A DNA stretch of 63,524 bases, taken from contig CACZAM010000009.1 in the NCBI GenBank assembly GCA_902779185.1, positions 1-63,524 on the forward strand. Direction: 5' to 3'. Within the stretch, counting starts at the first letter, position 1; the number at the start of each line of letters is the position of its first letter. The position numbers were made by a program, and so were the translations under genes. Below are positions 1 through 63,524 of this stretch, piece by piece. The stretch comes from an uncultured Eubacteriales bacterium (GTDB taxonomy: Bacteria; Bacillota; Clostridia; Peptostreptococcales; Anaerovoracaceae). The notes below the pieces were generated by a model. That model was not told the DNA's origin. It searched no databases and saw only the letters and a program-made list of their open reading frames with translations.

Positions 1-1452
1 CGCGGCGTCCGGATCGCTGAGGACGTGGACGACCTTGACTTTTTCGGTTTTTTTCGTCAGCGCGTCGAGCTCGTCATAGAACAAAATGTTGTCCTTGTTG
101 CGGCTGCCATACAGCAAAACCATGCTGAAATCCTCGTCGCCGTCCGCAATGGCGTTTGCCATCGACAGCCCGATACCGTGCCCGCCGGTCGCGGAGTTGC
201 GCGAACTGTCCGTACGGTAGAACCGCTCAAATACATGTGACAGCATCTCGTTTGTGAGCTCGCTTTCAGTCTCATTGCGCACCTCGAGCACTGCGCTCCT
301 TCCCTCCCTGCGGAGAATGACGCCGATCTCAGGAGGTGCAGGCATGCCGTCTTCGTCTCCGCTGCAGTCTATGGTGCGCGGAGGTATGGAATACTTTATG
401 GCGTTCTCGAGAAGTATCGACATGAGCTTCTCGAGCTCCTTTGTACTGCCTTTTACGGTTACATCAGGAGCTATATCGCCTGCGATGGCCTTGCCCCTCT
501 CCCACGCGAGCGAATTGAACGACTCGATCGATTCGCTGACTATGTCGGAGAACGGTACATCCGTCATCACCAGGCTGTTATCGGCTTCTTCCATGCGCGA
601 AAGATATACAAGGTCGTTGGTCAGCCCGGTGAGTCTGGTAATCTGATCGTTTATGTCACCGAGGTTTTCCCTGAGGCTGTCAGCCACATCTTCCGGAATA
701 GCTTCACCTTTTTTGCCTTCGGTACCGCTGTCTATCTCCATGTCCATGAGGTCTACATTTGCCTTGATTATTGCCAGAGGAGTCTTGATCTCGTGGCCGG
801 CGTCCGTGATGAAGCGTTTCTGCTTCTCGTAGCTCTCGGCGACCGGTCTTACGATGCGTTCAGCAAAGTACAGCATCACGAAGAAGACCGCGACCAGACC
901 TATCACCGACATCAGTATGCTCGCCCCCAGGAAGGACCTGAATGACCCGAGCGTTCTTCCGCAATCCAGAAATGTGATCGTTTTTCCGCTCACGGAATCT
1001 ATCACAACGTATCTGAAATCTCCTACAAATCCTTTTTCCTTCCCGGAAGCGACTGCCTTTTCTGCGTACCCGGCAGCATCATCGCTGTCCACAGCAGAGA
1101 TCCTGTCCGTATAGGTCTGAAGCACTGATCCGCTGTCATCAACGGAAACCATGAAGAACCTGGACTCCTCCGCCTCGTCACGCGACATGGAATGACCGCC
1201 CGGACCTCTGTGGCCCAGGAAGCCTCTGCCGTCATCATCCCTGTAGTAGTCATCAAAGTCTCCGAACGGATTGAGCATATCTTCAAACATGAGTCTGCCG
1301 GAGTTTTCCCCAAGCACCTCAAGCTTTGTGTCGGCATCGCTGACAACTTTACTGTAGTTGATCATGTTCATGCCCGCAACAATAACTGACAGCAGAACTG
1401 TCAGGGACACCATTGCCAGCACTATGAATCTGATCTTGAGTTTCTTTATCAT
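1..1452 (-). CDS. Sensor histidine kinase, partial, running into a foreign reductase sequence at the window edge
   Basis: Membrane histidine kinase partner of the response regulator that ends 23 bases upstream of its ATG. The frame is open from 1452 to the window edge (484 codons), so the C-terminus is not seen. A first membrane segment lies at about residues 8-28, an extracytoplasmic loop to about 180, a second membrane segment at about 185-208, and the phospho-acceptor H-box (TDAGHEIKTPL) has its His at residue 220. The ATPase domain follows, with an F-box (VFERFYRTDSS) and a G2 box (GHGIGLSMANAIA) ending near base 145. After that the same frame no longer resembles a kinase: it reads MVLLYGSRNKDNILF and VKVVHVLSDPDAA, typical of the NAD-binding half of ferredoxin-reductase-like flavoproteins. 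Kinase identity is secure; the chimeric end is either a real fusion or an assembly join. Confidence 0.85.
   Translation of the reverse strand, partial: MIKKLKIRFIVLAMVSLTVLLSVIVAGMNMINYSKVVSDADTKLEVLGENSGRLMFEDMLNPFGDFDDYYRDDDGRGFLGHRGPGGHSMSRDEAEESRFFMVSVDDSGSVLQTYTDRISAVDSDDAAGYAEKAVASGKEKGFVGDFRYVVIDSVSGKTITFLDCGRTLGSFRSFLGASILMSVIGLVAVFFVMLYFAERIVRPVAESYEKQKRFITDAGHEIKTPLAIIKANVDLMDMEIDSGTEGKKGEAIPEDVADSLRENLGDINDQITRLTGLTNDLVYLSRMEEADNSLVMTDVPFSDIVSESIESFNSLAWERGKAIAGDIAPDVTVKGSTKELEKLMSILLENAIKYSIPPRTIDCSGDEDGMPAPPEIGVILRREGRSAVLEVRNETESELTNEMLSHVFERFYRTDSSRNSATGGHGIGLSMANAIADGDEDFSMVLLYGSRNKDNILFYDELDALTKKTEKVKVVHVLSDPDAA
145..165 (-). other. Fusion junction between kinase and flavin reductase sequence
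   Basis: These bases encode SMANAIA, a heptapeptide that fits both the kinase G2 box (GIGLSMANAIA) and the NAD-binding domain of ferredoxin-NADP-reductase-like proteins (SMANAIADGDEDF). Upstream (higher coordinates) everything is kinase and downstream everything is reductase-like. A short shared stretch of this kind is where illegitimate recombination or a mis-assembly would join two genes. Confidence 0.55.
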
Positions 1453-1475
1453 TTTGAGATCTTCCGGCTCCTGTT

Positions 1476-2153
1476 TTACTCTGTTTCTGCAGGCACGATC
1501 GAATAGCCGGCATTACGTGTCGCTTTTATCTTCACATCAGCTCCGAGCGCGGTGAGTTTTTTTCTGAGATATGACACATAGACCCACACCACATTGCTTT
1601 CCGTGTCGGTGTCGTAGCCCCAGATGTGATCCATAAACGTATCCACTGAGATGATATTGCCCGGCTTAGCCATAAGGAGCTCCATCATCTGGAATTCCTT
1701 GTTTGCCAGCTTGACCGACCCTGCAGGAGTCGACATCTCAAAACTGGCCCTGTCAAGAGTAAGATTTCCGCTGCTCAGCTTAGTGTCGACTTCGTTGCCT
1801 GAGCGTGTGATCGCCCTGACCGCGGCAAGGAGCTCCTTGGCATCGAACGGCTTTGTCAGATAGTAGTTTGCGCCGCTGTCGAGGCCGAGGACCTTGTCGT
1901 CTATCTCGGACTTTGCCGTGAGCATCAGTACAGGCAGGTCAGACCCCGACGCGCGCAACTTTTTCAGCACAGTTATGCCGTCGACTTTAGGCATCATGAT
2001 ATCGAGAACAGCACAATCATAATTGCCTGCCTCAAGGTAATCGAGCGCTTCCTGTCCGTCGTGGACAGCGTCGATCGAGTAGTTGTTGCTCTCAAATATT
2101 TTCACCAGCACCTTCGCCAGTGCGATCTCGTCTTCCGCCAGTAAAATGCGCAT
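1476..2153 (-). CDS. OmpR-family response regulator
   Basis: DNA-binding response regulator of 225 residues, paired with the histidine kinase directly downstream. The receiver domain starts at MRILLAEDEIALAKVL with the acidic pocket (EDE). The phospho-acceptor Asp lies in CAVLDIMMPKVDG and the conserved Lys in YYLTKPFDAKEL. The C-terminal half is a winged helix of OmpR/PhoB type (VWVYVSYLRKKL). The frame is open further upstream, but the ATG at 2153 is chosen because it begins the receiver fold and has a GGAGG ribosome site five bases before it. The pair probably reads an envelope or small-molecule signal; no ligand can be deduced. Confidence 0.92.
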   Translation of the reverse strand: MRILLAEDEIALAKVLVKIFESNNYSIDAVHDGQEALDYLEAGNYDCAVLDIMMPKVDGITVLKKLRASGSDLPVLMLTAKSEIDDKVLGLDSGANYYLTKPFDAKELLAAVRAITRSGNEVDTKLSSGNLTLDRASFEMSTPAGSVKLANKEFQMMELLMAKPGNIISVDTFMDHIWGYDTDTESNVVWVYVSYLRKKLTALGADVKIKATRNAGYSIVPAETE

Positions 2154-2172
2154 TGCCGCCTCCGTTTTGTCA

Positions 2173-2195
2173 GTGTTTTTATTATAATAAAACAC
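2173..2195 (-). promoter_or_regulatory. Near-palindrome with a TATAAT box before the response regulator
   Basis: A 23-base AT-rich inverted repeat (arms GTGTTTT and AAAACAC, either side of ATTATAAT) lies 20 bases before the regulator start. It contains a TATAAT on the minus strand. No convincing -35 box was found, so it may be a promoter, an operator of the regulator itself, or both. Confidence 0.35.
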
Positions 2196-2260
2196 GCCTT
2201 CCTTAACCATACTTTAAATAGTCCGGGCAGGCATGTTGTTTTTGTGTTATTACATGCCGT

Positions 2261-5149
2261 CTACAGCATGCGTTTCAGGTATTGTCCTGTTTTTGATTCC
2301 TTGATCTCTGCCACTTCTTCAGGCGTGCCTTCGCATACGATGCGGCCGCCTTCATCACCGCCCTCAGGACCGAGGTCGATTATGTGATCTGCCTGTTTGA
2401 TGACATCGAGGTTGTGCTCGATCACGACGACCGTGTTGCCTTCGTCGACAAGCCGGTTGAGCACATAGAGCAGTTTCTCAACATCCGCGAAATGGAGCCC
2501 TGTCGTAGGCTCATCAAGAATGTAGAGAGTCTTGCCCGTGCTTCGCTTCGAGAGTTCGGTCGCGAGCTTGATCCTCTGCGCTTCACCGCCCGACAGCTGT
2601 GTGGACGGCTGTCCGAGGCTTATATAACCGAGACCTACTTCATCAAGTGTTTTCAGATACCTGAGAATGCTCTGCTGGTTCTCAAAGAAAGGTATGGCTT
2701 CTGCCACCGTCATATTGAGGACCTCGGAAATGTTTTTGCCCCTGTAGCGCACCTCCAGTGTCTCGTGATTATATCTGGCTCCGCCGCAGACTTCGCATGG
2801 CACGAAGACATCAGGCAGGAAGTTCATCTCTACCTTTATGATGCCGTCACCGCTGCAGTGCTCGCAGCGTCCGCCCTTTACGTTGAAGCTGAACCTGCCC
2901 GCCTTGTAGCCCCTTACCTTGGCCTCAGGCATCTCGGCAAACAGATTGCGGATATGGGTGAACATGCCTGTATATGTCGCCGGGTTGGACCTCGGCGTCT
3001 TGCCTATCGGCGACTGGTCGATGTTGATGACCTTGTCGAAATTCTCTATACCCCTGATCTCACGGAATTTGCCCGGACGCTCCTGCGTGCGGTTGGTGAC
3101 ACGCGAGACTCCCTTGTAGAGGATCTCGTTGACCAGGCTTGACTTACCTGAGCCCGACACGCCGGTCACCAGAACCAGCTTGCCTGCCGGGAATTTCACA
3201 TCAATGCCCTTGAGATTGTTCTCGGCGGCGCCGATGACCTCAAGGAATTTGCCATTGCCGTCCCTGCGCACCATAGGCACCTGTATGTGACGCTTGCCAG
3301 AGAGGAACTGACCGGTTATTGATTCAGGGCAGTTTTTGATGTCATCGACCGTGCCCTGCGCTACCAGATAGCCGCCGTTTACACCGGCGCCCGGTCCGAT
3401 ATCCACAATGTGGTCAGCGGCATACATAGTGTCTTCATCGTGCTCGACTATGATGAGCGTATTGCCCATGTCGGTGAGCCCGCGGAGCGACGCCAGAAGC
3501 TTGTCGTTATCTGCCTGATGAAGCCCTATCGACGGTTCGTCCAGTATGTATAGCACGCCCACAAGGCCGGAGCCGATCTGCGTGGCAAGACGGATTCGCT
3601 GGGATTCTCCTCCCGAAAGCGAGCCGGATGAGCGGCTGAGGGTAAGGTATCCCAGACCTACATCTTTAAGGAACCTGAGCCTTGCCCTGATCTCCTTGAT
3701 GACCATGCTGCTTATCTTCTTCTCTCTGTCCGAAAGTTTCGAGTCGAGATCGTCAAAGAAGTCAATGGCCTGCACCACCGAAAGATCGGTGAGTTCCATT
3801 ATATTTTTACCGCCGACAGTTACGGCGAGGACTGTGTCCCTAAGCTTTCGCCCCTTGCAGACCGGACAGACATCCTCGGTCATCATGTCGCTGATCTTCT
3901 CTTTTATGAAATCGGAGTTTGTCTCGCCCCACCGGCGCTCAAGGCTCGGAATGATGCCTTCGAAAGTGTGGTTCATGTGCGAGACCCTGCCGCTGCGGCT
4001 TTCATAAGTGTATTTGAGCCTGCGCGTGCCCGTGCCGTGAAGGAGCTCGTCCTTGAACTTCGGCGGCAGAGCCTTAAACGGCACGTTCAGGTTTGTGCCG
4101 TGGTCAATTGCCAGACGGTTTAGCATCTGCCTGTAGAATCCCATCGCATCGAGCGTTGAAAATACATTGCCCAGAGCACCATTTATAATGCTCTTGTTTT
4201 CATCTGTGACTACGGCGTCATCGGTTATCCGCAATGTGAATCCGAGGCCGCTGCAGTTTTCGCAGGCTCCGTATGGAGCGTTGAACGAGAACATTCGCGG
4301 TTCCATCTCTTCAAGCCCTATGCCGTGATCCGGGCAGGAGAACTTGGTGGAATATATGACCTCATGGTCCTCGTCTTTGATCATCTTTCCGTCGGCGCCG
4401 TCTGCATCGGACTGAGCATTATTTTTAGGCGGTGTGAAAAGCACGCTGCATATGCCCTCTCCCTCTTTAATGGCGAGCTCGAGGGCTTCGGCGATACGGC
4501 TCCTGTTGTCGCTTCTCAGCACGATGCGGTCGATGACTATGTCGATGTTGTGTTTGTTGTTTTTGGCGAGCACGATGTCGCCCTCATCGAGGCGCGACAT
4601 TTCGCCGTCGACGCGCACGCGTGTGTAGCCATCGCGGCGCAGGCGGTCAAGGACCGCCCTGTGCTCGCCCTTGCGGCCCCTTATGACAGGTGCAAAGACG
4701 GTCAGCCTTGTGCCCTCTTCATGCGACTGTATGTTTTCAATGATGCTGTCTATATTCTGGCTGGTGATCTCGCGTCCGCAGACCGGGCAGTGCGGGATGC
4801 CTATCCTCGCGTAAAGCAGTCTCAGGTAGTCATATATCTCCGTGACTGTACCGACCGTCGACCTCGGGTTCTTGTTGGTCGTCTTCTGGTCTATACTGAT
4901 CGCCGGTGACAGGCCTTCTATAAGCTGCACATCCGGCTTTTTCATAAGGCCCAGGAACTGCCTTGCGTACGACGAGAGGGATTCCACATACTTCTTCTGA
5001 CCTTCCGCGTAGATCGTGTCGAAAGCAAGCGAAGACTTGCCCGAACCGGACAGACCGGTCAGGACTATCATCTTATCACGCGGAAGTGTGACATCTATTC
5101 CCTTCAGATTGTGCTCCCGGGCACCTTTGATAACTATGTTCTTTTCCAT
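2261..5149 (-). CDS. uvrA: Excinuclease ABC subunit A
   Basis: DNA damage recognition ATPase of nucleotide excision repair; dimerises and loads UvrB on lesions. The 962-residue protein is full length for the family (about 940). It has two ABC modules: Walker [10 protein letters not shown] near residue 32 and GVSGSGKSS near 655, with signature motifs [12 protein letters not shown] and [12 protein letters not shown]. Zinc-binding Cys pairs are visible (CPVCGRE, CENCSG, CEHCSG, CEVCGG). It follows uvrB by about 100 bases on the same strand, so it is likely co-transcribed under the LexA-box promoter of uvrB. The C-terminus TGQYLKRML is a normal family ending. Confidence 0.98.
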
Positions 5150-5189
5150 GCAAAACCTTATCTATATATTGTAGAAGGCCACAGCTGAT

Positions 5190-5230
5190 CCGGAGTTTAT
5201 CGCTCATTCCGGGCGGGATATACTCCGGCG
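5190..5230. other. Hairpin between uvrB and uvrA
   Basis: An inverted repeat with arms CCGGAGT...TATC and GATA.ACTCCGG occupies the 98-base gap between the two repair genes. It has no T-tract, so it is not a standard terminator. It may be an RNA processing or attenuation structure. Confidence 0.35.
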
Positions 5231-5247
5231 CGCGGCCCATCGGCTAC

Positions 5248-7227
5248 TTATTTAGCACGGTTACTTGCCCGTAACTCAAACAGTATATCACGAAGCTCGG
5301 CAGCGCGCTCGAAGTCGAGCTGCTTTGCCGCCTCTTTCATGTTCTTTTCCACCTCACGGATTGTCTCGCGGAGCTCCTTCGCCGTCATGGCCTTCGGGTT
5401 CTTTATATCTCTCTCACCGGAGTACGCGGATGTTGCCCTTGCGATCTCGCGGACCGGCTTCACAATGGTTTTCGGCACTATGCCGTGCTCCTTGTTGTAC
5501 TCATCCTGAGCCTTGCGGCGGCGGGCGGTCTCATCTATGCAGACACGCATCGCCTTGCTTATGTAATCAGCATACATTATCACTCGGCCGTGCTCGTTAC
5601 GGGCGGCACGTCCGACAGTCTGGATAAGCGAAGTCTCAGTCCTCAGGAAGCCCTCTTTATCCGCATCGAGTATTGCGATGAGCGACACTTCCGGAAGGTC
5701 GAGTCCCTCTCTGAGAAGGTTGATTCCAACGAGCACATCGAACTTGCCCATCCTAAGGTCACGGATGATCTCCAGCCTCTCAAAGTTGTCTATCTCGGAG
5801 TGCAGGTATCTTACTCTTATGCCCTGCTCCTGCAGGTATTTCGTGAGATCTTCGGCCATACGTTTTGTGAGGGTCGTCACGAGCACGCGCTCGCCCTTTT
5901 CGGCCGTCTCATTTATCTCACCGATGAGGTCGTCGATCTGCCCCTTTGTAGGCCTCACCTCGATCTCAGGATCGAGCAGTCCTGTAGGCCTGATGAGCTG
6001 CTCCGCGGTGACACCGCCTGAGCGCTCGAGCTCATATCTGGCAGGAGTCGCCGAAACGTAAACCGTCTGCCCCGTCAGCTGAGTGAACTCGTCGAATTTC
6101 AGCGGCCTGTTGTCGAATGCCGACGGAAGCCTGAATCCGTATTCGACCAGCGATTCCTTGCGGGCACGGTCTCCGTTATACATAGCGCGAAGCTGCGGGA
6201 GCATCGCGTGCGACTCGTCGATGATCGTCAGGAAGTCCCCGTCCGGGAAGTAGTCGAGCAGCGTATACGGCCGCTCGCCAGGCTTCAGGAAGTTTATGTG
6301 CCTCGAATAGTTCTCGATGCCCTTGCATGTGCCAACTTCCATCATCATCTCTATATCGTAGTTTGTGCGCTGCTCAAGCCTCTCGGCCTCGAGCAGCTTT
6401 CCGTTCGATCTGAACCAGTCCAGCCTCTCGCGCAGCTCCTCCCTGATCGACGCCACCGCCATGAGCATGTCTTCCCTGCTCGTTATGTAGTGGCTTGCCG
6501 GGAATATCGAGATGTGCGAACGCGAGCCGGTGATCTCTCCTGTCAGAGGATCGATCTCGCGTATGCTCTCGATCTCGTCTCCGAAGAGCTCGACCCTGAC
6601 TGCGCTTTCGCCTCCCGCCGGGTAAATGTCTACGATGTCCCCTCTCGCACGGAAAGATCCTCTCGAGAAATCCATGTCGTTGCGCGTATACTGGATATCC
6701 GTAAGCTTACGCAGGAGCTGCATGCGGTCCATCTCCATGCCCGGTCTCAGGCTGATGAGCTGGTTGCGGTAGGATGACGGACTTCCCAGACCGTATATGC
6801 ACGAGACCGAAGCGACTATTATGACATCGCGCCTCTCGAGCTGCGCCGCGGTCGCGGAGTGCCTGAGCTTGTCGATCTCGTCGTTTATGTCGGCGTCCTT
6901 TTCTATGTAAAGGTCGGTCGAAGGCACGTAGGCCTCCGGCTGATAATAATCGTAGTATGAAACGAAATACTCAACTGCATTATCCGGGAAGAACTCCTTG
7001 AACTCGCCGTGAAGCTGCGCTGCGAGCGTCTTGTTGTGTGAGATCACGAGCGTCGGCTTCTGCACGGCCTCGATTATTTTTGCCATCGTAAAAGTCTTGC
7101 CGGAGCCTGTGACGCCCATGAGTGTCTGCGCCTGCTCTCCCGCAAGTATGCTGTCGGCGATCTTCCTTATCGCCAGCGGCTGATCTCCCGTCGGTGAGTA
7201 TTCACTTTTTACAACGAATTTCCCCAT
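5248..7227 (-). CDS. uvrB: Excinuclease ABC subunit B
   Basis: Helicase-like damage verification subunit of nucleotide excision repair. The 659 residues match the family length. Visible motifs: Walker A GVTGSGKT near residue 40, the beta-hairpin region [15 protein letters not shown], the DESH helicase box ([12 protein letters not shown]), motif VI (QTVGRAARN) and a C-terminal UVR coiled-coil motif ([16 protein letters not shown]) that contacts UvrA or UvrC. It is the first gene of a uvrB-uvrA unit. A consensus LexA box overlaps the -35 element, so the unit should be SOS-induced. Confidence 0.98.
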
Positions 7228-7234
7228 CTGCTGT

Positions 7235-7263
7235 ATTGTATCAGAAAAAAGGCTTTAGAACAA
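7235..7263 (-). promoter_or_regulatory. uvrB promoter (TTGTTC - 17 - TACAAT)
   Basis: On the minus strand a -35 like box TTGTTC (7258-7263) is followed after 17 bases by TACAAT (7235-7240), eight bases before the uvrB start codon. The very short distance implies a nearly leaderless transcript. Confidence 0.65.
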
Positions 7264-7269
7264 GTGTTC
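7258..7269. promoter_or_regulatory. LexA (SOS/DinR) box of uvrBA
   Basis: GAACAAGTGTTC is a perfect match to the Gram-positive LexA operator GAAC-N4-GTTC. It overlaps the -35 box of the uvrB promoter and lies between the lipase gene and uvrB, exactly where a repressor would block transcription. Confidence 0.8.
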
Positions 7270-7273
7270 TGTT

Positions 7274-8731
7274 CTACTTATCCGGAGCCGGAGCAAGCAC
7301 CTTGAGCCGTGCGATGATCGTATCGAACTGGTGTGAATAGATCAGCTCCCTGTTGTACCCTATTACATCCGTGAGCAGCTCAGGATCCGGATCTCCGCCG
7401 TCCTCCGGCATTGTTATCAGCACCGGCGCGGCAAATCTGAGCACGGCGTACAGATCCTCTTCGCTGACCGGCAGTCCTTCCGCATCACTCAGCACGGCAT
7501 ACATGCCTTTCGCTGCTTCCCAGTACTCTGCTGACGGATCGCTTCCGCCTGCTTCAGCCTTTACGCCTTCTGTCAGATGTCCGATGGAGTCTTCCAGATC
7601 TCCTCTCTTAGAGGCAAGACTTTCAAACAGGGATCCCGACTCGTTCTCCATGAACACAAGATCCATAAACTTTACAAAGGTTTCCTGACAGCTGTATGTA
7701 AGTTCATGTTTTTTGCCGTCAGCATCCGTCCAGCTGTCTGTCCTCTCCGCTGAGTAATCAGCCCTTGACGATGCCATTTTCCCAAGATTCTCCGACAGCC
7801 TGGCGACCACGTCGTCTGTGACTATCCTCGGCTTCATGCCGGCCGCGTCGCTGCCCAGCGCCTCAAGGGCTTCTGCAAGGCCTTCATCCGTTTTCTTCGT
7901 TTTGAGATCGTGCATAACGCCGTAGCGCGTCATTCCCCACATAGGGATGTGTGTGACTATATCGTCGCTGCAGATATAGTTGTGTATGAACTTATAGTCG
8001 CCTGCCGCATCCGCGTCGACTGTTGCGGGAGCTTCAAATGTATAGGTAAATATCTTTGCCTTGTCCAGCTTCTCCTGCAGTCTTACCGAAAGTACGTTGG
8101 CTATCGCGCCTCCGCGGCTCTGCCCCATCACCCAGAAAGAAGCGTCGCCATCTCCGGCAAGCGCAGCGATATCGTCCGTGATTTTGTCCGCCGCCGTTGC
8201 ATACGCGTAGTGCTCACCTGAAGCATTCGCTTTTCCCGGCTCATTGACGGTGAAGTTCTGCTTCCAGGCTTTTTTACGAAGGCTCTTTTCCCTGTTCACG
8301 CTCTGTATGACCACAGCCACAAGCGTCGTGTCTCCTATGGACTTGCGCGCCCAGGCATAGTTGCAGTCATCAGGGTCTTTGCTGGCGAAGTCGCTGTATC
8401 CGACCTCTTCAAAGCCCATGCTTTTAAGAGCCGCCGCTCCGGAGTTGTCATCCTTGTCGCTGACGCATGACGCGATGAGCTGCATCGACGCGAGCGCGAG
8501 CTCCGGATTCTCAGAAGACGGGTTGTCCGAAAACCAGTCATCGGAATAATAGAAAGTGTCCTTTATGGTCTTATCCGGATCTGAAGCTTTTTCCTTGTAA
8601 GTGGAAAGCCACTCTAAATCGCCGTAGATATACTCATATGATTTTCCGCAGCCGGTCAGCATGAGAGTACCGAAAGTCATCAGCATTACCAGCGCCAGAG
8701 CCATGATTTTTCTGAATGATCTGTTATCCAT
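7274..8731 (-). CDS. Secreted lipase-like lipoprotein (class 3 lipase fold)
   Basis: 485-residue exported protein. The N-terminus is a lipoprotein signal (MLTFGTLMLTGCGKS-like lipobox, LTGC), so the mature protein should be attached to the membrane by its Cys. A GxSxG-type nucleophile elbow, MGQSRGGAIANVL, lies near residue 200, followed by an Asp in a YICSDDIVTHIP context. This is the arrangement of class 3 (fungal-type) lipases; the substrate is unknown. It lies downstream of the binding-protein gene of the nitrogenase-like block but behind a clear terminator, so it is probably not part of that operon. Confidence 0.72.
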   Translation of the reverse strand: MDNRSFRKIMALALVMLMTFGTLMLTGCGKSYEYIYGDLEWLSTYKEKASDPDKTIKDTFYYSDDWFSDNPSSENPELALASMQLIASCVSDKDDNSGAAALKSMGFEEVGYSDFASKDPDDCNYAWARKSIGDTTLVAVVIQSVNREKSLRKKAWKQNFTVNEPGKANASGEHYAYATAADKITDDIAALAGDGDASFWVMGQSRGGAIANVLSVRLQEKLDKAKIFTYTFEAPATVDADAAGDYKFIHNYICSDDIVTHIPMWGMTRYGVMHDLKTKKTDEGLAEALEALGSDAAGMKPRIVTDDVVARLSENLGKMASSRADYSAERTDSWTDADGKKHELTYSCQETFVKFMDLVFMENESGSLFESLASKRGDLEDSIGHLTEGVKAEAGGSDPSAEYWEAAKGMYAVLSDAEGLPVSEEDLYAVLRFAAPVLITMPEDGGDPDPELLTDVIGYNRELIYSHQFDTIIARLKVLAPAPDK

Positions 8732-8764
8732 TTATCCGCACCTCCGAACGAAGAAATTATAACA

Positions 8765-8794
8765 CAAAAAAGACTGCGGACGAATCCGCAGCCT
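8765..8794 (-). terminator. Intrinsic terminator of the nitrogenase-like operon
   Basis: On the minus strand GGCTGCGGATTCGTCCGCAG forms a tight hairpin followed by a run of T. It follows the stop codon of the binding lipoprotein (8821) and separates it from the lipase gene. Confidence 0.85.
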
Positions 8795-8820
8795 TAAGTC
8801 TCAGAGGGCTCTTCTTATTT

Positions 8821-9993
8821 CTACTGATAAGCAAATCCTTCTCCGGCGCTCTGGACAGGCTCGAATATGGACTGTGCCTGCTCGTCGGTCAGATCGATGC
8901 CGAATACTTCCTTGTAGTATGCCTTTGCCTCAGCGATGACATCTACGTCCTCGAACTTCTCAGGATATGCGGTCTTTGCCATCCATAGCAGTGTTACCGG
9001 GCAGTCGACTCCCGGAGTGTAGCTCCTGTACATGCCGAGAGGCATCTTGAAGACTCTCTTGTCCTGCACTGCCTTGACCGCGCTCCAGTCATATCCCTCG
9101 ACAGTATTGTTGTACAGATCGTCAGGATAGTATGCGTTGAAGTTGGTCATGAAGATCAGATCAGGGTTCCACGAATATACCTGCTCCATGTTGACTGCTA
9201 CGGAGTTGTCGGTCGAAAGCTCTGTCGCGACGTTCTTTGCGCCGATGGCATCAGCCCACCACTGACCGAAGAACTGCTGTCCCGAAGTCAGGAGTGTCGT
9301 GTCGCTGTACTGGAAGAGGAAGAACGCGTTTGCCCTTTCCTCGTCAGGGATATCCTTTACTCTTTCCTGAACCATATCATACATTGCATTGGATTTCTCC
9401 TCAACGATGGCAGCCTTGTCGCTGTCAGGGAACATCTGGCTCAGAAGCGCGATCCAGTTGTTGAGAGTTTCGATGCAGTTGTAGTCCCACTTGTTGACGG
9501 AAATAGCGACTGCCGCGAATCCTGCGTTCGCAAGCTGATCACCGAGTTCAGAGCTTGAAGCGCTGTAGAATACTACATCCGGCTCGAGCTTCGCGAGCTC
9601 CTCCATGTTGACATTCACATCCTCGATGTAGCCTGTCTCGGCGTTCAGGATCTCCGGATAGAGCTGTCCCAGAAGTCCGTTCTGCGCGGCCGTCATCGAC
9701 GGTGTCGGCATGCCTACGATCTTGTCGGCGGAGTCGAAGAATACAGCCAGCACGCTCGGGAGCGGATAGATGTCGCATACCGCGATCCTCTGGATGTCTG
9801 TCGGTACTTCGACCTGCCTGTCAGCGTGATCCGTGATCGTGATGGTATCCGCAGTCTCAGCAGTCTCTGCAGGTTCAGAAGCTTCTTCACCGCCGCCTCC
9901 GCATGACGCGAATGCCATCATGCTCATGGCAAGCACCATGACAAGCACAAACAGTTTTAACATTTTGTTCTTCTTACTCAGAATACTCTTCAT
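8821..9993 (-). CDS. Iron-chelate/cobalamin-type ABC transporter substrate-binding lipoprotein
   Basis: 390-residue solute-binding protein of the FecB/BtuF/FhuD type. The N-terminus has a lipoprotein signal ending MMAFASCGGGG. The mature protein starts with the usual strand TITITDHADRQVEVP and has the lobe motif MEELAKLEPDVVFYS. It is the last gene of the block that carries the matching FecCD permease and ATPase, and sits 20 bases after a nitrogenase-component-1-like gene with an AAAGGAGG ribosome site. Family members bind siderophores, haem, cobalamin or other metal chelates. The ligand here is not known; being in one unit with a nitrogenase-like reductase suggests that the imported ligand is the reductase substrate or cofactor source. 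Confidence 0.85.
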   Translation of the reverse strand: MKSILSKKNKMLKLFVLVMVLAMSMMAFASCGGGGEEASEPAETAETADTITITDHADRQVEVPTDIQRIAVCDIYPLPSVLAVFFDSADKIVGMPTPSMTAAQNGLLGQLYPEILNAETGYIEDVNVNMEELAKLEPDVVFYSASSSELGDQLANAGFAAVAISVNKWDYNCIETLNNWIALLSQMFPDSDKAAIVEEKSNAMYDMVQERVKDIPDEERANAFFLFQYSDTTLLTSGQQFFGQWWADAIGAKNVATELSTDNSVAVNMEQVYSWNPDLIFMTNFNAYYPDDLYNNTVEGYDWSAVKAVQDKRVFKMPLGMYRSYTPGVDCPVTLLWMAKTAYPEKFEDVDVIAEAKAYYKEVFGIDLTDEQAQSIFEPVQSAGEGFAYQ

Positions 9994-10013
9994 AATCAGA
10001 AACCTCCTTTGAT

Positions 10014-11312
10014 TTATTTGATCTTAATTAATAGCTCATTTATATCCCCGACCAGGTCAGGTATCTCATCCCTGTAGATGCGGCCCGAGAAGGCCTCACT
10101 CGGGAGAGATATGAACTTTGCGCTCTCCGGAACGATAGGCTTGTAGAGCGGATCGGCGATCACGAAAGCCGCGCCTTCGAGTTCAGGGATTATGTCGTCT
10201 TCATCAGGTGTCATGCGGTCGCACTCCCTCAGGATGCCTTCAGGGCACTCAGTTGCGCAGAGCACCTTTGCCGGGATCCCGCACTCAAGCTCTATGGTGC
10301 TTGCCAGCGACAGCGAAGTGATCCCCTCGCCGATCACGGCAGCGAAACCCTTTTCATAAGTGCTTTCGTCCCTGCCGGAGCTTCCGTCCAGGAACACTCC
10401 CGAGTCCACGCTTATCTCCGCCGACTCAAAAGTCTTTCCGAAGGATACGTCCTCAGCCTGCTCCCTGTATTTCTTCACATTGATGATGATCTGATCCGCC
10501 AGCAGAACCGGCAGCTCATTTCCCACCGGGAACCCGATCGCGTACGGCATTCCGAATCTCTCGTACAGCACCTTTGCCGCGCCGTATCCGGCTGCCGAAA
10601 CCACCAGGTTCACATCCGCCTCGGCCGAGCGCCTTATCTCGTCGAGGCTGCTTCCCATCGCCCACTTCGACACCACCTCGAAGCCTTCTCTTTCGAGCCA
10701 CTGAACGATGGAATCATCCGTTCCGTTGACAGAGAAATCGAGCGGGGTAAGTCCGAGAACATTGACCTTGATGCCGTTCGGCTTCATGCAGCAGCTGTCC
10801 ACTATCGAAGCGATTTTGCGCGCGGACATCTGCAGGGTGCTTCCGTCGCCTTTTTTATCCGCGGGATCATCTACGAAACGCTCCGCGATGCCTGCAAGCG
10901 CCATCGATGCCCCATGGATGTATGTGTTCATCCCGGTCGTCGGGAAGCCGAAGCTCGGTATGCCTGTTCTGTTCTCTATCACCGCGGCGACAGCTTCGAA
11001 GTCGAATCCCGTCATGGTCGGTATCGGCGTACCCGCGATCGCGATGAAAGCCGGCTTCAGAACGGCTGCCGCGTCGACTATATCGCTTATGAGCTTCTCA
11101 TCGTCGCCCATTATCGCTTCCATCTCGCTGATGCCGGAGATATAGACCATGCTGTCCATGTCGTACCAGCGCGGTTCGTCGTGGGTCGTGTACGTCGAGT
11201 TGCAGCCCGAAGCATCATGCATGATGGTCATGCCGCCAAGTTCAAACAACGCCGAGCACACGCCCATGACATCCGCTGAGTATGTAGAAATTATCCTTGC
11301 TGTCTGTTTCAT
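10014..11312 (-). CDS. Nitrogenase component 1-like oxidoreductase (second subunit)
   Basis: 432-residue protein of the NifD/NifK/BchN/CfbD superfamily. The N-terminal pattern GVCSALFELGGMTIMHDASGC gives two Cys, placed like the P-cluster or [4Fe-4S] ligands of NifK (C near the start, then ..H(G/D)..GC). The third region reads AGTPIPTMTGFDFEAV, with Thr where NifDK have Cys in a C-P-x-G-x-I-G-D type motif. The ATG at 11312 is chosen because it overlaps the preceding stop (ATGA) with a GAGGTG site before it; an in-frame GTG at 11321 is possible. It likely pairs with the next-door paralogue and takes electrons from the NifH-like protein. Substrate unknown. Confidence 0.8.
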   Translation of the reverse strand: MKQTARIISTYSADVMGVCSALFELGGMTIMHDASGCNSTYTTHDEPRWYDMDSMVYISGISEMEAIMGDDEKLISDIVDAAAVLKPAFIAIAGTPIPTMTGFDFEAVAAVIENRTGIPSFGFPTTGMNTYIHGASMALAGIAERFVDDPADKKGDGSTLQMSARKIASIVDSCCMKPNGIKVNVLGLTPLDFSVNGTDDSIVQWLEREGFEVVSKWAMGSSLDEIRRSAEADVNLVVSAAGYGAAKVLYERFGMPYAIGFPVGNELPVLLADQIIINVKKYREQAEDVSFGKTFESAEISVDSGVFLDGSSGRDESTYEKGFAAVIGEGITSLSLASTIELECGIPAKVLCATECPEGILRECDRMTPDEDDIIPELEGAAFVIADPLYKPIVPESAKFISLPSEAFSGRIYRDEIPDLVGDINELLIKIK

Positions 11313-12679
11313 CGTATGCACACCTCACAGCCCAGGCCTTTCACCTGCACAAGCTCGCGCATCTCCTTCTTTTCGAGGAATGCCTCGCGCATCATCCTGC
11401 ATGTTCTGGTAATAGCTTCGTAACCTGTCATCCCGCCGCCTTCAACAACGTTGATGAAGTGATCCGTCTCGTCGAAAGCAGCCGCTTTCTGCCCGATGGC
11501 AAGGATCTTCACTCCGTTCTGCGCTTCCGCGTTCGCGGTGCGCGCGAACCTCATTCCCGGATGGACCGTCGGGTAGATCATCAGGTCCGGATGCTCCTTC
11601 TGCAGGCTGTCGAAAGCAGCCCTGTCACCGCCCGGTATCCCGTCAGCATACACCTTTGTGACATTGATGCCGTGGCTGAGCAGCAGCCTGGCCAGCCCGA
11701 GCGGTCTCGGGCAGAATGTATAGTCGATGCTCACCGGAGTATCTCCGATAAGCTTTTTAGTCTCTTCCAGCTCCCTTTCGCACTCTTCCCTCAGCGCTGC
11801 GATCTCGTCGCTGCTCCTCGGTTCTATTCCAAGCACTCCGGCAAGTCCCGCGAAGGTTTCGTCTATCTCATCGTAGTCAAAGCTGAACTTCAGCACGTAG
11901 TGGATCCCGCCGAGCCTTTCCGAGAGCATGTCGCCGCCCGGCGCCGCATCCGGATTGTACGAAACGTATACACGGCTCTCCGCCATTTGCTGGTATTCTT
12001 CGTAGGTTTTGCACGATGTTATCTCGTGCACCTTAAGACCCGCGCCATTCAGGATCTTCACCAGATCGCTGTCCTCATCGGTCGGCAGATCGTTTCCGAT
12101 TATCGCGACGGCTTCAGGATCGATTTCCCTCTCATGCAGGAGCATGTAGAGGCGCGACCTCATGAGCTGGTCAGGGGTCAGGCCGCTCTTGCGCATGATA
12201 GGGTTCATGTAGCAGTCGGTAAAATCGATGTCGGGGAAGCGGCTCCTCAGAGTCGCGTATATCATGTCGAGATCGACTCCCGTGAAGTGATGCACGCAGC
12301 TCGTGTAGACGAGGACTGCAGGCGGACGCTTCGGGAGCTTGTTGATGATGTCCGTAACGCCCTCTATCACCAGGTCTTCCATGTCGCCGTCGAGGAGGTT
12401 GTTTTCCCTGACCGCGACCGTGGAGAATCTGTCGATCGTTCCCATCTCGGCGGCAGTCAGCACGACTCCGCGCAGGCAGCCCGCGGCGCACACGAATATT
12501 TCGTGTGCCTCCGGGATGAGCATCCCGGTGTGGACTATGTTCCACGTGCCGCGGGCCGGAGATGAATACTCCAGCCCCGACCTGAACGGCGCCGGGAAGT
12601 TCGCGTCCGCGATCCTCACATGAGGTATCTCATCCGCGCTCAGCCTTGTATTCTGTTTTTCGTTTACTTTTTTCAGCAT
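11309..12679 (-). CDS. Nitrogenase component 1-like oxidoreductase (first subunit)
   Basis: 456-residue relative of NifD/NifK. Cys candidates for an inter-subunit cluster are seen in [12 protein letters not shown] (near residues 64-68) and [13 protein letters not shown] (near 130), which is the NifD order. A His in the C-terminal part ([19 protein letters not shown]) falls near the place of the cofactor His of NifD, but that alignment is only by eye. The C-terminus ends in a second Cys pair (GLGCEVCIR). Its ATG overlaps the NifH-like stop by seven bases, so translation is coupled. No NifE, NifN or NifB homologue is present, arguing against an FeMo-type nitrogenase. Confidence 0.8.
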
Positions 12680-13443
12680 AGTCTCATTCCTGAATTGCAG
12701 ATCTCAAGGAGTTTTTTCGCGAGTGTGCGGTATTCGCCGGCCATCTCGCTGTCTGGGAATGCCTCGATGACTGTCTTTCCTAGATCTTCCGCATCAGTGA
12801 CCGTTTCGCTGCGACTCAGCTCGCCGATCACTTCCGAATTTATGTCCGAGGCGAGCTCCGCGACCTTCGCGTCCTCATCGCGGACGTTCCTGCGGTTGAG
12901 GATTATTCCGCCAAGCGTCGCATATCCTCTGTCCTTGAAGCCGTCGAGAGCTACCGCTATGTTCGCGGCGGCGTGGATGGCCATGTTCTCACCTGAGGTG
13001 ATCACGAATACCTTGTCAGCATAGCCGCCGCGCATCGGCATCGAGAATCCTCCGCAGACAACATCGCCCAGTACGTCATAAATGACGACATCTGGCTTGA
13101 AAGTCTCATAGGCTCCCTTTTCCTTCAGTTTGTCGAGAGCTGCGATTATGCCGCGCCCCGCGCATCCGAGTCCCGGAGTAGGGCCGCCGGCTTCCACGCA
13201 GATGACTCCGCCGTAGCCTTCCTTTACCATGTCAGAGAGTTCAAAGGCGTTCTTGCGTTCTCTCACAAGATCGAGCACCGTTGTCATGTCGCCATGCCCG
13301 TGCAGGCTCGAGGTCGAATCCGCCTTAGGGTCGCAGCCTATCTGCATTACCTTATAGCCCATATCCGCGAGCGCGGCCGACACGTTCGACACCGTGGTCG
13401 ACTTGCCTATTCCGCCTTTTCCGTAAACCGCAATTTTGATCAT
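12673..13443 (-). CDS. NifH/BchL-like Fe protein (ATP-dependent electron donor)
   Basis: 256-residue homodimeric ATPase expected to carry one [4Fe-4S] cluster and feed electrons to the component-1-like proteins next door. Walker A (GKGGIGKST) lies at residues 8-16 and the switch-I type motif GCDPKADST at 36-44. Both cluster ligands are conserved: Cys94 in GLGCAGRG and Cys130 in [10 protein letters not shown]. The length is close to CfbC/BchL types and shorter than most NifH proteins. It is translationally coupled to the downstream component-1 gene. Function as a reductase is well supported; the reaction is not known. Confidence 0.92.
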
Positions 13444-13489
13444 TTTGCATTCCTTCCTTCATGCAGCCTGCGTGGCTGCAGGTATATTT

Positions 13490-14581
13490 CTATTCGTATG
13501 TCGTCTTTACGCTGATGTCCGGGATGAGACTCAGTCTGTGCGAAAGAGCTTCAATATCCGCTGCCGGTCCCTCGAGCATCACGGTGATAATGTATTTGTC
13601 GGATCTCCTGTGCGGCAGACCCATCCTGCCTATGAGGAGATGATTGTAATCCCTGAACGCGCTGTTTATGAGGGCGGCGTGATCGTTGTTCCGCATGATC
13701 ACAGTCACGGAGGCGAGTATCGTCTCATCCCTGACAGCCGGTCCCTCCGCGCTGTCTTCCGATATTCCGACTGCCACAACGTTCTTCATTATATTATGCG
13801 GTGTCTCCACCTCTCCTATGAGGGCTTCGACTCCGAACGCATGGCGGATGTTCTCCTCGGTCACAACGCCCGTTGTTTCTCCGAAGATGCTCTTTCCGTC
13901 CTTTGAAAGCATCAGTGCCTTTCCTGCGCGCTGGAGCGCGTGGGCCGGGTAATGCGTGTTGAATATGCACGCGACACCTTCTGCCGCCAGAGCGGTCATC
14001 GCGTCGAGCACTATGAGCTGGTTTTTGAAGTCGAGGTTGGACTCCGGCTCATCGAGCACCAGTATCTCAGGTTCGGCCGCCATCGCACGTGCTATGAGCA
14101 CCATCTGCAGCTCACCGCCGCTTATCGCGTAGCACGGCTTGTCGGCAAGATGCGATATCCCCAGCCTCTCCATCACGCTCTCCGCGACCTTCATGTCTTC
14201 AGCTGAAGGAGCAGAGAAAGCTCCTATGCGGCTGCTTCGTCCGAGGAGCACGGTCTGGAACGCCGTGTAGGATACCGCGGCTGATCTGGCCTGAGGCACG
14301 TATGCCATCCTGCGCCATAGTTTTGAAGCCGGTATGCTCCGTATGTCCTCGCCGTCCAGCAGGCTGCGGCCGCTCTGCCAGTGGAGCATGTCCATCATGC
14401 ACCTCAGAAGTGTCGTTTTGCCCGCACCGTTAGGACCCAGCACGGCGAGTATCTCGCCCGGATCAAGTTCTATATTGATGTCTTTGAGTATCTGCGGTCC
14501 GCTCTTATACGCAAAGCTGCCGTTTTCTATCCTGAGGAGGGCATCGCCGGAACGCGCATCGTTTCTTATCTGTCCGTTCAT
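13490..14581 (-). CDS. FecE/BtuD-type ABC ATPase fused to a TM1266-like regulatory domain
   Basis: 363 residues. Residues 1-255 are an importer ATPase: Walker A GPNGAGKTT, Q-loop in YVPQARS, signature ISGGELQ (Glu in place of the usual Gln), Walker B ILVLDEPESNLD. Residues about 285-363 are a second domain (ILASVTVIMRNNDHAALI, LLIGRMGLPHRRSDKYIIT) that matches the stand-alone 81-residue protein coded at 15799-16044. That family (TM1266, an iron-only hydrogenase system regulator) has an ACT/NikR-C-like fold. The ATG at 14581 overlaps the permease stop (ATGA). The fusion suggests transport activity is gated by a ligand or metal sensed by the added domain. Confidence 0.85.
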   Translation of the reverse strand: MNGQIRNDARSGDALLRIENGSFAYKSGPQILKDINIELDPGEILAVLGPNGAGKTTLLRCMMDMLHWQSGRSLLDGEDIRSIPASKLWRRMAYVPQARSAAVSYTAFQTVLLGRSSRIGAFSAPSAEDMKVAESVMERLGISHLADKPCYAISGGELQMVLIARAMAAEPEILVLDEPESNLDFKNQLIVLDAMTALAAEGVACIFNTHYPAHALQRAGKALMLSKDGKSIFGETTGVVTEENIRHAFGVEALIGEVETPHNIMKNVVAVGISEDSAEGPAVRDETILASVTVIMRNNDHAALINSAFRDYNHLLIGRMGLPHRRSDKYIITVMLEGPAADIEALSHRLSLIPDISVKTTYE

Positions 14582-15600
14582 ATGCGCCAGCCTCCGCTTC
14601 TTCTCATCAGAACTATAAAGAACGGCGCGCCTATCATGGCAGTCAGTATCGATACGGGTATCTCCGCCGCGGATATGCTGCGCGCCAGTGTGTCTACGAT
14701 TATCATGAAAACGGCTCCGAAGCTCACGGAAGCCGGTACTATCGAGAGATGGTTGTTTCCGAACAGCATGCGGCACATGTGAGGTATCAGAAGTCCCACC
14801 CATCCTACCTGTCCGCACATCGATACGCAGGATGCCGTGATGGCTGTCGCCGCCACAACGGTGACGCCCCTGAGCAGACGGAGGTTGACGCCCGACGCCT
14901 TCGCTTCATCATCGGAAAGAGGCAGCAGATTCATGCGCCATCTTATGAGCATGAAGAGCACAATGCCGGCAATTATCACCGGCGCGCCGAGCGAAAGCGT
15001 GCGGTAGTTGGCCTTGTCGAGCCCGCCCATCAGCCAGTATGTTATGGCCGGGAGCTGGGATTCGGCGTCAGCCGCGAACTTTACAAAGGATATGAGTGCG
15101 GAGAACAGCGATCCTATCATTATGCCGGAAAGCACGATGTAGCTGAGTCCTCCCTTGTCCTTGCCTGAGCCTGCAAGCCATGTGAGCGCTACAGCAAATC
15201 CGCCCATTGCGAGTCCCATCAGCTGTATGCCTATCAGGTTGAATCCGAGCAGTATGCCGAGGGCAGCGCCGAAAGCCGCGCCGCTTGCCACGCCCAGCGT
15301 GTCAGGTGTCGCGAGCGGATTCGCGAAAAGGCTCTGGAACGCGCATCCGGATACCGAAAGTCCGGCTCCTACAAGCACTGCAAGAATTATGCGCGGGAGT
15401 CTCAGCTGCATCACGGTCTTTTCTATCAGCTCGCTCGAAGCGTGCTTCCCCGACAGAGCGGCGCGGAGCACTTCAAAGACCTCACCCGGGGCGATCGACA
15501 TGCGTCCGATCCCCAGGGCGATGATGGCTGCGATAAACGGCAGCACAATAAGTATTACGATCCATGCGGCTCCAAGCCTTCCGTCTCTTCTGAGGCTCAT
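14578..15600 (-). CDS. FecCD/BtuC-type ABC transporter permease
   Basis: 340-residue integral membrane protein with about ten hydrophobic segments, the membrane part of the importer formed with the fused ATPase downstream and the binding lipoprotein of the same block. Family landmarks are seen: LRLPRIILAVLVGAGLSVSG, QSLFANPLATPDTLGVASGA and the C-terminal GQVGWVGLLIPHMCRML. The ATG at 15600 starts the normal N-terminus; its ribosome site is weak (AGGA about 14 bases upstream). The frame upstream reads through a hairpin and is not considered coding. Confidence 0.9.
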   Translation of the reverse strand: MSLRRDGRLGAAWIVILIVLPFIAAIIALGIGRMSIAPGEVFEVLRAALSGKHASSELIEKTVMQLRLPRIILAVLVGAGLSVSGCAFQSLFANPLATPDTLGVASGAAFGAALGILLGFNLIGIQLMGLAMGGFAVALTWLAGSGKDKGGLSYIVLSGIMIGSLFSALISFVKFAADAESQLPAITYWLMGGLDKANYRTLSLGAPVIIAGIVLFMLIRWRMNLLPLSDDEAKASGVNLRLLRGVTVVAATAITASCVSMCGQVGWVGLLIPHMCRMLFGNNHLSIVPASVSFGAVFMIIVDTLARSISAAEIPVSILTAMIGAPFFIVLMRRSGGWRI

Positions 15601-15655
15601 CTGCTTGCTTTGTTTCCTTTTTTGATTGTTTTTTACGGTGACTCCTGCCCAATAA

Positions 15656-15689
15656 CCAAAACAGCCCCGCTCCGTGTGAAGCAAGGCTG
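15656..15689 (-). terminator. Possible terminator or attenuator before the permease gene
   Basis: On the minus strand CAGCC-TTGCT...AGCGG-GGCTG forms a hairpin followed by TTTT. It lies in the 198-base gap between the TM1266-like gene and the permease, so it could limit transcription into the importer and reductase genes. No known riboswitch core was recognised around it. Confidence 0.45.
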
Positions 15690-15798
15690 CATAGATACAA
15701 ATATCAGTACGCGAAAAAGCGTCCTTTCAAATGATCAGCGTCGCATCTTGCTTCGGCCTCAAACCCTCTTCATGGGATTTCGGCTTCAGGAGGATGTT

Positions 15799-16044
15799 TC
15801 AGACTTTGGCATAGGTCACCTTGGCATTGATACCGTCAAGACGCCCGAGCGCTCCGGTGAGTGAGTTGATCCTATCCATCGGTGCGTCAATGGCTATGCT
15901 GATTATGCTGATCCCCTTTTCCTTATACGGGATCCCCATGCGTCCGATAATATAAGCGGAATACTCATGGAGCAGATCATTCAGCATCTCCACCCGGTCG
16001 GACTGCGTGACGATAATGCTTATCACGGCGACTCTGGTTTCCAT
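15799..16044 (-). CDS. TM1266-family small regulator (ACT/NikR-C-like)
   Basis: 81-residue protein METRVAVISIIV... with the family core AYIIGRMGIPYKEKGIS and a final beta strand NAKVTYAKV. The family is known as a putative regulator of iron-only hydrogenase systems and folds like ACT or nickel-responsive NikR C-terminal domains. The ATPase gene at 13490-14581 carries a homologous domain at its C-terminus, so the two may form mixed oligomers. An AGGAGAT ribosome site precedes the ATG. Ligand unknown. Confidence 0.8.
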   Translation of the reverse strand: METRVAVISIIVTQSDRVEMLNDLLHEYSAYIIGRMGIPYKEKGISIISIAIDAPMDRINSLTGALGRLDGINAKVTYAKV

Positions 16045-16088
16045 TGTTGATCTCCTGTTTTCAGTTGTAAAGTGATTCTAACACATAC

Positions 16089-17327
16089 TTATTCCTGCGG
16101 CAATCTTCTGTGATCCTCCACTTTGTTTATGGTGAGGAACACAACGACAGCTCCGGCAGCTGTCACCAGCGCCGCCACAAAGGTAAGGACCTTTGCTCCG
16201 GATGCGTCGAGTATCCAGCCTCCCGCAAGGCTTGCGATGATAGCTGAGAAAGTAAACATCATCGTGAAGAGAGACTGTCCCTTGACCGCTTCTCCAGGGC
16301 TCATTATCTCATTTACGTAATAGACCATGGCAGGCATAAGGAGCGCGAACGCTGCTACCTGGAATGCCTGCGCAGCAAACAGCAGTTTTACCGAACCGGC
16401 AAGCCAGCATACCACGATCTTCCCGGTGAAACCGAGCGAAGACAGCTTTATGAGAGTCCGGCTTGAGAAGTGCCTGTGTATCCTGCCGAAAAAGACCATC
16501 GTCGGTATTTCGAGAAAAGCCATAAGGGAAAGGACCCTGCCGGCCTGCTCGGTAGTGCCTCCTGCTCCTGCTGCTATCTGCGGCATGTAGTTGCTGATGA
16601 TGGCGTTGCTGAAGAGCAGCCCTGATAGCCCCAGATTCATTATGAAGAAGTATTTATTGCGTCTGATGAATGCCTTAAGGTCTATCCTTTCATCATCCGA
16701 ATCTGTTTCATCTGGTGTTTTTCCGTTGTGCTCAGCGATCTCAATATCGTTTGCCCTCTTCATTTTTTTGAAACTGTATCTTGTGATGAAGAGCATCACT
16801 ATGAGCAGCGCGCATGCCGCCTCCATGCATACCGGGACCGACATTTCACCCTTCTTCTCTATGAGTGTGCCGAGCACAGCCACTATGATGGAATATCCCA
16901 GAGAGCCGCCTGCCCGGCCTATCCCGTAGTTTACATCCGCGCCGCTTTCGCTGAGCCTGAAGGCAAGTGAATTTAGCAGAGGCTGTATCAGAGAGTGTAT
17001 CGCCAGAACGGCCGCAATAGCCGCTGCCAGCAGGAATGATCCGTTGCCGAAAAAAAAGTAACCCGCGCCGGTCAGCATTATGAGAAGTATCATCCATACC
17101 ATAGCGTCGATTATCTTTATCCCCTTTGCCCTGTCCATATGGTCGGCAACAAAAGGCTGCAGACCCAGCGCCAGCAGATTCGCGGCAGCGAACATTATGC
17201 CGATATGCATGTTGTTATAGCCTTTTGCGAGCATAAAAACCGAGGCAAAACTGCCTGTGATACCATAGATCATCCAGAATGCCCCGTGTGTTAATGTGTA
17301 TTCAGTATTAAGCTTTAAAGAATTCAA
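16089..17327 (-). CDS. Major facilitator superfamily transporter (LacY/nucleoside symporter-like)
   Basis: 412-residue polytopic membrane protein with about 12 hydrophobic segments. A central charged loop lies near residues 190-215 (KKMKRANDIEIAEHNGKTPDE). The motif GYNNMHIGIMFAAANLLAL and the repeated layout fit the oligosaccharide/proton symporter group. The frame begins with TTG at 17327, which lies 22 bases after the flavoprotein stop; the first ATG is 18 codons in, within the first membrane helix, so the TTG start is preferred although its ribosome site is weak. It sits between the flavoprotein and the TM1266 gene and may export or import a product of the reductase system. Confidence 0.75.
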   Translation of the reverse strand: MNSLKLNTEYTLTHGAFWMIYGITGSFASVFMLAKGYNNMHIGIMFAAANLLALGLQPFVADHMDRAKGIKIIDAMVWMILLIMLTGAGYFFFGNGSFLLAAAIAAVLAIHSLIQPLLNSLAFRLSESGADVNYGIGRAGGSLGYSIIVAVLGTLIEKKGEMSVPVCMEAACALLIVMLFITRYSFKKMKRANDIEIAEHNGKTPDETDSDDERIDLKAFIRRNKYFFIMNLGLSGLLFSNAIISNYMPQIAAGAGGTTEQAGRVLSLMAFLEIPTMVFFGRIHRHFSSRTLIKLSSLGFTGKIVVCWLAGSVKLLFAAQAFQVAAFALLMPAMVYYVNEIMSPGEAVKGQSLFTMMFTFSAIIASLAGGWILDASGAKVLTFVAALVTAAGAVVVFLTINKVEDHRRLPQE

Positions 17328-17349
17328 ATCTATTTCAGTCTCCAGTCTG

Positions 17350-18210
17350 TCAGAACTCCTTTTCGATCTCGTTCAGGCGCTCGAGTATAGCATGAGCCGC
17401 GATGTTTCCTTCACCGACCGCCTTCGCTATCTGATACGGCCTGCCGGTGCAGTCGCCCGCAGCGTAGCAGCCTTTAAAATTTGTCTCCTGGCTGCGGCCC
17501 ACCTTTATGTGAGCGCCATCCATCTCAAGACCCGGAAGCACCGTTGACGGCGCGATGGCAGGCCTCAGAATGAAGATGCCGTCCACGTCTATCTTAGTGC
17601 CGTCTGTAAGTTCAATAGAATCGCACTTCATACCGCCATCAAGCTTCTTTACAGGCAGTTTGAGCACTTCAGCATTTTCAGCATCTGTTCTGTAACCGAA
17701 GCTGGTGTAGATATACAGCTTGCCGCAGATCTCTTCGAGATACTTTATATCGTGCTCCATGCGTTCATCCGTGCAATAAACAGCTGCTGTCTTTCCTTTG
17801 TACAGGAATCCGTCGCATGTAGCGCAGTAGCTCACGCCCGCGCCGAGAAGTCTTGCCTCGTTCTCCATTCCCCTGGCAGCAGCTATGCCGGTTGAGAGCA
17901 GCACAGTGCGCGCTTCAAACATCTCGTTGTCCGCGAGTATCATGAAGCTGCCGCCCATGTCCGCTATATTGGTCACGCGCTTGTCTGCAGGCTCGAGCCC
18001 AAGCTCCTCAGCCTGCTCGCGGAACTTCTTATTCAGATCGGCACCCGAAACCATGGCTACGCCCGGATAGTTAGCTATCTTCTCGGACTTGCCTACTTTG
18101 TCGCTCAGCTCATTTGAGCCGAACCAGATGATCTCCTTGTTGTGGAGCTTCAGCGTGAGTGCTGCGGAAAGACCCGCAGGACCAGTCCCTATAATTGCAA
18201 CATCGTACAT
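17350..18210 (-). CDS. Thioredoxin reductase-like NAD(P)H flavoprotein
   Basis: 286-residue pyridine nucleotide-disulfide oxidoreductase. The FAD motif GTGPAGLSAALTL is at the N-terminus, the redox-active CxxC is seen in SYCATCDGFLYKG near residue 135, and a C-terminal FAD motif reads GCYAAGDCTGRPYQIAKAVGEG. The NAD(P) part lacks an obvious GGGxxA and instead reads GKTAAVYCTDERMEHD, so the nucleotide preference is unclear. No thioredoxin gene is nearby. Being directly upstream of the transporter and nitrogenase-like genes, it may supply electrons to that system rather than to thioredoxin. Confidence 0.82.
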   Translation of the reverse strand: MYDVAIIGTGPAGLSAALTLKLHNKEIIWFGSNELSDKVGKSEKIANYPGVAMVSGADLNKKFREQAEELGLEPADKRVTNIADMGGSFMILADNEMFEARTVLLSTGIAAARGMENEARLLGAGVSYCATCDGFLYKGKTAAVYCTDERMEHDIKYLEEICGKLYIYTSFGYRTDAENAEVLKLPVKKLDGGMKCDSIELTDGTKIDVDGIFILRPAIAPSTVLPGLEMDGAHIKVGRSQETNFKGCYAAGDCTGRPYQIAKAVGEGNIAAHAILERLNEIEKEF

Positions 18211-18227
18211 AGTTGACCCTCTTTCTT

Positions 18228-18398
18228 AATAATAGATAAAAGCCTCTAAAGTATCCGAGCGAGAGGCCAATTTGAAGCCGGTTACGAGGGGAGCGCGAGC
18301 GGTTTGCCCGCGAAGCGCGAGCCCGAAACCGTTGCGTCGCAAATTTTGAGCCGGGAGGCGTACTCGAGCGAGGAACTTTTGAGGCTTTAGTTATTATA
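18228..18398. repeat. Large palindromic intergenic element
   Basis: Imperfect inverted repeats of about 24 bases bound this 170-base gap (left arm 18228-18252, right arm 18375-18398; shared core AAAGCCTC.AAAGT). Inside is a GC-rich hairpin (CGGTTT...GAAACCG enclosing CCGCG.AGCGCG) and two related direct segments beginning CAA(A)TTT(T)GA. The right arm overlaps the hypB stop codon. The whole can fold into one long stem with a branched head. It looks like a REP/MITE-type repeat or a structured RNA; copies elsewhere in the genome would decide. Confidence 0.55.
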
Positions 18399-19071
18399 AA
18401 GCCTTCGATAATTCTACCTGGCGGCGGAGCCAGCTGAGCCACGCGTCGAAGCCTTCGCCTGTCTTTGCCGATACGAAGAAGATCTCAGACAGCGGATTCA
18501 ACGCGTGCACTCTCTCAACGAATGCTTCATCATCAAACGCGAAAAATTTGCGTGTATCTGTCTTGTTTACAAGGACTGCCTGTGTGACCGTGAACATAAG
18601 CGGGTACTTGAGCGGTTTGTCGTCACCCTCCGGGACCGACAGTATCTCAATATTGATGTTCGCGCCCGTATCCTGCTCGGCTGTGCAGACCAGATTGCCC
18701 ACGTTCTCCAGGAATACGATGTCGAGATCCTTCGTGTCGAACTCGTTGATCGCAGCCTGTGTCATCGCAGCGTCCATGCAGCACTCTCCGCCTGTATGTA
18801 TCTGCATCGAGCGTACGCCCGCCTCTGCCATCTTCTCGGCATCGACTGTCGCCTCGATATCCGCCTCCATAACGCCTATTTTATACTCACCGCCAAGTTC
18901 CTCTATGGTGCGCAGGAGTGTAGTTGTTTTGCCTGCTCCCGGTGAAGCCATCACATTTACCATGAACGTGCCGTTCTGCTTGTTCTGCGCTCTCACCTCT
19001 GCGGCGATACGGTCATTTTCTTCGAAAATGCCTACATTTACATCTATTACTCTGACATTGTTTTCTGACAT
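18394..19071 (-). CDS. hypB: HypB-like nickel GTPase, copy with altered metal motif
   Basis: 225-residue SIMIBI-class GTPase of the HypB family, which delivers nickel to [NiFe]-hydrogenase or urease-type enzymes. P-loop SPGAGKTT is near residue 44 and base-specificity NKTD near 177. The GTPase metal site normally reads C-H; here it reads TGGECCMDAAM, so the His is replaced by Cys. The N-terminal His-rich or CxxCGC nickel-storage stretch is absent. It follows a second hypB by 15 bases. No hydrogenase, hypA or other hyp gene is in the window, so the client is unknown; the nitrogenase-like block downstream is a candidate. Confidence 0.88.
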   Translation of the reverse strand: MSENNVRVIDVNVGIFEENDRIAAEVRAQNKQNGTFMVNVMASPGAGKTTTLLRTIEELGGEYKIGVMEADIEATVDAEKMAEAGVRSMQIHTGGECCMDAAMTQAAINEFDTKDLDIVFLENVGNLVCTAEQDTGANINIEILSVPEGDDKPLKYPLMFTVTQAVLVNKTDTRKFFAFDDEAFVERVHALNPLSEIFFVSAKTGEGFDAWLSWLRRQVELSKAL

Positions 19072-19086
19072 ATCTGCTTCCTCATC

Positions 19087-19764
19087 CTAATCAACGTATT
19101 CCAGTATTTCCTTGACGCGCTCCCCTACCCATTCGGAAAGCGCGATGATACCTTCACCTGTCGCTGCCGACACCATGAACACCGGTGCTTCCGGAGCGCA
19201 CTCAGCCACAAGCTGCTTGAATTTCTCCGGGCTGAAATCGAATGCCTCCATGGCATCGATCTTGTTGACTACCACCACGTCTGCCTTTGTGAACATCAGA
19301 GGATACTTGAGCGGTTTGTCGTCGCCTTCAGGTACCGACAGGATCACGAGGTTGATCTGAGCTCCTGTGTCGAACTCAGCCGGGCATACCAGATTGCCTA
19401 CATTCTCAAGAATGACTACGTCAAGATCCTTCGAACCGATCTCGCGCAGAGCCTGACGGCTCATATCAGCATCAAGATGGCACATGCCGCCCGTGTGGAG
19501 CTGCACCGAAGGGATCCCGGCATCAAGCATCGTTCTTGTGTCAACGTCGCCGTCGATGTCCGCCTCGAGCACTCCGACCCTGCAGAGCAGTCTGAGCTGC
19601 TCCACGAGCCTGAGTATCGTTGATGTCTTGCCGGATCCCGGCGAGCTCATAACATTGACGTATACCGTTTTCTCCTCTGCCAGCTCTTCACGCAGCCTGT
19701 CCGCATCTGCGTCATTGTCCGCAAGGATGCTTTCCTTAAGATCTATGATCCTTACTTCTTCCAT
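19087..19764 (-). CDS. hypB: HypB-like nickel GTPase, canonical copy
   Basis: 225-residue paralogue of the next gene and first gene of the colinear run. P-loop SPGSGKTS, the metal motif in its usual form (TGGMCHLDADM), and the shared segment VGNLVCPAEFDTGAQIN are all present; the guanine motif is NKID. Length equals that of the second copy, so the pair arose by tandem duplication. HypB normally works with HypA to insert nickel; neither HypA nor a nickel enzyme is seen here. An alternative role is metal delivery to the enzyme or chelate handled by the nitrogenase-like genes. Confidence 0.9.
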   Translation of the reverse strand: MEEVRIIDLKESILADNDADADRLREELAEEKTVYVNVMSSPGSGKTSTILRLVEQLRLLCRVGVLEADIDGDVDTRTMLDAGIPSVQLHTGGMCHLDADMSRQALREIGSKDLDVVILENVGNLVCPAEFDTGAQINLVILSVPEGDDKPLKYPLMFTKADVVVVNKIDAMEAFDFSPEKFKQLVAECAPEAPVFMVSAATGEGIIALSEWVGERVKEILEYVD

Positions 19765-19993
19765 TCCACTAACTTCCTTTCAATATATTCATCACGGTAA
19801 AATACCGGGAGTTTATTATTTTTTATCTTTTTCTTTAAAAATCTTCCGCGAAAGTGTAATATATGTTCCTCGTAAGATAATGTGATATAATATTGTTTTG
19901 TAAACTACATTATATGACTAAGTTTCAATTATTGCACGAATTATATAGAAACAAAACAGTCAGCGCAAGCAAACAGCGCTTTGGGACACTTAT

Positions 19994-21835
19994 ATGAGCA
20001 GAAAATACACAGACGCAGAATACAGGAACATCAAGAGACGTGAGCGTGAAGTCATCGAGCAGATGCTCGAAGAGCTTAAGAAGTCAAAAGACAAGCGCTA
20101 CCTCTTCAAGGAAAAGCATGTTGTTACCGATCTCAAGGACATGCTCAATTACAGCGCGGAGGAGCATCCTGACCTTCCGCTCTTCATGCAGAAATATAAG
20201 CCGAATCAGCCTTTCAGGGAAATCAGCTTCCGTCAGGCGCTTGAAGATGTCAACGCCATCGGAACGGGTCTTCTCAATCTGGGACTCGAGGACAGGCACA
20301 TCGGCCTCATAGGACGCAACTCGTCTGAGTGGGGCGAATCCTACCTTGCCATAGTCGGCGGAGTCGGAGTCGTGGTGCCTCTCGACAGAGAGCTGAATGA
20401 AAGCGAGCTGAAGCAGCTTACTGTAAAAGGCGAGCTTGAGGCAGTCATCACGGTCAACAACAAGTATTACGAGATCTTCAAGAACATCAAGGCAAGCGGT
20501 GAGACCATGCTGCGCTACGTCATCAACGCTGATATGGATGAAGATGAAGACGCTGAAGCCGGCCTCATCTCATGGAAAAAGCTCCGTGAAGAAGGCCGCC
20601 ACATGGTCTGGAACGGAGACCGCCGGTACATCGACGCTCAGGTAGTCAATACCGATCTCGCGGCGATCATCTTCACATCCGGAACAACGGGCGTAGCCAA
20701 GGGAGTTATGCTCTCGCACCGCAACCTTATGCTCGACACCATGCTCGTACAGTCCATGTTCGAAGCACGTCCGAAGGACATCTGCTTCTCGGTACTGCCG
20801 ATGCATCACTGCTACGAATGCACCGCGACTTTCCTCAGCTGTGTCTACAGCGGATCGACCGTCGCCTTCAGCCGCGGACTCAAATACATCCGCAAGGACA
20901 TCCTCGAGGTCAGGCCTACCATCATGCTGGCAGTTCCGGCTATCATCGAGAATTTCCACAACAAGATCAGACGTTCGGTCGCAGACAAACTGAACGAAAG
21001 GCAGATGAAGGTGTTCGAGCTCATGGACCGCGAAGCCAGCCGCTTCAAGGTGAAGCTTCCTAAGAAGGTCACAAAGGACATCGAGGCTGTCTTCGGCGGA
21101 AGGATGCATACGATCATATCAGGCGGAGCCCCTATAGACGGAGCCATACTCGATTCGTTCTGCAACATAGGCTTCAATGCCATCCAGGGTTATGGTCTCT
21201 CGGAGTGCGCGCCTATAGTCGCTCTTAACCCCGCGAAGCGCAAGTACATGAAGAACTCTTCAGCCGGTCACCTGATGCCTTTCACCGAGTGCAAGATACT
21301 CGACGCTGACAGCAACGGTATCGGCGAGATCTGCTTCCGCGGACCGCAGGTAATGATGGGCTACTATAAGGATCCTGAAAACACTGCCGCGGTGCTCGAT
21401 GAAGAGGGCTGGTTCCACACCGGCGACATCGGCTATCTTGACCGCGACAATTACGTGTTCATCACAGGCCGCAAAAAGAACGTGATCATCGCCAATAACG
21501 GCAAGAACGTATACCCTGAAGAGCTCGAAGGCTACCTGCAGGCACTGCCTGCCGTAGCGGAGTGCATGGTCTGGGGCGGCGACCGCGACCCTAACTCACC
21601 GTGGAACGGCATCTGTGCCACAATAAGGCTCGACGCCGAGGCGCTCGAGAGAAAGCTCGGGCCGGACTACACTCCTGAGCAGGCAGAAGCACTGATCGAT
21701 GGGGAAGTCGACAAGATCAACAGCGACCTGCCGAGGTTCAAGAGGATCGCTCACGTGATTGTACGCAACCGTGATTTCGACAAGACCACGACCAACAAGA
21801 TAAGACGTTTCGTGGAAGACAACAAACGCGCGTAA
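19994..21835 (+). CDS. AMP-dependent synthetase, long-chain acyl-CoA ligase type
   Basis: 613-residue adenylate-forming enzyme that activates a carboxylic acid, probably a fatty acid, with ATP and couples it to CoA. The AMP-binding P-loop IIFTSGTTGVAKGVMLSHRNL lies near residue 230, the A5 motif GYGLSECAPIV near 400, A8 (WFHTGDIGYLDRDNYVFITGR) near 475, and the catalytic Lys region TTTNKIRRF near the C-terminus. The N-terminus (ERDVIEQM-like charged helix) is of the type seen in clostridial FadD-like proteins. No good ribosome site precedes the ATG. It is convergent with the next gene, separated by a two-way terminator. Confidence 0.9.
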   Translation: MSRKYTDAEYRNIKRREREVIEQMLEELKKSKDKRYLFKEKHVVTDLKDMLNYSAEEHPDLPLFMQKYKPNQPFREISFRQALEDVNAIGTGLLNLGLEDRHIGLIGRNSSEWGESYLAIVGGVGVVVPLDRELNESELKQLTVKGELEAVITVNNKYYEIFKNIKASGETMLRYVINADMDEDEDAEAGLISWKKLREEGRHMVWNGDRRYIDAQVVNTDLAAIIFTSGTTGVAKGVMLSHRNLMLDTMLVQSMFEARPKDICFSVLPMHHCYECTATFLSCVYSGSTVAFSRGLKYIRKDILEVRPTIMLAVPAIIENFHNKIRRSVADKLNERQMKVFELMDREASRFKVKLPKKVTKDIEAVFGGRMHTIISGGAPIDGAILDSFCNIGFNAIQGYGLSECAPIVALNPAKRKYMKNSSAGHLMPFTECKILDADSNGIGEICFRGPQVMMGYYKDPENTAAVLDEEGWFHTGDIGYLDRDNYVFITGRKKNVIIANNGKNVYPEELEGYLQALPAVAECMVWGGDRDPNSPWNGICATIRLDAEALERKLGPDYTPEQAEALIDGEVDKINSDLPRFKRIAHVIVRNRDFDKTTTNKIRRFVEDNKRA

Positions 21836-21839
21836 ACAA

Positions 21840-21871
21840 AAATTCCGGAGCACTGAGCTCCGGAATTTTTT
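21840..21871. terminator. Bidirectional intrinsic terminator
   Basis: AAAATTCCGGAGC...GCTCCGGAATTTTTT is a near-perfect hairpin with T-runs on both strands, placed between the converging ligase gene and the secreted protein gene. Confidence 0.9.
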
Positions 21872-21874
21872 CAT

Positions 21875-22990
21875 TTACGGTCTCCTGAAATCCACCATCG
21901 TGGTTGCCCACGGACTGCTTACTGAAGCAGACCTGCTTTTCTTTTTCTTTACCGCTTTGACTTTATACCAGTACCGTCTGCCGCGCTTGATCAGGCTGTC
22001 TGAATAGTATGTTTTCCTTGTTGTCTTTATCTTTTTCCACCTTCCGCCGGCATACTTTCTGTATACGATATAGCGGCCGGCTTCCGGTACTTTCTCCCAG
22101 ACGAGCCTTCCCTTTTTCCCTTTCGGATACTTCACTGAAACATGCGGGCGGTCAAGCCTTGTTTTTGTGTCTGCCTTGCCGCTCCACTTCTTTTTGCCTT
22201 TTTTATCAACAGCCGCCACCATATAATAGTATCTTTTGCCGGTCTTCGCAGTGTCATCGACAAACGAGCAGGCTTTCGTTTCCGCGATGCGCTTAAACTT
22301 TCCTTTTTTTGATGCCGACCGGTATACGTAATACTTCCTTGCCCCGGAAGTCTTAGTCCAGACTATCCTTGCCGTCCCATCTGTGACCGTGTCTGCAACT
22401 TCGAGCTTCGGCTTGCTGTAATGGCGGTACCTTTTGATTTTCACCACAAAATGCAGATAGCTGTATTTAGAACTTTTGTAATGATAAAAATTGATAAAGT
22501 CCTTCACTCCGCCATGACGGTAATGAATAACATTGTCATCATCCCAGTTGCAGTCCGCCCACCACACCTCTTTTGAGGTCACCTTGAACAGCACTATCGC
22601 ATGTGACAGGGTCCCGTTCTCATACTTTGCCTGTCCGAGCACCAGCTTCGTGCCGGGTCTGCAGCCTTTGCAGACGGACAGAAAGTTCTTTTTGTTGAAG
22701 CGCAGCCCGTAATAATCTTTCCTCCTCTCTGAGGAAGCAAACACATTGCGTACCAGATTGCTCCAGTGACCGCATTGACCTCTCCGGCCCGGCAGCTTTG
22801 TATCGCACTTCCAGGTTCCCTGAACGTAGTCCACATAGGATGCTTCGAGCGACCCCGGCTTATACAGATCTTCTCCGGTATAGCTGTTATGTTCGTAGTG
22901 ACACTCAGGCATAGCAAATGACTGCACCGGGGCAGCGCAGAATGCAGTCAGTATAATAAGAACGATGCATGTATGTAATTTTCTGTTCAT
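21875..22990 (-). CDS. Secreted cysteine-peptidase-like protein with two FN3-type repeats
   Basis: 371 residues from the ATG at 22990, which opens a signal peptide (MNRKLHTCIVLIILTAFCAA). The upstream in-frame ATG at 23026 lies within the pta terminator hairpin and is rejected. Residues about 60-190 hold a Cys (GRRGQCGHWSNLV), a His (LSHAIVLF) and a following Asp/Asn (WADCNWDDDN), the order of papain-fold CHAP/NlpC-like enzymes. The rest is two fibronectin-III-like modules (ARIVWTKTSGARKYYVYRSA and GRLVWEKVPEAGRYIVYRK), rich in Lys and Arg. Probably a cell-wall or surface enzyme. Catalytic assignment is tentative. Confidence 0.6.
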   Translation of the reverse strand: MNRKLHTCIVLIILTAFCAAPVQSFAMPECHYEHNSYTGEDLYKPGSLEASYVDYVQGTWKCDTKLPGRRGQCGHWSNLVRNVFASSERRKDYYGLRFNKKNFLSVCKGCRPGTKLVLGQAKYENGTLSHAIVLFKVTSKEVWWADCNWDDDNVIHYRHGGVKDFINFYHYKSSKYSYLHFVVKIKRYRHYSKPKLEVADTVTDGTARIVWTKTSGARKYYVYRSASKKGKFKRIAETKACSFVDDTAKTGKRYYYMVAAVDKKGKKKWSGKADTKTRLDRPHVSVKYPKGKKGRLVWEKVPEAGRYIVYRKYAGGRWKKIKTTRKTYYSDSLIKRGRRYWYKVKAVKKKKSRSASVSSPWATTMVDFRRP

Positions 22991-23008
22991 ATCGGAAAAA
23001 AGGGTAAT

Positions 23009-23041
23009 AAAACAGACCGAAGCCATGCCCCGGCCTGTTTT
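23009..23041 (-). terminator. Terminator of pta
   Basis: On the minus strand, nine bases after the pta stop, AAACAGGCCG...CGGTCTGTTTT folds into a hairpin with a T-tail. It ends before the start of the next gene. Confidence 0.75.
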
Positions 23042-23049
23042 CTAACATT

Positions 23050-24060
23050 TTAAAGAGCAGCTGTGATAATTGACATTTTGTAAACTTCTTCTGCATCGCA
23101 GCCTCTGGAGAGGTCATTGATAGGCGCGTTGAGTCCGAGCAGGATCGGTCCGTAAGCAGCGTAGCCGCCGAGTCTCTGAGCGATCTTGTATCCGATGTTG
23201 CCTGCCTCGATGATAGGGAATACGAATGTGTTTGCGTAACCTGCAACAGGTGATCCAGGGAACTTAAGCTGGCCTACTGTAGGCGAAACGGCAGCATCGA
23301 ACTGCATCTCACCGTCGATGGCCATGTCAGGATTCAGCTCCTTGGCGATCTTTGTAGCCTCTGCTGAGAGAGCAACAGTATTGCCCTTGCCGGATCCCTT
23401 TGTGGAGAAGCTGAGCATTGCTACCTTAGGATCGATTCCGAAAGTCCTTGCGCACTTCTCGATTTCTACTGCTACTTCAGCGAGCTTCTGAGCGCCGGTG
23501 AATGTAACATTGCCCTCTTTGTCCTTGCTGTCCTCATACGAGAGGTTTACAGCGCAGTCGCCCATCGCGATCGTTCTGAGGTTCTCATCTCCGCCCTCTC
23601 TTGTGAGGATGAAGCAGGAGCTTACGAGGTGAGCGCCCGGTTTTGTCTTTACGAGCTGGAGAGCAGGACGGATGGTGTCAGCTGTGGAGTATGTAGCTCC
23701 GCCGAGCAGGCAGTCAGCCTTGCCCATCTTAACGAGCATTGTTCCGAAGTAGTTGCCCTTCTTAAGAGCGGCAGCACATTCTTCTTCACTCATTTTGCCC
23801 TTTCTGAGCGCTACCATTGTCTCGACCATTTCAGCCATTCCATCGTACTTCTCCGGATCGATGATCTCAGCCTTGCTGATGTCGAAACCCTTCTCAGCTG
23901 CTGCAGCCTTGACTTCCTCTTCGTTTCCTACGAGAACTACGCCCATGAGATCCTCAGCAAGGAGTCTTGCTGCTGCCTCCTGGATGCGGGCATCAGATCC
24001 TTCTGTAAAAACGATTTTCTTAGGTTCTGCTTTAACTTTTTCGATCAGTTTGTCAAACAT
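23050..24060 (-). CDS. pta: Phosphate acetyltransferase
   Basis: 336-residue enzyme that interconverts acetyl-CoA and acetyl phosphate, central to acetate formation in fermenters. The family signature TEGSDARIQEAAARLL lies near residue 20; LLGGATYSTADTIRPALQ and the C-terminal GPILLGLNAPINDLSRGC are typical. Length matches the short (class I) Pta. A GGAGA ribosome site precedes the ATG. The usual partner ackA is not next to it. It is divergent from coaBC. Confidence 0.96.
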   Translation of the reverse strand: MFDKLIEKVKAEPKKIVFTEGSDARIQEAAARLLAEDLMGVVLVGNEEEVKAAAAEKGFDISKAEIIDPEKYDGMAEMVETMVALRKGKMSEEECAAALKKGNYFGTMLVKMGKADCLLGGATYSTADTIRPALQLVKTKPGAHLVSSCFILTREGGDENLRTIAMGDCAVNLSYEDSKDKEGNVTFTGAQKLAEVAVEIEKCARTFGIDPKVAMLSFSTKGSGKGNTVALSAEATKIAKELNPDMAIDGEMQFDAAVSPTVGQLKFPGSPVAGYANTFVFPIIEAGNIGYKIAQRLGGYAAYGPILLGLNAPINDLSRGCDAEEVYKMSIITAAL

Positions 24061-24167
24061 ATCTTGTCTCCGTATTTATATCTTTTTGAGCAATAGGGAT
24101 TGGATCCGGGGATCACGGCAGCGCTTTTGCCACCCGCCCCCTTTACACCTGCAATTGTACCATATCC

Positions 24168-24197
24168 TTGCCAATTCGTGGCGATGTGAAGTATACT
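24168..24197 (+). promoter_or_regulatory. Promoter of coaBC (TTGCCA - 18 - TATACT)
   Basis: A -35 box TTGCCA (24168-24173) and a -10 box TATACT (24192-24197) are 18 bases apart and lie 45 bases before the coaBC ATG. Confidence 0.6.
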
Positions 24198-24241
24198 TTT
24201 TGTGCAAATCGGACCCGTTGAATGAAAGGCCGGTAAATATA

Positions 24242-25441
24242 ATGGAAAAAAAGAAGATTATTCTGGGTATTTCAGGCGGCATCTCCGCCTACAAATCTGT
24301 GTACATTGCGAGCGGTCTTAAGAAGAAAGGCTACGACGTACACGTTATAATGACTGAAGGGGCGGCTAAGTTCGTTACACCTCTTACATTTGAGACCATG
24401 AGCGGCAATAAGGTCGTTACAGATGTGTTCGACCCGGCAAATGAGACTCCTACTGAGCATATCACCCTCGGTCAGTCCGCTGATCTGGTGCTGATCGCTC
24501 CTGCAACGGGCAACACCATCGCCAAGCTCGCTCACGGTATAGCTGACAACATGCTGACTACTACAATGCTGGCATGCACCTGCCCTGTTCTGATTTCGCC
24601 GGCAATGAACACAGCGATGTTCGAAAACCCTGCTACGCAGGCCAATCTGAAGATACTGCGTGAAAGAGGCTACGAAATCATTGAGCCGGCAGAGGGAATG
24701 CTGGCTTGCGGTGTTGAGGGCAAGGGTAAGATGCCTGAACCTGATGTACTTATAGGCTATGTTGAGCAGTGGATCTCCAAAGAAAAAGACATGACAGGGC
24801 TGAAGGTGCTCGTGACTGCTGGACCTACTCAGGAAGCTATCGACCCGGTGCGCTACATAACGAACCACTCGAGCGGCAAAATGGGTTACGCAATCGCACG
24901 CATGGCTGCGAGGCGCGGAGCAGAGGTTACTCTCGTTTCGGGCAGGACTGCGCTTCCGAGGGAGCCGTTTGTAGAGACAGTAGATGTCCTGAGCGCTCAG
25001 GATATGTTCGATGCTGTGACATCACGCGCGCCCGAGATGGATATAATCATCAAAGCCGCTGCCGTTGCAGACTACAGGCCTGCGGAAGTCGCGACAGAAA
25101 AAATAAAAAAGAGCGATGCCGAATCCGGCCGCAGCATAGAGCTTGAGCCTACGCAGGATATCCTCGGATATCTCGGCGAACACCGCAGAGAGAACCAGTT
25201 CCTGTGCGGATTCGCGATGGAAACACAGAATCTGCTCGAGAATGCGGCCAAGAAGCTGGTTAAGAAGAATGTAAACATGATCTGCGCCAACAGCATCAAA
25301 ACGAAAGGTGCAGGATTCGCCGGAGACACCAATGTCATTACCCTCCTTACCAGAGACGGTATGAATCAGCTTCCTCTTATGAGCAAGCTCGACGCCGCAG
25401 ACGCAATACTGGATTGCATAATGGAATTTCGCAAAAAATAG
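24242..25441 (+). CDS. coaBC: Bifunctional phosphopantothenoylcysteine decarboxylase / synthetase
   Basis: 399-residue enzyme making 4'-phosphopantetheine for coenzyme A. The CoaC flavoprotein half begins KIILGISGGISAYKS and has the catalytic His in TEHITLGQSADLVLIAPATG-like context, the PAMN motif (SPAMNTAMFENP) and the active-site Cys in EGMLACGVEGKGKMPEP. The CoaB half starts near residue 185 (LKVLVTAGPTQEAIDPVRYI, NHSSGKMGYAIA). The frame is open upstream, but ATG 24242 gives the family N-terminus and lies 45 bases after a promoter. Confidence 0.96.
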   Translation: MEKKKIILGISGGISAYKSVYIASGLKKKGYDVHVIMTEGAAKFVTPLTFETMSGNKVVTDVFDPANETPTEHITLGQSADLVLIAPATGNTIAKLAHGIADNMLTTTMLACTCPVLISPAMNTAMFENPATQANLKILRERGYEIIEPAEGMLACGVEGKGKMPEPDVLIGYVEQWISKEKDMTGLKVLVTAGPTQEAIDPVRYITNHSSGKMGYAIARMAARRGAEVTLVSGRTALPREPFVETVDVLSAQDMFDAVTSRAPEMDIIIKAAAVADYRPAEVATEKIKKSDAESGRSIELEPTQDILGYLGEHRRENQFLCGFAMETQNLLENAAKKLVKKNVNMICANSIKTKGAGFAGDTNVITLLTRDGMNQLPLMSKLDAADAILDCIMEFRKK

Positions 25442-25478
25442 CTGAAACAGGTCAGCGGCATACCCGTAATACCGAAAC

Positions 25479-25508
25479 AAGAGCCTTCCCTCCCGGGAAG
25501 GCTCTTTC
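25479..25508. terminator. Bidirectional terminator
   Basis: AAGAGCCTTCC-CTCC-GGGAAGGCTCTTT lies between coaBC and the converging S8 peptidase gene and serves both strands. Confidence 0.88.
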
Positions 25509-25531
25509 AGTAAATGCAAGTATCACGTTGC

Positions 25532-28500
25532 CTATTTCACTTTGATCTTTACAGTTACTTTTTTTGTCACCGATTTATATCGTGAGTTGCCCGCGGCTTT
25601 AACTTTCACTTTCAGCTTGTAAGTACCCTTCTTAAGTTTCTTCTTAACAGTGATCTTTCCTGTCTTTTTGTTTACGCTGATCTTCTTGTTGCCGCTTGCC
25701 TTGACATAAGTCACGGTTCCCTTTGCACCGCTGATGCTTATAGCTTTGGAGCGTTTGACCGTCTGTGTCTTCTTTTTAAGTTGCTTATATTTTACAGTTA
25801 CGGTCTTTGCTTTCACCTTCAGCGTGTTGGCTGCCTTTGTATTGTAACTTGTTTTGTATGCTCCGCTCGATGCCGGAAGCATGCAAATGGTATTGAAGCT
25901 TTGGGATACTTCGTCCGACCCCCGTTCATAGAAATATATCCCTTCCTTTGTCTCCACAGCAGAAGAATTAGTCAAATTGTCAGACAGGGAGTCATCTACT
26001 GTATAGTACATAGGCTTACATTTATCTGTCTTCGTGTTGTAAAGGAATATATTGCCCGCTCCGTCCGCTGAAACATTCATCATCACGAAGCCATCCCTGA
26101 CTGCCGCCGCCGCACCCGTGATCATTGTTATATCCGAAGTGGACATCCTTCCGACAAACGGAATATCCGCGTGTCTTGTCCACACTGATCCGTCGTAGCT
26201 GAGCACTTTGACAGAAGCCTTATTGTCGGCACCGCTTCCGAACATGAGCCACACCTTTCCGTCCTTCACGCAGGCAAATGCGTTCTGCAGCGGTGAATCA
26301 GCGTACTTCTTTCCTTTTGACCATTTACCGGTCTTTATGTCATAAGCATAAACAGGGATGTCGGCGAGTCCTTCCGACGACCCGAATATCAATATCTTTC
26401 CTTTAAAGACCGCATAAGCGGAACTTTCAGCGTTGAGTCCGTATTTTTTCTCAAAATCCCTGATCTCCCTGAAGCTCCATGCAGGATCCTTTGCGGTAAA
26501 GTTTATGGAAGCAAGCCAGTGTTTTATCTCGGAGTCTTCATCCGCAGCTTCACTTGACGGTGTATAAGCGGCATCCACAAAGGCATACAGGGTTTCATCC
26601 CCATACAGAGGATAACGCGGAGCTTTCACACTTACTTTAAGATCGTTATCTACCTGATATCTATCGAAATTGCCGCCATTTTTGTCATGCTCATTTTTGA
26701 TATAGTAATCGGCAAGAGCATCTTTTATATCCGTTCCGGCGAAATCGGTAAACTGGTTTCCGTCAAATGACGCAACTGTTCCGCTGCGCGGATCATAGGC
26801 ATAGAGCTTTGATCCCTTTGAGTCAGTCAGAAGAGTACGCTCTTTAAAGTGCCACGATGACACAAATTCCCTGACAGGGTCTTTCTCTGTCATTACTTTT
26901 TTAAGTTTTTTCTGCCCTCTTACGGTAAAGAATGACGAGCGGGCTTTTACTGAGTCATCCGCACCGCGCAGGATAAACTCCGTATACGTTCCGAAAAGCG
27001 GTTTTGCGTTGCTTATTGTGATCGAACTGCCATCCTTGGCAAAACTTATGCGGTCTGACGAGATCGTGGTCTCCTTTGATTTCTTTTGAGCCAGCCTGAT
27101 GAAGCTGAGCTTAAGGTCAGGCGTGAAGTGTATTCCGCTGAGCGTAAGGGTCCCCTTTTCCGTATTGCAAACGGCATCGGTGATCGAAGGATCAGCAGTA
27201 TCCGTAGGTTCGGCAGCAGAAGCACTGCCGACTTTGCTCAGATCGAGCCATCCGCCTGTCTGACAGAGGTCCCTTAAGTCATCGTCCTCTGTAACAGAGG
27301 AGAGGAATCTTGCGCGGTTTTCCATCGCGTATTCGGCTCCCGACTGACCTTCCTTCTGTGGATTCAGAGCAGCCATCACCGCATAGGCTCCTGCCGCGAC
27401 CGGACATGCCATTGACGTGCCCGACATCACAGTATATGAACTTTCCGCAGGGAATTGTTTTTGCGGATCATCGAAAGGCAGCGACACCCCGAGAGAGTCA
27501 ATATAAACGGTAATATCTGCAGGTCCCTCCGGAGGCGGAAGAGCATCATCAGTCCAGTACGGATAACCTGCTGTGATTTTGAGACCCATTCCTACTTCTT
27601 TTCCGGAATCATCGCCCTGAGGCTTTACTTCATCCCAGCTGAGGAGCTCCTTGCCACTTGATTTTGAACTGTTCTGGCACTGCAGGACCTCATCATCAGT
27701 ATTGGCTTCACTGGTCAGACTTTCCCCTCCGTATCCGGTCATCTCATAGCTGCCATCTTCGTTCTTCGAGATCTCGCCACCCTCAATATTGCCGTAGGCA
27801 TCACCTTCTTCATAATTGAGTATTGTATTGATCGCAAATTTGGTATTGTCTCCGCCGGTCGTGCCTTCGTTCTTCTCATAAGGGAAAAAGAAGAAATACT
27901 CCTCGCCCTGCACAGCACCCTTAATCGTGAGTTTCAGCGAAGCCTTTCCTGTAGTAGTGAAATACTTATCTGTAGCGATCTCGAGTTCCGGAGCCGCATC
28001 CGAGATATCTCCTCCTGCATCCTGCCCGTCGTCTGAGTTCTGCTTTTGCTTGACAAAAACGGATGCACCGAAAGCATTGACTCCTTCCCCGGCCGTGTCA
28101 GGAATTACCGAATCATATGTGCCGGCAGACGCATCGCCTTCCGTTATTTTGATATTACTGTTGAACTGGCCGTAATAATCCGTATTCTGAGCTCTTTCCT
28201 CTGCCGTATATAAATTCGGATTATACATGCTTTCGCACGCCGCCGAAAGCAGATTGGTTCCCGGAGCAAACAGTTCTACCGTGCTCTTACCGTAGTTGGA
28301 GAATCCGGCCGGTTTTCCGTCGGGCTTTGCCGCTCCTACGCTTATCTGATACTTGTTATAGCTCCCCGAGCCATAATATGACACCTTATCCAGATCCTCG
28401 TGCTCATTGCCTGCAGCAAAGAAAGTGATCACTCCTTCTTCGCCAAGGCGCTCAACTATTCCATCATAGATATCGCCTCTGCCCGGGTTGCACCAGGAAT

Positions 28501-29527
28501 TGCTGATCGCCACCACGTTGACTCCGCGCTGCTTGGCCTTGAGGGCATAATTGAAGCCGCCGAGCTCAACATATGACGCACGGTCTGCATCACCGCCGCT
28601 GTGCACTGTGCTCTTTGAGAGCATCATCACCTTTACATTGACACCGGATGCTACACCGGCAACGCCTTTGCCGTTATTTGCCTCAGCAGCTATCAGGCCG
28701 GCGCAATGCGAACCGTGACCTTCACCGTCCGTGATGTCCGCCGCGTTATCTGCGAAGTTGAAACCGTGCTCTCCTTCAAGACCGATATTCCCCGGATTTG
28801 TCCAGAGCATATTTCTGAGATCCTCATGATCAGTATTGACTCCGGAATCTATTACAGCAACTACCACCTCATCGTTTTTGGCAGGCTTATACTTTGCCCA
28901 TGCGCTTCCGGCATTGGTCGAGATAGTTTCACTGGCCGCATATCCACGCGTACTGACATCATCACCCGATTTGTTATCAGCCTGAGGTGAATTGGTTTGA
29001 TAGCAGTAACTGTTCAGAGCGTCGTTCAGAGAGTAGTCATAACTCTGCTTTTCTGCATATGTATTGGCCTCTGCTGACTCCACCCTGTCGTTAGCGGAAA
29101 GCTTCTGTATCATGGTTTCGGTATCATATTTGTCCGAGGCAACAAGAGCTACCGTAAAATCGTCATCAAAGGAAATGCTGTCCTTTATGACAAAATCGTC
29201 GCCCAGACTCTCCCTGATTATTTCAACCTCTGACTTCGCATTCTTTGCCGCCTCTGTTTCCTCGCCTGTTGCCTCCATTGACATGCCGAAGTCATCATCG
29301 ATATTATCAAGCTTCTTTGCTTTGCGGAGGCTTAGCTTACTGTCCTTTACCGCTCCGGTCCGGAACATGACCATTACCTCTCCCGGCACATATGTGCCTT
29401 CTTCAGGCAGCACATAACCGTCGCTGGCAGGAGAACTCTCAGCTGCAGCATAGCCGCCGGGAACCACAGGTGCCATGGCTATTATCATTAAAATGCTTAT
29501 CAATGTTGTTATAAGTCGTTTTAACAT
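25532..29527 (-). CDS. Secreted subtilisin-like (S8) serine peptidase with Lys-rich C-terminal module
   Basis: 1331-residue exported protease. A signal peptide (MLKRLITTLISILMIIAMAP) is followed by a prodomain-like segment. The catalytic triad is readable: Asp in VVAVIDSGVNTDHEDL (about 226), His in GEGHGSHCAGLIA (about 272) and Ser in VMSGTSMACPVAAGAYA (about 704). The unusually long His-Ser gap holds an inserted, probably beta-rich domain. The C-terminal third has kelch-like segments and a final basic module (GAKGTVTYVKASGNKKISVN, then KKLKKGTYKLKVKVKAAGN) shared with two other secreted proteins of the window. It lies 11 bases after the C1A peptidase gene, so the two form an operon. It likely digests host or dietary protein. 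Confidence 0.92.
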   Translation of the reverse strand: MLKRLITTLISILMIIAMAPVVPGGYAAAESSPASDGYVLPEEGTYVPGEVMVMFRTGAVKDSKLSLRKAKKLDNIDDDFGMSMEATGEETEAAKNAKSEVEIIRESLGDDFVIKDSISFDDDFTVALVASDKYDTETMIQKLSANDRVESAEANTYAEKQSYDYSLNDALNSYCYQTNSPQADNKSGDDVSTRGYAASETISTNAGSAWAKYKPAKNDEVVVAVIDSGVNTDHEDLRNMLWTNPGNIGLEGEHGFNFADNAADITDGEGHGSHCAGLIAAEANNGKGVAGVASGVNVKVMMLSKSTVHSGGDADRASYVELGGFNYALKAKQRGVNVVAISNSWCNPGRGDIYDGIVERLGEEGVITFFAAGNEHEDLDKVSYYGSGSYNKYQISVGAAKPDGKPAGFSNYGKSTVELFAPGTNLLSAACESMYNPNLYTAEERAQNTDYYGQFNSNIKITEGDASAGTYDSVIPDTAGEGVNAFGASVFVKQKQNSDDGQDAGGDISDAAPELEIATDKYFTTTGKASLKLTIKGAVQGEEYFFFFPYEKNEGTTGGDNTKFAINTILNYEEGDAYGNIEGGEISKNEDGSYEMTGYGGESLTSEANTDDEVLQCQNSSKSSGKELLSWDEVKPQGDDSGKEVGMGLKITAGYPYWTDDALPPPEGPADITVYIDSLGVSLPFDDPQKQFPAESSYTVMSGTSMACPVAAGAYAVMAALNPQKEGQSGAEYAMENRARFLSSVTEDDDLRDLCQTGGWLDLSKVGSASAAEPTDTADPSITDAVCNTEKGTLTLSGIHFTPDLKLSFIRLAQKKSKETTISSDRISFAKDGSSITISNAKPLFGTYTEFILRGADDSVKARSSFFTVRGQKKLKKVMTEKDPVREFVSSWHFKERTLLTDSKGSKLYAYDPRSGTVASFDGNQFTDFAGTDIKDALADYYIKNEHDKNGGNFDRYQVDNDLKVSVKAPRYPLYGDETLYAFVDAAYTPSSEAADEDSEIKHWLASINFTAKDPAWSFREIRDFEKKYGLNAESSAYAVFKGKILIFGSSEGLADIPVYAYDIKTGKWSKGKKYADSPLQNAFACVKDGKVWLMFGSGADNKASVKVLSYDGSVWTRHADIPFVGRMSTSDITMITGAAAAVRDGFVMMNVSADGAGNIFLYNTKTDKCKPMYYTVDDSLSDNLTNSSAVETKEGIYFYERGSDEVSQSFNTICMLPASSGAYKTSYNTKAANTLKVKAKTVTVKYKQLKKKTQTVKRSKAISISGAKGTVTYVKASGNKKISVNKKTGKITVKKKLKKGTYKLKVKVKAAGNSRYKSVTKKVTVKIKVK

Positions 29528-29537
29528 TGCCGTCCTC

Positions 29538-32321
29538 CTACTTTACTTTAACGATGACCGTTACTTTTTTCGATTTCTTCAGATAAGCGCCTTTTCCCGC
29601 TGCGGTAACTCTGACCTTCAGCTTGTACTTACCCTTTTTGAGGCCTTTCTTTACAGTGATCCTGCCGTTCTTTTTGCTGATCTTTATCTTCTTGTTTCCA
29701 CTGATCTTCCTGTAACTGACTGTCCCCTTTGCGCCGCTTACGCTGATTGCCTTGCTGCGCTTTACAGTCTGATTGTTTTTCTTCAGCTTCTTATATTTTA
29801 TATTGACCGTTTTACCGCGGGCTTTCAGGGTATTTTTAAGACCGACCGTGCCGCTTATTTCCTCGTATTCGTAGCTGCGGTATATCCGGTCTGCTGTTCT
29901 GGCGAAGAATACCAGCTTTATCTCATACTTGCTGCCCTTTTTGAGTTTTTTCAGGACAAGGGTATTGGATGGTTTGAAAGTCTTCCTGATCCAGTCTGCT
30001 GCACCTTTCTCCCTGTAACTCAGTTCATATCCATCCACGCCGGAATTCAGATCATCCGCAGTAGTGATCGTGATCGAATCAGCGCCGGTTTTCAGCTCTG
30101 TCACATACGGAGATCCCATGTCGACTACGACCGGATATATTGCTGTCCCTATGCCGGCCGCAGTGACTATAACATATGTGCCTCCCAGCCTCTTGCACAG
30201 AAGGCTCTTACGTGTCGGATCCCTTCCGTCCTTAAGTTCGATCACATCTTCGCCGCCTTTCGCGATGCTCCATTCCGGGATAACATCGTAATCGCTGCCG
30301 GAGTTGTCAGTCAGCCAGGCCTTGAAGTAGCCGGTTTCCTGACCATTCTGTGAGATTCCCATGTAGCCGCTGAATCCGACCTCAAGCACTATATCCGGTT
30401 TTTCACTGGCGTAGCCTTTGAGAGGAAAATTGTCTGTCGCAAAGTCTTCATCTCTTCGTTCCACCCCGCTCAGCAGTAAGCTGCGGAATTCCTTATCACC
30501 GAAGTCGTTCCACTCTCCATCAGTCAAAACAAAGCTCTCTCCTTTATTTATGATACCCGTGCCTGAATGTGTCTGCTTAAGACTGAATGCGTAGGATTCA
30601 CTGCCACCGTCCTCAGGTACTTTCTGAGTCGCAACTATGGAGTAAGCCTGGCCCTTCATGATCATGAACGGCTTGTTGAGATCACTTTTATGGAAGCCGC
30701 CGTATTTGTAAGGTCCTTCCTCAATGACATCCATCAGCAATCCGTCAGTAGGATCTTTATATTTGTCCGAAAGAAGATATATTTCATATGTAACGCTGGT
30801 CCCCGGATATGTAGTCTCGCACGATACCTGCCTGAGCTCCTCGCATGCGCCGGCTCTGAACACATTCGCTGTCTTCACTTCGCTTTCGACACGCGCGGAA
30901 TAGTATTCATCTATAGGCAGATAATCATGCTGGTCGATGATATCCGTATCTTCCGGCACCCGGTCAAAACTCAGCGCTTCAGGAGTCGCTATGCTCTTAT
31001 CATAGTATGAAAGCCAGAAATATCCGGAGCCTGTCATTACAGGATCCCCGTTTTCGTCAGTAACAGGATCCCCGTTTTCATCTTTCTTCTGGACCTGGAT
31101 CCCCCAGAATCCTTCGCTCTTGTTAGGGAACGGTTCTTCTCCCGAGCCCCAGCTGTTTTTCACAAGCCATGCTCCATTGCCGCCGTCCGTCGCGCCCTCA
31201 TGGCGTCCGTCAGGGAACATGTCTGCCGGAGGCATAGTATCCTCTTCTGTATAATCCTCACCGGGATCAGGCTGATAACCGAAGTTTTCCCTGCTGTAAT
31301 CATCATCCCATCCCACGATCGTAACGGCATGCTCAGGATCATACGGTATAAAAGTGTACTGAGCCCAGTTTTCATTTATATAATCTCCGTGTGTTTCTTT
31401 CAGTATAGGATTGAAAGAATCTTCCGCATACCCGATCTGGACTCCTCTCTTTTGCTGCAGCTGCTCCTTGATCGCCGCTGTCCCCGCCGGGTTATATTCG
31501 TATTTGCTGTCATCAGGGGTCACTCCCTGTTCAACGTCCGCAGGTGAAGGCAGAAGCATTGATTCCTTCAGAGAGTATGAAGAACTGAATCTCAGGCTCT
31601 CAGCAAGCGCCCAGTCATCTTTAGGACTGTAACAGAAATCCGAATATTTTCCGTCAACCCATTCCTTCTGTTTGATTCCCTTCTTTCCTTTGTACTCAAA
31701 AAGAGGATCAACGCTCTCAAGCACCGGTCCGATACCTGAGGCGAAAAGGCTGGTGGCAGTAGGAGCATGGGCACCCATTTCATATACCGCTACGACGTCA
31801 CCCACGCTTTCGTCAATATGCGGCGAGACACCTTCTCCCTTCTGGGGATTTGACGGATCGTTCAGAGGCGTCCTCGCGAAATACGAAAGATGTTTTTCGG
31901 AAAGATCCATTTGCGTGCCTGCCTCTTTGCGCGAGTCGGCAACGTAATCTCCCCTGAGATCATCATCTCCCAGAATGCTTGTTTCGGCGGCCGCAATCGC
32001 CGCAAATCCCCAGCAGTTTCCGAAAGGACTCTGAAACTTTACCGGTGTAACATATGACCGGCCGTCGACGTCACGCAGATCGAACCTGGACGGATATTCC
32101 CTTTCCGCGGTCTTTATCGCGTTCTTTTTCGCATATTCCTGCGTAAAGTCAAAAGGATCTTCCCCGGCATCCGCAAACTGCCCGGCAATCTCTTCAATCG
32201 TAGGGTATGCCTCCGGTTGATCTTCAGCATATGCCTGCCAGTCAGGAACAAAACTTCCTGCAGCCGGGAACATCCCGGCAGCTATCAGGCAAGAAAGTGC
32301 AATAGACAGCATTCTTTTCAT
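29538..32321 (-). CDS. Secreted papain-like (C1A) cysteine peptidase with Lys-rich C-terminal module
   Basis: 927-residue exported protein; signal peptide MKRMLSIALSCLIAAGMFPA. The papain core has Gln/Cys in VKFQSPFGNCWGFAAIAAAE (Cys about 104), His in EHAVTIVGWDDDYS (about 330) and Asn in AWLVKNSWGSG (about 389). The middle part resembles the lectin-like domain of clostridial surface peptidases (Cwp84-like). An FN3-type module and then the same basic repeat module as the S8 protein (AKGTVSYRKISGNKKIKISK) close the chain. It precedes the S8 gene by 11 bases. A paralogue lies at 48728-51487. Confidence 0.92.
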   Translation of the reverse strand: MKRMLSIALSCLIAAGMFPAAGSFVPDWQAYAEDQPEAYPTIEEIAGQFADAGEDPFDFTQEYAKKNAIKTAEREYPSRFDLRDVDGRSYVTPVKFQSPFGNCWGFAAIAAAETSILGDDDLRGDYVADSRKEAGTQMDLSEKHLSYFARTPLNDPSNPQKGEGVSPHIDESVGDVVAVYEMGAHAPTATSLFASGIGPVLESVDPLFEYKGKKGIKQKEWVDGKYSDFCYSPKDDWALAESLRFSSSYSLKESMLLPSPADVEQGVTPDDSKYEYNPAGTAAIKEQLQQKRGVQIGYAEDSFNPILKETHGDYINENWAQYTFIPYDPEHAVTIVGWDDDYSRENFGYQPDPGEDYTEEDTMPPADMFPDGRHEGATDGGNGAWLVKNSWGSGEEPFPNKSEGFWGIQVQKKDENGDPVTDENGDPVMTGSGYFWLSYYDKSIATPEALSFDRVPEDTDIIDQHDYLPIDEYYSARVESEVKTANVFRAGACEELRQVSCETTYPGTSVTYEIYLLSDKYKDPTDGLLMDVIEEGPYKYGGFHKSDLNKPFMIMKGQAYSIVATQKVPEDGGSESYAFSLKQTHSGTGIINKGESFVLTDGEWNDFGDKEFRSLLLSGVERRDEDFATDNFPLKGYASEKPDIVLEVGFSGYMGISQNGQETGYFKAWLTDNSGSDYDVIPEWSIAKGGEDVIELKDGRDPTRKSLLCKRLGGTYVIVTAAGIGTAIYPVVVDMGSPYVTELKTGADSITITTADDLNSGVDGYELSYREKGAADWIRKTFKPSNTLVLKKLKKGSKYEIKLVFFARTADRIYRSYEYEEISGTVGLKNTLKARGKTVNIKYKKLKKNNQTVKRSKAISVSGAKGTVSYRKISGNKKIKISKKNGRITVKKGLKKGKYKLKVRVTAAGKGAYLKKSKKVTVIVKVK

Positions 32322-32390
32322 TGTCGACCCCTCCTTTTTACAGCGATTTTACCATATCGCTGCTAACTCCATAAAGCAGTTTATGGCCTG

Positions 32391-32424
32391 AAAAAAAGTG
32401 GAGCGGACTTTGAGCCGCTCCACT
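32391..32424 (-). terminator. Terminator of nfnAB
   Basis: On the minus strand AGTGGAGCGG...CCGCTCCACT is followed by seven T. It lies 30 bases after the stop of the flavoprotein gene. Confidence 0.88.
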
Positions 32425-32451
32425 GCATCCTGCTTTTCGATTCAATTCATA

Positions 32452-33870
32452 TTATCTAATTTTTGAAGAAAGATATTTGTCTATGGAAGCCGCAGCGAGT
32501 TTGCCTGCGCCCATAGCAGAGATAACTGTAGCTGCGCCTGTAACCGCGTCGCCGCCGGCATATACTGCCTCGCGGCTGGTCAGTCCGTCCTCATCGACTA
32601 CGAAGCCACCCTTGCGGTTGACCTCAAGACCCTTAGTCGTGTTCTTGATCAGCGGATTCGGTCTGGTGCCAAGCGCCATGATGACCGCGTCGACTTCGAG
32701 TTCGAATTCGCTTCCCTCTACAGGGATAGGTCTCCTTCTGCCGCTCGCATCAGGTTCGCCAAGCTCCATCTTGATGCATCTGATGCCTCTTACGAATCCG
32801 TTCTTAGGATCCCTCGGATCATCAGGATTGTTGAATCCGAGGATCTCAACAGGGTTGTTCAGCAGTCTGAAATCGATGCCTTCCTCTATCGCGTGCTCGA
32901 CTTCCTCTTTCCTTGCAGGGAGCTCTTCCATCGATCTTCTGTATACGATGTATACGTGATCCGCTCCGAGTCTCAGCGCAGTCCTTGCAGCGTCCATCGC
33001 TACGTTTCCGCCGCCGACTACTGCTACCTTGCCGCCCTTCATGATAGGCGTCTTAGGATCGTCGAGGTATGCCTTCATCAGGTTCGATCTTGTCAGATAC
33101 TCATTGGCCGAGAATACCCCCTTCAGCGATTCTCCCGGGATGTTCATGAACATCGGCAGGCCTGCTCCGGAGCCGATGAACACTGCCTCGAATCCCATCT
33201 CATCGAAGAGCTCGTCTACCGTAAGCGTTTTTCCGATGATGACGTTCGTCTCGATGTCAACGTCGAGGTCCTTGAGGCCTTCTACTTCTCTTGCAACGAT
33301 CGCCTTCGGAAGTCTGAACTCAGGGATGCCGTATACCAGTACTCCGCCTGCCGTGTGAAGTGCTTCGAATACTGTCACCTTGTAGCCCTTCTTTGCCAGG
33401 TCGCCTGCGCAGGTCAGTCCTGCAGGGCCCGAGCCTACGATGGCTACCTTATGCCCGTTCGATTCAGGAGCGACAGCCTTCTCTGTTGCGTGCTCGTTGT
33501 GCCAGTCCGCCGCGAATCTCTCGAGACGCCCGATGCCTACAGGCTCGAACTTGATGCCCATAGTGCACTTTGCCTCGCACTGTGTCTCCTGCGGGCATAC
33601 TCTTCCGCATACTGCCGGCAGTGTCGATGTCGCGTTGATTATCTGGTATGCGCCTTCCCAGTCGCCTTCCTTTGCCTTCATGATGAAGTCAGGGATGTTG
33701 ACGTTCACAGGGCAGCCTGCTACGCATGGCTTGTTCTTGCAGTTGAGGCATCTCTGCGCCTCTGCGATCGCTGTCTCTTCCGTATATCCGAGTGCTACCT
33801 CGCTGAAATTATGCGCGCGGACCTGAGGGTCCTGTGACGGCATTTCGTGTTTCTTTGGATCAAGTGCCAT
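32452..33870 (-). CDS. nfnB: NfnB-type NADPH-binding flavoprotein (GltA-like large subunit)
   Basis: 472-residue iron-sulfur flavoprotein. N-terminal [4Fe-4S] ligands are seen in CLNCKNKPCVAGCPV and CGRVCPQETQCEAKC; an FAD motif IVGSGPAGLTCAGDLAKKG and an NADPH motif VVGGGNVAMDAARTALRLG follow. Such proteins are often named glutamate synthase small chain, but no GltB is present. The gene directly upstream codes the matching NAD-binding FeS subunit, so the pair fits NfnAB, which couples NADH and reduced ferredoxin oxidation to NADP+ reduction. ATG 33870 is chosen for its strong GGGGG ribosome site; the frame extends upstream into nfnA. Confidence 0.9.
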   Translation of the reverse strand: MALDPKKHEMPSQDPQVRAHNFSEVALGYTEETAIAEAQRCLNCKNKPCVAGCPVNVNIPDFIMKAKEGDWEGAYQIINATSTLPAVCGRVCPQETQCEAKCTMGIKFEPVGIGRLERFAADWHNEHATEKAVAPESNGHKVAIVGSGPAGLTCAGDLAKKGYKVTVFEALHTAGGVLVYGIPEFRLPKAIVAREVEGLKDLDVDIETNVIIGKTLTVDELFDEMGFEAVFIGSGAGLPMFMNIPGESLKGVFSANEYLTRSNLMKAYLDDPKTPIMKGGKVAVVGGGNVAMDAARTALRLGADHVYIVYRRSMEELPARKEEVEHAIEEGIDFRLLNNPVEILGFNNPDDPRDPKNGFVRGIRCIKMELGEPDASGRRRPIPVEGSEFELEVDAVIMALGTRPNPLIKNTTKGLEVNRKGGFVVDEDGLTSREAVYAGGDAVTGAATVISAMGAGKLAAASIDKYLSSKIR

Positions 33871-33887
33871 TTCTTTCCCCCTTTCCT

Positions 33888-34745
33888 CTACGCATTCTCT
33901 GCCTGTCTGAACAGATTGCATGTCTCTTCGTGTGCATGTCTCTCATAATCGAAGTACATGCGGCCTCTTGAGATCGCCTCATCGAAGTCCACTTCGTATC
34001 CGTTGAAGTCAGGGCCGTCCACGCATGCGAACTTCATTACCGGGCCTTCCTCTGTGTTCAGCGTTAGTCTGCACCCGCCGCACATGCCCGTTCCGTCGAT
34101 CATGATAGGGCTCATCGATACTGTTATAGGCGCGTCGTATTTCTTCGCTGTCAGTGTCACGAACTTCATCATGATCAGCGGGCCGATCGTGATGATCATG
34201 TCGAACTTCTCCCCTGCTGCAAGCATCTCATCAAGAGGTACTGTTACATTGCCGTGTCTGCCGTAGCTGCCGTCATCCGTCATCACATACAGCTTGTCTG
34301 AGCACTCGTTGAACTCGTCCTCGAGGATCACGAGGTCTTCGCTCCTGAAGCCGATGATGCTCGTTACTTCAGCTCCTATCCTGTGGAACTCCTGCGCCAC
34401 AGGCATCGCGATAGCGCAGCCTACGCCGCCGCCTACGATGCACACTTTCTTTATCCCTTCGGTCTCGGTCGGATTACCAAGCGGGCCTACGAAGTCCTGA
34501 AGATATCCGCCTTCAGGCACGTGGTTCAGGAGCTCTGTCGTTGCTCCCACTACCTGGAAGATGATCTTTACTGTCCCTTCTTCAGGGTTGACTCCCGCTA
34601 CAGTCAGCGGAATACGTTCACCCTCTTCATTCACTCGCAGGATGATGAACTGGCCCGGTTTCGCTTTACGCGCTACCAGAGGCGCCTCGATCTCCAGCTG
34701 AGTGACTGTCGGTCTGAGAGCCTTTCTTCTTACTACTTTATACAT
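33888..34745 (-). CDS. nfnA: NfnA-type ferredoxin-NADP reductase subunit
   Basis: 285-residue FAD/NAD-binding subunit of the SudB/PyrK/NfnA type. An FAD domain (GQFIILRVNEEGERIPLT) precedes an NAD domain (VCIVGGGVGCAIAMPVAQEF). A C-terminal [2Fe-2S] site is visible in DGTGMCGGCRLTLN and FACVDGPDF. It is followed after 17 bases by nfnB, a typical bifurcating transhydrogenase operon of anaerobes. The pair balances NADH, NADPH and ferredoxin pools. Confidence 0.9.
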   Translation of the reverse strand: MYKVVRRKALRPTVTQLEIEAPLVARKAKPGQFIILRVNEEGERIPLTVAGVNPEEGTVKIIFQVVGATTELLNHVPEGGYLQDFVGPLGNPTETEGIKKVCIVGGGVGCAIAMPVAQEFHRIGAEVTSIIGFRSEDLVILEDEFNECSDKLYVMTDDGSYGRHGNVTVPLDEMLAAGEKFDMIITIGPLIMMKFVTLTAKKYDAPITVSMSPIMIDGTGMCGGCRLTLNTEEGPVMKFACVDGPDFNGYEVDFDEAISRGRMYFDYERHAHEETCNLFRQAENA

Positions 34746-34862
34746 TTACCGTCTCCCCTTAATTCCTTTTTGGAAATAGTGTTTGCACATCAATATTATC
34801 ACGCAGTCTTCGTATTGCACAATAGACGTTAACTATCGCCATGATAGAAAAAGCTCCATGAT

Positions 34863-34890
34863 ATAAAACAGAGCGCCTTGCCGGCGCTCC
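34863..34890 (-). terminator. Terminator of the rubredoxin gene
   Basis: GAGCGCC-GGCAA-GGCGCTC on the minus strand is followed by TGTTTTAT. It lies about 65 bases after the rubredoxin stop and before the nfnA start. Confidence 0.8.
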
Positions 34891-34955
34891 GTTCCATTCA
34901 AGCTTCTTTTGCGGACCCTTTTGAGCCCGGCCTCACAGGCTTATTCAGCCTCGAA

Positions 34956-35114
34956 TTATTCAGCCTCGAAGTTGTCCTTGCCTACTCCGCACAGAGGGCA
35001 TACCCAATCTTCAGGAACATCTTCCCATGCTGTGCCCGGCTCTACTCCGTTATCCGGATCGCCAACTTCAGGGTCATAAACATAACCGCAGATAGCGCAT
35101 ACATACTTATCCAT
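34956..35114 (-). CDS. Rubredoxin
   Basis: 52-residue electron carrier with the two Fe-binding motifs [11 protein letters not shown] and CPLCGVGKD, and the typical sequence [21 protein letters not shown] 35114 has GGAGG seven bases before it; the longer frame upstream is rejected. It is a single-gene unit with its own promoter and terminator. Likely used in oxygen or peroxide detoxification or as a general one-electron carrier. Confidence 0.97.
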
Positions 35115-35162
35115 AACATTCCTCCTGTTTTCATAAAGCAACGTGAGCTTTCCTACAACTGC

Positions 35163-35191
35163 ATTCTACAATTAAAAGAGCTACAAAGCAA
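35163..35191 (-). promoter_or_regulatory. Promoter of the rubredoxin gene (TTGCTT - 17 - TAGAAT)
   Basis: On the minus strand TTGCTT (35186-35191) and TAGAAT (35163-35168) are spaced by 17 bases and lie about 50 bases before the ATG. Confidence 0.6.
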
Positions 35192-35252
35192 TAACAGTAT
35201 TTCCACATATTTGTGTTAAGTATTACTGTTTATATTGATTAAAATCTATAGT

Positions 35253-35281
35253 TTTACTTTATTCAAAGAGGAGCCTATAAT
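35253..35281 (+). promoter_or_regulatory. Strong promoter of the 28-residue peptide gene (TTTACT - 17 - TATAAT)
   Basis: A perfect TATAAT (35276-35281) follows TTTACT (35253-35258) after 17 bases. Transcription would start near 35288 and give a leader of about 90 bases that includes a small CGCCG-GA-CGGCG hairpin. Confidence 0.75.
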
Positions 35282-35379
35282 ACAGATAAGAAGAGAAGAG
35301 AGACGCCGGACGGCGAAACGAAGACTCCGATCTTCAACAATAAAGCCGAGGGGCGTATGGATATAAAGGAGGTAACACC

Positions 35380-35466
35380 ATGTTAGTAGAGGGAATCATC
35401 TTAGCAGTCGCAATGGCAATGTACGTAGGAGCTGAGTGGACAGCAGAGGACGTAATCGATAAATAA
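35380..35466 (+). CDS. 28-residue small hydrophobic peptide
   Basis: The reading frame MLVEGIILAVAMAMYVGAEW plus TAEDVIDK is preceded at seven bases by AAAGGAGGT, a near-perfect ribosome site, and by a consensus promoter. It is followed after about 60 bases by a strong terminator. The first two thirds are a hydrophobic helix long enough to sit in or on a membrane, the last third is acidic. I do not recognise a family. The complete set of expression signals around so short a frame makes it very likely to be a real gene. Confidence 0.7.
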   Translation: MLVEGIILAVAMAMYVGAEWTAEDVIDK

Positions 35467-35528
35467 TCAGGCGAAAAGGATACAATCCATAATACGATCA
35501 AAAAAGATACCAAGAGATAAATGAAGTG

Positions 35529-35567
35529 AACCCCTTTTGTCAGATAAATCCTGACAAAAGGGGTTTT
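35529..35567 (+). terminator. Terminator of the small peptide transcript
   Basis: AACCCCTTTTGTCAG and CTGACAAAAGGGGTT form a perfect 15-base stem with a seven-base loop, followed by TT. The reverse strand has no T-run, so it acts on plus-strand transcription. Confidence 0.92.
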
Positions 35568-35589
35568 GTAATACAGAGAAAAACGATCA

Positions 35590-36885
35590 TTATTGTGTGA
35601 AAGTGCCATAGCCGGCAACTGCCTCATCTATGGTCATTGCTCCTGTTGCAACACCATAAACAGCCTGCCTCAGCTGTATGACAGCATCATCCGTCAGCCC
35701 GATCACTTCCGGCGACAGGATCCGTGATTCAGGAACATCCCCGAACGCAGCATACACGCTGTTAAAAGACAGATCTTTGGTCGGCGACATAAGGCCCTTG
35801 TTCTGCGCCATGTTGTTCAGTTCCTGCGGAGTGATCAGGAAACGCATGAATTCGTTGGCCATGTCCAGATTCTGGCTTTCCTTGTTTACAGAGAACTGCA
35901 GATTCGGCATGTCAAGGAAGTTAGCTCCTTCGTCCGACATAGGAACAGGAACGAATGTGTAGGTAAATGGGTCAGCGATAAACGCCTCGGAGCGGCTCTC
36001 ACGCTTCTTTGTCCCGGATACAGTGTCTCCGGAGCATGTCATCATTGGTACATCGCCTTCAAAGAATCGCAGGATCACGGCTTCATAGTTGTCCTCGATC
36101 TTTGCGCAGGCATCAGGGTCCACACAGCCATCGTTCAGGAACTGTTCCATCTTCTCAAGTGTCGGACGCATATACTCGCCGGCTGAAGGATCAAGGGCGT
36201 TGAGCTTTTTGACAGCTTCTGCATCATTTGCCACTGTTTCGCAGAAATACGGATAAGCCGTCAGAGTGAAGACCGATGTTGTTTCCTCTTTGGAGAAACC
36301 CATCAGCGGATTTTCATAGCCCTTTTCACGGAACGCATTACACACATCTACCAGTTCCTGATAGGTCGTAGGAACGCTCAGTCCTTCTTTTTCAAAAAGG
36401 CTGTTGTTAACGAGCATACCGTAGGTGTTTGCAAAGACCGGGACCATAGGAAGAGTACCGTCGCCCGTGTTCAGAATGATATTGCTGCGGATACAGTCCA
36501 GATCAAGTCCAAGCGCCGGATCTGACAGATCTTCGGCGTGATCGATAGAAGACTGATATTGCTCGCGGCCATACATCCAGGAGTAATTGACGTAGATGTC
36601 AGGGGCATCGTTTCCGTTCAGAGCCATGCCGATCATGTTGTTATAATCATCAACCTTTGTGAACATCAATTCCACATTCGGATAATATTCGTTAAAGCTG
36701 TCAAATTCAGCTTCCAGCGCCTCAAAGTTGTCATAGCCGCCTGCAACGGTAATACTGCAGTTGGTGGAAGTATCCAGCGAAGGGCTGAACCCCTCCTCAG
36801 TCGCTGCTTCCTGCTTCTCCGAGCCGCATGCAGCAAGCCCCAGTATCATCAACACCGCCAGAAGCACACTTATCGCTTTTTTCAT
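35590..36885 (-). CDS. Extracellular solute-binding lipoprotein (sugar type)
   Basis: 431-residue lipoprotein; signal MKKAISVLLAVLMILGLAAC. The body matches cluster-1 carbohydrate-binding proteins (FEALEAEFDSFNEYYPNVEL, NDAPDIYVNYSWMYG). ATG 36885 lies two bases after the kinase stop, and its GGAGGAGG ribosome site is inside the kinase gene, so the two are translationally coupled. No permease or ATPase genes are nearby. It could present its ligand to the sensor kinase rather than to a transporter, or use a permease coded elsewhere. Divergent GH32 gene suggests a sugar ligand. Confidence 0.88.
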   Translation of the reverse strand: MKKAISVLLAVLMILGLAACGSEKQEAATEEGFSPSLDTSTNCSITVAGGYDNFEALEAEFDSFNEYYPNVELMFTKVDDYNNMIGMALNGNDAPDIYVNYSWMYGREQYQSSIDHAEDLSDPALGLDLDCIRSNIILNTGDGTLPMVPVFANTYGMLVNNSLFEKEGLSVPTTYQELVDVCNAFREKGYENPLMGFSKEETTSVFTLTAYPYFCETVANDAEAVKKLNALDPSAGEYMRPTLEKMEQFLNDGCVDPDACAKIEDNYEAVILRFFEGDVPMMTCSGDTVSGTKKRESRSEAFIADPFTYTFVPVPMSDEGANFLDMPNLQFSVNKESQNLDMANEFMRFLITPQELNNMAQNKGLMSPTKDLSFNSVYAAFGDVPESRILSPEVIGLTDDAVIQLRQAVYGVATGAMTIDEAVAGYGTFTQ

Positions 36886-36887
36886 AA

Positions 36888-39425
36888 TTATTGTCCTCCT
36901 CCATCCTTGATTCTTCGGATCTCTTTGATAACCAGTTTTATATCGACAGGCTTCGCAATATGCCCATTCATTCCCGCATCCAGACATTCCATGACGTTTT
37001 CGGAGAATGCGTCCGCTGTCATGGCAACGATCGGGATCGACGCTGCCCAAGGGTCCTCCAGCTGCCGGATCGCCCTGGTCGCGGCAAGGCCGTTCATCTC
37101 AGGCATCTGCACGTCCATGAAGATCAGTTCATAACTGCCCTCCGCAGCCTCACGCATCATATCCACACAGACCCGTCCGTTTACCGCACGGTCGGTAGTG
37201 ATCCCATACATGGCAAGAATGGCGGATATGATCTCCCAGTTGATGTCATTATCCTCGGCTACAAGGATGTGCAGCCCCTGCAGGTCGGAATAATCATCCT
37301 CCGGCTCAATGGATCTGGACTCCTTCCCGATAAGATCGTTGATCTTATCATAGAGAGTAGAGCGGAAAAGCGGTTTGCTGACAAAGGCGTTCGCTCCCGC
37401 TTCTTTCGCCTTATCCTCTATATCCGACCAGTCGTATGCCGAGATCAGCAGGATCGGGATATTTGCGTTTATCTCTGCGCGGATCCGCCTGATCGTCTCA
37501 AGACCGTCTATTTCAGGCATTCTCCAGTCGATAATGACAGCATCGTAGTCTCTCCCCGCGAGATGTCTGTGCTCGATCATGCCGAGCGCTTCCAGTCCGT
37601 TTTGCGCCTGCTCCGCTGATGCGCCCAGAGACTCAAGAATGTCAACAGTTGTCTGCAACATGATCTCATCGTCATCAACGATCAGAACGTCTACGGAATC
37701 AAGCTGCATGTCTTCACGCTGCCTGTCGGCTTCAGGGATATCCAGTACGATGGTGAAAGTTGTCCCCTTGCCTTGCTCACTCTGGCATTCGATCGTTCCG
37801 TCAAGCAGTTCAACCATCTGCTTTGTAATGGCCAGCCCAAGGCCGGTTCCCTGAATGCTGTTGACGCGGCTGTCTATCTGGCGCGAGAAAGGCTGATACA
37901 TGGTTGCCATGAATTCCGGACTCATACCAATGCCCGTATCTGCTACTGTATATGTCAGGCGTACGCAGCCCGGCTTGTCGCTCTTTTCCTGACGCATATC
38001 TACACTGACCCGGCCTCCGGGTTCTGTGTATTTGATCGCGTTGGAGAGAATATTGATATAGATCTGATTCAGACGGAGCTGGTCTGTATACAGATATTCC
38101 TTTTCCATCTGATTGGTGTTGAAGCTGAACTCGATATTCTTTTCCTTGATCATCGGCTGTGAAACTGTTACAAGGTTCTCGACAGTTTCTACAATTGAGA
38201 ATGTCAGAGGACTCAGTTTCAGTTTTCCGCTTTCCACCTTCGATATATCCAGAATGTCGTTGATCAGTGTCAGCAGATGATTGCTGGCAAGACTGATCTT
38301 TCGCAGGCTTTCCCCTGTCGACTCCACATCCCCGAGGTTCTTTTCAGCTATCGTCGTAAGACCTATGATGGCGTTCATCGGAGTGCGGATGTCGTGGGAC
38401 ATGGTAGAGAGGAAGTCGGTCTTTGCCTTATTTGCGGACTCAGCTTCCCTGGCTGCGATCTGAAGGCGCTTGTTAAAGTAAAGTATATAGAGCAGGTCAC
38501 TGAGGAACAGGATCAACAGACCTGCAGAAACAACTCCTACCAGCAGCCAGTTTTCGGTATCCGCGGTAAGATCCTTCGCCGGCACCAGTCCCAGCAATGT
38601 CCAGCCAACAGTAGCCGATACAGGAGTAAAAGCCAGTATGCACTCCTGCTGGTGCGAGTTGATCATTGAAACGGTACCTGTCGATGAAGTGATCCTGTCG
38701 AACAACGCACCCGACGATTCAGGATCCGTTGAATTATAGGATTTGTAGAATTCAAAGAAGCTTGAGTTCTTGAAGCTGTCTCCCTTAAGGATATAGTCCC
38801 CGTTAGCATCGATCATGGACAGTTCCGCATTCACCAGCTCTGTCTGCGGAAAGACCCATTTCTGCTCCAGCACCGAGATAGGGATCACCCGCAGCAGGAC
38901 CGCGTCCCCGGGCTTGCCGTTTTCCGCATCCTGCAGCCTGACCTTGTTGCAGAAGGCAAGTGACTGCTCACCGGTCATCGGGTTAGTGTAAGCACGGGTT
39001 ATGTTGATCGACTTACCGATATCATCGATCCAGTCAACATTGTTCAGGAGATCTACCCGCTCATAGGAAACAGCGTAGTCATCATCCGTACCCAGTTTCG
39101 GACGGGTAGAGAGGCCTGTGAGCGTATCGAGAGAGATCAGATGTGCCGAAGTGTTCTCAAGCACATGCGAGGAACGGATATAAGCGGCTGCCTCTTCCAT
39201 CGTCATCTTCCTGTTGTTTATATAGTGGGCCCATATATCACAGATCCTCTGCTCGCCTTCCAGATAATTCTCTGTCACTTGCTCCATTGTGACAGTTGTG
39301 TCTTCAAAGTGTTCTATCTGCCTCTGGTATGCAGCCTTGCTTTCAGATCTGGAGTAGAGAACAACAAAGATCAGAATGGCAGCCATGATGACCACATTGA
39401 CAATTATAATAAAAGTCTTTTTCAT
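36888..39425 (-). CDS. Hybrid sensor histidine kinase with two receiver domains
   Basis: 845 residues. A membrane helix (KKTFIIIVNVVIMAAILIF) starts the chain, a periplasmic Cache-like sensor of about 260 residues follows, then a second helix near 293-315. The kinase core has the H-box FLSTMSHDIRTPMNAI (His about 342) and an ATPase domain. Two receiver domains follow (VDVLIVDDDEIM near 578; LHILVAEDNDIN near 718) with phospho-Asp in VIIDWRMPEIDG and IFMDVQMPEMNG. No DNA-binding or HPt domain is seen, so output must pass to another protein. ATG 39425 is chosen because it opens the first helix. Confidence 0.93.
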   Translation of the reverse strand: MKKTFIIIVNVVIMAAILIFVVLYSRSESKAAYQRQIEHFEDTTVTMEQVTENYLEGEQRICDIWAHYINNRKMTMEEAAAYIRSSHVLENTSAHLISLDTLTGLSTRPKLGTDDDYAVSYERVDLLNNVDWIDDIGKSINITRAYTNPMTGEQSLAFCNKVRLQDAENGKPGDAVLLRVIPISVLEQKWVFPQTELVNAELSMIDANGDYILKGDSFKNSSFFEFYKSYNSTDPESSGALFDRITSSTGTVSMINSHQQECILAFTPVSATVGWTLLGLVPAKDLTADTENWLLVGVVSAGLLILFLSDLLYILYFNKRLQIAAREAESANKAKTDFLSTMSHDIRTPMNAIIGLTTIAEKNLGDVESTGESLRKISLASNHLLTLINDILDISKVESGKLKLSPLTFSIVETVENLVTVSQPMIKEKNIEFSFNTNQMEKEYLYTDQLRLNQIYINILSNAIKYTEPGGRVSVDMRQEKSDKPGCVRLTYTVADTGIGMSPEFMATMYQPFSRQIDSRVNSIQGTGLGLAITKQMVELLDGTIECQSEQGKGTTFTIVLDIPEADRQREDMQLDSVDVLIVDDDEIMLQTTVDILESLGASAEQAQNGLEALGMIEHRHLAGRDYDAVIIDWRMPEIDGLETIRRIRAEINANIPILLISAYDWSDIEDKAKEAGANAFVSKPLFRSTLYDKINDLIGKESRSIEPEDDYSDLQGLHILVAEDNDINWEIISAILAMYGITTDRAVNGRVCVDMMREAAEGSYELIFMDVQMPEMNGLAATRAIRQLEDPWAASIPIVAMTADAFSENVMECLDAGMNGHIAKPVDIKLVIKEIRRIKDGGGQ

Positions 39426-39635
39426 GCTCTGATCTCCCGCAAAAATATGGCATGACCGCCGTTGTTCAATCGTTCCGGTTAGCATTAATATACGAATACA
39501 TTATACAATACTCGGATACTCTAAAGAAAACTACTTTCAAAATTTTACACAAATACGCTCCCGCCATTGATTGAAAGCAAAAATAGTATAGTATTATTGA
39601 TACGGAATGTCTGCCTGCATTGATAGGAGTAATTT

Positions 39636-40973
39636 ATGGATACATTACATTTAAAAGCACCCGGAAGCTGGCTGAATGACCCGAATGGATTCATCTATTT
39701 TAAAGGTCAGTATCACCTGTTCTATCAGCATTTTCCGTTCTCGACACGCTGGGGCACCATGCACTGGGGACATGCGGTAAGTAAGGACCTGGTCCACTGG
39801 GAACATCTCGGAGTTGCTATCTTCCCGACAAAGCATTTTGACGCGAATGGCATATTCTCAGGAAGCACATTTGAACTGAACGGCGAGATGCTTATCTATT
39901 ATACAGGTGTTCGCTATTATGCATTTGAGCGCGAAAACAGTCACGTTTCCCTTAATGATGTTTACGAATGCACACAGGTCATGATGACATCTCCGGATGG
40001 AATGACTTTTGACAACTATGACGGCAAGAAGATCATACTTCCTGTCATTTACGATGATGATGTGGCGTACTTTAACCATACGAGAGACCCGAAGGTATGG
40101 GAAGAAAACGGAAAGTATTACATGGCTCTCGGAAGTACATACAAAATGAAAAAAGGCCGTGTGATAATACTGCAGAGTGATGACGCTAAGAACTGGGAGA
40201 TCAGATCTGTTCTGGCGGATAAAAAGTTCGGCCGCATACTTGAATGCCCGGATCTGTTTAAGATAGGCGGCCAGCACATATTCCTGATCTCTCCGATGTA
40301 TATCGTTCCTAAGTCTGAGGGGTATACAGCTCAGTCCATGATAGGCACCGTGGATTTTGATCCGGATACCTGTCATCTGAGCAATCTCGGCGAGTTCGAG
40401 TTCATAGACCACGGAAAAGATCTTTATGCAACACAGTCATGCATCGATGAGGAAGGCCGCCGTGTAATGGTGGTATGGCTTCGCATGCCTGAGGAGGCCA
40501 GAATGCCGTCGGATAAGAAGCCGTGGAACGGCATGATGTGCGTGCCGCGTGTAATTGAATACGTTGACGGCTGTTTCTATTACAGGATCCACCCTAATGT
40601 GCTGAAATACTTTGATAAAAAGCTTTCAGACGAGGAAATGAGCTCTTTTAAGGCAGGCCGCGAAAAGCCATGGTTCATGGAGACGCAGATCACCAATGGT
40701 GATTCCATTGATATCGGGGGCTTCAGGATCTGGATGGAAAATGACACGATTCACACTAACCGCGATAAGGTGTTTGTAAAGGGCGTTAAGCTCCCAACAA
40801 GCTTCTCCTTGCCGGCATACAGCAGTGAATATAAACTTTCGATTATTGTAGAACCGAATATCATTGAGATATACGTGGATGACGGCAGATACTGTCTGAC
40901 AAATGCAGTCTACAACCTTCAGGATCAGCTGACCGGTAAAGTCGGAACTGTATATGAATCATCTGAGGAGTAG
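39636..40973 (+). CDS. Glycoside hydrolase family 32 enzyme (fructosidase/sucrase type)
   Basis: 445-residue enzyme cleaving beta-fructosyl bonds in sucrose or fructans. The nucleophile motif GSWLNDPNGF has its Asp at residue 15, RDPKVW marks the transition-state stabiliser and LECPDLF holds the acid/base Glu. A five-blade propeller and a short C-terminal beta domain (YKLSIIVEPNIIEIYVDDGR) fit the family. There is no signal peptide, so it acts in the cytoplasm. A GGAG ribosome site precedes the ATG. It is divergent from the kinase/binding-protein pair, a likely regulatory partner. Confidence 0.93.
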   Translation: MDTLHLKAPGSWLNDPNGFIYFKGQYHLFYQHFPFSTRWGTMHWGHAVSKDLVHWEHLGVAIFPTKHFDANGIFSGSTFELNGEMLIYYTGVRYYAFERENSHVSLNDVYECTQVMMTSPDGMTFDNYDGKKIILPVIYDDDVAYFNHTRDPKVWEENGKYYMALGSTYKMKKGRVIILQSDDAKNWEIRSVLADKKFGRILECPDLFKIGGQHIFLISPMYIVPKSEGYTAQSMIGTVDFDPDTCHLSNLGEFEFIDHGKDLYATQSCIDEEGRRVMVVWLRMPEEARMPSDKKPWNGMMCVPRVIEYVDGCFYYRIHPNVLKYFDKKLSDEEMSSFKAGREKPWFMETQITNGDSIDIGGFRIWMENDTIHTNRDKVFVKGVKLPTSFSLPAYSSEYKLSIIVEPNIIEIYVDDGRYCLTNAVYNLQDQLTGKVGTVYESSEE

Positions 40974-41005
40974 GCTGATCTGCAAAAGCACAGGATAATA
41001 AAAGA

Positions 41006-41036
41006 GCCCCCCAAAGTTACGCTTTGGGGGTCTTCT
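41006..41036 (+). terminator. Terminator of the GH32 gene
   Basis: CCCCCAAAG-TTACG-CTTTGGGGG followed by TCTTCT, about 35 bases after the stop codon. Confidence 0.85.
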
Positions 41037-41078
41037 CCGTCAGTTGGCATATGTGCAGTTATTCATCGTAGTTTGCTG

Positions 41079-41121
41079 ACTTCCGTCCCCGACGCCCGTT
41101 TTCGACATTTGGGACGGAAGT
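41079..41121. repeat. 43-base palindromic repeat, copy 1
   Basis: Terminal arms ACTTCCGTCC and GGACGGAAGT enclose a core with GTTTTC. A second copy of the same 43-base length lies at 61772-61814. Both are in intergenic DNA of the rearranged part of the window. Confidence 0.6.
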
Positions 41122-41195
41122 TTCACTGCCTTCATCCTTACCGACTTCCGGCGGGAAGATCATTCCCACGGTAAATGCCGCTCTGACACCATTCC

Positions 41196-41367
41196 TTATG
41201 GAGATGATTCTGAAGGGGTATATAAACAGCCAGAACACCCCATTTTACAGCCATTACACACCTTCTCCCTGACAACGCCGGCGGCCTTTACTACCGACAT
41301 AAAGTTCGTATAGGTATAATACAGTTCATATCCTTCTATTCTTTTCAAAGTTTCCTCAATGGAAAAC
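41196..41367 (-). pseudogene. Cys-rich gene remnant without start codon
   Basis: An open frame of about 56 codons reads FSIEETLKRIEGYELYYTYT, then VVREKVCNGCKMGCSGCLYT and a stop at 41196. The amino acid make-up looks coding, but upstream it meets a stop with no ATG, GTG or TTG of good context. I do not recognise the family. It may be the tail of a deleted gene. Confidence 0.35.
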
Positions 41368-41483
41368 CTGTCTGTTCATCACTTTTTTGTCTCTACTATA
41401 TTAACTATGATAAACTGAAACAGGAATCGTATGATAAGTTTACAGAAAAATCTGCTGTATAGCTGATGATATAAGGAAAAGCA

Positions 41484-43574
41484 ATGAAAAAACGGTTTAG
41501 TATTGTGATGATTGCAGCGATGCTGTGTATGTGCATCCCCGTTATAGGTCCTCCCGCATATGCGGAAGAGGGAGATCCTATGCAGGAGCCCGTATATATG
41601 GAAGACGGAGAGTCTGTGCAGGAGACTGCTGATGCAGAATCTTTCATCCATGGCAGCAAAAGGGCCCATAGCAGTGAGATCACGCCGGTCAATGAGAAAT
41701 TCACGTCAGCTGATAATAAAACGCTAAGACTGACGATGACCGGTCTTACCAGTGCCAACAAGGACAGGATGCTGAAGGAACTACGGGAATCTTTCCGTGA
41801 CAGCGGCGAAGGAGCAGACACTCCGATCAAAGTAGTAGATGATTCCTTTATCGACGCTGAAAAGTGGGACGTGAACAAGAAACCGCTGCCTGAATATTCT
41901 GAGTATTATTATGGATATGACAGCTATCAATGCTGGGCAGCGGCCTGCTCTAATATGCTCTGGATGTCAGGCTGGACCGAGGGGCTTACGAATCCGAGAA
42001 CCGGGCAGCCATTCAAGTCTGAGGACGATATATTTGAATACTACAATGTAAGCTTTTCAGATCAGGGCGGTGATTCTGACCGGGGTATAGACTGGTTTTT
42101 CATGGGAGAGTTCTGCCTGAAAGGAACCGGAAACGGTCCGCACACAATGTACAATCCCTCCGGCGGATTAATGCCGTATTTTGTAAGCTCTGTAGCTCAG
42201 AAGCAGTATGATCTTGTTGAAAGGCCTTCGGATGTAGAGCGCATGCTCAGGGTTGCATCTGCTGATCCCGCGGACCGCTCAGTGTTTGAGGTAACTACAG
42301 GCAGCCTGGATGCGGGTGAGCTTTCCACTCCTCTGCATGTTATGACCGGAATCGGGCTCATAACAGATCCGGAAGCGGGCAGCATGGCGGAAAAATACAA
42401 GGCGATCATCCTGATCGACAGTGATAACGATGCTGTTTCTTCAGAGGAAGAAAGTGATGAATGGGAAGCGATCATGCGCAAGTTTAAGGGAACCGAACCA
42501 TTCTCACAAGAAAGCAATGCCGTCATGAGTGAATTGGTACAGCATATGAACTCCGGCAAGGAGATCCGTCCGAATTCCTACACAGTATATAAGCTCAGGT
42601 ATTCCACAGACATAAACGGGACACCGTACTGGGAGCTTGTTGGATATGACAAAAGTGATACCATTGCGATCTATAATATCGATGAGCTTCCTTGTCCATC
42701 GGAAAAGGTTCTCGCCGACTGTGAGGAGAAAGAAGGGACTAAGAATGTGAACTCAGAAGTGGATCTTACACTCGACGAGCTTTTCACCACGTCAAATGCA
42801 GAAAGCGCACCGGATCCTTTTACGCCCCCGGCTGCCAATGCAAAGAAAGATGTATTTGATCAGGGTGACCCTGTGAACATCAATTATTTCCTCACTAACA
42901 GAAGCAATGCTATCCTGGACGAGTCTTACCCCAGCGGAAATGTGGTGGCCGTTGACTGGACCGTGACCCGCGACAGCGACGGAAGTACTGTAGCCTCAGG
43001 CTCCACCAGCCAGGAGTTCAATATCTACAGCAGGACTGAAACCGGTGCAATGCTCTGCCTCAACAAAACCGGTTCCGGCTATGAGAAATGGCAGCCCGGC
43101 GCGTACACCGTGACTGTGAGCTTCAACAAAGACCGGAAAATCAAAGAATCATACTATAAAAATAATTCTGACAGGACCTTGCACTTCACGGTCACAGATA
43201 AAGTTGCGCCGAAAAAGGTGAAGAAAAAAGCGAACACCTTGAAAGTCAAGGGAAAGGCCGTCAGTCTACGCATAAATACGCTCAGAAAAAAAGACTGCGT
43301 CATCAAGCTAAATAAAGCAATCTCCATCAAAAAGGCTAAAGGCCCTGTTACATATAAAAAGGTTCAGGTCAGTAAGAAGAACTCAAACAATAAATATATC
43401 AAAAAAGCGAAGTACGCGAAGAAGATTACAGTCAACAAAAAGACCGGTAGGATCATCGTGAAAAAAGGCCTGAAAAAAGGCACCTACAAGCTTAGGATAA
43501 AAGTCACTGCCGCAGGAAATTCGAAATATAAATCAGCGACAAAGACCACAACAGTGATAATAAAAATCAAATAA
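41484..43574 (+). CDS. Secreted IdeS/Mac-like (C66) cysteine peptidase with C-terminal basic module
   Basis: 696-residue exported protein; signal MKKRFSIVMIAAMLCMCIPV. The catalytic region resembles IdeS/Mac-1: WDVNKKPLPEY then DSYQCWAAACSNMLWMSGW (Cys about 150), a His in TPLHVMTGIGLI and an Asp in YKAIILIDSDNDAVS, which mirrors the His and TDSDSNA region of IdeS. A CARDB-like beta domain (about 460-570) and the Lys-rich module shared with the S8 and C1A proteins follow. IdeS proteins cut immunoglobulin G; that this homologue does so is only inference. Confidence 0.75.
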   Translation: MKKRFSIVMIAAMLCMCIPVIGPPAYAEEGDPMQEPVYMEDGESVQETADAESFIHGSKRAHSSEITPVNEKFTSADNKTLRLTMTGLTSANKDRMLKELRESFRDSGEGADTPIKVVDDSFIDAEKWDVNKKPLPEYSEYYYGYDSYQCWAAACSNMLWMSGWTEGLTNPRTGQPFKSEDDIFEYYNVSFSDQGGDSDRGIDWFFMGEFCLKGTGNGPHTMYNPSGGLMPYFVSSVAQKQYDLVERPSDVERMLRVASADPADRSVFEVTTGSLDAGELSTPLHVMTGIGLITDPEAGSMAEKYKAIILIDSDNDAVSSEEESDEWEAIMRKFKGTEPFSQESNAVMSELVQHMNSGKEIRPNSYTVYKLRYSTDINGTPYWELVGYDKSDTIAIYNIDELPCPSEKVLADCEEKEGTKNVNSEVDLTLDELFTTSNAESAPDPFTPPAANAKKDVFDQGDPVNINYFLTNRSNAILDESYPSGNVVAVDWTVTRDSDGSTVASGSTSQEFNIYSRTETGAMLCLNKTGSGYEKWQPGAYTVTVSFNKDRKIKESYYKNNSDRTLHFTVTDKVAPKKVKKKANTLKVKGKAVSLRINTLRKKDCVIKLNKAISIKKAKGPVTYKKVQVSKKNSNNKYIKKAKYAKKITVNKKTGRIIVKKGLKKGTYKLRIKVTAAGNSKYKSATKTTTVIIKIK

Positions 43575-43615
43575 AGCTCCTCTCCCGAAAGAGACTCTCT
43601 TCAGGCAGTTTAATA

Positions 43616-43639
43616 GCCAGGCTCTTCAAGAGCCTGGCT
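43616..43639 (+). terminator. Terminator after the IdeS-like gene
   Basis: GCCAGGCTC-TTCAA-GAGCCTGGC is a perfect nine-base stem, followed by TGTATTGT. The T-run is weak, and it may also serve the converging gene. Confidence 0.65.
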
Positions 43640-43692
43640 GTATTGTCATTTCCGGAAGCATGAATTGCAGTGTTTTCAACAGGTTGAGAGAT

Positions 43693-45141
43693 TTATTTTA
43701 CCTCTACTTTTATTTTCCTGTATACCCCATTCTGCGCATATGCATATATGTAGCAGACGCCTTTTTTCCTGGCAGTGATCTTTCCGCTTCTGCTGACTGT
43801 CGCAATCGTTTTGTTTGTCGATTCATATCTTAAGCCAACATATTTCCTTACTTTGAGCTTTTTTGACTGAACGACTGCCCTGGCGTTAAGTTTAAGAGTC
43901 TTTCCCTTCCTGAGCTTTTTTGCCTTAGAGACTACAGACTTTCTGACTGTCACGCTCTTGTAATTTCCAGCCTTACTGCTCTTAGGAGTAACACGTATCA
44001 GCTTGGATACTGAAACTACATTTGCGTCCTTATCGAGTGCAACGATTATGAATTTGTAATATACCCCCTTCTTGAGTTTACTCCCGTTTATCTTTTTTAT
44101 CGAACAGGTATTATCTTTTGATACGGCAAGTCTCTTTGGTTTATTGCTGCTGCCGCATTTGTTGCCGTAGATGATATACCTCTTAGCATTGCCTGGCTTT
44201 TTCCAGCTGAGCTTAACATAGTCATTTGTCTGAACAGTTGATCTGAGACTGAGTTTAGAGAAAACCGCGCCTTTCGGGTCACTGTCACTCGTCATGTTTG
44301 TTATAGCCTTGTCTGCGGCTAACGCGCTGATTCCGGGTTTCAGATTTGAAGCAGCCGGCTCAGGCTCAGGCTGTTTTTTCTCCGCTAATCCCTTAATAGT
44401 CAGTAAATGCTTATTATCGGACAAACTATAATCATAGTCCATGGTGTATCCGTACTTGTCCTCATCATAAAGGAATTCCAGCTTATTACAGAAATGGAAC
44501 CCTTCTTTCGTTTTTAAAACGAGCTCATAGCGGTATTTATCATTGCTTATACGATCAGTCTTGCCGTTTTCGATGGAAACATTCTCTGAAGCATTAATGT
44601 CATCACTCAAAATGAAATCAGCTGCACCGGAGTAATTGCCTGAGATCACCAGAGCCAGCAATTTACCGGCGTCTATCTTAAGAGGACTTGCGACAATTAT
44701 ATTGTTAAAGTCCCCTGACACTATCATTGTGTGATTATCGTCTCCCGGAGGAAAAGAGTAATGCAGGTTATATCTCTCCAGCTCAACTCCATTATAAAAG
44801 ACTCCATCCAGTTCATTGTCGAAGGCAAATCCATTTTCCGAGCTAAGCTTTAATTCGTATCTGTATTCTCCACCTGCAACCGCTACATTGTTGCCGCTGA
44901 CAGTCAGTTCTTTGTCATTGCGGTCAATCCACTTTTCGCTTACAACGCTTACGTCTTCTTTTAAAGACGGATCCAGCTCAACGGAAAACTGCGGTTTTTC
45001 TCCGACCCATAGCAATGTACAGATATTTTTTATATCTACTTTGTGTATCGGTTCTGATGCAGTATCATTGGCGAATACAGTGAATACACTTCCCAGAAAA
45101 ACTAAAGCTGCGACCAGCAGTATTCCGACTGTTTTTTTCAT
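43693..45141 (-). CDS. Secreted protein with FN3 and Big2-like domains
   Basis: 482 residues with signal peptide MKKTVGILLVAALVFLGSVF. The N-terminal 260 residues hold two related beta-rich units (each with an EKWIDRNDKELTV or DINASENVSIENG type segment followed by RYELxLxxxxGF). An FN3-like unit (VKLSWKKPGNAKRYIIYGN) and a C-terminal bacterial Ig (Big2) unit, GLRYESTNKTIATVSRSGKI, follow. No catalytic motif is seen. Probably a surface or adhesive protein. Confidence 0.7.
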   Translation of the reverse strand: MKKTVGILLVAALVFLGSVFTVFANDTASEPIHKVDIKNICTLLWVGEKPQFSVELDPSLKEDVSVVSEKWIDRNDKELTVSGNNVAVAGGEYRYELKLSSENGFAFDNELDGVFYNGVELERYNLHYSFPPGDDNHTMIVSGDFNNIIVASPLKIDAGKLLALVISGNYSGAADFILSDDINASENVSIENGKTDRISNDKYRYELVLKTKEGFHFCNKLEFLYDEDKYGYTMDYDYSLSDNKHLLTIKGLAEKKQPEPEPAASNLKPGISALAADKAITNMTSDSDPKGAVFSKLSLRSTVQTNDYVKLSWKKPGNAKRYIIYGNKCGSSNKPKRLAVSKDNTCSIKKINGSKLKKGVYYKFIIVALDKDANVVSVSKLIRVTPKSSKAGNYKSVTVRKSVVSKAKKLRKGKTLKLNARAVVQSKKLKVRKYVGLRYESTNKTIATVSRSGKITARKKGVCYIYAYAQNGVYRKIKVEVK

Positions 45142-45259
45142 TACAATACCCTCTCATCTGATGAATGCATTCCCTTCCTGGTCCGGTTTTAATTGTAAAC
45201 CGCATCTTCAGGATTCTCCATGATTATTATATTACCATCTTTCCGCAAAGGATTATATA

Positions 45260-45382
45260 CTTCTGGCTGATCTTAGTCTGGCAGGAACATTCAGGCTCTC
45301 CTATAACAGGTCGATGTTCGCACGTGAAGGTCTGGGATTATTGCTGAAATTCTTCACTAAAACAAATGAGTCGTTCAGATAA
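45260..45382 (+). pseudogene. Tail of a LysR-type regulator gene with internal deletion
   Basis: The frame LAGTFRLSYNRSMFAREGLG then LLLKFFTKTNESFR and stop matches the intact LysR protein coded at 56742-57632, but joins its GLGLLL segment directly to its KFFTKINESF end. About 40 residues between are missing, and everything before LAGTF is lost. DNA similarity is high. It is a dead copy. Confidence 0.75.
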
Positions 45383-45392
45383 ACAGAACTAT

Positions 45393-46046
45393 TCACTCAT
45401 ATAAATCATCCCACAATATGTTTTCATATTCTGCGCATCTCCTGAAGATGTTGTTAAGCAGCTTTGCGGTGTCGCCGGTAATATCTTCAGTTTCGCGGTC
45501 AAGAACATCTATCCACATCTGATTGGCATCGGTATACTCTTTGCAGGTATATGCATCGAACCAGGATCTGTATGGAGAGACTGCTATCTCTTCTGAGTGC
45601 TCTGCTGTCATCTTTTCTCCGATGTAAGCATAGAGCCATGAGCACTGGAGAAGCGCTGTGAGCCCCGCAAGAATACCATGCTCCCGTGTCTGTTCTCTCA
45701 TATATCCGGTATATTCAGAGATCACAGGAACTTTTACGGTTTCCTCAATCTCCGCATCACTGACACCGATCCTTCTCATGTGCGGAATATGGACCCGGTA
45801 TGTCTCATTCTCAGTTTCTTTAATGACAGACTGCAGGAAATGCCTGAGGCATTCATCCTCGGTCTGACTCCGTACGAAGCTTAATATATCTATGTAATCC
45901 AGAAGATACAGATAATCCTGAATCATGTAATTCCGGAACCTCTTCTCATCCAGGGTTCCGAAAGCCATTTCCCTTACGAACGGCTTATCTGCCGCTTCAC
46001 GCCAGAGCTCATCAACTCCGGCATGCAGTATTTCCGAAAACTTCAT
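45393..46046 (-). CDS. tenA: TenA/thiaminase II family protein
   Basis: 217-residue all-helical enzyme of the TenA family, which hydrolyses aminopyrimidines in thiamin salvage. Motifs: FSEILHAGVDELWREAADKP at the N-terminus, YLYLLDYIDILSFV, the Cys helix ALLQCSWLYAYIGEKM and SPYRSWFDAYTCKEY. A GGGAG ribosome site inside the remnant upstream precedes the ATG. No thiamin riboswitch or thi genes are visible. It sits among gene remnants, but itself looks intact. Confidence 0.88.
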   Translation of the reverse strand: MKFSEILHAGVDELWREAADKPFVREMAFGTLDEKRFRNYMIQDYLYLLDYIDILSFVRSQTEDECLRHFLQSVIKETENETYRVHIPHMRRIGVSDAEIEETVKVPVISEYTGYMREQTREHGILAGLTALLQCSWLYAYIGEKMTAEHSEEIAVSPYRSWFDAYTCKEYTDANQMWIDVLDRETEDITGDTAKLLNNIFRRCAEYENILWDDLYE

Positions 46047-46059
46047 TTTCCGGCTCCCT

Positions 46060-46368
46060 TTATTTCTCTGCTATGATGGCAACATATCCGCCGCTCTTAT
46101 ATCCTTCAACGACGTCTTCGGGCTCCTCATTGGTATAAAGCGGATTCCTGACGAGCGTCTGGTAATAGTCGAACTTTTCTATGCCAAGATCTTTGAGTAC
46201 ATTGATCTTTGCTTCCGTTGAAATATACTATGTCATAATAGTTCTCAGGAAGATCGACATCCTCGATCAGACCATACTTTATCACGTTGACACCGCGCTT
46301 CTCGGCTATCTTTCCCATATCCTCAGACGGCTCAATGCCTTCAACGTTCGTACAGTCTATATAGAGGT
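46060..46368 (-). pseudogene. SAM-dependent methyltransferase remnant
   Basis: Pieces of a class I methyltransferase are readable in two frames: EGIEPSEDMGKIAEKRGVNV then DVDLPENYYDIVYFNG, and after a frame break KINVLKDLGIEKFDYY with the normal C-terminus YKSGGYVAIIAEK. The start of the gene, with the SAM-binding glycine loop, and a central part are missing. The 5' side is joined to a glycerate kinase fragment near 46368. Confidence 0.72.
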
Positions 46369-46695
46369 GGTAGTATTCAGCGGATTCCGCAGTTCTTCAG
46401 GCACCATTGGCAATCCTGAAGCGGCAGCCATTTCTATGACAGCCTTGTTTCCGTCAAAGATTCCGTAAAAACTATCGGTTTCTTCCATGAGCGGACCATG
46501 AACTTTTACAGCGATCTGTTCGCCCTGCTCTGCAGCAATTACCGCTTCAACAGTTCCTTCACCGCCGTCAGCGACCGGAACTCCGGAGCATTCGCACTCA
46601 CCGAATACTTCCCGGGCAGCCCTGCTGAGCAGCTCTACGGTTTTTTCACTTGTCAGGCTTCCCTTAAATGAATCAGATGCAAATAGAAGTTTCAT
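46357..46695 (-). pseudogene. Glycerate kinase fragment (N-terminal third)
   Basis: The first 108 codons of a glycerate kinase (MKLLFASDSFKGSLTSEKTV, PVADGGEGTVEAVIAAEQGE) are present, then the frame stops within the methyltransferase remnant. The DNA is close to the intact gene at 57806-58942 (about 27 differences in 325 bases by hand alignment). The ATG overlaps the stop of the membrane hydrolase gene (ATGA), an accident of the join or a former operon. Confidence 0.85.
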
Positions 46696-47891
46696 GGTTC
46701 TTCTCCTTGTATAAAATGTGCTCCGGCCCATTCACTTATGGCATCCGCGGTTTCTTTCTGCTGCTCTGCCGCAGTTATCGACGGACTGCCGTCACCTTTC
46801 TGTTCGCCATAGTTACCAAACTGAGCGTGATTTCCTCCCTTTATGACCACTTCAGTAAAGTCGGCAGGCCACAGCCCGGCAGCCTTTGTCTTTTTGTATT
46901 TGCCTGTATTGAGCACTTTGTCATCTGTACCGTATATCGACAGCACCGGAGTGCTGAGTTCTTCAGTCGGATACGAAGCGAGCAAAACAAGTCCGTCCCA
47001 TGCATCCACGTCTCCTGTCTCCTCCGCGTCATTCGCCGCCATCGCCGCAGCCACGCCGCCAAGTGAATGTCCGCCTATGTACCATCTCTCATAATTGTTT
47101 GGTTTTTCCGGACGTATGGTCCCGGCTGCGTCCCGGCCCAGCAGCGCAAAATTGAGCGGCATGTCGCACAGATAGCAATCGATGCCTTTCAGAGACAGCG
47201 TTTCCATAAGCGGAGCATACGCAGCTGCTTCGACTTTAGCCCCGGGATAGAACACCAGGGCGGAATCTGTGCCCTGTCCGTCAAAATACCATCCGTTTAC
47301 GCCCTCATCCTCCTGAGTTATCTCAGAAACATTTACTCCGTTCACTCCCCGGAGCGCGTCAATCGCCTGACTGTCAGCATGATAATATGTACCGAAATAC
47401 ACAACTATCACTCCGGCCAGAACAGCCAGCTGAGCCAGGGTATTAACTACTTCCTCTGTCCAGTTGGACCCTGCGCTGCTGTCCATATGTGAACCGAGGT
47501 ATCCCATCAGGCACATCAGAGCAAAACCTGCCGCAAACAACAGCGCCGCAGGCATCATAGTCAGTGACCGCCACAATCCGGCAAACGCAGCTCCTCCTCC
47601 CGCAGGCACGGACAGTATCATCAGCGCAAAGCCGGAAGGCATAAGAATGCGGAACGCGCGTGTCAGTCCGGAACAGTCTTTTTTTCCGGTCACTATGATC
47701 AGCTTCCATACGGCTTTGCAGAAGCCTCCGGTGAAGCTTGCAAGGACTCCCGCAAGCAGGATCGAACTTTCGTACATGCTGTACATTATAAGCCCGCTCA
47801 AAAGGAACAGTAAGACCGGCATCAGATCCAGCAATGCCAGCCCTAAAGTGTATTCATTATACTCATTTTTCCATTTCGCAGTCTTATTCAT
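46692..47891 (-). CDS. Membrane-anchored alpha/beta hydrolase
   Basis: 399 residues. The N-terminal part holds about five hydrophobic helices (from LGLALLDLMPVLLFLLSGLI to AQLAVLAGVIVVYFG). The C-terminal part is an alpha/beta hydrolase with nucleophile Ser in YIGGHSLGGVAAAMAA (about 275), Asp in VLSIYGTDDKVLN and His in VIKGGNHAQFGNYG. The catalytic domain should face outward. Substrate unknown; carboxylesterase-like action is likely. Confidence 0.82.
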   Translation of the reverse strand: MNKTAKWKNEYNEYTLGLALLDLMPVLLFLLSGLIMYSMYESSILLAGVLASFTGGFCKAVWKLIIVTGKKDCSGLTRAFRILMPSGFALMILSVPAGGGAAFAGLWRSLTMMPAALLFAAGFALMCLMGYLGSHMDSSAGSNWTEEVVNTLAQLAVLAGVIVVYFGTYYHADSQAIDALRGVNGVNVSEITQEDEGVNGWYFDGQGTDSALVFYPGAKVEAAAYAPLMETLSLKGIDCYLCDMPLNFALLGRDAAGTIRPEKPNNYERWYIGGHSLGGVAAAMAANDAEETGDVDAWDGLVLLASYPTEELSTPVLSIYGTDDKVLNTGKYKKTKAAGLWPADFTEVVIKGGNHAQFGNYGEQKGDGSPSITAAEQQKETADAISEWAGAHFIQGEEP

Positions 47892-47902
47892 AAAGAGAGC
47901 AA

Positions 47903-48283
47903 CTATAATTGCGTGTCACTCAACAGCAGCGCAAGCTTTTCTCCGAATAACTTATTTACAAATGCTATGACTCGCCCTATCCCGATCATAGCTATCAACG
48001 TACCGATGCCAACGCCTAAGATTCGATGTGATACCGTCATTGAAAGGATGCAGGTAAGTGTGACGCAGGTTATGTCTACGATATTCTTGGACAGCCCCAG
48101 ATCGATCCCGGTGCGGTCTGAAACCGCCTGCACCAGCCCATCTCCCGGGTTTGCTATAAGCCGCATATCAAGGCTGAGCGCAGCGCCGGTTCCCACGAGA
48201 ATGACCGAGATCAGCAGGACGGCTACCCTTGCCCCCATCGTTTCAGCTGCCGGGATCCATGCAGACAGTAAATTGAGGAGCAT
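47903..48283 (-). pseudogene. Truncated YczE/YitT-like membrane protein
   Basis: 126 residues covering about three membrane segments; GTGAALSLDMRLIANPGDGL and GLSKNIVDITCVTLTCILS are typical of the C-terminal part of YczE-like proteins, which are usually about 200 residues. The ATG is only four bases after the T-run of a terminator, with no ribosome site, so the N-terminal half and promoter appear to be lost. Confidence 0.55.
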
Positions 48284-48286
48284 GGT

Positions 48287-48316
48287 AAAGAAAAACTCCG
48301 GAACAAAGCCGGAGTC
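48287..48316 (-). terminator. Terminator of the double-glycine peptide gene
   Basis: On the minus strand ACTCCGG-CTTTGTT-CCGGAGT is followed by TTTTTCTTT. It is about 95 bases after the peptide stop. Confidence 0.88.
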
Positions 48317-48408
48317 CTGGAGCTGATGTCAAAGGCGAGGTTCTGTTATTTAGCTATTGCAAGCCTCATCATTAAACCGACCAATATCTGACTCAAGTTT
48401 TGTCTTTA

Positions 48409-48654
48409 TTACCCTTTTGTCCTGATCATCAGCTTGTATTCGTCATATCCGCAGCCAGGACATTTTTTTGTTTCAGCGACGTACATAAAGCAATCATCCC
48501 AATTGTCAAAGACTTTCACGAAACCACAACGGATCGGGCACACCGCTTCGCATGTCCAGCCTGAACCTGTTCCGCCTGCTACGTTTTCGATTTCATCAAG
48601 AGATAATTCCTGCAGCTGATCATTGACATATACTTTGATCTTTTCATCCTTCAT
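48409..48654 (-). CDS. Double-glycine leader peptide, Cys-rich (bacteriocin/RiPP precursor-like)
   Basis: 81-residue peptide. Residues 1-28 read like a secretion leader ending QELSLDEIENVAGG, a good match to the LSxxELxxVxGG pattern cut by C39-domain ABC exporters. The core (29-81) has six Cys at 35, 39, 43, 55, 65 and 68, aromatic residues, and a CPGCGYDEYK end. The ATG has an AAGGAG ribosome site and the gene ends in a strong terminator. No modification enzyme, immunity gene or C39 exporter is found in the window, so it is an orphan precursor or a Cys-rich metal-binding protein that happens to resemble one. Confidence 0.7.
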   Translation of the reverse strand: MKDEKIKVYVNDQLQELSLDEIENVAGGTGSGWTCEAVCPIRCGFVKVFDNWDDCFMYVAETKKCPGCGYDEYKLMIRTKG

Positions 48655-48727
48655 GATAAAGCTCCTTTCTGCCGCTTAAACTGATTTTGGCATATCAAGC
48701 ATACTACGACTTCAGTTTAAAAGGTCA

Positions 48728-51487
48728 TTAACTTACTTTTACGGCCTTTATCTTGCTCCTGATACCGATATAGCGCTTGCCGCCCTTTGTCTTGTACGGA
48801 CGGACAGCAATGTAATAGCGCTTGCCCTTCCTGAGATCTTTTACCGTATAGGCTTTCCGGTTCTTGCCCTTGACCGTTATGACTTTAGCCCCCTTCAGGT
48901 CTTTCTTCTCTGAAATGAGCACCTGGTATCCGCTCGCGCCTTTTGTTTTCTTCCAGGTAGCTCTGACCGCTTTTTTGCGTGCCTTGAAGCGAAGCCCTTT
49001 CATACTGCGGTAGAACCGGTATCTGATCTTGGAGTACTTACCGGTCTTCTTTGTACTGTCCACGGCTGCAGCGCGGAACTGATAGAGTCCGCCGGTCTTC
49101 AGCTTCTTGATAACAGCAGTATTTCCTGTTGTCCTGACGGTCTTCCACGACTTGCTTCCGGCTTTCCTGTATGCCACTTTATACCAGGCTGCACCGTGCA
49201 CGGTACCCAGAGTGACTTCCATCTGTTTCTTCCTGCTCACTGCCTGGGTCCTTACAGAAGGAGCTGAGAGCTTCACGTCATCTGTCTGCGCGGGATCCGG
49301 TACCGGGCCGACCTCATCACCGTTGTCCATGCTGTTACTGCTGTCCGGCTCATTCTCCGCTTCAACCACGTTGACTGTGACCAGAGCAGTACCAACATCA
49401 TGCATGTATGCATATACATAGGCCGTTCCAGGCTTCAGACCGCTTAGCCTTGCAGAAAGCCCGTCCTCTGAAGGCGTAAGTGAAACAAATTGACCGTCTT
49501 CACCCTTGACCTTCCACTCCACTGAATTGTACTCCGCATCCCAGTAGTCTTTCTCTGAGCCGAATACCTCAAGGCTCAAATCAGCAGAGTCTCCGGCTTT
49601 GATCTCAAGCTTTTCATCAGCCACGTTCTTCACCCGGACCCCGATATCAAGAGGCGCATCATACGCAATGCCTTTAATTGGGAAATTGTCCAACTCAACC
49701 GAGCCTCTCATCATTTCCCACAAATCCTTATAAACGGCACCATGGGCCTCATCCGTTGACCAGTCCTGCCACGTTCCATTTATATATAAAAGGCTCTCAC
49801 CCTCGTTCACTATCCCTTTTCCATACGGAATATACGCATTTTTTGCATATGCCTGCGGCGTGTTGATACCATAGCTCCCATCCGGCAGCGATGCCGTGGT
49901 CACTATGGAATAGCGCTGCCCCTTCTGTATGATCACCGGCTCATCCATATACTCCTGATAATAGCCGCCGTATGGATAGCTGTTGTTCCCGCTGGCCAGC
50001 AGGACTCCGTCTTCCGGTGAAACAGAATCAGGCGTAAGCAAATAGATTTCATAATTTACGACAGTACCCGGCGTGGCAACTTCAAAAGCGACATTCAAAA
50101 TATGCTCGGTTTTTTCAGGTTCGAAAACATTCGCCGTTTTTGCAGGAGCTTGTGAGATTATTTCCCGGATCCCGCCCACAGGCATGAGATCGTACTGATC
50201 GCGATGCAAGGTATCAGGATCATATCTGGTCCCGGCGCCTTTCAGCCACGGATCAAACAGGAGCACCTCAGGCGTGGTAATTGACTGATCGTAATAAGAT
50301 AGCCAGAAATAGCCAGAACCTACCATGATCTCATTGCCATTTTCGTCCAGCACGGCATCTCCGTTTTCATCTGTTTTCGGGACCGGGATTCCCCAGTTTC
50401 CAGAGCCCTTATCAGGGAACTCATTCAGTCCGGAGCCCCAGCTATTCTTTACCAGCCAGGCTCCGTCAGCAGGCGGCTGATGTCCGGATGCAAAGTTCTC
50501 CTTGCTGTAGTTATCATCCCACCCGATAATTGTCACCGCATGATTTGCAGCAACCGGCTCCCATGTATAGTGCGCCCAGGTGCCGGCATTCATATATGTT
50601 CCTTCACCTGAGGTCTGCCACGGGCGCGATTCATCAGCGTGAAATCCTATTGCAACTGCATTCAGGCCCTTGATGTGCTCTTTTATCACGGCTGTGCCAG
50701 CTTCGTTGTAACTATACTGATTCGCCCTGTCTATCAGCGCCGGGGAAGGCAGATAATAGGATTCTGACAGAACATAATCCTGCTGATACCGGTGACTTTC
50801 ATCCAGAAGCCAGTCGTCATCCTTGGAATAAGAGGTAGGATAATTGATTCCTCCCGCTTCATAACTCTCCTGGATCTTGCCTTTTTTCCCTTTGTATTCA
50901 TACAACTCATCCCTGCTCTCCTGGACCGGACCGACGCCGGCCGCAAAGGTGTGAGCAGCAAGAAACGCATTGCCTCCTGCGTAGATGTCCTCAGCAGCGA
51001 GTTGAGTAAAGTCTTCTCCATTTACGCTATATATGCCTTCTCCGTATTGTGAGCTATCCGGATCATTAAGCCAGACGTTGGCAAAAAATGCGAGCTGTTT
51101 TTCAGACAGGTTGAGAGTTTTCCATGCATCCGGATCATAAGCCAGCACAGTGCTGAGTATGTTCGTTTCTGCAGCTGCTATCGCCGAAAATCCCCAACAG
51201 GTTCTGAACGGGTACTGAGAACGTACAGGAGTAACATAGCACCTGTCTCCGATCCCATCGCCGTCAGTATCCACAGACCGAAGGTCAAAAGATGCCGGCA
51301 GGTCGCCGCTCTTTTCAAGGGCCTCCTTCTTTTCATCTGTGCTTATAAAATCTGTCGGACTATCGAGGGATTCAAAGGACTGCCCTTTGTCTTCACCTTC
51401 AGCATAACCAACAGATCCGGCGCAACCAATGCACAGAGTCAAGGTCAATATGACAGCGGTCAATTTTGGAATCAATCTGAGTTTCAT
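48728..51487 (-). CDS. Secreted papain-like (C1A) cysteine peptidase, second copy
   Basis: 919 residues from ATG 51487, which starts a normal signal peptide (MKLRLIPKLTAVILTLTLCI); an upstream ATG at 51517 also has a ribosome site and would add ten residues. Catalytic motifs: Cys in VRSQYPFRTCWGFSAIAAAE (about 96), His in NHAVTIIGWDDNYS (about 316), Asn in AWLVKNSWGSG (about 346). A lectin-like middle domain, a Big2-like unit and two FN3-like units (AAWYKVAYRKAGSKSWKTVR; ASGYQVLISEKKDL) follow. Unlike the paralogue at 29538-32321 it lacks the basic end module. It lies downstream of the ATPase gene and upstream of the small peptide. Confidence 0.92.
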   Translation of the reverse strand: MKLRLIPKLTAVILTLTLCIGCAGSVGYAEGEDKGQSFESLDSPTDFISTDEKKEALEKSGDLPASFDLRSVDTDGDGIGDRCYVTPVRSQYPFRTCWGFSAIAAAETNILSTVLAYDPDAWKTLNLSEKQLAFFANVWLNDPDSSQYGEGIYSVNGEDFTQLAAEDIYAGGNAFLAAHTFAAGVGPVQESRDELYEYKGKKGKIQESYEAGGINYPTSYSKDDDWLLDESHRYQQDYVLSESYYLPSPALIDRANQYSYNEAGTAVIKEHIKGLNAVAIGFHADESRPWQTSGEGTYMNAGTWAHYTWEPVAANHAVTIIGWDDNYSKENFASGHQPPADGAWLVKNSWGSGLNEFPDKGSGNWGIPVPKTDENGDAVLDENGNEIMVGSGYFWLSYYDQSITTPEVLLFDPWLKGAGTRYDPDTLHRDQYDLMPVGGIREIISQAPAKTANVFEPEKTEHILNVAFEVATPGTVVNYEIYLLTPDSVSPEDGVLLASGNNSYPYGGYYQEYMDEPVIIQKGQRYSIVTTASLPDGSYGINTPQAYAKNAYIPYGKGIVNEGESLLYINGTWQDWSTDEAHGAVYKDLWEMMRGSVELDNFPIKGIAYDAPLDIGVRVKNVADEKLEIKAGDSADLSLEVFGSEKDYWDAEYNSVEWKVKGEDGQFVSLTPSEDGLSARLSGLKPGTAYVYAYMHDVGTALVTVNVVEAENEPDSSNSMDNGDEVGPVPDPAQTDDVKLSAPSVRTQAVSRKKQMEVTLGTVHGAAWYKVAYRKAGSKSWKTVRTTGNTAVIKKLKTGGLYQFRAAAVDSTKKTGKYSKIRYRFYRSMKGLRFKARKKAVRATWKKTKGASGYQVLISEKKDLKGAKVITVKGKNRKAYTVKDLRKGKRYYIAVRPYKTKGGKRYIGIRSKIKAVKVS

Positions 51488-51667
51488 ATTATCCTTTAAT
51501 ACTTCCTTTTGTTCCATATCAGCACCTTTCAGTCAGTAGTATCCTCTTTCAGTGCATTGATTTCCCCCATTCTCATACCGCTGCAAGCGGTAATTAATTG
51601 TATCATAAAACAGCGAGAATACACCTGGCCATGGAACTTCCAAAGTATTCATTTCAGTGAAAATCTC

Positions 51668-51747
51668 ATTCATTTACGACTTCCCCAAAAATGTGATGTA
51701 ATCTCTCCTCAAGTTTCTCCAGTATATTAGGAGAGTCGAAGTTTTAT
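51668..51747 (-). pseudogene. C-terminal gene scrap, copy 1
   Basis: A short frame reads NFDSPNILEKLEERLHHIFG then EVVNE and stop. Its first part is nearly identical in DNA to a scrap at 57634-57767. It starts without a start codon next to the stop of the ATPase gene. Family unknown. Confidence 0.45.
51704..51747. repeat. 44-base repeat, copy 1
   Basis: Forty-four bases starting TCTCTCCTCAAG and ending GTCGAAGTTTT are repeated at 57724-57767 with two differences. The ends CTCTCCT and AGGAGAG are inverted repeats. Confidence 0.7.
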
Positions 51748-53033
51748 AAAAACATCACCATGTAGTGAGGAATGGTCTTCTTTGATTTATACGCCACTGC
51801 AGGTTCATACCTTTTTATGAAGTTGTTGAGTGAAACGGTTGCAGTATTACCCGCCTTGACTTCTATAGGGACAACCTCCCCGTCTTTCTCTACCAGGAAT
51901 TCAAGTTCATGATCATCATCCGGCTTGTAGTAGTATAATTTATAGCCATTTTTGACCAGGCTCTCCGCTATGATGTTTTCGTATATACCACCCTTCGCGG
52001 TTCCCTTTATTGTATTGTTAAGAACAGCCCGCTTCGTCTCAAACCCATACATTGCACAGAGCAGACCGGTATCATTGATATAGAGTTTGAACTGCTCTTC
52101 CTTTGCATTTGCCATGAGCGGGATATATGCCTCATGAATGTTATAACAAGCGTGAACCAATGCGGAATCAACGAGCCACCTTATACTTCCACCATATTTT
52201 TTGCTTGTTTTTCCTTTTTCTACGGTTGAATACTGGAATTTCTTGAGTTCCTTAGCAAGCTGTCTCGGGATGGCTTCATAACACGCTTTGACCTTGGTTT
52301 TCCCGGCACCTTTTGCATGCTTTGAAATATCAAACCGATAATTCTCTATGATTCTTTCCTGAATTCTGGCCACGGCATTGAAGTCGTGGTTAGCAGTATA
52401 ATCAGCAACAGCTTCTGGCATACCGCCTACAACGATATACTCTCTGAATAGTTCCTCATATTTATCATTGATTGCTGCAGGCACTGCTTCATTGTTGTCA
52501 TAATATGACTTCAGGATACTGATTGCTTCTTCCCCATATCCCTCAGCCCAAAGAAACTCTTCGAAGTCCATGGAATACATAGTCAGGAAGTCTTCATATC
52601 CGGTAGGTACTGATTCAGGCTCCTCAACATCTGAGTCTCCATCTTCTGCATATGTAAGGCCAAGCAGGCTTCCGGAACTGATGATGTCAAACCGTCCGTC
52701 TTCTGCTAAAAATTTAATCGCAGTACGTGCATTGCCGCAGTTCTGTATCTCATCAAGGAAAATCAATGTCTTCCCCGGAATGAGTTCAATGTCTCTGATC
52801 TGTGCGGTCATTCTTTTATAAACTGATTCAGCGTCAAGAGATCCGGCAAATATGCTCTTTAACTCCTTCTGGCTTATGAAATTGATCTCAATAAAAGATT
52901 TATACTCTTTCTCGCCAAAAGCTCTGATAATATATGTCTTCCCTACCTGCCTGGCACCTTTTACCATCAGGCATGTATTAGAGTGATTATTCTTCCACCT
53001 GAGAAGGTCCTCATAGATTTTTCTCCTAAGCAT
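51744..53033 (-). CDS. AAA ATPase with DUF4143 domain
   Basis: 429-residue protein of the ATP-binding/DUF4143 family found widely in anaerobes. Walker A is MVKGARQVGKTYII near residue 23, Walker B is TLIFLDEIQNC near 92, and sensor SSGSLLG follows. The C-terminal part holds a PD-(D/E)xK-like nuclease fold: DHELEFLVEKDGEVVPIEVK. The cell role is not known; some members are thought of as mobile or toxin-like. Two 24-base direct repeats lie upstream. Confidence 0.88.
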   Translation of the reverse strand: MLRRKIYEDLLRWKNNHSNTCLMVKGARQVGKTYIIRAFGEKEYKSFIEINFISQKELKSIFAGSLDAESVYKRMTAQIRDIELIPGKTLIFLDEIQNCGNARTAIKFLAEDGRFDIISSGSLLGLTYAEDGDSDVEEPESVPTGYEDFLTMYSMDFEEFLWAEGYGEEAISILKSYYDNNEAVPAAINDKYEELFREYIVVGGMPEAVADYTANHDFNAVARIQERIIENYRFDISKHAKGAGKTKVKACYEAIPRQLAKELKKFQYSTVEKGKTSKKYGGSIRWLVDSALVHACYNIHEAYIPLMANAKEEQFKLYINDTGLLCAMYGFETKRAVLNNTIKGTAKGGIYENIIAESLVKNGYKLYYYKPDDDHELEFLVEKDGEVVPIEVKAGNTATVSLNNFIKRYEPAVAYKSKKTIPHYMVMFL

Positions 53034-53107
53034 CTTCTTTCTCCTATAACTGAGCCGTATCTTATGAGAGCATTTTACACCTAAACATTCGGACTGTCAC
53101 TAGAAAA

Positions 53108-53165
53108 GGAATAGAATCGGAATATTGAAACGTATAATTATGGAATAGAATCGGAATATTGAAAC
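53108..53165. repeat. Pair of 24-base direct repeats upstream of the ATPase gene
   Basis: GGAATAGAATCGGAATATTG plus AAAC occurs at 53108-53131 and again at 53142-53165, with a ten-base spacer. The pair lies 75-130 bases before the ATPase start codon. It may be an operator. Two copies and a ten-base spacer do not make a CRISPR array. Confidence 0.7.
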
Positions 53166-53200
53166 ATAGAAAAGGGAACAAAAAACCATAAAGACGAAGA

Positions 53201-53224
53201 AACAGGCTGCCGAAGCAGCCTGTT
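53201..53224 (-). terminator. Hairpin after the GcvT fragment
   Basis: CAGGCTGC-TTCG-GCAGCCTG on the minus strand with TTTCTTCG after it. Confidence 0.65.
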
Positions 53225-53282
53225 CTGGCTTATCAATATGTTATTTTACATCGTTATTTGTCAGCTTGTCTGGTGTATCCGA

Positions 53283-53750
53283 TCATTCCCCATATACAGG
53301 AATATCTGATACGTCTCTCTTCTCATTTCGTACATAGTCCTGGTTATAAGGGAATCTTACGGCTTTGGCTCTGATCTTCATCTGGCGTGTACCCGGCGTC
53401 CCCCAGAGGATCTCAAACTCGCGCCCTTCCTGCGAATATTCGCAGTCTACGAACCCAAGTGAGATCATGCTGTTATATGTATATGAGATTATGCGGCCCG
53501 CACTGATGCCTACCTCTTTACCTTCCGAGAATACTTTATCAGCATTGTAGCTGAATCTGAACTCCCTGCAGGTGGTAGAATAATCAACGCTGCTAGGCTG
53601 TGTAATATCTTCGCAAGGCTCCTCTCCCGGTGTGATCATTGTAGCAAATACAGCTGCAACATCCTGAGGATTCCACTCAAGCGTAACGACTGTCCGATGC
53701 GGCTTATCCGCAAGCTCTTCAAGAGCTTTCTTCCCGATGAATTCTCTTCT
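53283..53750 (-). pseudogene. C-terminal fragment of an aminomethyltransferase (GcvT-like) gene
   Basis: From the stop codon of the cyclophilin-like gene the frame reads RREFIGKKALEELADKPHRT, then VVTLEWNPQDVAAVFA, and on to MKIRAKAVRFPYNQDYVRNE and stop. This is the GcvT C-terminal barrel (about 155 residues out of about 370-450). The folate-binding N-terminal part is missing, and the join is exactly at the previous stop codon. An internal ATG at 53639 could yield a 118-residue product, but no function is expected. Confidence 0.7.
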
Positions 53751-54801
53751 AATTATCTATGCTCAATGTAATGCATACATCTCCATTGCCCAACAGCTGT
53801 GCCATGTCTTCGGCACTCTGATCTGTTATATGTCCAAGTCGTGTGTATGCCCATGAATTGCTTCCATAGAATACCACTATCTGATTTCCGGAATACAGGA
53901 CAATATCTCCGGATGAGGTAGTCGTCTGCACGTCATTTCTCGGTAAGCTTGCTCCGATAGGACCAACCTGCTCAAATCCGCCATACATCGACATCTGGAT
54001 CGTGAGCGGGCTTTCACTTACAAGATCCCTGAGAGCCGCAACGCTTTCGTTGTCCTCCCAATCCACAGCTACGTTTTTATCGCCTATCTTCATTACAAGG
54101 TTCTTTTCAGCAATTGGCTGGTCTGTCTCTTCCTCTTCACGTACAACGACCTTGCATTTATATTTCTTATTCTTATATTTTGCGGTTATTGTAACGGTCC
54201 CCGGCTTCTTTGCCTTGATTTTCCCCTTCGAAACCGCAGCAACATTTTTATTCGACGTGCTCCACTTTACGTTCTTTGCACTTGCTCCTATAAGTTTGAT
54301 CGTTTTGCTGTTTCCGGGATTCATGGTAAGGCTTTTTTCGCTGAGCCTGATTACCTTTTTCTTCGAAAAACTTACTATGACTGACTTTTTACCGGCTGCT
54401 TTTTTAAGTCCCATTGGGTTTGTGATCCTGCCTACCTTTGTATATTTATATGATGTATTAAAGGATTTGTAGAATACAACAAGGCAGTCAGAGCCATACA
54501 GCATGATGTCACCCGCCTTGACCCTATTTACTCTTTTCGCATTGGTCGGGAAGTCTTTACTCAGATACCTGTACTTTTCATTACCGTTAAGCTCCGACAT
54601 TTTCAGCTTCATCGGCATGGATTTCAGCAGAGCCTTTGCTGTCTTGTTATCATAGAAGACTCCGTTAAAAGATTTGTTCCCGACTTTGATCTTCACTGCT
54701 GTCCCGCTTCCCGCGGAAACAGGAGCTGCAGGGATACAGAAGCAAAGAGCCGCAATGATAAATACGGTTAATAATTTTCTGATTATTGGTCTTTTACGCA
54801 T
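53749..54801 (-). CDS. Secreted protein with two cyclophilin-like domains and a Big2 unit
   Basis: 350 residues; signal MRKRPIIRKLLTVFIIAALC. An N-terminal degenerate cyclophilin-like unit (VKIKVGNKSFNGVFYDN) is followed by a Big2-like unit (NVKWSTSNKNVAAVSKGKI) and a standard cyclophilin-like domain (GGFEQVGPIGASLPRND, VVFYGSNSWAYTRLGHI). The last domain is very like the whole mature protein of the next gene upstream. Role unknown; surface-exposed. Confidence 0.78.
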   Translation of the reverse strand: MRKRPIIRKLLTVFIIAALCFCIPAAPVSAGSGTAVKIKVGNKSFNGVFYDNKTAKALLKSMPMKLKMSELNGNEKYRYLSKDFPTNAKRVNRVKAGDIMLYGSDCLVVFYKSFNTSYKYTKVGRITNPMGLKKAAGKKSVIVSFSKKKVIRLSEKSLTMNPGNSKTIKLIGASAKNVKWSTSNKNVAAVSKGKIKAKKPGTVTITAKYKNKKYKCKVVVREEEETDQPIAEKNLVMKIGDKNVAVDWEDNESVAALRDLVSESPLTIQMSMYGGFEQVGPIGASLPRNDVQTTTSSGDIVLYSGNQIVVFYGSNSWAYTRLGHITDQSAEDMAQLLGNGDVCITLSIDN

Positions 54802-54860
54802 TTTCTCTCCTGCCTGTCCTTTTAAATTGACTTTCCGAAATTGTAAAGTTCCAGTCTTTT

Positions 54861-55391
54861 CTATTCTGCTGTGATAGTTACTGTGACTCCGTCCCCGCCG
54901 AGCAGTTCTCGCAGCTCTGAATCAGACTTATCGGTGATTCTTCCAAGTCTGGTGTATGCCCAGGAGTTGGATCCGTAAAAGATGACCATCTGGCTGCTTG
55001 TGTACAGCATGATATCGCCCGCCTTGGTCTTGATATTTGTATCGCTGCTCGGAAGTGTCGCGCCTATCGGTCCTACCTGCTCAAACCCGCCGTAAGGTTC
55101 CGTTTCAATAGTCACAGGGCCGTTCCCTGCCATTTTTGCAAGCTCCTTTACCGATGCATTGTTCTCCCAGGACACATCCACAGCTGTGCCGTTTATACTC
55201 ATCTTCATTTCAACGATCTCCTCCTCTTCAAGTGCTGCAGTTTCTTCACTTTCTGCGGACTGCATGTTCCCGGCTTCGCCGGTATCCGTTACTGCTTCTC
55301 CTTTTGATGCAGAACACCCTGCCGGCATTACTGCCAGCAGGACGCACATCATTATCATTCCCAAAATCCTCTTCATCTTTTTTATATCCAT
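54861..55391 (-). CDS. Cyclophilin-like lipoprotein
   Basis: 176 residues with a lipoprotein signal (MMCVLLAVMPAGCSASKG) and one cyclophilin-like domain (VSWENNASVKELAKMAGNGP, GGFEQVGPIGATLPSSD, FYGSNSWAYTRLGRI). It starts four bases after the hydrolase stop, so the two form an operon. Proline isomerase residues are not evident; a ligand-binding role is possible. Confidence 0.82.
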   Translation of the reverse strand: MDIKKMKRILGMIMMCVLLAVMPAGCSASKGEAVTDTGEAGNMQSAESEETAALEEEEIVEMKMSINGTAVDVSWENNASVKELAKMAGNGPVTIETEPYGGFEQVGPIGATLPSSDTNIKTKAGDIMLYTSSQMVIFYGSNSWAYTRLGRITDKSDSELRELLGGDGVTVTITAE

Positions 55392-55395
55392 GTTC

Positions 55396-56397
55396 TTATT
55401 TCAGATTGCTTCCGAAGAACGACTCCAGCTTATCCCACGGAATGGCCTTTTTCTCTCCGCCGTCATAGAGGTCTGTATGTACAGCGTCTTCGATAGGCAT
55501 GAACTCCTTGTTATCAGTGTACTTATTTCCATTGACCATATTGTCATAGGCATCCTTGCCGAAGTAGAAGGAATGTGCCTTTGTTCCATGCACGATGAGC
55601 ACAGCGCTGCGGATCTCATTGCTGTACATGAGGATCGGCTGGTTGATGAACGACTCGCATCCGATGACGTTCCATCCGCCGTTGGAGTTCAGTGATCTTG
55701 CATGATATCCTCTGTCAGTCTTGTAATAATCGTAGTAATCAGCTACAAAGAACGGTGCATCTTCAGGAAGCGGATCAACTACACCGCCGCCGAGTGTATA
55801 CTCGCCTGCCGCATAGTCTTTGATTCTCTGAGCATTCAGTGCGACCTTGGCATTGTAACGGTCTTCCTCGCTGTCCTGTGCATCGAAATAGCCCTTTGCG
55901 TTGACTCTCGTCATATCGTACATTGTCATTGCTGCTGTTGCCTTGACTCTTGTATCGAGTGCTGCGGCATTGATGGCCATTCCGCCCCATCCGCAGATAC
56001 CGATGATACCGATGCGGTCAGGATCGACCTTGTCGCAGAGCGAAAGGAAGTCTACTGCTGCCATGAAGTCCTCAGTATTGATATCCGGGGAAGCCATGAA
56101 TCTCGGCTGTCCGCCGCTCTCGCCCGTAAAGGAAGGATCGAAAGCAATCGTCAGGAAGCCTCTTTCCGCCATTGTCTGCGCGTAGAGTCCCGAGCACTGC
56201 TCCTTGACTGCGCCGAAAGGTCCGCTGACAGCTATAGCAGGAAGTTTCCCTGCCGCATTCTTCGGCACATACATATCTGCTGCAAGAGTGATGCCGTAAC
56301 GGTTTACGAAAGTTACCTTGCTGTGATCAACCTTGTCGCTCTTTGCGAATGTCTTGTCCCATTCCTGTACGAGTATCAATTTCTCAGTCTTTATCAT
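55396..56397 (-). CDS. Dienelactone-hydrolase-like alpha/beta hydrolase
   Basis: 333 residues without a signal. The start NRYGITLAADMYVPKNAAGK and the elbow IGIIGICGWGGMAINAAALD (G-x-C-x-G, Cys as nucleophile, as in dienelactone hydrolase) define the family. The His lies in PIEDAVHTDLYDGGEKKA. It is divergent from the LysR gene with a small gene between; this and the cyclophilin-like lipoprotein are likely regulated by that LysR. Substrate unknown. Confidence 0.85.
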   Translation of the reverse strand: MIKTEKLILVQEWDKTFAKSDKVDHSKVTFVNRYGITLAADMYVPKNAAGKLPAIAVSGPFGAVKEQCSGLYAQTMAERGFLTIAFDPSFTGESGGQPRFMASPDINTEDFMAAVDFLSLCDKVDPDRIGIIGICGWGGMAINAAALDTRVKATAAMTMYDMTRVNAKGYFDAQDSEEDRYNAKVALNAQRIKDYAAGEYTLGGGVVDPLPEDAPFFVADYYDYYKTDRGYHARSLNSNGGWNVIGCESFINQPILMYSNEIRSAVLIVHGTKAHSFYFGKDAYDNMVNGNKYTDNKEFMPIEDAVHTDLYDGGEKKAIPWDKLESFFGSNLK

Positions 56398-56427
56398 CTC
56401 ATTTTCTCCTTCTGTTTTCGTATTGTA

Positions 56428-56649
56428 TCAGCAGTTTTCGGCCATACGTATAAGGCGGTCCATGCGGTCTACGCGTCTCTGGGAATCACGAAGTTCATCC
56501 ATCAGAGAGCATCTGCATCTGCGCAGGCAATGAATGATCTCCTCATCCAGTCCGGCTTTATGCATGTTTCTGACCCTCTCCGTATCTGTGTTGGAGCACC
56601 CGGCCGCTTTCATGTTTTCTATTATTTTTTCGAGTTCTGTATCTTTCAT
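56428..56649 (-). CDS. Small helical protein of unknown function
   Basis: 73 residues, mostly charged helix, with Cys residues in IIHCLRRCRCSLMDELRDSQ. It lies between the hydrolase and the divergent LysR gene, 31 bases before the hydrolase start on the same strand. The ribosome site is weak. I know similar short proteins next to such hydrolases, but no function. It may be a remnant tail of a MerR-like regulator. Confidence 0.6.
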   Translation of the reverse strand: MKDTELEKIIENMKAAGCSNTDTERVRNMHKAGLDEEIIHCLRRCRCSLMDELRDSQRRVDRMDRLIRMAENC

Positions 56650-56674
56650 GATTACATAATAATCAGTTGTCGAG

Positions 56675-56714
56675 ATATTCGCTAATGAATATAATGAATG
56701 TATGATATGCGAAT
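56675..56714. promoter_or_regulatory. Candidate LysR operator
   Basis: ATATTC-GCTAAT-GAATAT (56675-56692) is a perfect inverted repeat of T-N11-A type. ATTCGC (56677-56682) is also mirrored by GCGAAT at 56709-56714. It lies in the gap between the LysR gene and the divergent genes, where autoregulation is usual. Confidence 0.55.
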
Positions 56715-56741
56715 AAAGAATGTCATGTGAAGGAGCGGATC

Positions 56742-57632
56742 ATGGAGATCAGACATTTGAGATATTTCCTGGCAGTAGCGAGAGAAGAGAATATGACGAG
56801 GGCTTCGGAGATGCTGCACGTTTCGCAGCCGACTTTGTCCAAGACATTGAAATTGCTGGAAGAGGAGCTCGGAAAGAAGCTCTTCACCAGAAAGAGTTTC
56901 AGCATAAAACTGACAGATGAAGGTTTGCTCCTACGGGACAGGGCAGCGGATCTTGTTGCGATGGCTGACAAAATCGAGCAGGAATTCGTATCACTCGACG
57001 ATCTGACCGGAGGCGATATATATTTCGGTCTGGCGGAATCCTATCAGATAAGGCATCTTGCAAGGCAGATCAAGGAATTCAAAGCTATTTACCCTGATCT
57101 CAGGTATCATATTACCAGCGGTGATACCGAGCAGGTCACGGAAAAACTCGACAAAGGCCTGCTGGACTTTGCCGTTCTGTGTGAGACTCCGGACCCGGAG
57201 AAATATGACTATGTTGAGTTCCCGGAAAATGATGTCTGGGGCGTCGTAATGAGGAGAGATCATCCACTTGCTGCTAATGACTGTATCCTGCTGGATGACC
57301 TGATCGGTCAGCCCCTCTTCTGCTCTGAGCAGAGCTGGAATTATGAAATAAAAGAATGGGCGGGTGAGAGATGGCATGAACTTGACCTTGCAGGAACATT
57401 CAGACTCTCCTACAACGGATCGATGTTTGCACTTGAAGGTCTGGGATTATTGCTGACATTCAGACATCTGACAGACTGCTCGCCTGAAAGCGGTCTTGCA
57501 TTCATTCCGCTTGAACCTGTGCAGGAGACCCGGCTTTACCTTATCCGGAATAAATACGGCACATTCACTCCGATCGCACAGAAATTTTTCACAAAGATAA
57601 ACGAATCATTTAAAAAGGAAGAGCAAAACTGA
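56742..57632 (+). CDS. LysR-family transcriptional regulator
   Basis: 296 residues. The N-terminal winged helix reads MEIRHLRYFLAVAREENMTR and VSQPTLSKTLKLLEEELGKK; an effector-binding domain follows (CysB-like fold). ATG 56742 has an AAGGAG site. It is divergent from the hydrolase genes and convergent with glycerate kinase. A decayed copy of its tail is at 45260-45382. Confidence 0.93.
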   Translation: MEIRHLRYFLAVAREENMTRASEMLHVSQPTLSKTLKLLEEELGKKLFTRKSFSIKLTDEGLLLRDRAADLVAMADKIEQEFVSLDDLTGGDIYFGLAESYQIRHLARQIKEFKAIYPDLRYHITSGDTEQVTEKLDKGLLDFAVLCETPDPEKYDYVEFPENDVWGVVMRRDHPLAANDCILLDDLIGQPLFCSEQSWNYEIKEWAGERWHELDLAGTFRLSYNGSMFALEGLGLLLTFRHLTDCSPESGLAFIPLEPVQETRLYLIRNKYGTFTPIAQKFFTKINESFKKEEQN

Positions 57633-57653
57633 CTCAGTCTTGCTCTTCCTTTT
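57614..57653. terminator. Terminator at the end of the LysR gene
   Basis: AAAAGGAAGAGCAA and TTGCTCTTCCTTTT form a 14-base stem that overlaps the last codons of the regulator; T-runs are on both strands. Confidence 0.85.
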
Positions 57654-57767
57654 CCACACCCTCTGCCTGGAAGAACCTGATCAGCTCACCGGTGATCGCA
57701 ACCGCAGCGAAATTCAGATGTATTCTCTCCTCAAGTTTCTCCAGCACATTAGGAGAGTCGAAGTTTT
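57634..57767 (-). pseudogene. C-terminal gene scrap, copy 2
   Basis: The frame NFDSPNVLEKLEERIHLNFA, AVAITGELIRFFQAEG and VEKEEQD ends at 57634 and has no start codon. Its first part is repeated at 51668-51747. It lies between LysR and glycerate kinase. The family was not recognised. Confidence 0.45.
57724..57767. repeat. 44-base repeat, copy 2
   Basis: Same 44-base unit as 51704-51747 with two base differences. Confidence 0.7.
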
Positions 57768-57805
57768 GTGTTCATGTTATTGCAATGGGCGTCGATTGTC
57801 GCGCA

Positions 57806-58942
57806 TCATATTTCCATCCCTGTTCTGACAAAACGGAACATCCGGAGAGCTCCCTCATAGTAAAGCTCTTCTGCCCGTTCCAGTGCCTCACTGAGAGGCA
57901 TCGGCGCGTTCACCGTCGTCATGAGGGAGGATATGCCGCAGCTGCAGATATCCATCGCATTTTTTCCCAGCGAACCGGAGAGTCCCAGAACAGGGATGCC
58001 TTTTGCCTTAGCCCGCATTCCGACACCCTGCATTACTTTTCCGAAACAGCTTTGCCAGTCGGTACGTCCTTCTCCTGTTACGACGAGATCAACACCCTCG
58101 AGGCGCTCGTCAAACCGTATCAGATCCAATACAGTCTCGATTCCGGACTTCATCTCTCCTCCGAGAAATACCATAAGAGCCGCTCCGAGCCCGCCTGCAG
58201 CTCCTGTACCCGGGATCCCGTCACAGTCTATGCCGAAAGTTTCCCTGATAACATCGCGATAGCTGCACATGCCCTTTTCAAGCTCTTCCTGGATCTCCGG
58301 AGTTGCGCCTTTCTGCTTTCCGAAGGTCCATGTGGCTCCGTCCTTTCCGCAGAGAGGATTTGTTACATCGCACATTACAGTGATCTTCGAGTCTTTTACG
58401 CGCTCATCCAGGCCGGAAATATCGATTGCTGCCACTTTGGCAAGATCGCGCCCGAAACCTTCGAGTTCATTTCCGTCCTGATCCAGGAATTTTACGCCGA
58501 GCGCTCTGGCACAGCCCATACCGCCGTCGTTAGTCGCGGAGCCGCCTATGGCGATCGAGATATCGCGGTAGCCCCGTTTCAGCGCATCCAGTATCAGCTC
58601 ACCGGTGCCGAAGGTGGTAGTATTCAGCGGATTCCGCAGTTCTTCAGGCACCATCGGCAATCCTGAAGCTGCAGCCATCTCTATGACAGCCTTGTTTCCG
58701 TCAAAAGTCCCGTAAAAGCTTTCGGTTTCTTCCATGAGCGGACCGTGAACTTTTACAGTGATATATTCGCCATGCTCTGCAGCAATTACCGCTTCAACAG
58801 TTCCTTCACCGCCGTCAGCGACCGGAACTCCGGAGCATTCACACTCGCCAAATACTTCCCTGGCAGCCTGGCTGAGCAATTCTACGGTTTTTTCGCTTGT
58901 CAGACTCCCTTTAAATGAGTCGGATGCAAATAAAAGTTTCAT
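57806..58942 (-). CDS. Glycerate kinase
   Basis: 378-residue type II glycerate 2-kinase, passing glycerate into glycolysis. The chain begins MKLLFASDSFKGSLTSEKTV, with PVADGGEGTVEAVIAA, the glycine-rich IGGSATNDGGMGCARALGVK and the VVTGEGRTDWQSCFGKV motif all conserved. It follows the GntP permease... gene order on the minus strand is permease then kinase with a 31-base gap, an operon for glycerate or related acid uptake and use, with CdaR as likely activator. Confidence 0.95.
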   Translation of the reverse strand: MKLLFASDSFKGSLTSEKTVELLSQAAREVFGECECSGVPVADGGEGTVEAVIAAEHGEYITVKVHGPLMEETESFYGTFDGNKAVIEMAAASGLPMVPEELRNPLNTTTFGTGELILDALKRGYRDISIAIGGSATNDGGMGCARALGVKFLDQDGNELEGFGRDLAKVAAIDISGLDERVKDSKITVMCDVTNPLCGKDGATWTFGKQKGATPEIQEELEKGMCSYRDVIRETFGIDCDGIPGTGAAGGLGAALMVFLGGEMKSGIETVLDLIRFDERLEGVDLVVTGEGRTDWQSCFGKVMQGVGMRAKAKGIPVLGLSGSLGKNAMDICSCGISSLMTTVNAPMPLSEALERAEELYYEGALRMFRFVRTGMEI

Positions 58943-58973
58943 ATGGTTTTCTCCTTACGCCATCAAAAGGCAA

Positions 58974-60365
58974 TCAGTGAAGGATCAGACTGAGAAGTGC
59001 AATTTCAACGATTGCTGCAATGCCCATCACCAGAGTATTCATAGTTTGTGTTTTATAACCGCGATCCGGAGACATTGCTCCGAAATTTGTAACGACCCAG
59101 AAATATGAATCGTTCGCGTGAGAAACTGTCATTGCGCCTGCGCCTATAGCCATGCAGACCAATGTGACCTGAACAGGTGTTGTAAAGCCCAGTACCGGAA
59201 GGAGCGGTGCGACTATTCCTGCAGTAGTTGTCAGTGCAACAGTAGAAGATCCCTGTGCGGACTTCAGAATCGCCGAGAGCAGGAATGGGAAGAAGATTCC
59301 CATCGCAGAAAGTACCTCCGCATGCGAGGAAATATAGTTTACCATGTCAGATGCCGAAATGACTTTTCCAAGCACACCGCCGGCAGCTGTTACAAAGAGG
59401 ATCGGTCCTACCGTCTTCAGTGTTTCGTTGCAGATATTGTAGAACTCGCTCATCTTACCTGCACCTGAGAGCTGTGCTGTTGCAAACACCGTGCCGACTG
59501 CGAGCGCGATGATTGGTGTACCGAGGAAGGCAACAATATCAGCGAATATTCCTGTCATTTGCGCCATGGAGAAGATGGAAGCAAGCGCCATGAGAATGAT
59601 TGGAACAATAATCGGAGCCAGCGAGGAGAATCCGCTCGGCAGCTTTCCGTATTCTGCAATCAGTTCCTCATAAGTTTTAACGACTTCAGCATTGTCGACT
59701 TCATCATCTGCCTTTACCCTCTTTCCAATGAATTTTGCATAGAAATAACCTGCTATCAGCGGGAAAATGGAACAAACAACGCCAAGGCCCATGACGAGAA
59801 GCAGGTTGTCACCGATGCCGAGTGTGGATGCTGCCGCGATCGGACCAGGAGTCGGCGGTATAAACACATGCGCGATGTAAAGTCCTGAAGCGAGTCCGAT
59901 AGTCATAGACACGGATGACTCCCTTGTGCGCTGCACCAGTGCTTTACGGATTGGGTTCAGAATGACGAATCCCGAATCACAGAAAACAGGGATCGATACA
60001 ACCCATCCCATGAGTTCCATGGCAAGAACCGGATTATTCTGTCCGACCAGGCGGATGACCATGTCAGCCAGCTTGAGTGCTGCACCGGTTACCTCAAGTA
60101 TGCTGCCAATCAGAGCGCCAAGGATAATGACGATACCGATGCTTGAAAATGTTCCGGAAAAGCCGGCTCCGATTACACTTGCGAGGCCACTTACTGTAGT
60201 TCCGTCCTCCAGTGTCTTATCAACGATTGGAATACCTGCAACAATGCCGAGAACGAGCGATATCAGCATGATCGAGATAAACGGATGAATCTTGAATTTG
60301 GAGATCATAATGATCATCAGTATGATGGCCAGAATGAAGACCAGGATGAGTGGTAAACCTGTCAT
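58974..60365 (-). CDS. GntP-family permease (gluconate/glycerate type)
   Basis: 463-residue membrane protein with about 12-14 hydrophobic segments. Family landmarks: GFSGTFSSIGIVIILGALIG, SIPVFCDSGFVILNPIRKAL, the AHVFIPPTPGPIAAASTLGI motif and SHANDSYFWVVTNF near the end. A GGAGGG ribosome site precedes the ATG. As the upstream partner of glycerate kinase it probably takes up glycerate or a sugar acid with protons. Confidence 0.94.
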   Translation of the reverse strand: MTGLPLILVFILAIILMIIMISKFKIHPFISIMLISLVLGIVAGIPIVDKTLEDGTTVSGLASVIGAGFSGTFSSIGIVIILGALIGSILEVTGAALKLADMVIRLVGQNNPVLAMELMGWVVSIPVFCDSGFVILNPIRKALVQRTRESSVSMTIGLASGLYIAHVFIPPTPGPIAAASTLGIGDNLLLVMGLGVVCSIFPLIAGYFYAKFIGKRVKADDEVDNAEVVKTYEELIAEYGKLPSGFSSLAPIIVPIILMALASIFSMAQMTGIFADIVAFLGTPIIALAVGTVFATAQLSGAGKMSEFYNICNETLKTVGPILFVTAAGGVLGKVISASDMVNYISSHAEVLSAMGIFFPFLLSAILKSAQGSSTVALTTTAGIVAPLLPVLGFTTPVQVTLVCMAIGAGAMTVSHANDSYFWVVTNFGAMSPDRGYKTQTMNTLVMGIAAIVEIALLSLILH

Positions 60366-60506
60366 AATATTCCCTCCTGTTATGAAATGAAAATAGAGTG
60401 TATTGTTTTTCTGTGTTTGTAATCATAACATATATTTAGAGGGATTATGAGGCTTGCTTCTACCAATATAAGCGCCATTTTTGTTCTGTTAGCACAAAGC
60501 TCTTTA

Positions 60507-61658
60507 TCAAGGATCGAGTTCTTCCGAACTCTGTTCTCCGCTTCTTGAAAGATACAGATAGAATCCTCCGAGAAATGCCCTGTCTCTGGAAGAGGCGACA
60601 GGATCTATCCCAAGGAGTTCCTTCAGCTGCCCATACCGGTAAACAAGTGTGTTTTTGTGTATATACAGCAATTCCGCTGCCCTTGGAAAGTTAAAGTTAG
60701 TTTGCATAAGTGCGCCGGACACTTCCAGAACCATTGAACGTTTTTCACGGGGGAGCTTTTTTTCGTAGAGATAGTATATCCGGTGAAGCTCTTTCATCGG
60801 AACGGCATCCTCCAGATATTCACCTATGTGATCCTGGAAAAAAGCCGGCAGCTCTCCTGTCTTCCTCTGTTCCAGCCATCTGCAGTGCTGATATGCAGAG
60901 TAATATTCCGGAAAGTGGCTTTGGAAACTTCCGACTGAAATTCGTACATCTTTTCCGTATTTTTGTGTCATTCTGAAGATAGGGTCCAGATACGACAGAA
61001 TAAGTTCACGATATTCTGAAAAGAGCTGCTCCGGATCCGTAGGGAGTGTCTTAAAAATGACAAAATGATGAGGGCTGAGCTTAAAACTGATATCTTCTTT
61101 TGTGTGGGCTGAGCCTGCCCGTACGGCATCCATTGCTTTATCTATTTCTGCTTTTCCGGCGCGGACCAGGATCGGAATCCGTATAATATCCTCATGATAG
61201 CCCAGCTCTTCTGCCATCTGCCGCAGCTCGCCGGGATCACTATACTTTTCACGTATAAGCAAGTGAACGAAGCGCTCCTTGCGGCTTCTGCGCAGGCGGA
61301 GCTCCTGCTGACTGCGTTCGTATTTCAGCATGGTCTCTATCGCCATTTTAATGATAAGAGCTACAGAGCGGATTTCCTCGGGATCACCGGTAACTCCGAC
61401 TACACCTTCTCTCCTGCCATTGTCTTCAATAACCATATTTATACCGGGCAGTACAGTAGAATAGTCACGGGTATCTGTGGTAACAACGATGTTTTCCTGC
61501 CCCTGAAGGATTCTGTATGCTACTTCATGGAACTGACCGACACGACCAGGATCACGACTGGCAATAATGGTGCCATTGGCATCCATGATATTTACGTTAA
61601 ACTCCGTATATTGAGTGACCTGTTCTATAAATTTCCGGGCGAGGTCTTTGCTTATCAT
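60507..61658 (-). CDS. CdaR-family regulator of sugar-acid use
   Basis: 383 residues. The N-terminal diacid recognition domain reads MISKDLARKFIEQVTQYTEF and IASRDPGRVGQFHEVAYRIL; a PucR-type helix-turn-helix closes the chain (NFPRAAELLYIHKNTLVYRY). CdaR of E. coli activates glucarate and glycerate genes. ATG 61658 is the family start; the frame runs further upstream without support. It lies directly upstream of the permease and kinase genes on the same strand. Confidence 0.93.
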   Translation of the reverse strand: MISKDLARKFIEQVTQYTEFNVNIMDANGTIIASRDPGRVGQFHEVAYRILQGQENIVVTTDTRDYSTVLPGINMVIEDNGRREGVVGVTGDPEEIRSVALIIKMAIETMLKYERSQQELRLRRSRKERFVHLLIREKYSDPGELRQMAEELGYHEDIIRIPILVRAGKAEIDKAMDAVRAGSAHTKEDISFKLSPHHFVIFKTLPTDPEQLFSEYRELILSYLDPIFRMTQKYGKDVRISVGSFQSHFPEYYSAYQHCRWLEQRKTGELPAFFQDHIGEYLEDAVPMKELHRIYYLYEKKLPREKRSMVLEVSGALMQTNFNFPRAAELLYIHKNTLVYRYGQLKELLGIDPVASSRDRAFLGGFYLYLSRSGEQSSEELDP

Positions 61659-61771
61659 GAAGAGCTTCCTTTCTTTTACCTGAGATGCCGCACAGATACT
61701 GTTTTGATTATAGCATATGAATCGGCACCGCGATGCGGACTGCGCTCCTTGACCTTCCATCGCAGTCGCCA

Positions 61772-61814
61772 ACTTCCGTCTTGAAGGCCTGTTTTCAACG
61801 TTTAGGACGGAAGT
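61772..61814. repeat. 43-base palindromic repeat, copy 2
   Basis: Arms ACTTCCGTC and GACGGAAGT and the GTTTTC core match the element at 41079-41121, same length. Confidence 0.6.
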
Positions 61815-61932
61815 TGATCCTCAGAATTGCGTTTGGAAAGGTTGGGAGTTCGACTCCCTGATATTATCTCTTGCTACAAGAAGACTACCGGGCTGCATAT
61901 TCAGTTCTATGCAATCCCGGTAAAGTTTGTCA

Positions 61933-62739
61933 TCAGCAAGTGCCTGTGCCAATGCAGTTTAGTTCGCTGAATCGGGGATCATCTCCGGAAGTTCTTCTCA
62001 TCTCCGGAAGTTCTTCCGTAACTTTTTCAGGTTCTGCTTCCGGGACCATTTCCGGAAGCGCATCCGGAGCTGGTTCAGGTTTGCTTTCTGCAGGCGTTTC
62101 GGCGGCTTCTTCTACAGGGATCTCTGCGGCTCTGGCAGCAGCTTCTTTTTCCGCGACCTTTTCTCTGTTCTTCTCAAAATGCTCATCCATCGCATTGCAT
62201 GCTTTGACGGCAGCATTCTTTCCTGCCTTGAGCAGGTTAGCTGCTATCGATGTCGACTCACCTCTTTCCCTGGCTTCAGTCTCCTTCTTCAGATCATCCT
62301 GCAGTCCTGCAAGCGCCATCATAAGGAGCGCGCAGTGATTCTCAAACTTCTCCTCAATGATCTCCAGACCGAGGCCTCCGTCAACGCAAATTGAAGTTGC
62401 TATATCTCCTTTCGGATACACGATCCTGAAGTTCCAGCCATATACATCACCACTCACCATCCAGTCCCTGTAGCTGGCAAGGTATTCATAATCATACAGC
62501 ACAGGATTCCTGGTGATGTTTCCTTCCCTCTCATTCCCACGGGAAATGACATACTCTTTCTTCAGAGACAGAGTCTTTTGTCTTATAGCTCCAATTTCCT
62601 TCTTTGATGCATCGGACACATAGATGTACCGTCCACCGTCACCGATTCTGGCATCAACATAATATTTCTCTACTCCGGCTTCATCACAGATCCAGTACAG
62701 TCCGTCCCAGGCAAAATCATTTTTCAGTACAAGTTTCAT
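61933..62739 (-). CDS. LURP-one/tubby-like protein with acidic Ala-Pro-Glu-rich tail
   Basis: 268 residues. The first 150 form a LURP-one-related beta-barrel (KYYVDARIGDGGRYIYVSDA, SGDVYGWNFRIVYPKGDIAT). A helix and a low-complexity tail (about 205-268, with repeats of PE, AP and EE, such as EELPEMRRTSGDDP) follow. The tail ends in a Cys. Function unknown; such proteins may act as membrane-associated sensors. Confidence 0.65.
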   Translation of the reverse strand: MKLVLKNDFAWDGLYWICDEAGVEKYYVDARIGDGGRYIYVSDASKKEIGAIRQKTLSLKKEYVISRGNEREGNITRNPVLYDYEYLASYRDWMVSGDVYGWNFRIVYPKGDIATSICVDGGLGLEIIEEKFENHCALLMMALAGLQDDLKKETEARERGESTSIAANLLKAGKNAAVKACNAMDEHFEKNREKVAEKEAAARAAEIPVEEAAETPAESKPEPAPDALPEMVPEAEPEKVTEELPEMRRTSGDDPRFSELNCIGTGTC

Positions 62740-62912
62740 AATCCGCTCCGTTTCCCTTCTGTTTTATCTTGATGCTGCAATAACTATACTTTTTTACTGC
62801 ATTCAATTATAAGGCTTGCTTTGCGTTATGTCGAATTGATTAAACGGACTGCATAAGCAAGAGCTCGCAGGCCATTCTCCGAATAACAGTGTTTACATGT
62901 ATAAAAACACAT

Positions 62913-63524
62913 CCCCGCGTCAAACGCGGGGTTGTTCTTTATACGGGCATAGCCCTTACACTCCTCGCGTGACACGTACAACGTGTAAGTCGATCTGCCA
63001 ACTGCGTGTGCTGTCAGTTATTTCTTCTTTTTCCTGAACGTTTTAGCTTCAGGGATACTTAACTGCTCACCGAGCTTATCCTCGTCCAGTTGGTGCTGGA
63101 TGTACTCCGCAATTCGGCCTGTGTTCTTTCCGGTGGTATCAACATAGTATCCTTTGCACCAGAATTCTCTGTTCCGGTACTTGTACTTCAAATCGCCGAA
63201 TTGCTCATAGATCATCGTACTGCTCTTCCCCTTCAGATACCCCATGAATCCTAAAACCGAGAATTTTGGCGGTATCTCAAGCAGCATGTGTACATGATCC
63301 GGGCAGACTTCTGCTTCTATAATATTCACACCTTTCCACTCGCACAGTTGCCTTAATATCTTTCCGATCGCTACTCTTTTCTCGCCATAGAATACTTTTC
63401 TGCGATACTTAGGCGCGAACACTACATGATATTTGCAATTCCATTTTGAGTGGGATAGACTGTGTATGTCATTTAGACCCATTCTTCCTCCTCCTTAGTT
63501 TGTTTTGCAGTTGGCAGACCGCAT
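62913..63524 (-). mobile_element. IS200-type insertion sequence (right part of window, boundaries approximate)
   Basis: A Y1 transposase gene with nearby subterminal structures: hairpin CCCCGCGT-CAA-ACGCGGGG (62913-62931), a second palindrome ACACGT-ACA-ACGTGT (62972-62986), and an 11-base inverted repeat CTGCCAACTGC (62995-63005) mirrored at 63507-63517 on the other side of the gene. IS200 elements move as single strands and recognise such hairpins. The outer ends cannot be fixed here. Confidence 0.7.
63018..63482 (-). CDS. tnpA: IS200/IS605-family transposase (TnpA, Y1 HUH)
   Basis: 154 residues, full length. The HUH motif is in CPDHVHMLLEIPP near residue 63, and the catalytic Tyr in KGYYVDTTGKN near 115. 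The start KWNCKYHVVFAPKYRRKVFY is typical. No accessory TnpB gene is present, so the element is of IS200 rather than IS605 type. Confidence 0.96.
   Translation of the reverse strand: MGLNDIHSLSHSKWNCKYHVVFAPKYRRKVFYGEKRVAIGKILRQLCEWKGVNIIEAEVCPDHVHMLLEIPPKFSVLGFMGYLKGKSSTMIYEQFGDLKYKYRNREFWCKGYYVDTTGKNTGRIAEYIQHQLDEDKLGEQLSIPEAKTFRKKKK

Follow-up and report, generated by a model that had tools for sequence, protein, structure and literature searches.

A nitrogenase-like reductase and importer operon as a candidate HydG-independent branch of [FeFe]-hydrogenase cofactor assembly

What does a nitrogenase-like reductase act on when its genes are joined to those of a FecBCD-type importer? The question is raised by an operon in the 63,524-nucleotide stretch of DNA analysed here (the window), for which the original prediction proposed the reduction of an imported metal chelate or tetrapyrrole, perhaps with nickel handling by HypB. 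In [FeFe]-hydrogenase, the CO and CN ligands are generally ascribed to HydG. Here, we describe the operon and its relatives and lean towards the reading that its core serves to assemble the H-cluster of [FeFe]-hydrogenase by a branch independent of HydG, in which an Fe-CN/CO precursor would be imported or made, reduced by the Fe protein H and the component-1-like proteins D1 and D2, and passed to HydE.

ORF calling yielded 11 ORFs between positions 8,821 and 19,764, all on the reverse strand; the predicted single-strand operon is real, with one gene more than the ten counted. The predicted family of each ORF is backed by Pfam or NCBIfam profile matches. Two HypB proteins stand at the high-coordinate end, HypB1 (19,087-19,764; TIGR00073, 223 bits against a cut-off of 121) and HypB2 (18,394-19,071; 221 bits against the same cut-off), in which the GGxCH motif, presumably the metal site of HypB, reads C-H in HypB1 and C-C in HypB2. 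They are followed by a thioredoxin-reductase-like (TrxR-like) FAD protein with a single CxxC (17,350-18,210; PF07992; TIGR01292 at 164 bits, below the cut-off of 343), an MFS transporter (16,089-17,327; PF07690, PF12832) and a TM1266 family protein (15,799-16,044; TIGR03959, 108.5 bits against a cut-off of 60.8). Next come a FecCD/BtuC-type permease (14,578-15,600, with a likely ATG at 15,600 and the longest ORF reaching 15,684; PF01032, 272.6 bits) and an importer ATPase with a C-terminal TM1266-like domain (13,490-14,581, ATG at 14,581; PF00005 and PF21699, both above cut-off). The reductase consists of H, a NifH-like Fe protein (12,673-13,443; PF00142 (Fer4_NifH), 293 bits), D1, a component-1-like protein of the D/E side (11,309-12,679; PF00148, 62.7 bits; hhalign to NifE/D), and D2, its counterpart of the K/N side (10,014-11,312, ATG at 11,312; PF00148, 90.8 bits; hhalign to NifN/K). 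The D2 gene adjoins that of a FecB/BtuF-like binding lipoprotein (8,821-9,993; PF01497, 60.9 bits; lipobox-like start), an arrangement kept in the importer-bearing (type I) loci of other genomes. Overlaps of 4 to 7 bases, as originally read, join H to D1 (7 bases), D1 to D2 (4) and the permease to the ATPase (4).

Of 99 related genomes sampled, 43 have relatives of D1, which were also found in 367 stretches of the GTDB collection; because they recur mostly in the same gene order, the operon is more than a chance arrangement. Its core is made up of TM1266, the FecCD permease, the ATPase-TM1266 fusion, H, D1, D2 and the binding lipoprotein, and recurs in Bacillota, Synergistota and Lentisphaerota. 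Genes for HypB, the TrxR-like protein and the MFS transporter are labelled in none of the 80 named loci (up to 10 kb on either side), and are therefore local extras rather than core parts. An ATC-hydrolase gene of close relatives (PF14196), considered as a clue to cyanide handling, was set aside because it is missing from the window and unlabelled in the 80 named loci. The binding-protein, permease and ATPase families of the importer (PF01497, PF01032, PF00005) all score above cut-off, which places it among FecBCD/BtuFCD systems; among the listed matches, which for the ATPase are the best 25 of 185, no transporter equivalog exceeds its cut-off. As predicted, importer and reductase are coupled: 50 of the 80 named loci have both. 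A TM1266 domain is fused to the importer ATPase in 24 of 38 named relatives. Operons of importer, H, D1 and D2 that lack hyd genes (set C) also occur, among them some in genomes with HydG (G362 and G482), and a CbiL-like gene (TIGR01467, 190.7 bits, above cut-off) is present at one set C locus.

The H-D1-D2 set to which the window's reductase belongs (set A) lies outside the characterised groups, in agreement with the original prediction. Cys94 and Cys130 of the Fe protein are both in place, and the component-1 Cys patterns noted earlier hold up, with C64, C68, C128 and C156 of D1 invariant in an alignment of 57 set A members and C40 of D2 invariant in an alignment of 36. On the nifH equivalog profile H scored 322 bits, below the cut-off of 394.35 for Nif/Vnf/Anf membership. 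Among the nifD/K/E/N profiles D2 scored best on nifE (52 bits against a cut-off of 505), and D1 had no NCBIfam match at E 0.001; neither reaches the NifE or NifN cut-off, and no NifB was identified by profile among the 11 ORFs, which for these ORFs agrees with the reported absence of nifB, nifE and nifN. Profile alignment places no Cys in D1 at the position of NifD Cys275, which we take to be a cofactor ligand. H also fell below the cut-offs for BchL (194 against 345 bits), BchX (165 against 331) and CfbC (312 against 402), as did D2 for BchB (30 against 490) and methan_mark_13 (19.5 against 268). With set B (the second nitrogenase-like set described below) and set C members also scanned, the profile cut-offs rule out membership in Nif, Bch or Cfb. 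Among PDB sequences, H matched MarH best (9fmg_D, 254 bits). In an Fe-protein tree made by a quick method from 71 of the 144 collected sequences, with no CfbC sequence among them, MarH, a long branch, grouped with NifH (support 99) outside set A (support 96), which speaks against the grouping of set A with NifH or MarH.

The neighbours of set A point to hydrogenase maturation. Of the 80 named loci, 47 have HydE no more than 9 kb from D1, and 57 have HydE, HydF or TM1266 in that range. Two neighbouring HydE members were scanned, scoring 525 and 568 bits (cut-off 254.6), and a HydF-like cluster, whose one scanned member scored 561 bits on the HydF profile (cut-off 325.6), is present in 31 of the compared loci. 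HydE and HydF share gene clusters with the operon among relatives and are missing from the window's own operon; the window's genome has its HydE on a separate contig, next to genes resembling those of 2-hydroxyglutaryl-CoA dehydratase.

Genome-level tests covered 50 of the 80 named loci, picked for long contigs, species names and variety. An [FeFe]-hydrogenase domain is present in 49 of these 50 carriers of set A (none was seen in G130) and in 45 of 47 genomes of the genus, with the H-cluster ligand motifs TSC(C/S)P, MPCxxK and ExMxC in all 14 examined. HydG, counted by the NCBIfam cut-off of 312 bits, is absent from 45 of the 50 named carriers; the five that have it (C. drakei, C. thailandense, two Intestinibacter bartlettii and one Synergistaceae) all lack hyd genes beside the locus, which gives HydG in 0/38 carriers with adjacent hyd genes versus 5/12 without. 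HydG was found in 2 of the 47 genus genomes, both within the 10 without set A, and in 0 of the 37 with it (Fisher 0.04). The phylum sample had HydG in 0/11 carriers versus 225/387 other genomes (Fisher 8.7e-5), where some of the listed matches fall at about 580-700 bits, below the 850-940 of the rest, and may therefore include diverged enzymes. Some phylum-sample genomes give HydE-like scores and have neither HydG nor set A. Relatives of the operon thus adjoin HydE, HydF and TM1266 in [FeFe]-hydrogenase genomes that mostly lack HydG. A tetrapyrrole as the leading substrate finds no support.

The importer itself alternates with set B, a second nitrogenase-like set accompanied by hypFCDE. A 90-row table was compiled from the named loci (49 of the 50, L113 being dropped for its short contig), 29 other genus genomes, 10 genomes of the phylum sample, G070 and the window; it contained 53 rows with the importer only, the window included, 34 with set B only, 2 with both and 1 with neither (Fisher 3e-21). 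Parsimony on the D1 tree gave 13 switches, and across 9 independent pairs set B changed opposite to the importer in 7.4 on average and in the same direction never (median p 0.016). Genus carriers outside the table are G006 and G034 (very short contigs), G011, G021, G025, G033 and G042; within it, G001 was scored importer-less from a 5.2-kb contig, and G039 was scored as set B by HypF-D-E, set B itself not being seen there. Both importer and hyp genes occur in G026 and G039, with listed contamination of 5 and 2%. The close relative G005, whose D1 is 89% identical, keeps the operon with no permease, ATPase or lipoprotein there, and has set B and hypFCDE. HypC was read in 33 of 39 loci; in L138, L139, L142, L148, L154 and L184 it was not read, and HypF and HypD as called lie 16-25 bases apart. 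HypE ends in a C-terminal PRIC in 37 of 38. HypD is present in 11 of the 47 genus genomes and adjoins set B genes in 10, the contig of G039 ending at HypF. No [NiFe] large subunit was found in the 47 genus genomes, which indicates that the Hyp proteins there serve another client and rules out [NiFe] maturation as the role in the genus; together with the absence of HypB labels from the named loci, it also leaves the predicted nickel handling by HypB unsupported as part of the core. A [NiFe]-hydrogenase has been reported in the C. ljungdahlii group (PMC9431212), where it could be a client of hypCDEF.

From these patterns we infer a scheme for HydG-independent assembly. In type I loci, such as that in the window or in the cultivable Loigolactobacillus rennini, the FecBCD-type importer would take up an iron precursor bearing CN and/or CO ligands. 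In the type II loci of other lineages, including the HydG-free C. ljungdahlii and C. autoethanogenum, set B with HypF, HypC, HypD and HypE would make the iron precursor inside the cell; HypFCDE is known to produce iron-bound cyanide. The NifH-like H would deliver electrons, with ATP, to D1-D2, probably through a [4Fe-4S] cluster held by C64/C68 and C128 of D1 and C40 of D2, and D1-D2 would convert the precursor into the form used by HydE, after which HydE and HydF would complete the diiron site. The TM1266 domains may sense a product of maturation and gate import. To our knowledge, no iron-CN/CO compound is known as a nutrient. The product of HydG is a mononuclear Fe(cys)(CN)(CO)2 synthon, a synthetic analogue of which binds and reacts on HydE (PMC12752695), suggesting that a supplied small complex could replace HydG.

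An alternative that we consider unlikely is that the diatomic ligands are products of set A itself: H-D1-D2 would reduce CO2, cyanate, thiocyanate or a similar compound to CO and/or cyanide for the H-cluster, with the importer bringing iron or such a substrate and the type II HypFCDE adding cyanide. Nitrogenases are able to form CO or HCN from CO2, cyanate and thiocyanate by reduction, and the same HydG absence and hyd linkage would follow; however, D1 has no equivalent of the presumed cofactor ligand Cys275, and set A stays while the importer is exchanged for the cyanide-making HypFCDE, which points to a cyanide source other than set A. The anaerobic origin of the CO of HypCD, unresolved according to one paper (PMC12134894), adds to the case for ligand synthesis by set A. 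Less probable again is that the operon supplies iron or reductant to H-cluster assembly; CO and CN would then be made by some enzyme not yet recognised, for example a radical SAM protein that has diverged, and the absence of HydG would be coincidental to set A. Iron chelates are the usual cargo of FecBCD-type importers, and some genus genomes have an [FeFe]-hydrogenase but neither HydG nor set A, either with HydE (G002 and G038, 79 and 76% complete) or without it (G010, G012, G027 and G046). The 2022 paper PMC9431212, which in its available part leaves the missing HydG of acetogens unexplained, proposes motif-based radical SAM candidates of about 450 aa, one of them in C. autoethanogenum. Against an unrecognised enzyme, the HydG profile gives mere HydE-like and ThiH-like scores in most carriers, with one 68-bit match in C. 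ljungdahlii, and the importer/HypFCDE exchange is left unexplained. It is quite improbable that a tetrapyrrole or another metal chelate is imported and reduced for ends that have nothing to do with hydrogenase, with hyd genes adjacent through co-regulation only, since the joint retention of importer and reductase even in set C, the CbiL-like gene at one set C locus and the five HydG-bearing carriers without hyd linkage have to be set against hyd linkage in 57/80 loci, the ATPase-TM1266 fusion in 24/38, the absence of HydG and the HypFCDE exchange.

The association of such proteins with hydrogenase maturation has been noted before: NifHEN-like proteins adjoin hydrogenase maturation genes in Coprococcus catus, and one sentence suggests a role for them in assembly of an active-site metallocluster (Dos Santos 2012; PMC3464626). 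No proposal of a nitrogenase-like replacement for HydG, and no paper on the import-or-make exchange, was found in the open-access literature (preprints lay outside the scope); in the available main text of a C. autoethanogenum transposon paper, nitrogenase, NifH and HypF go unmentioned (PMC9004356). No recognisable HydG accompanies the [FeFe]-hydrogenases of many gut-type bacteria and of industrial acetogens, Clostridium ljungdahlii among them, and the operon is a concrete candidate for the gene set that fills this gap, a question which gene deletion in a tractable acetogen makes testable. The finding ties nitrogenase-like enzymes to hydrogenase cofactor chemistry, may bear on the source of CO for HypCD chemistry without oxygen, and would point to salvage of organometallic precursors in gut and rumen hydrogen metabolism.

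Among known nitrogenase-like systems, methylthio-alkane reductase (MarHDK) supplies the top PDB sequence match of H, but MarH groups with NifH apart from set A, and the Cys275 equivalent is missing from D1. DPOR and COR (BchLNB, BchXYZ) are three-component, ATP-driven reductases without an M-cluster, as set A would be, whereas H and D2 fall below the BchL, BchX and BchB cut-offs. CfbCD likewise pairs a NifH-like reductase with a component-1-like protein, but is characterised by a single component-1 gene, unlike the window operon with its two different ones. The NifHEN-like proteins of C. catus resemble set A in their Cys pattern, with two residues for the D/E-like subunit and one for the K/N-like, and in occurring as two linked copies; the accessible part of PMC3464626 gives co-location with ABC transporters for other species and is silent on the lack of HydG, on exchange between importer and hypFCDE and on a mechanism. 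With HydE-HydF-HydG maturation the operon shares the recurrence of HydE, HydF and TM1266 and an [FeFe]-hydrogenase in 49/50 named carriers, and differs in that carriers have H-D1-D2 with the importer, or with set B and hypFCDE, instead of HydG.

The window holds 11 open reading frames at 8821-19764, where ten had originally been predicted, all co-oriented on one strand as proposed and transcribed in the order HypB1, HypB2, TrxR-like, MFS, TM1266, permease, ATPase with a TM1266 tail, NifH-like Fe protein (H), component-1-like proteins D1 and D2, and FecB/BtuF-like lipoprotein (SBP). Profile searches bore out the predicted families, and the reported overlaps were recovered (H/D1, 7 bases; D1/D2 and permease/ATPase, 4 bases each). 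HypB2 (18394-19071) has C-C at the GTPase metal site, versus C-H in HypB1. Elsewhere in the window, 25532-32321 and 48728-51517 encode large proteins: one of 1331 aa from the subtilase family and two of ~928 aa that have a lectin-like domain (PF18560).

A D1 profile search of the GTDB collection gave 367 relatives, the best 80 of which were retained (loci L110-L189). These best 80 span Bacillota (Clostridium, Lachnospiraceae, Oscillospiraceae, Erysipelotrichia, Megamonas, Loigolactobacillus and others), Synergistaceae and Lentisphaeria/Victivallales. The expectation that importer and reductase genes are conserved together held, the common core of relatives being TM1266, permease, ATPase, H, D1, D2 and SBP; HypB, TrxR-like and MFS genes accompany the operon in close relatives only. 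H is naturally fused to D1 in Clostridiaceae BL-3 and in an uncultured Clostridium (L164, L166), and D1 to D2 within a single branch of the window's genus (L037-L040). Close relatives' operons also encode a 230-aa ATC-hydrolase-family protein (L049:2478-3170, with PF14196; L050:2425-3117; L051:14316-15008) that is absent from the window; the substrate of this family is a cysteine-cyanide adduct.

The radical SAM gene adjoining H in many of the 80 loci encodes the [FeFe]-hydrogenase maturation protein HydE (525 and 568 bits for the two members scanned; cut-off 254.6), and a recurrent neighbour of ~404 aa, its protein cluster present in 31 loci, is HydF (561 bits for the one member scanned; cut-off 325.6). 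In 47 of the 80 loci HydE is no more than 9 kb from D1, and in 57 one or more of HydE, HydF and TM1266 is that close (28 of the 37 loci that extend 6 kb or more on both sides). An importer ATPase bearing a TM1266-like domain was seen in 24 of 38 named loci. Loigolactobacillus rennini has an [FeFe]-hydrogenase gene ~2 kb upstream of the run TM1266-permease-ATPase-HydE-H, separated from it by two small genes. All 14 hydrogenases examined have H-cluster ligand motifs; the first reads TSCSP instead of TSCCP in 12 (L102-L109, L200-L202, L281) and TSCCP in two, from L. rennini (L280) and HydG-bearing G030 (L277). Counting against a hydrogenase role, HydE of the window's own genome sits on a contig other than the operon's (L272:2579-7100, G000 contig C15), adjoining two 2-hydroxyglutaryl-CoA dehydratase D-component-like genes (PF06050); 533-aa ORFs also adjoin HydE in L273 and L274.

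HydG, which makes the CO/CN ligands, is generally missing where the window-type H, D1 and D2 (set A) occur. Among 47 genomes of the window's genus, 45 have an [FeFe]-hydrogenase domain, 38 HydE over cut-off, 11 HypD and none a [NiFe] large subunit; HydG exceeded the cut-off in two (G030, G037), both among the 10 without set A, and in 0 of 37 with it (Fisher 0.04). Of the 398 genomes in a phylum sample, 225 have HydG over cut-off, and none of the 11, window's own included, with set A at >400 bits does (Fisher 8.7e-5); in three sample families (f44, f49, f69) relatives have HydG and set A genomes lack it. Of 50 named carriers, chosen from the 80 loci, 49 have an [FeFe]-hydrogenase domain (none was seen in G130). 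That exception and the five of the 50 that have HydG speak against replacement; HydG occurs in 0 of 38 with HydE, HydF or TM1266 beside the locus versus 5 of the 12 others. Also against it, hydrogenase and HydE but no HydG and no set A are present in two incomplete genus genomes (G002, G038), and in four others (G010, G012, G027, G046) the hydrogenase domain occurs without HydE over cut-off, HydG or set A. Single absences mean little because many genomes are drafts, and the argument stands on the overall pattern.

A bare link of nitrogenase-like genes to hydrogenase maturation was already seen in 2012 (Dos Santos et al., PMC3464626). Di Leonardo et al. (2022; PMC9431212) describe five of eight acetogenic clostridia with HydE and HydF and without HydG, and five acetogens with HypCDEF but no HypA/HypB and one [NiFe]-hydrogenase each; they propose HydG candidates by motif and state that a straightforward explanation is lacking. 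Our literature search found no paper combining the two. We consider it probable that the operon stands in for HydG in the maturation of [FeFe]-hydrogenase, a judgement covering jointly the explanation preferred below and a ligand-making rival.

The loci are of two kinds, type I with the importer and type II with a second nitrogenase-like set (set B) plus HypF, HypC, HypD and HypE and no importer. HypC could be read in 33 of 39 loci. Of 38 HypE sequences, 37 end in PRIC; the other (L186) is at the edge of the stretch retrieved. In [NiFe] maturation, PRIC carries the thiocyanate that donates the cyanide (PMC12130793). Of the 80 loci, 50 have the importer only, 23 set B/hyp only, none both and seven neither, five of these being contigs that end close to D1. 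At genome level (90 rows), 53 have the importer only (window included), 34 set B only, two both and one neither (L156) (Fisher 3e-21); importer and hyp genes coexist in G026 and G039, of the window's genus, which counts against the exchange. The D1 tree needs 13 importer changes, and across nine independent pairs set B changed in the opposite direction to the importer in a mean of 7.4 pairs, and in the same direction in none (median p 0.016). The cleanest exchange is G005, whose D1 is 89% identical to the window's: flanking neighbours are retained on both sides, permease, ATPase and lipoprotein are missing, and set B with hypFCDE lies on another contig.

HydG normally produces a mononuclear Fe(cys)(CN)(CO)2 synthon that HydE takes over; a synthetic analogue likewise binds to HydE and reacts there (PMC12752695). 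Cyanide is made from carbamoyl phosphate by HypF and HypE, with HypCD serving as scaffold for Fe(CN)2CO (PMC12130793, PMC12134894). If importer and set B plus hypFCDE do the same job, the simplest interpretation has the importer supplying an iron-CN/CO precursor. In type I loci this precursor would enter through the importer, and set A, common to both types, would reduce or rearrange it for HydE. This full proposal, precursor import included, we favour by a little; that the precursor is traded between bacteria seems doubtful. In profile alignments D1 C128 falls on the cluster-binding Cys of NifE/NifD and D2 C40 on that of NifN, and D1 has no counterpart of NifD Cys275, the M-cluster ligand; from this we infer that D1-D2 would hold a [4Fe-4S] relay and an open substrate cavity. 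Other importers have ligand-sensing tails, an analogy that suggests feedback on import by the TM1266 tail of the ATPase.

Operons with importer, H, D1 and D2 but no hyd genes (set C; L041, L047, L257, L258, L259, L262, L263) have no labelled HydE or TM1266 and are found elsewhere too, for example on plasmids of Treponema saccharophilum and Sporomusa termitida; the importer-reductase design is thus wider than hydrogenase. In five related set C operons the ATPase is only 262-283 aa long, and set C neighbours include a CbiL-like gene (L041), MoeA-like genes (L258, L259) and TonB receptors (L263). H did not reach the curated cut-offs for Nif, Bch or Cfb. In a quick-method Fe-protein tree (two NifH, one BchL, no CfbC; BchL and MarH on long branches), set A forms one clade (support 96), set B another (99), and NifH groups with MarH in a third (99), apart from set A. 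We know of no hydrogenase maturation route that employs a nitrogenase-like enzyme or an importer, so the proposed route would be new in kind.
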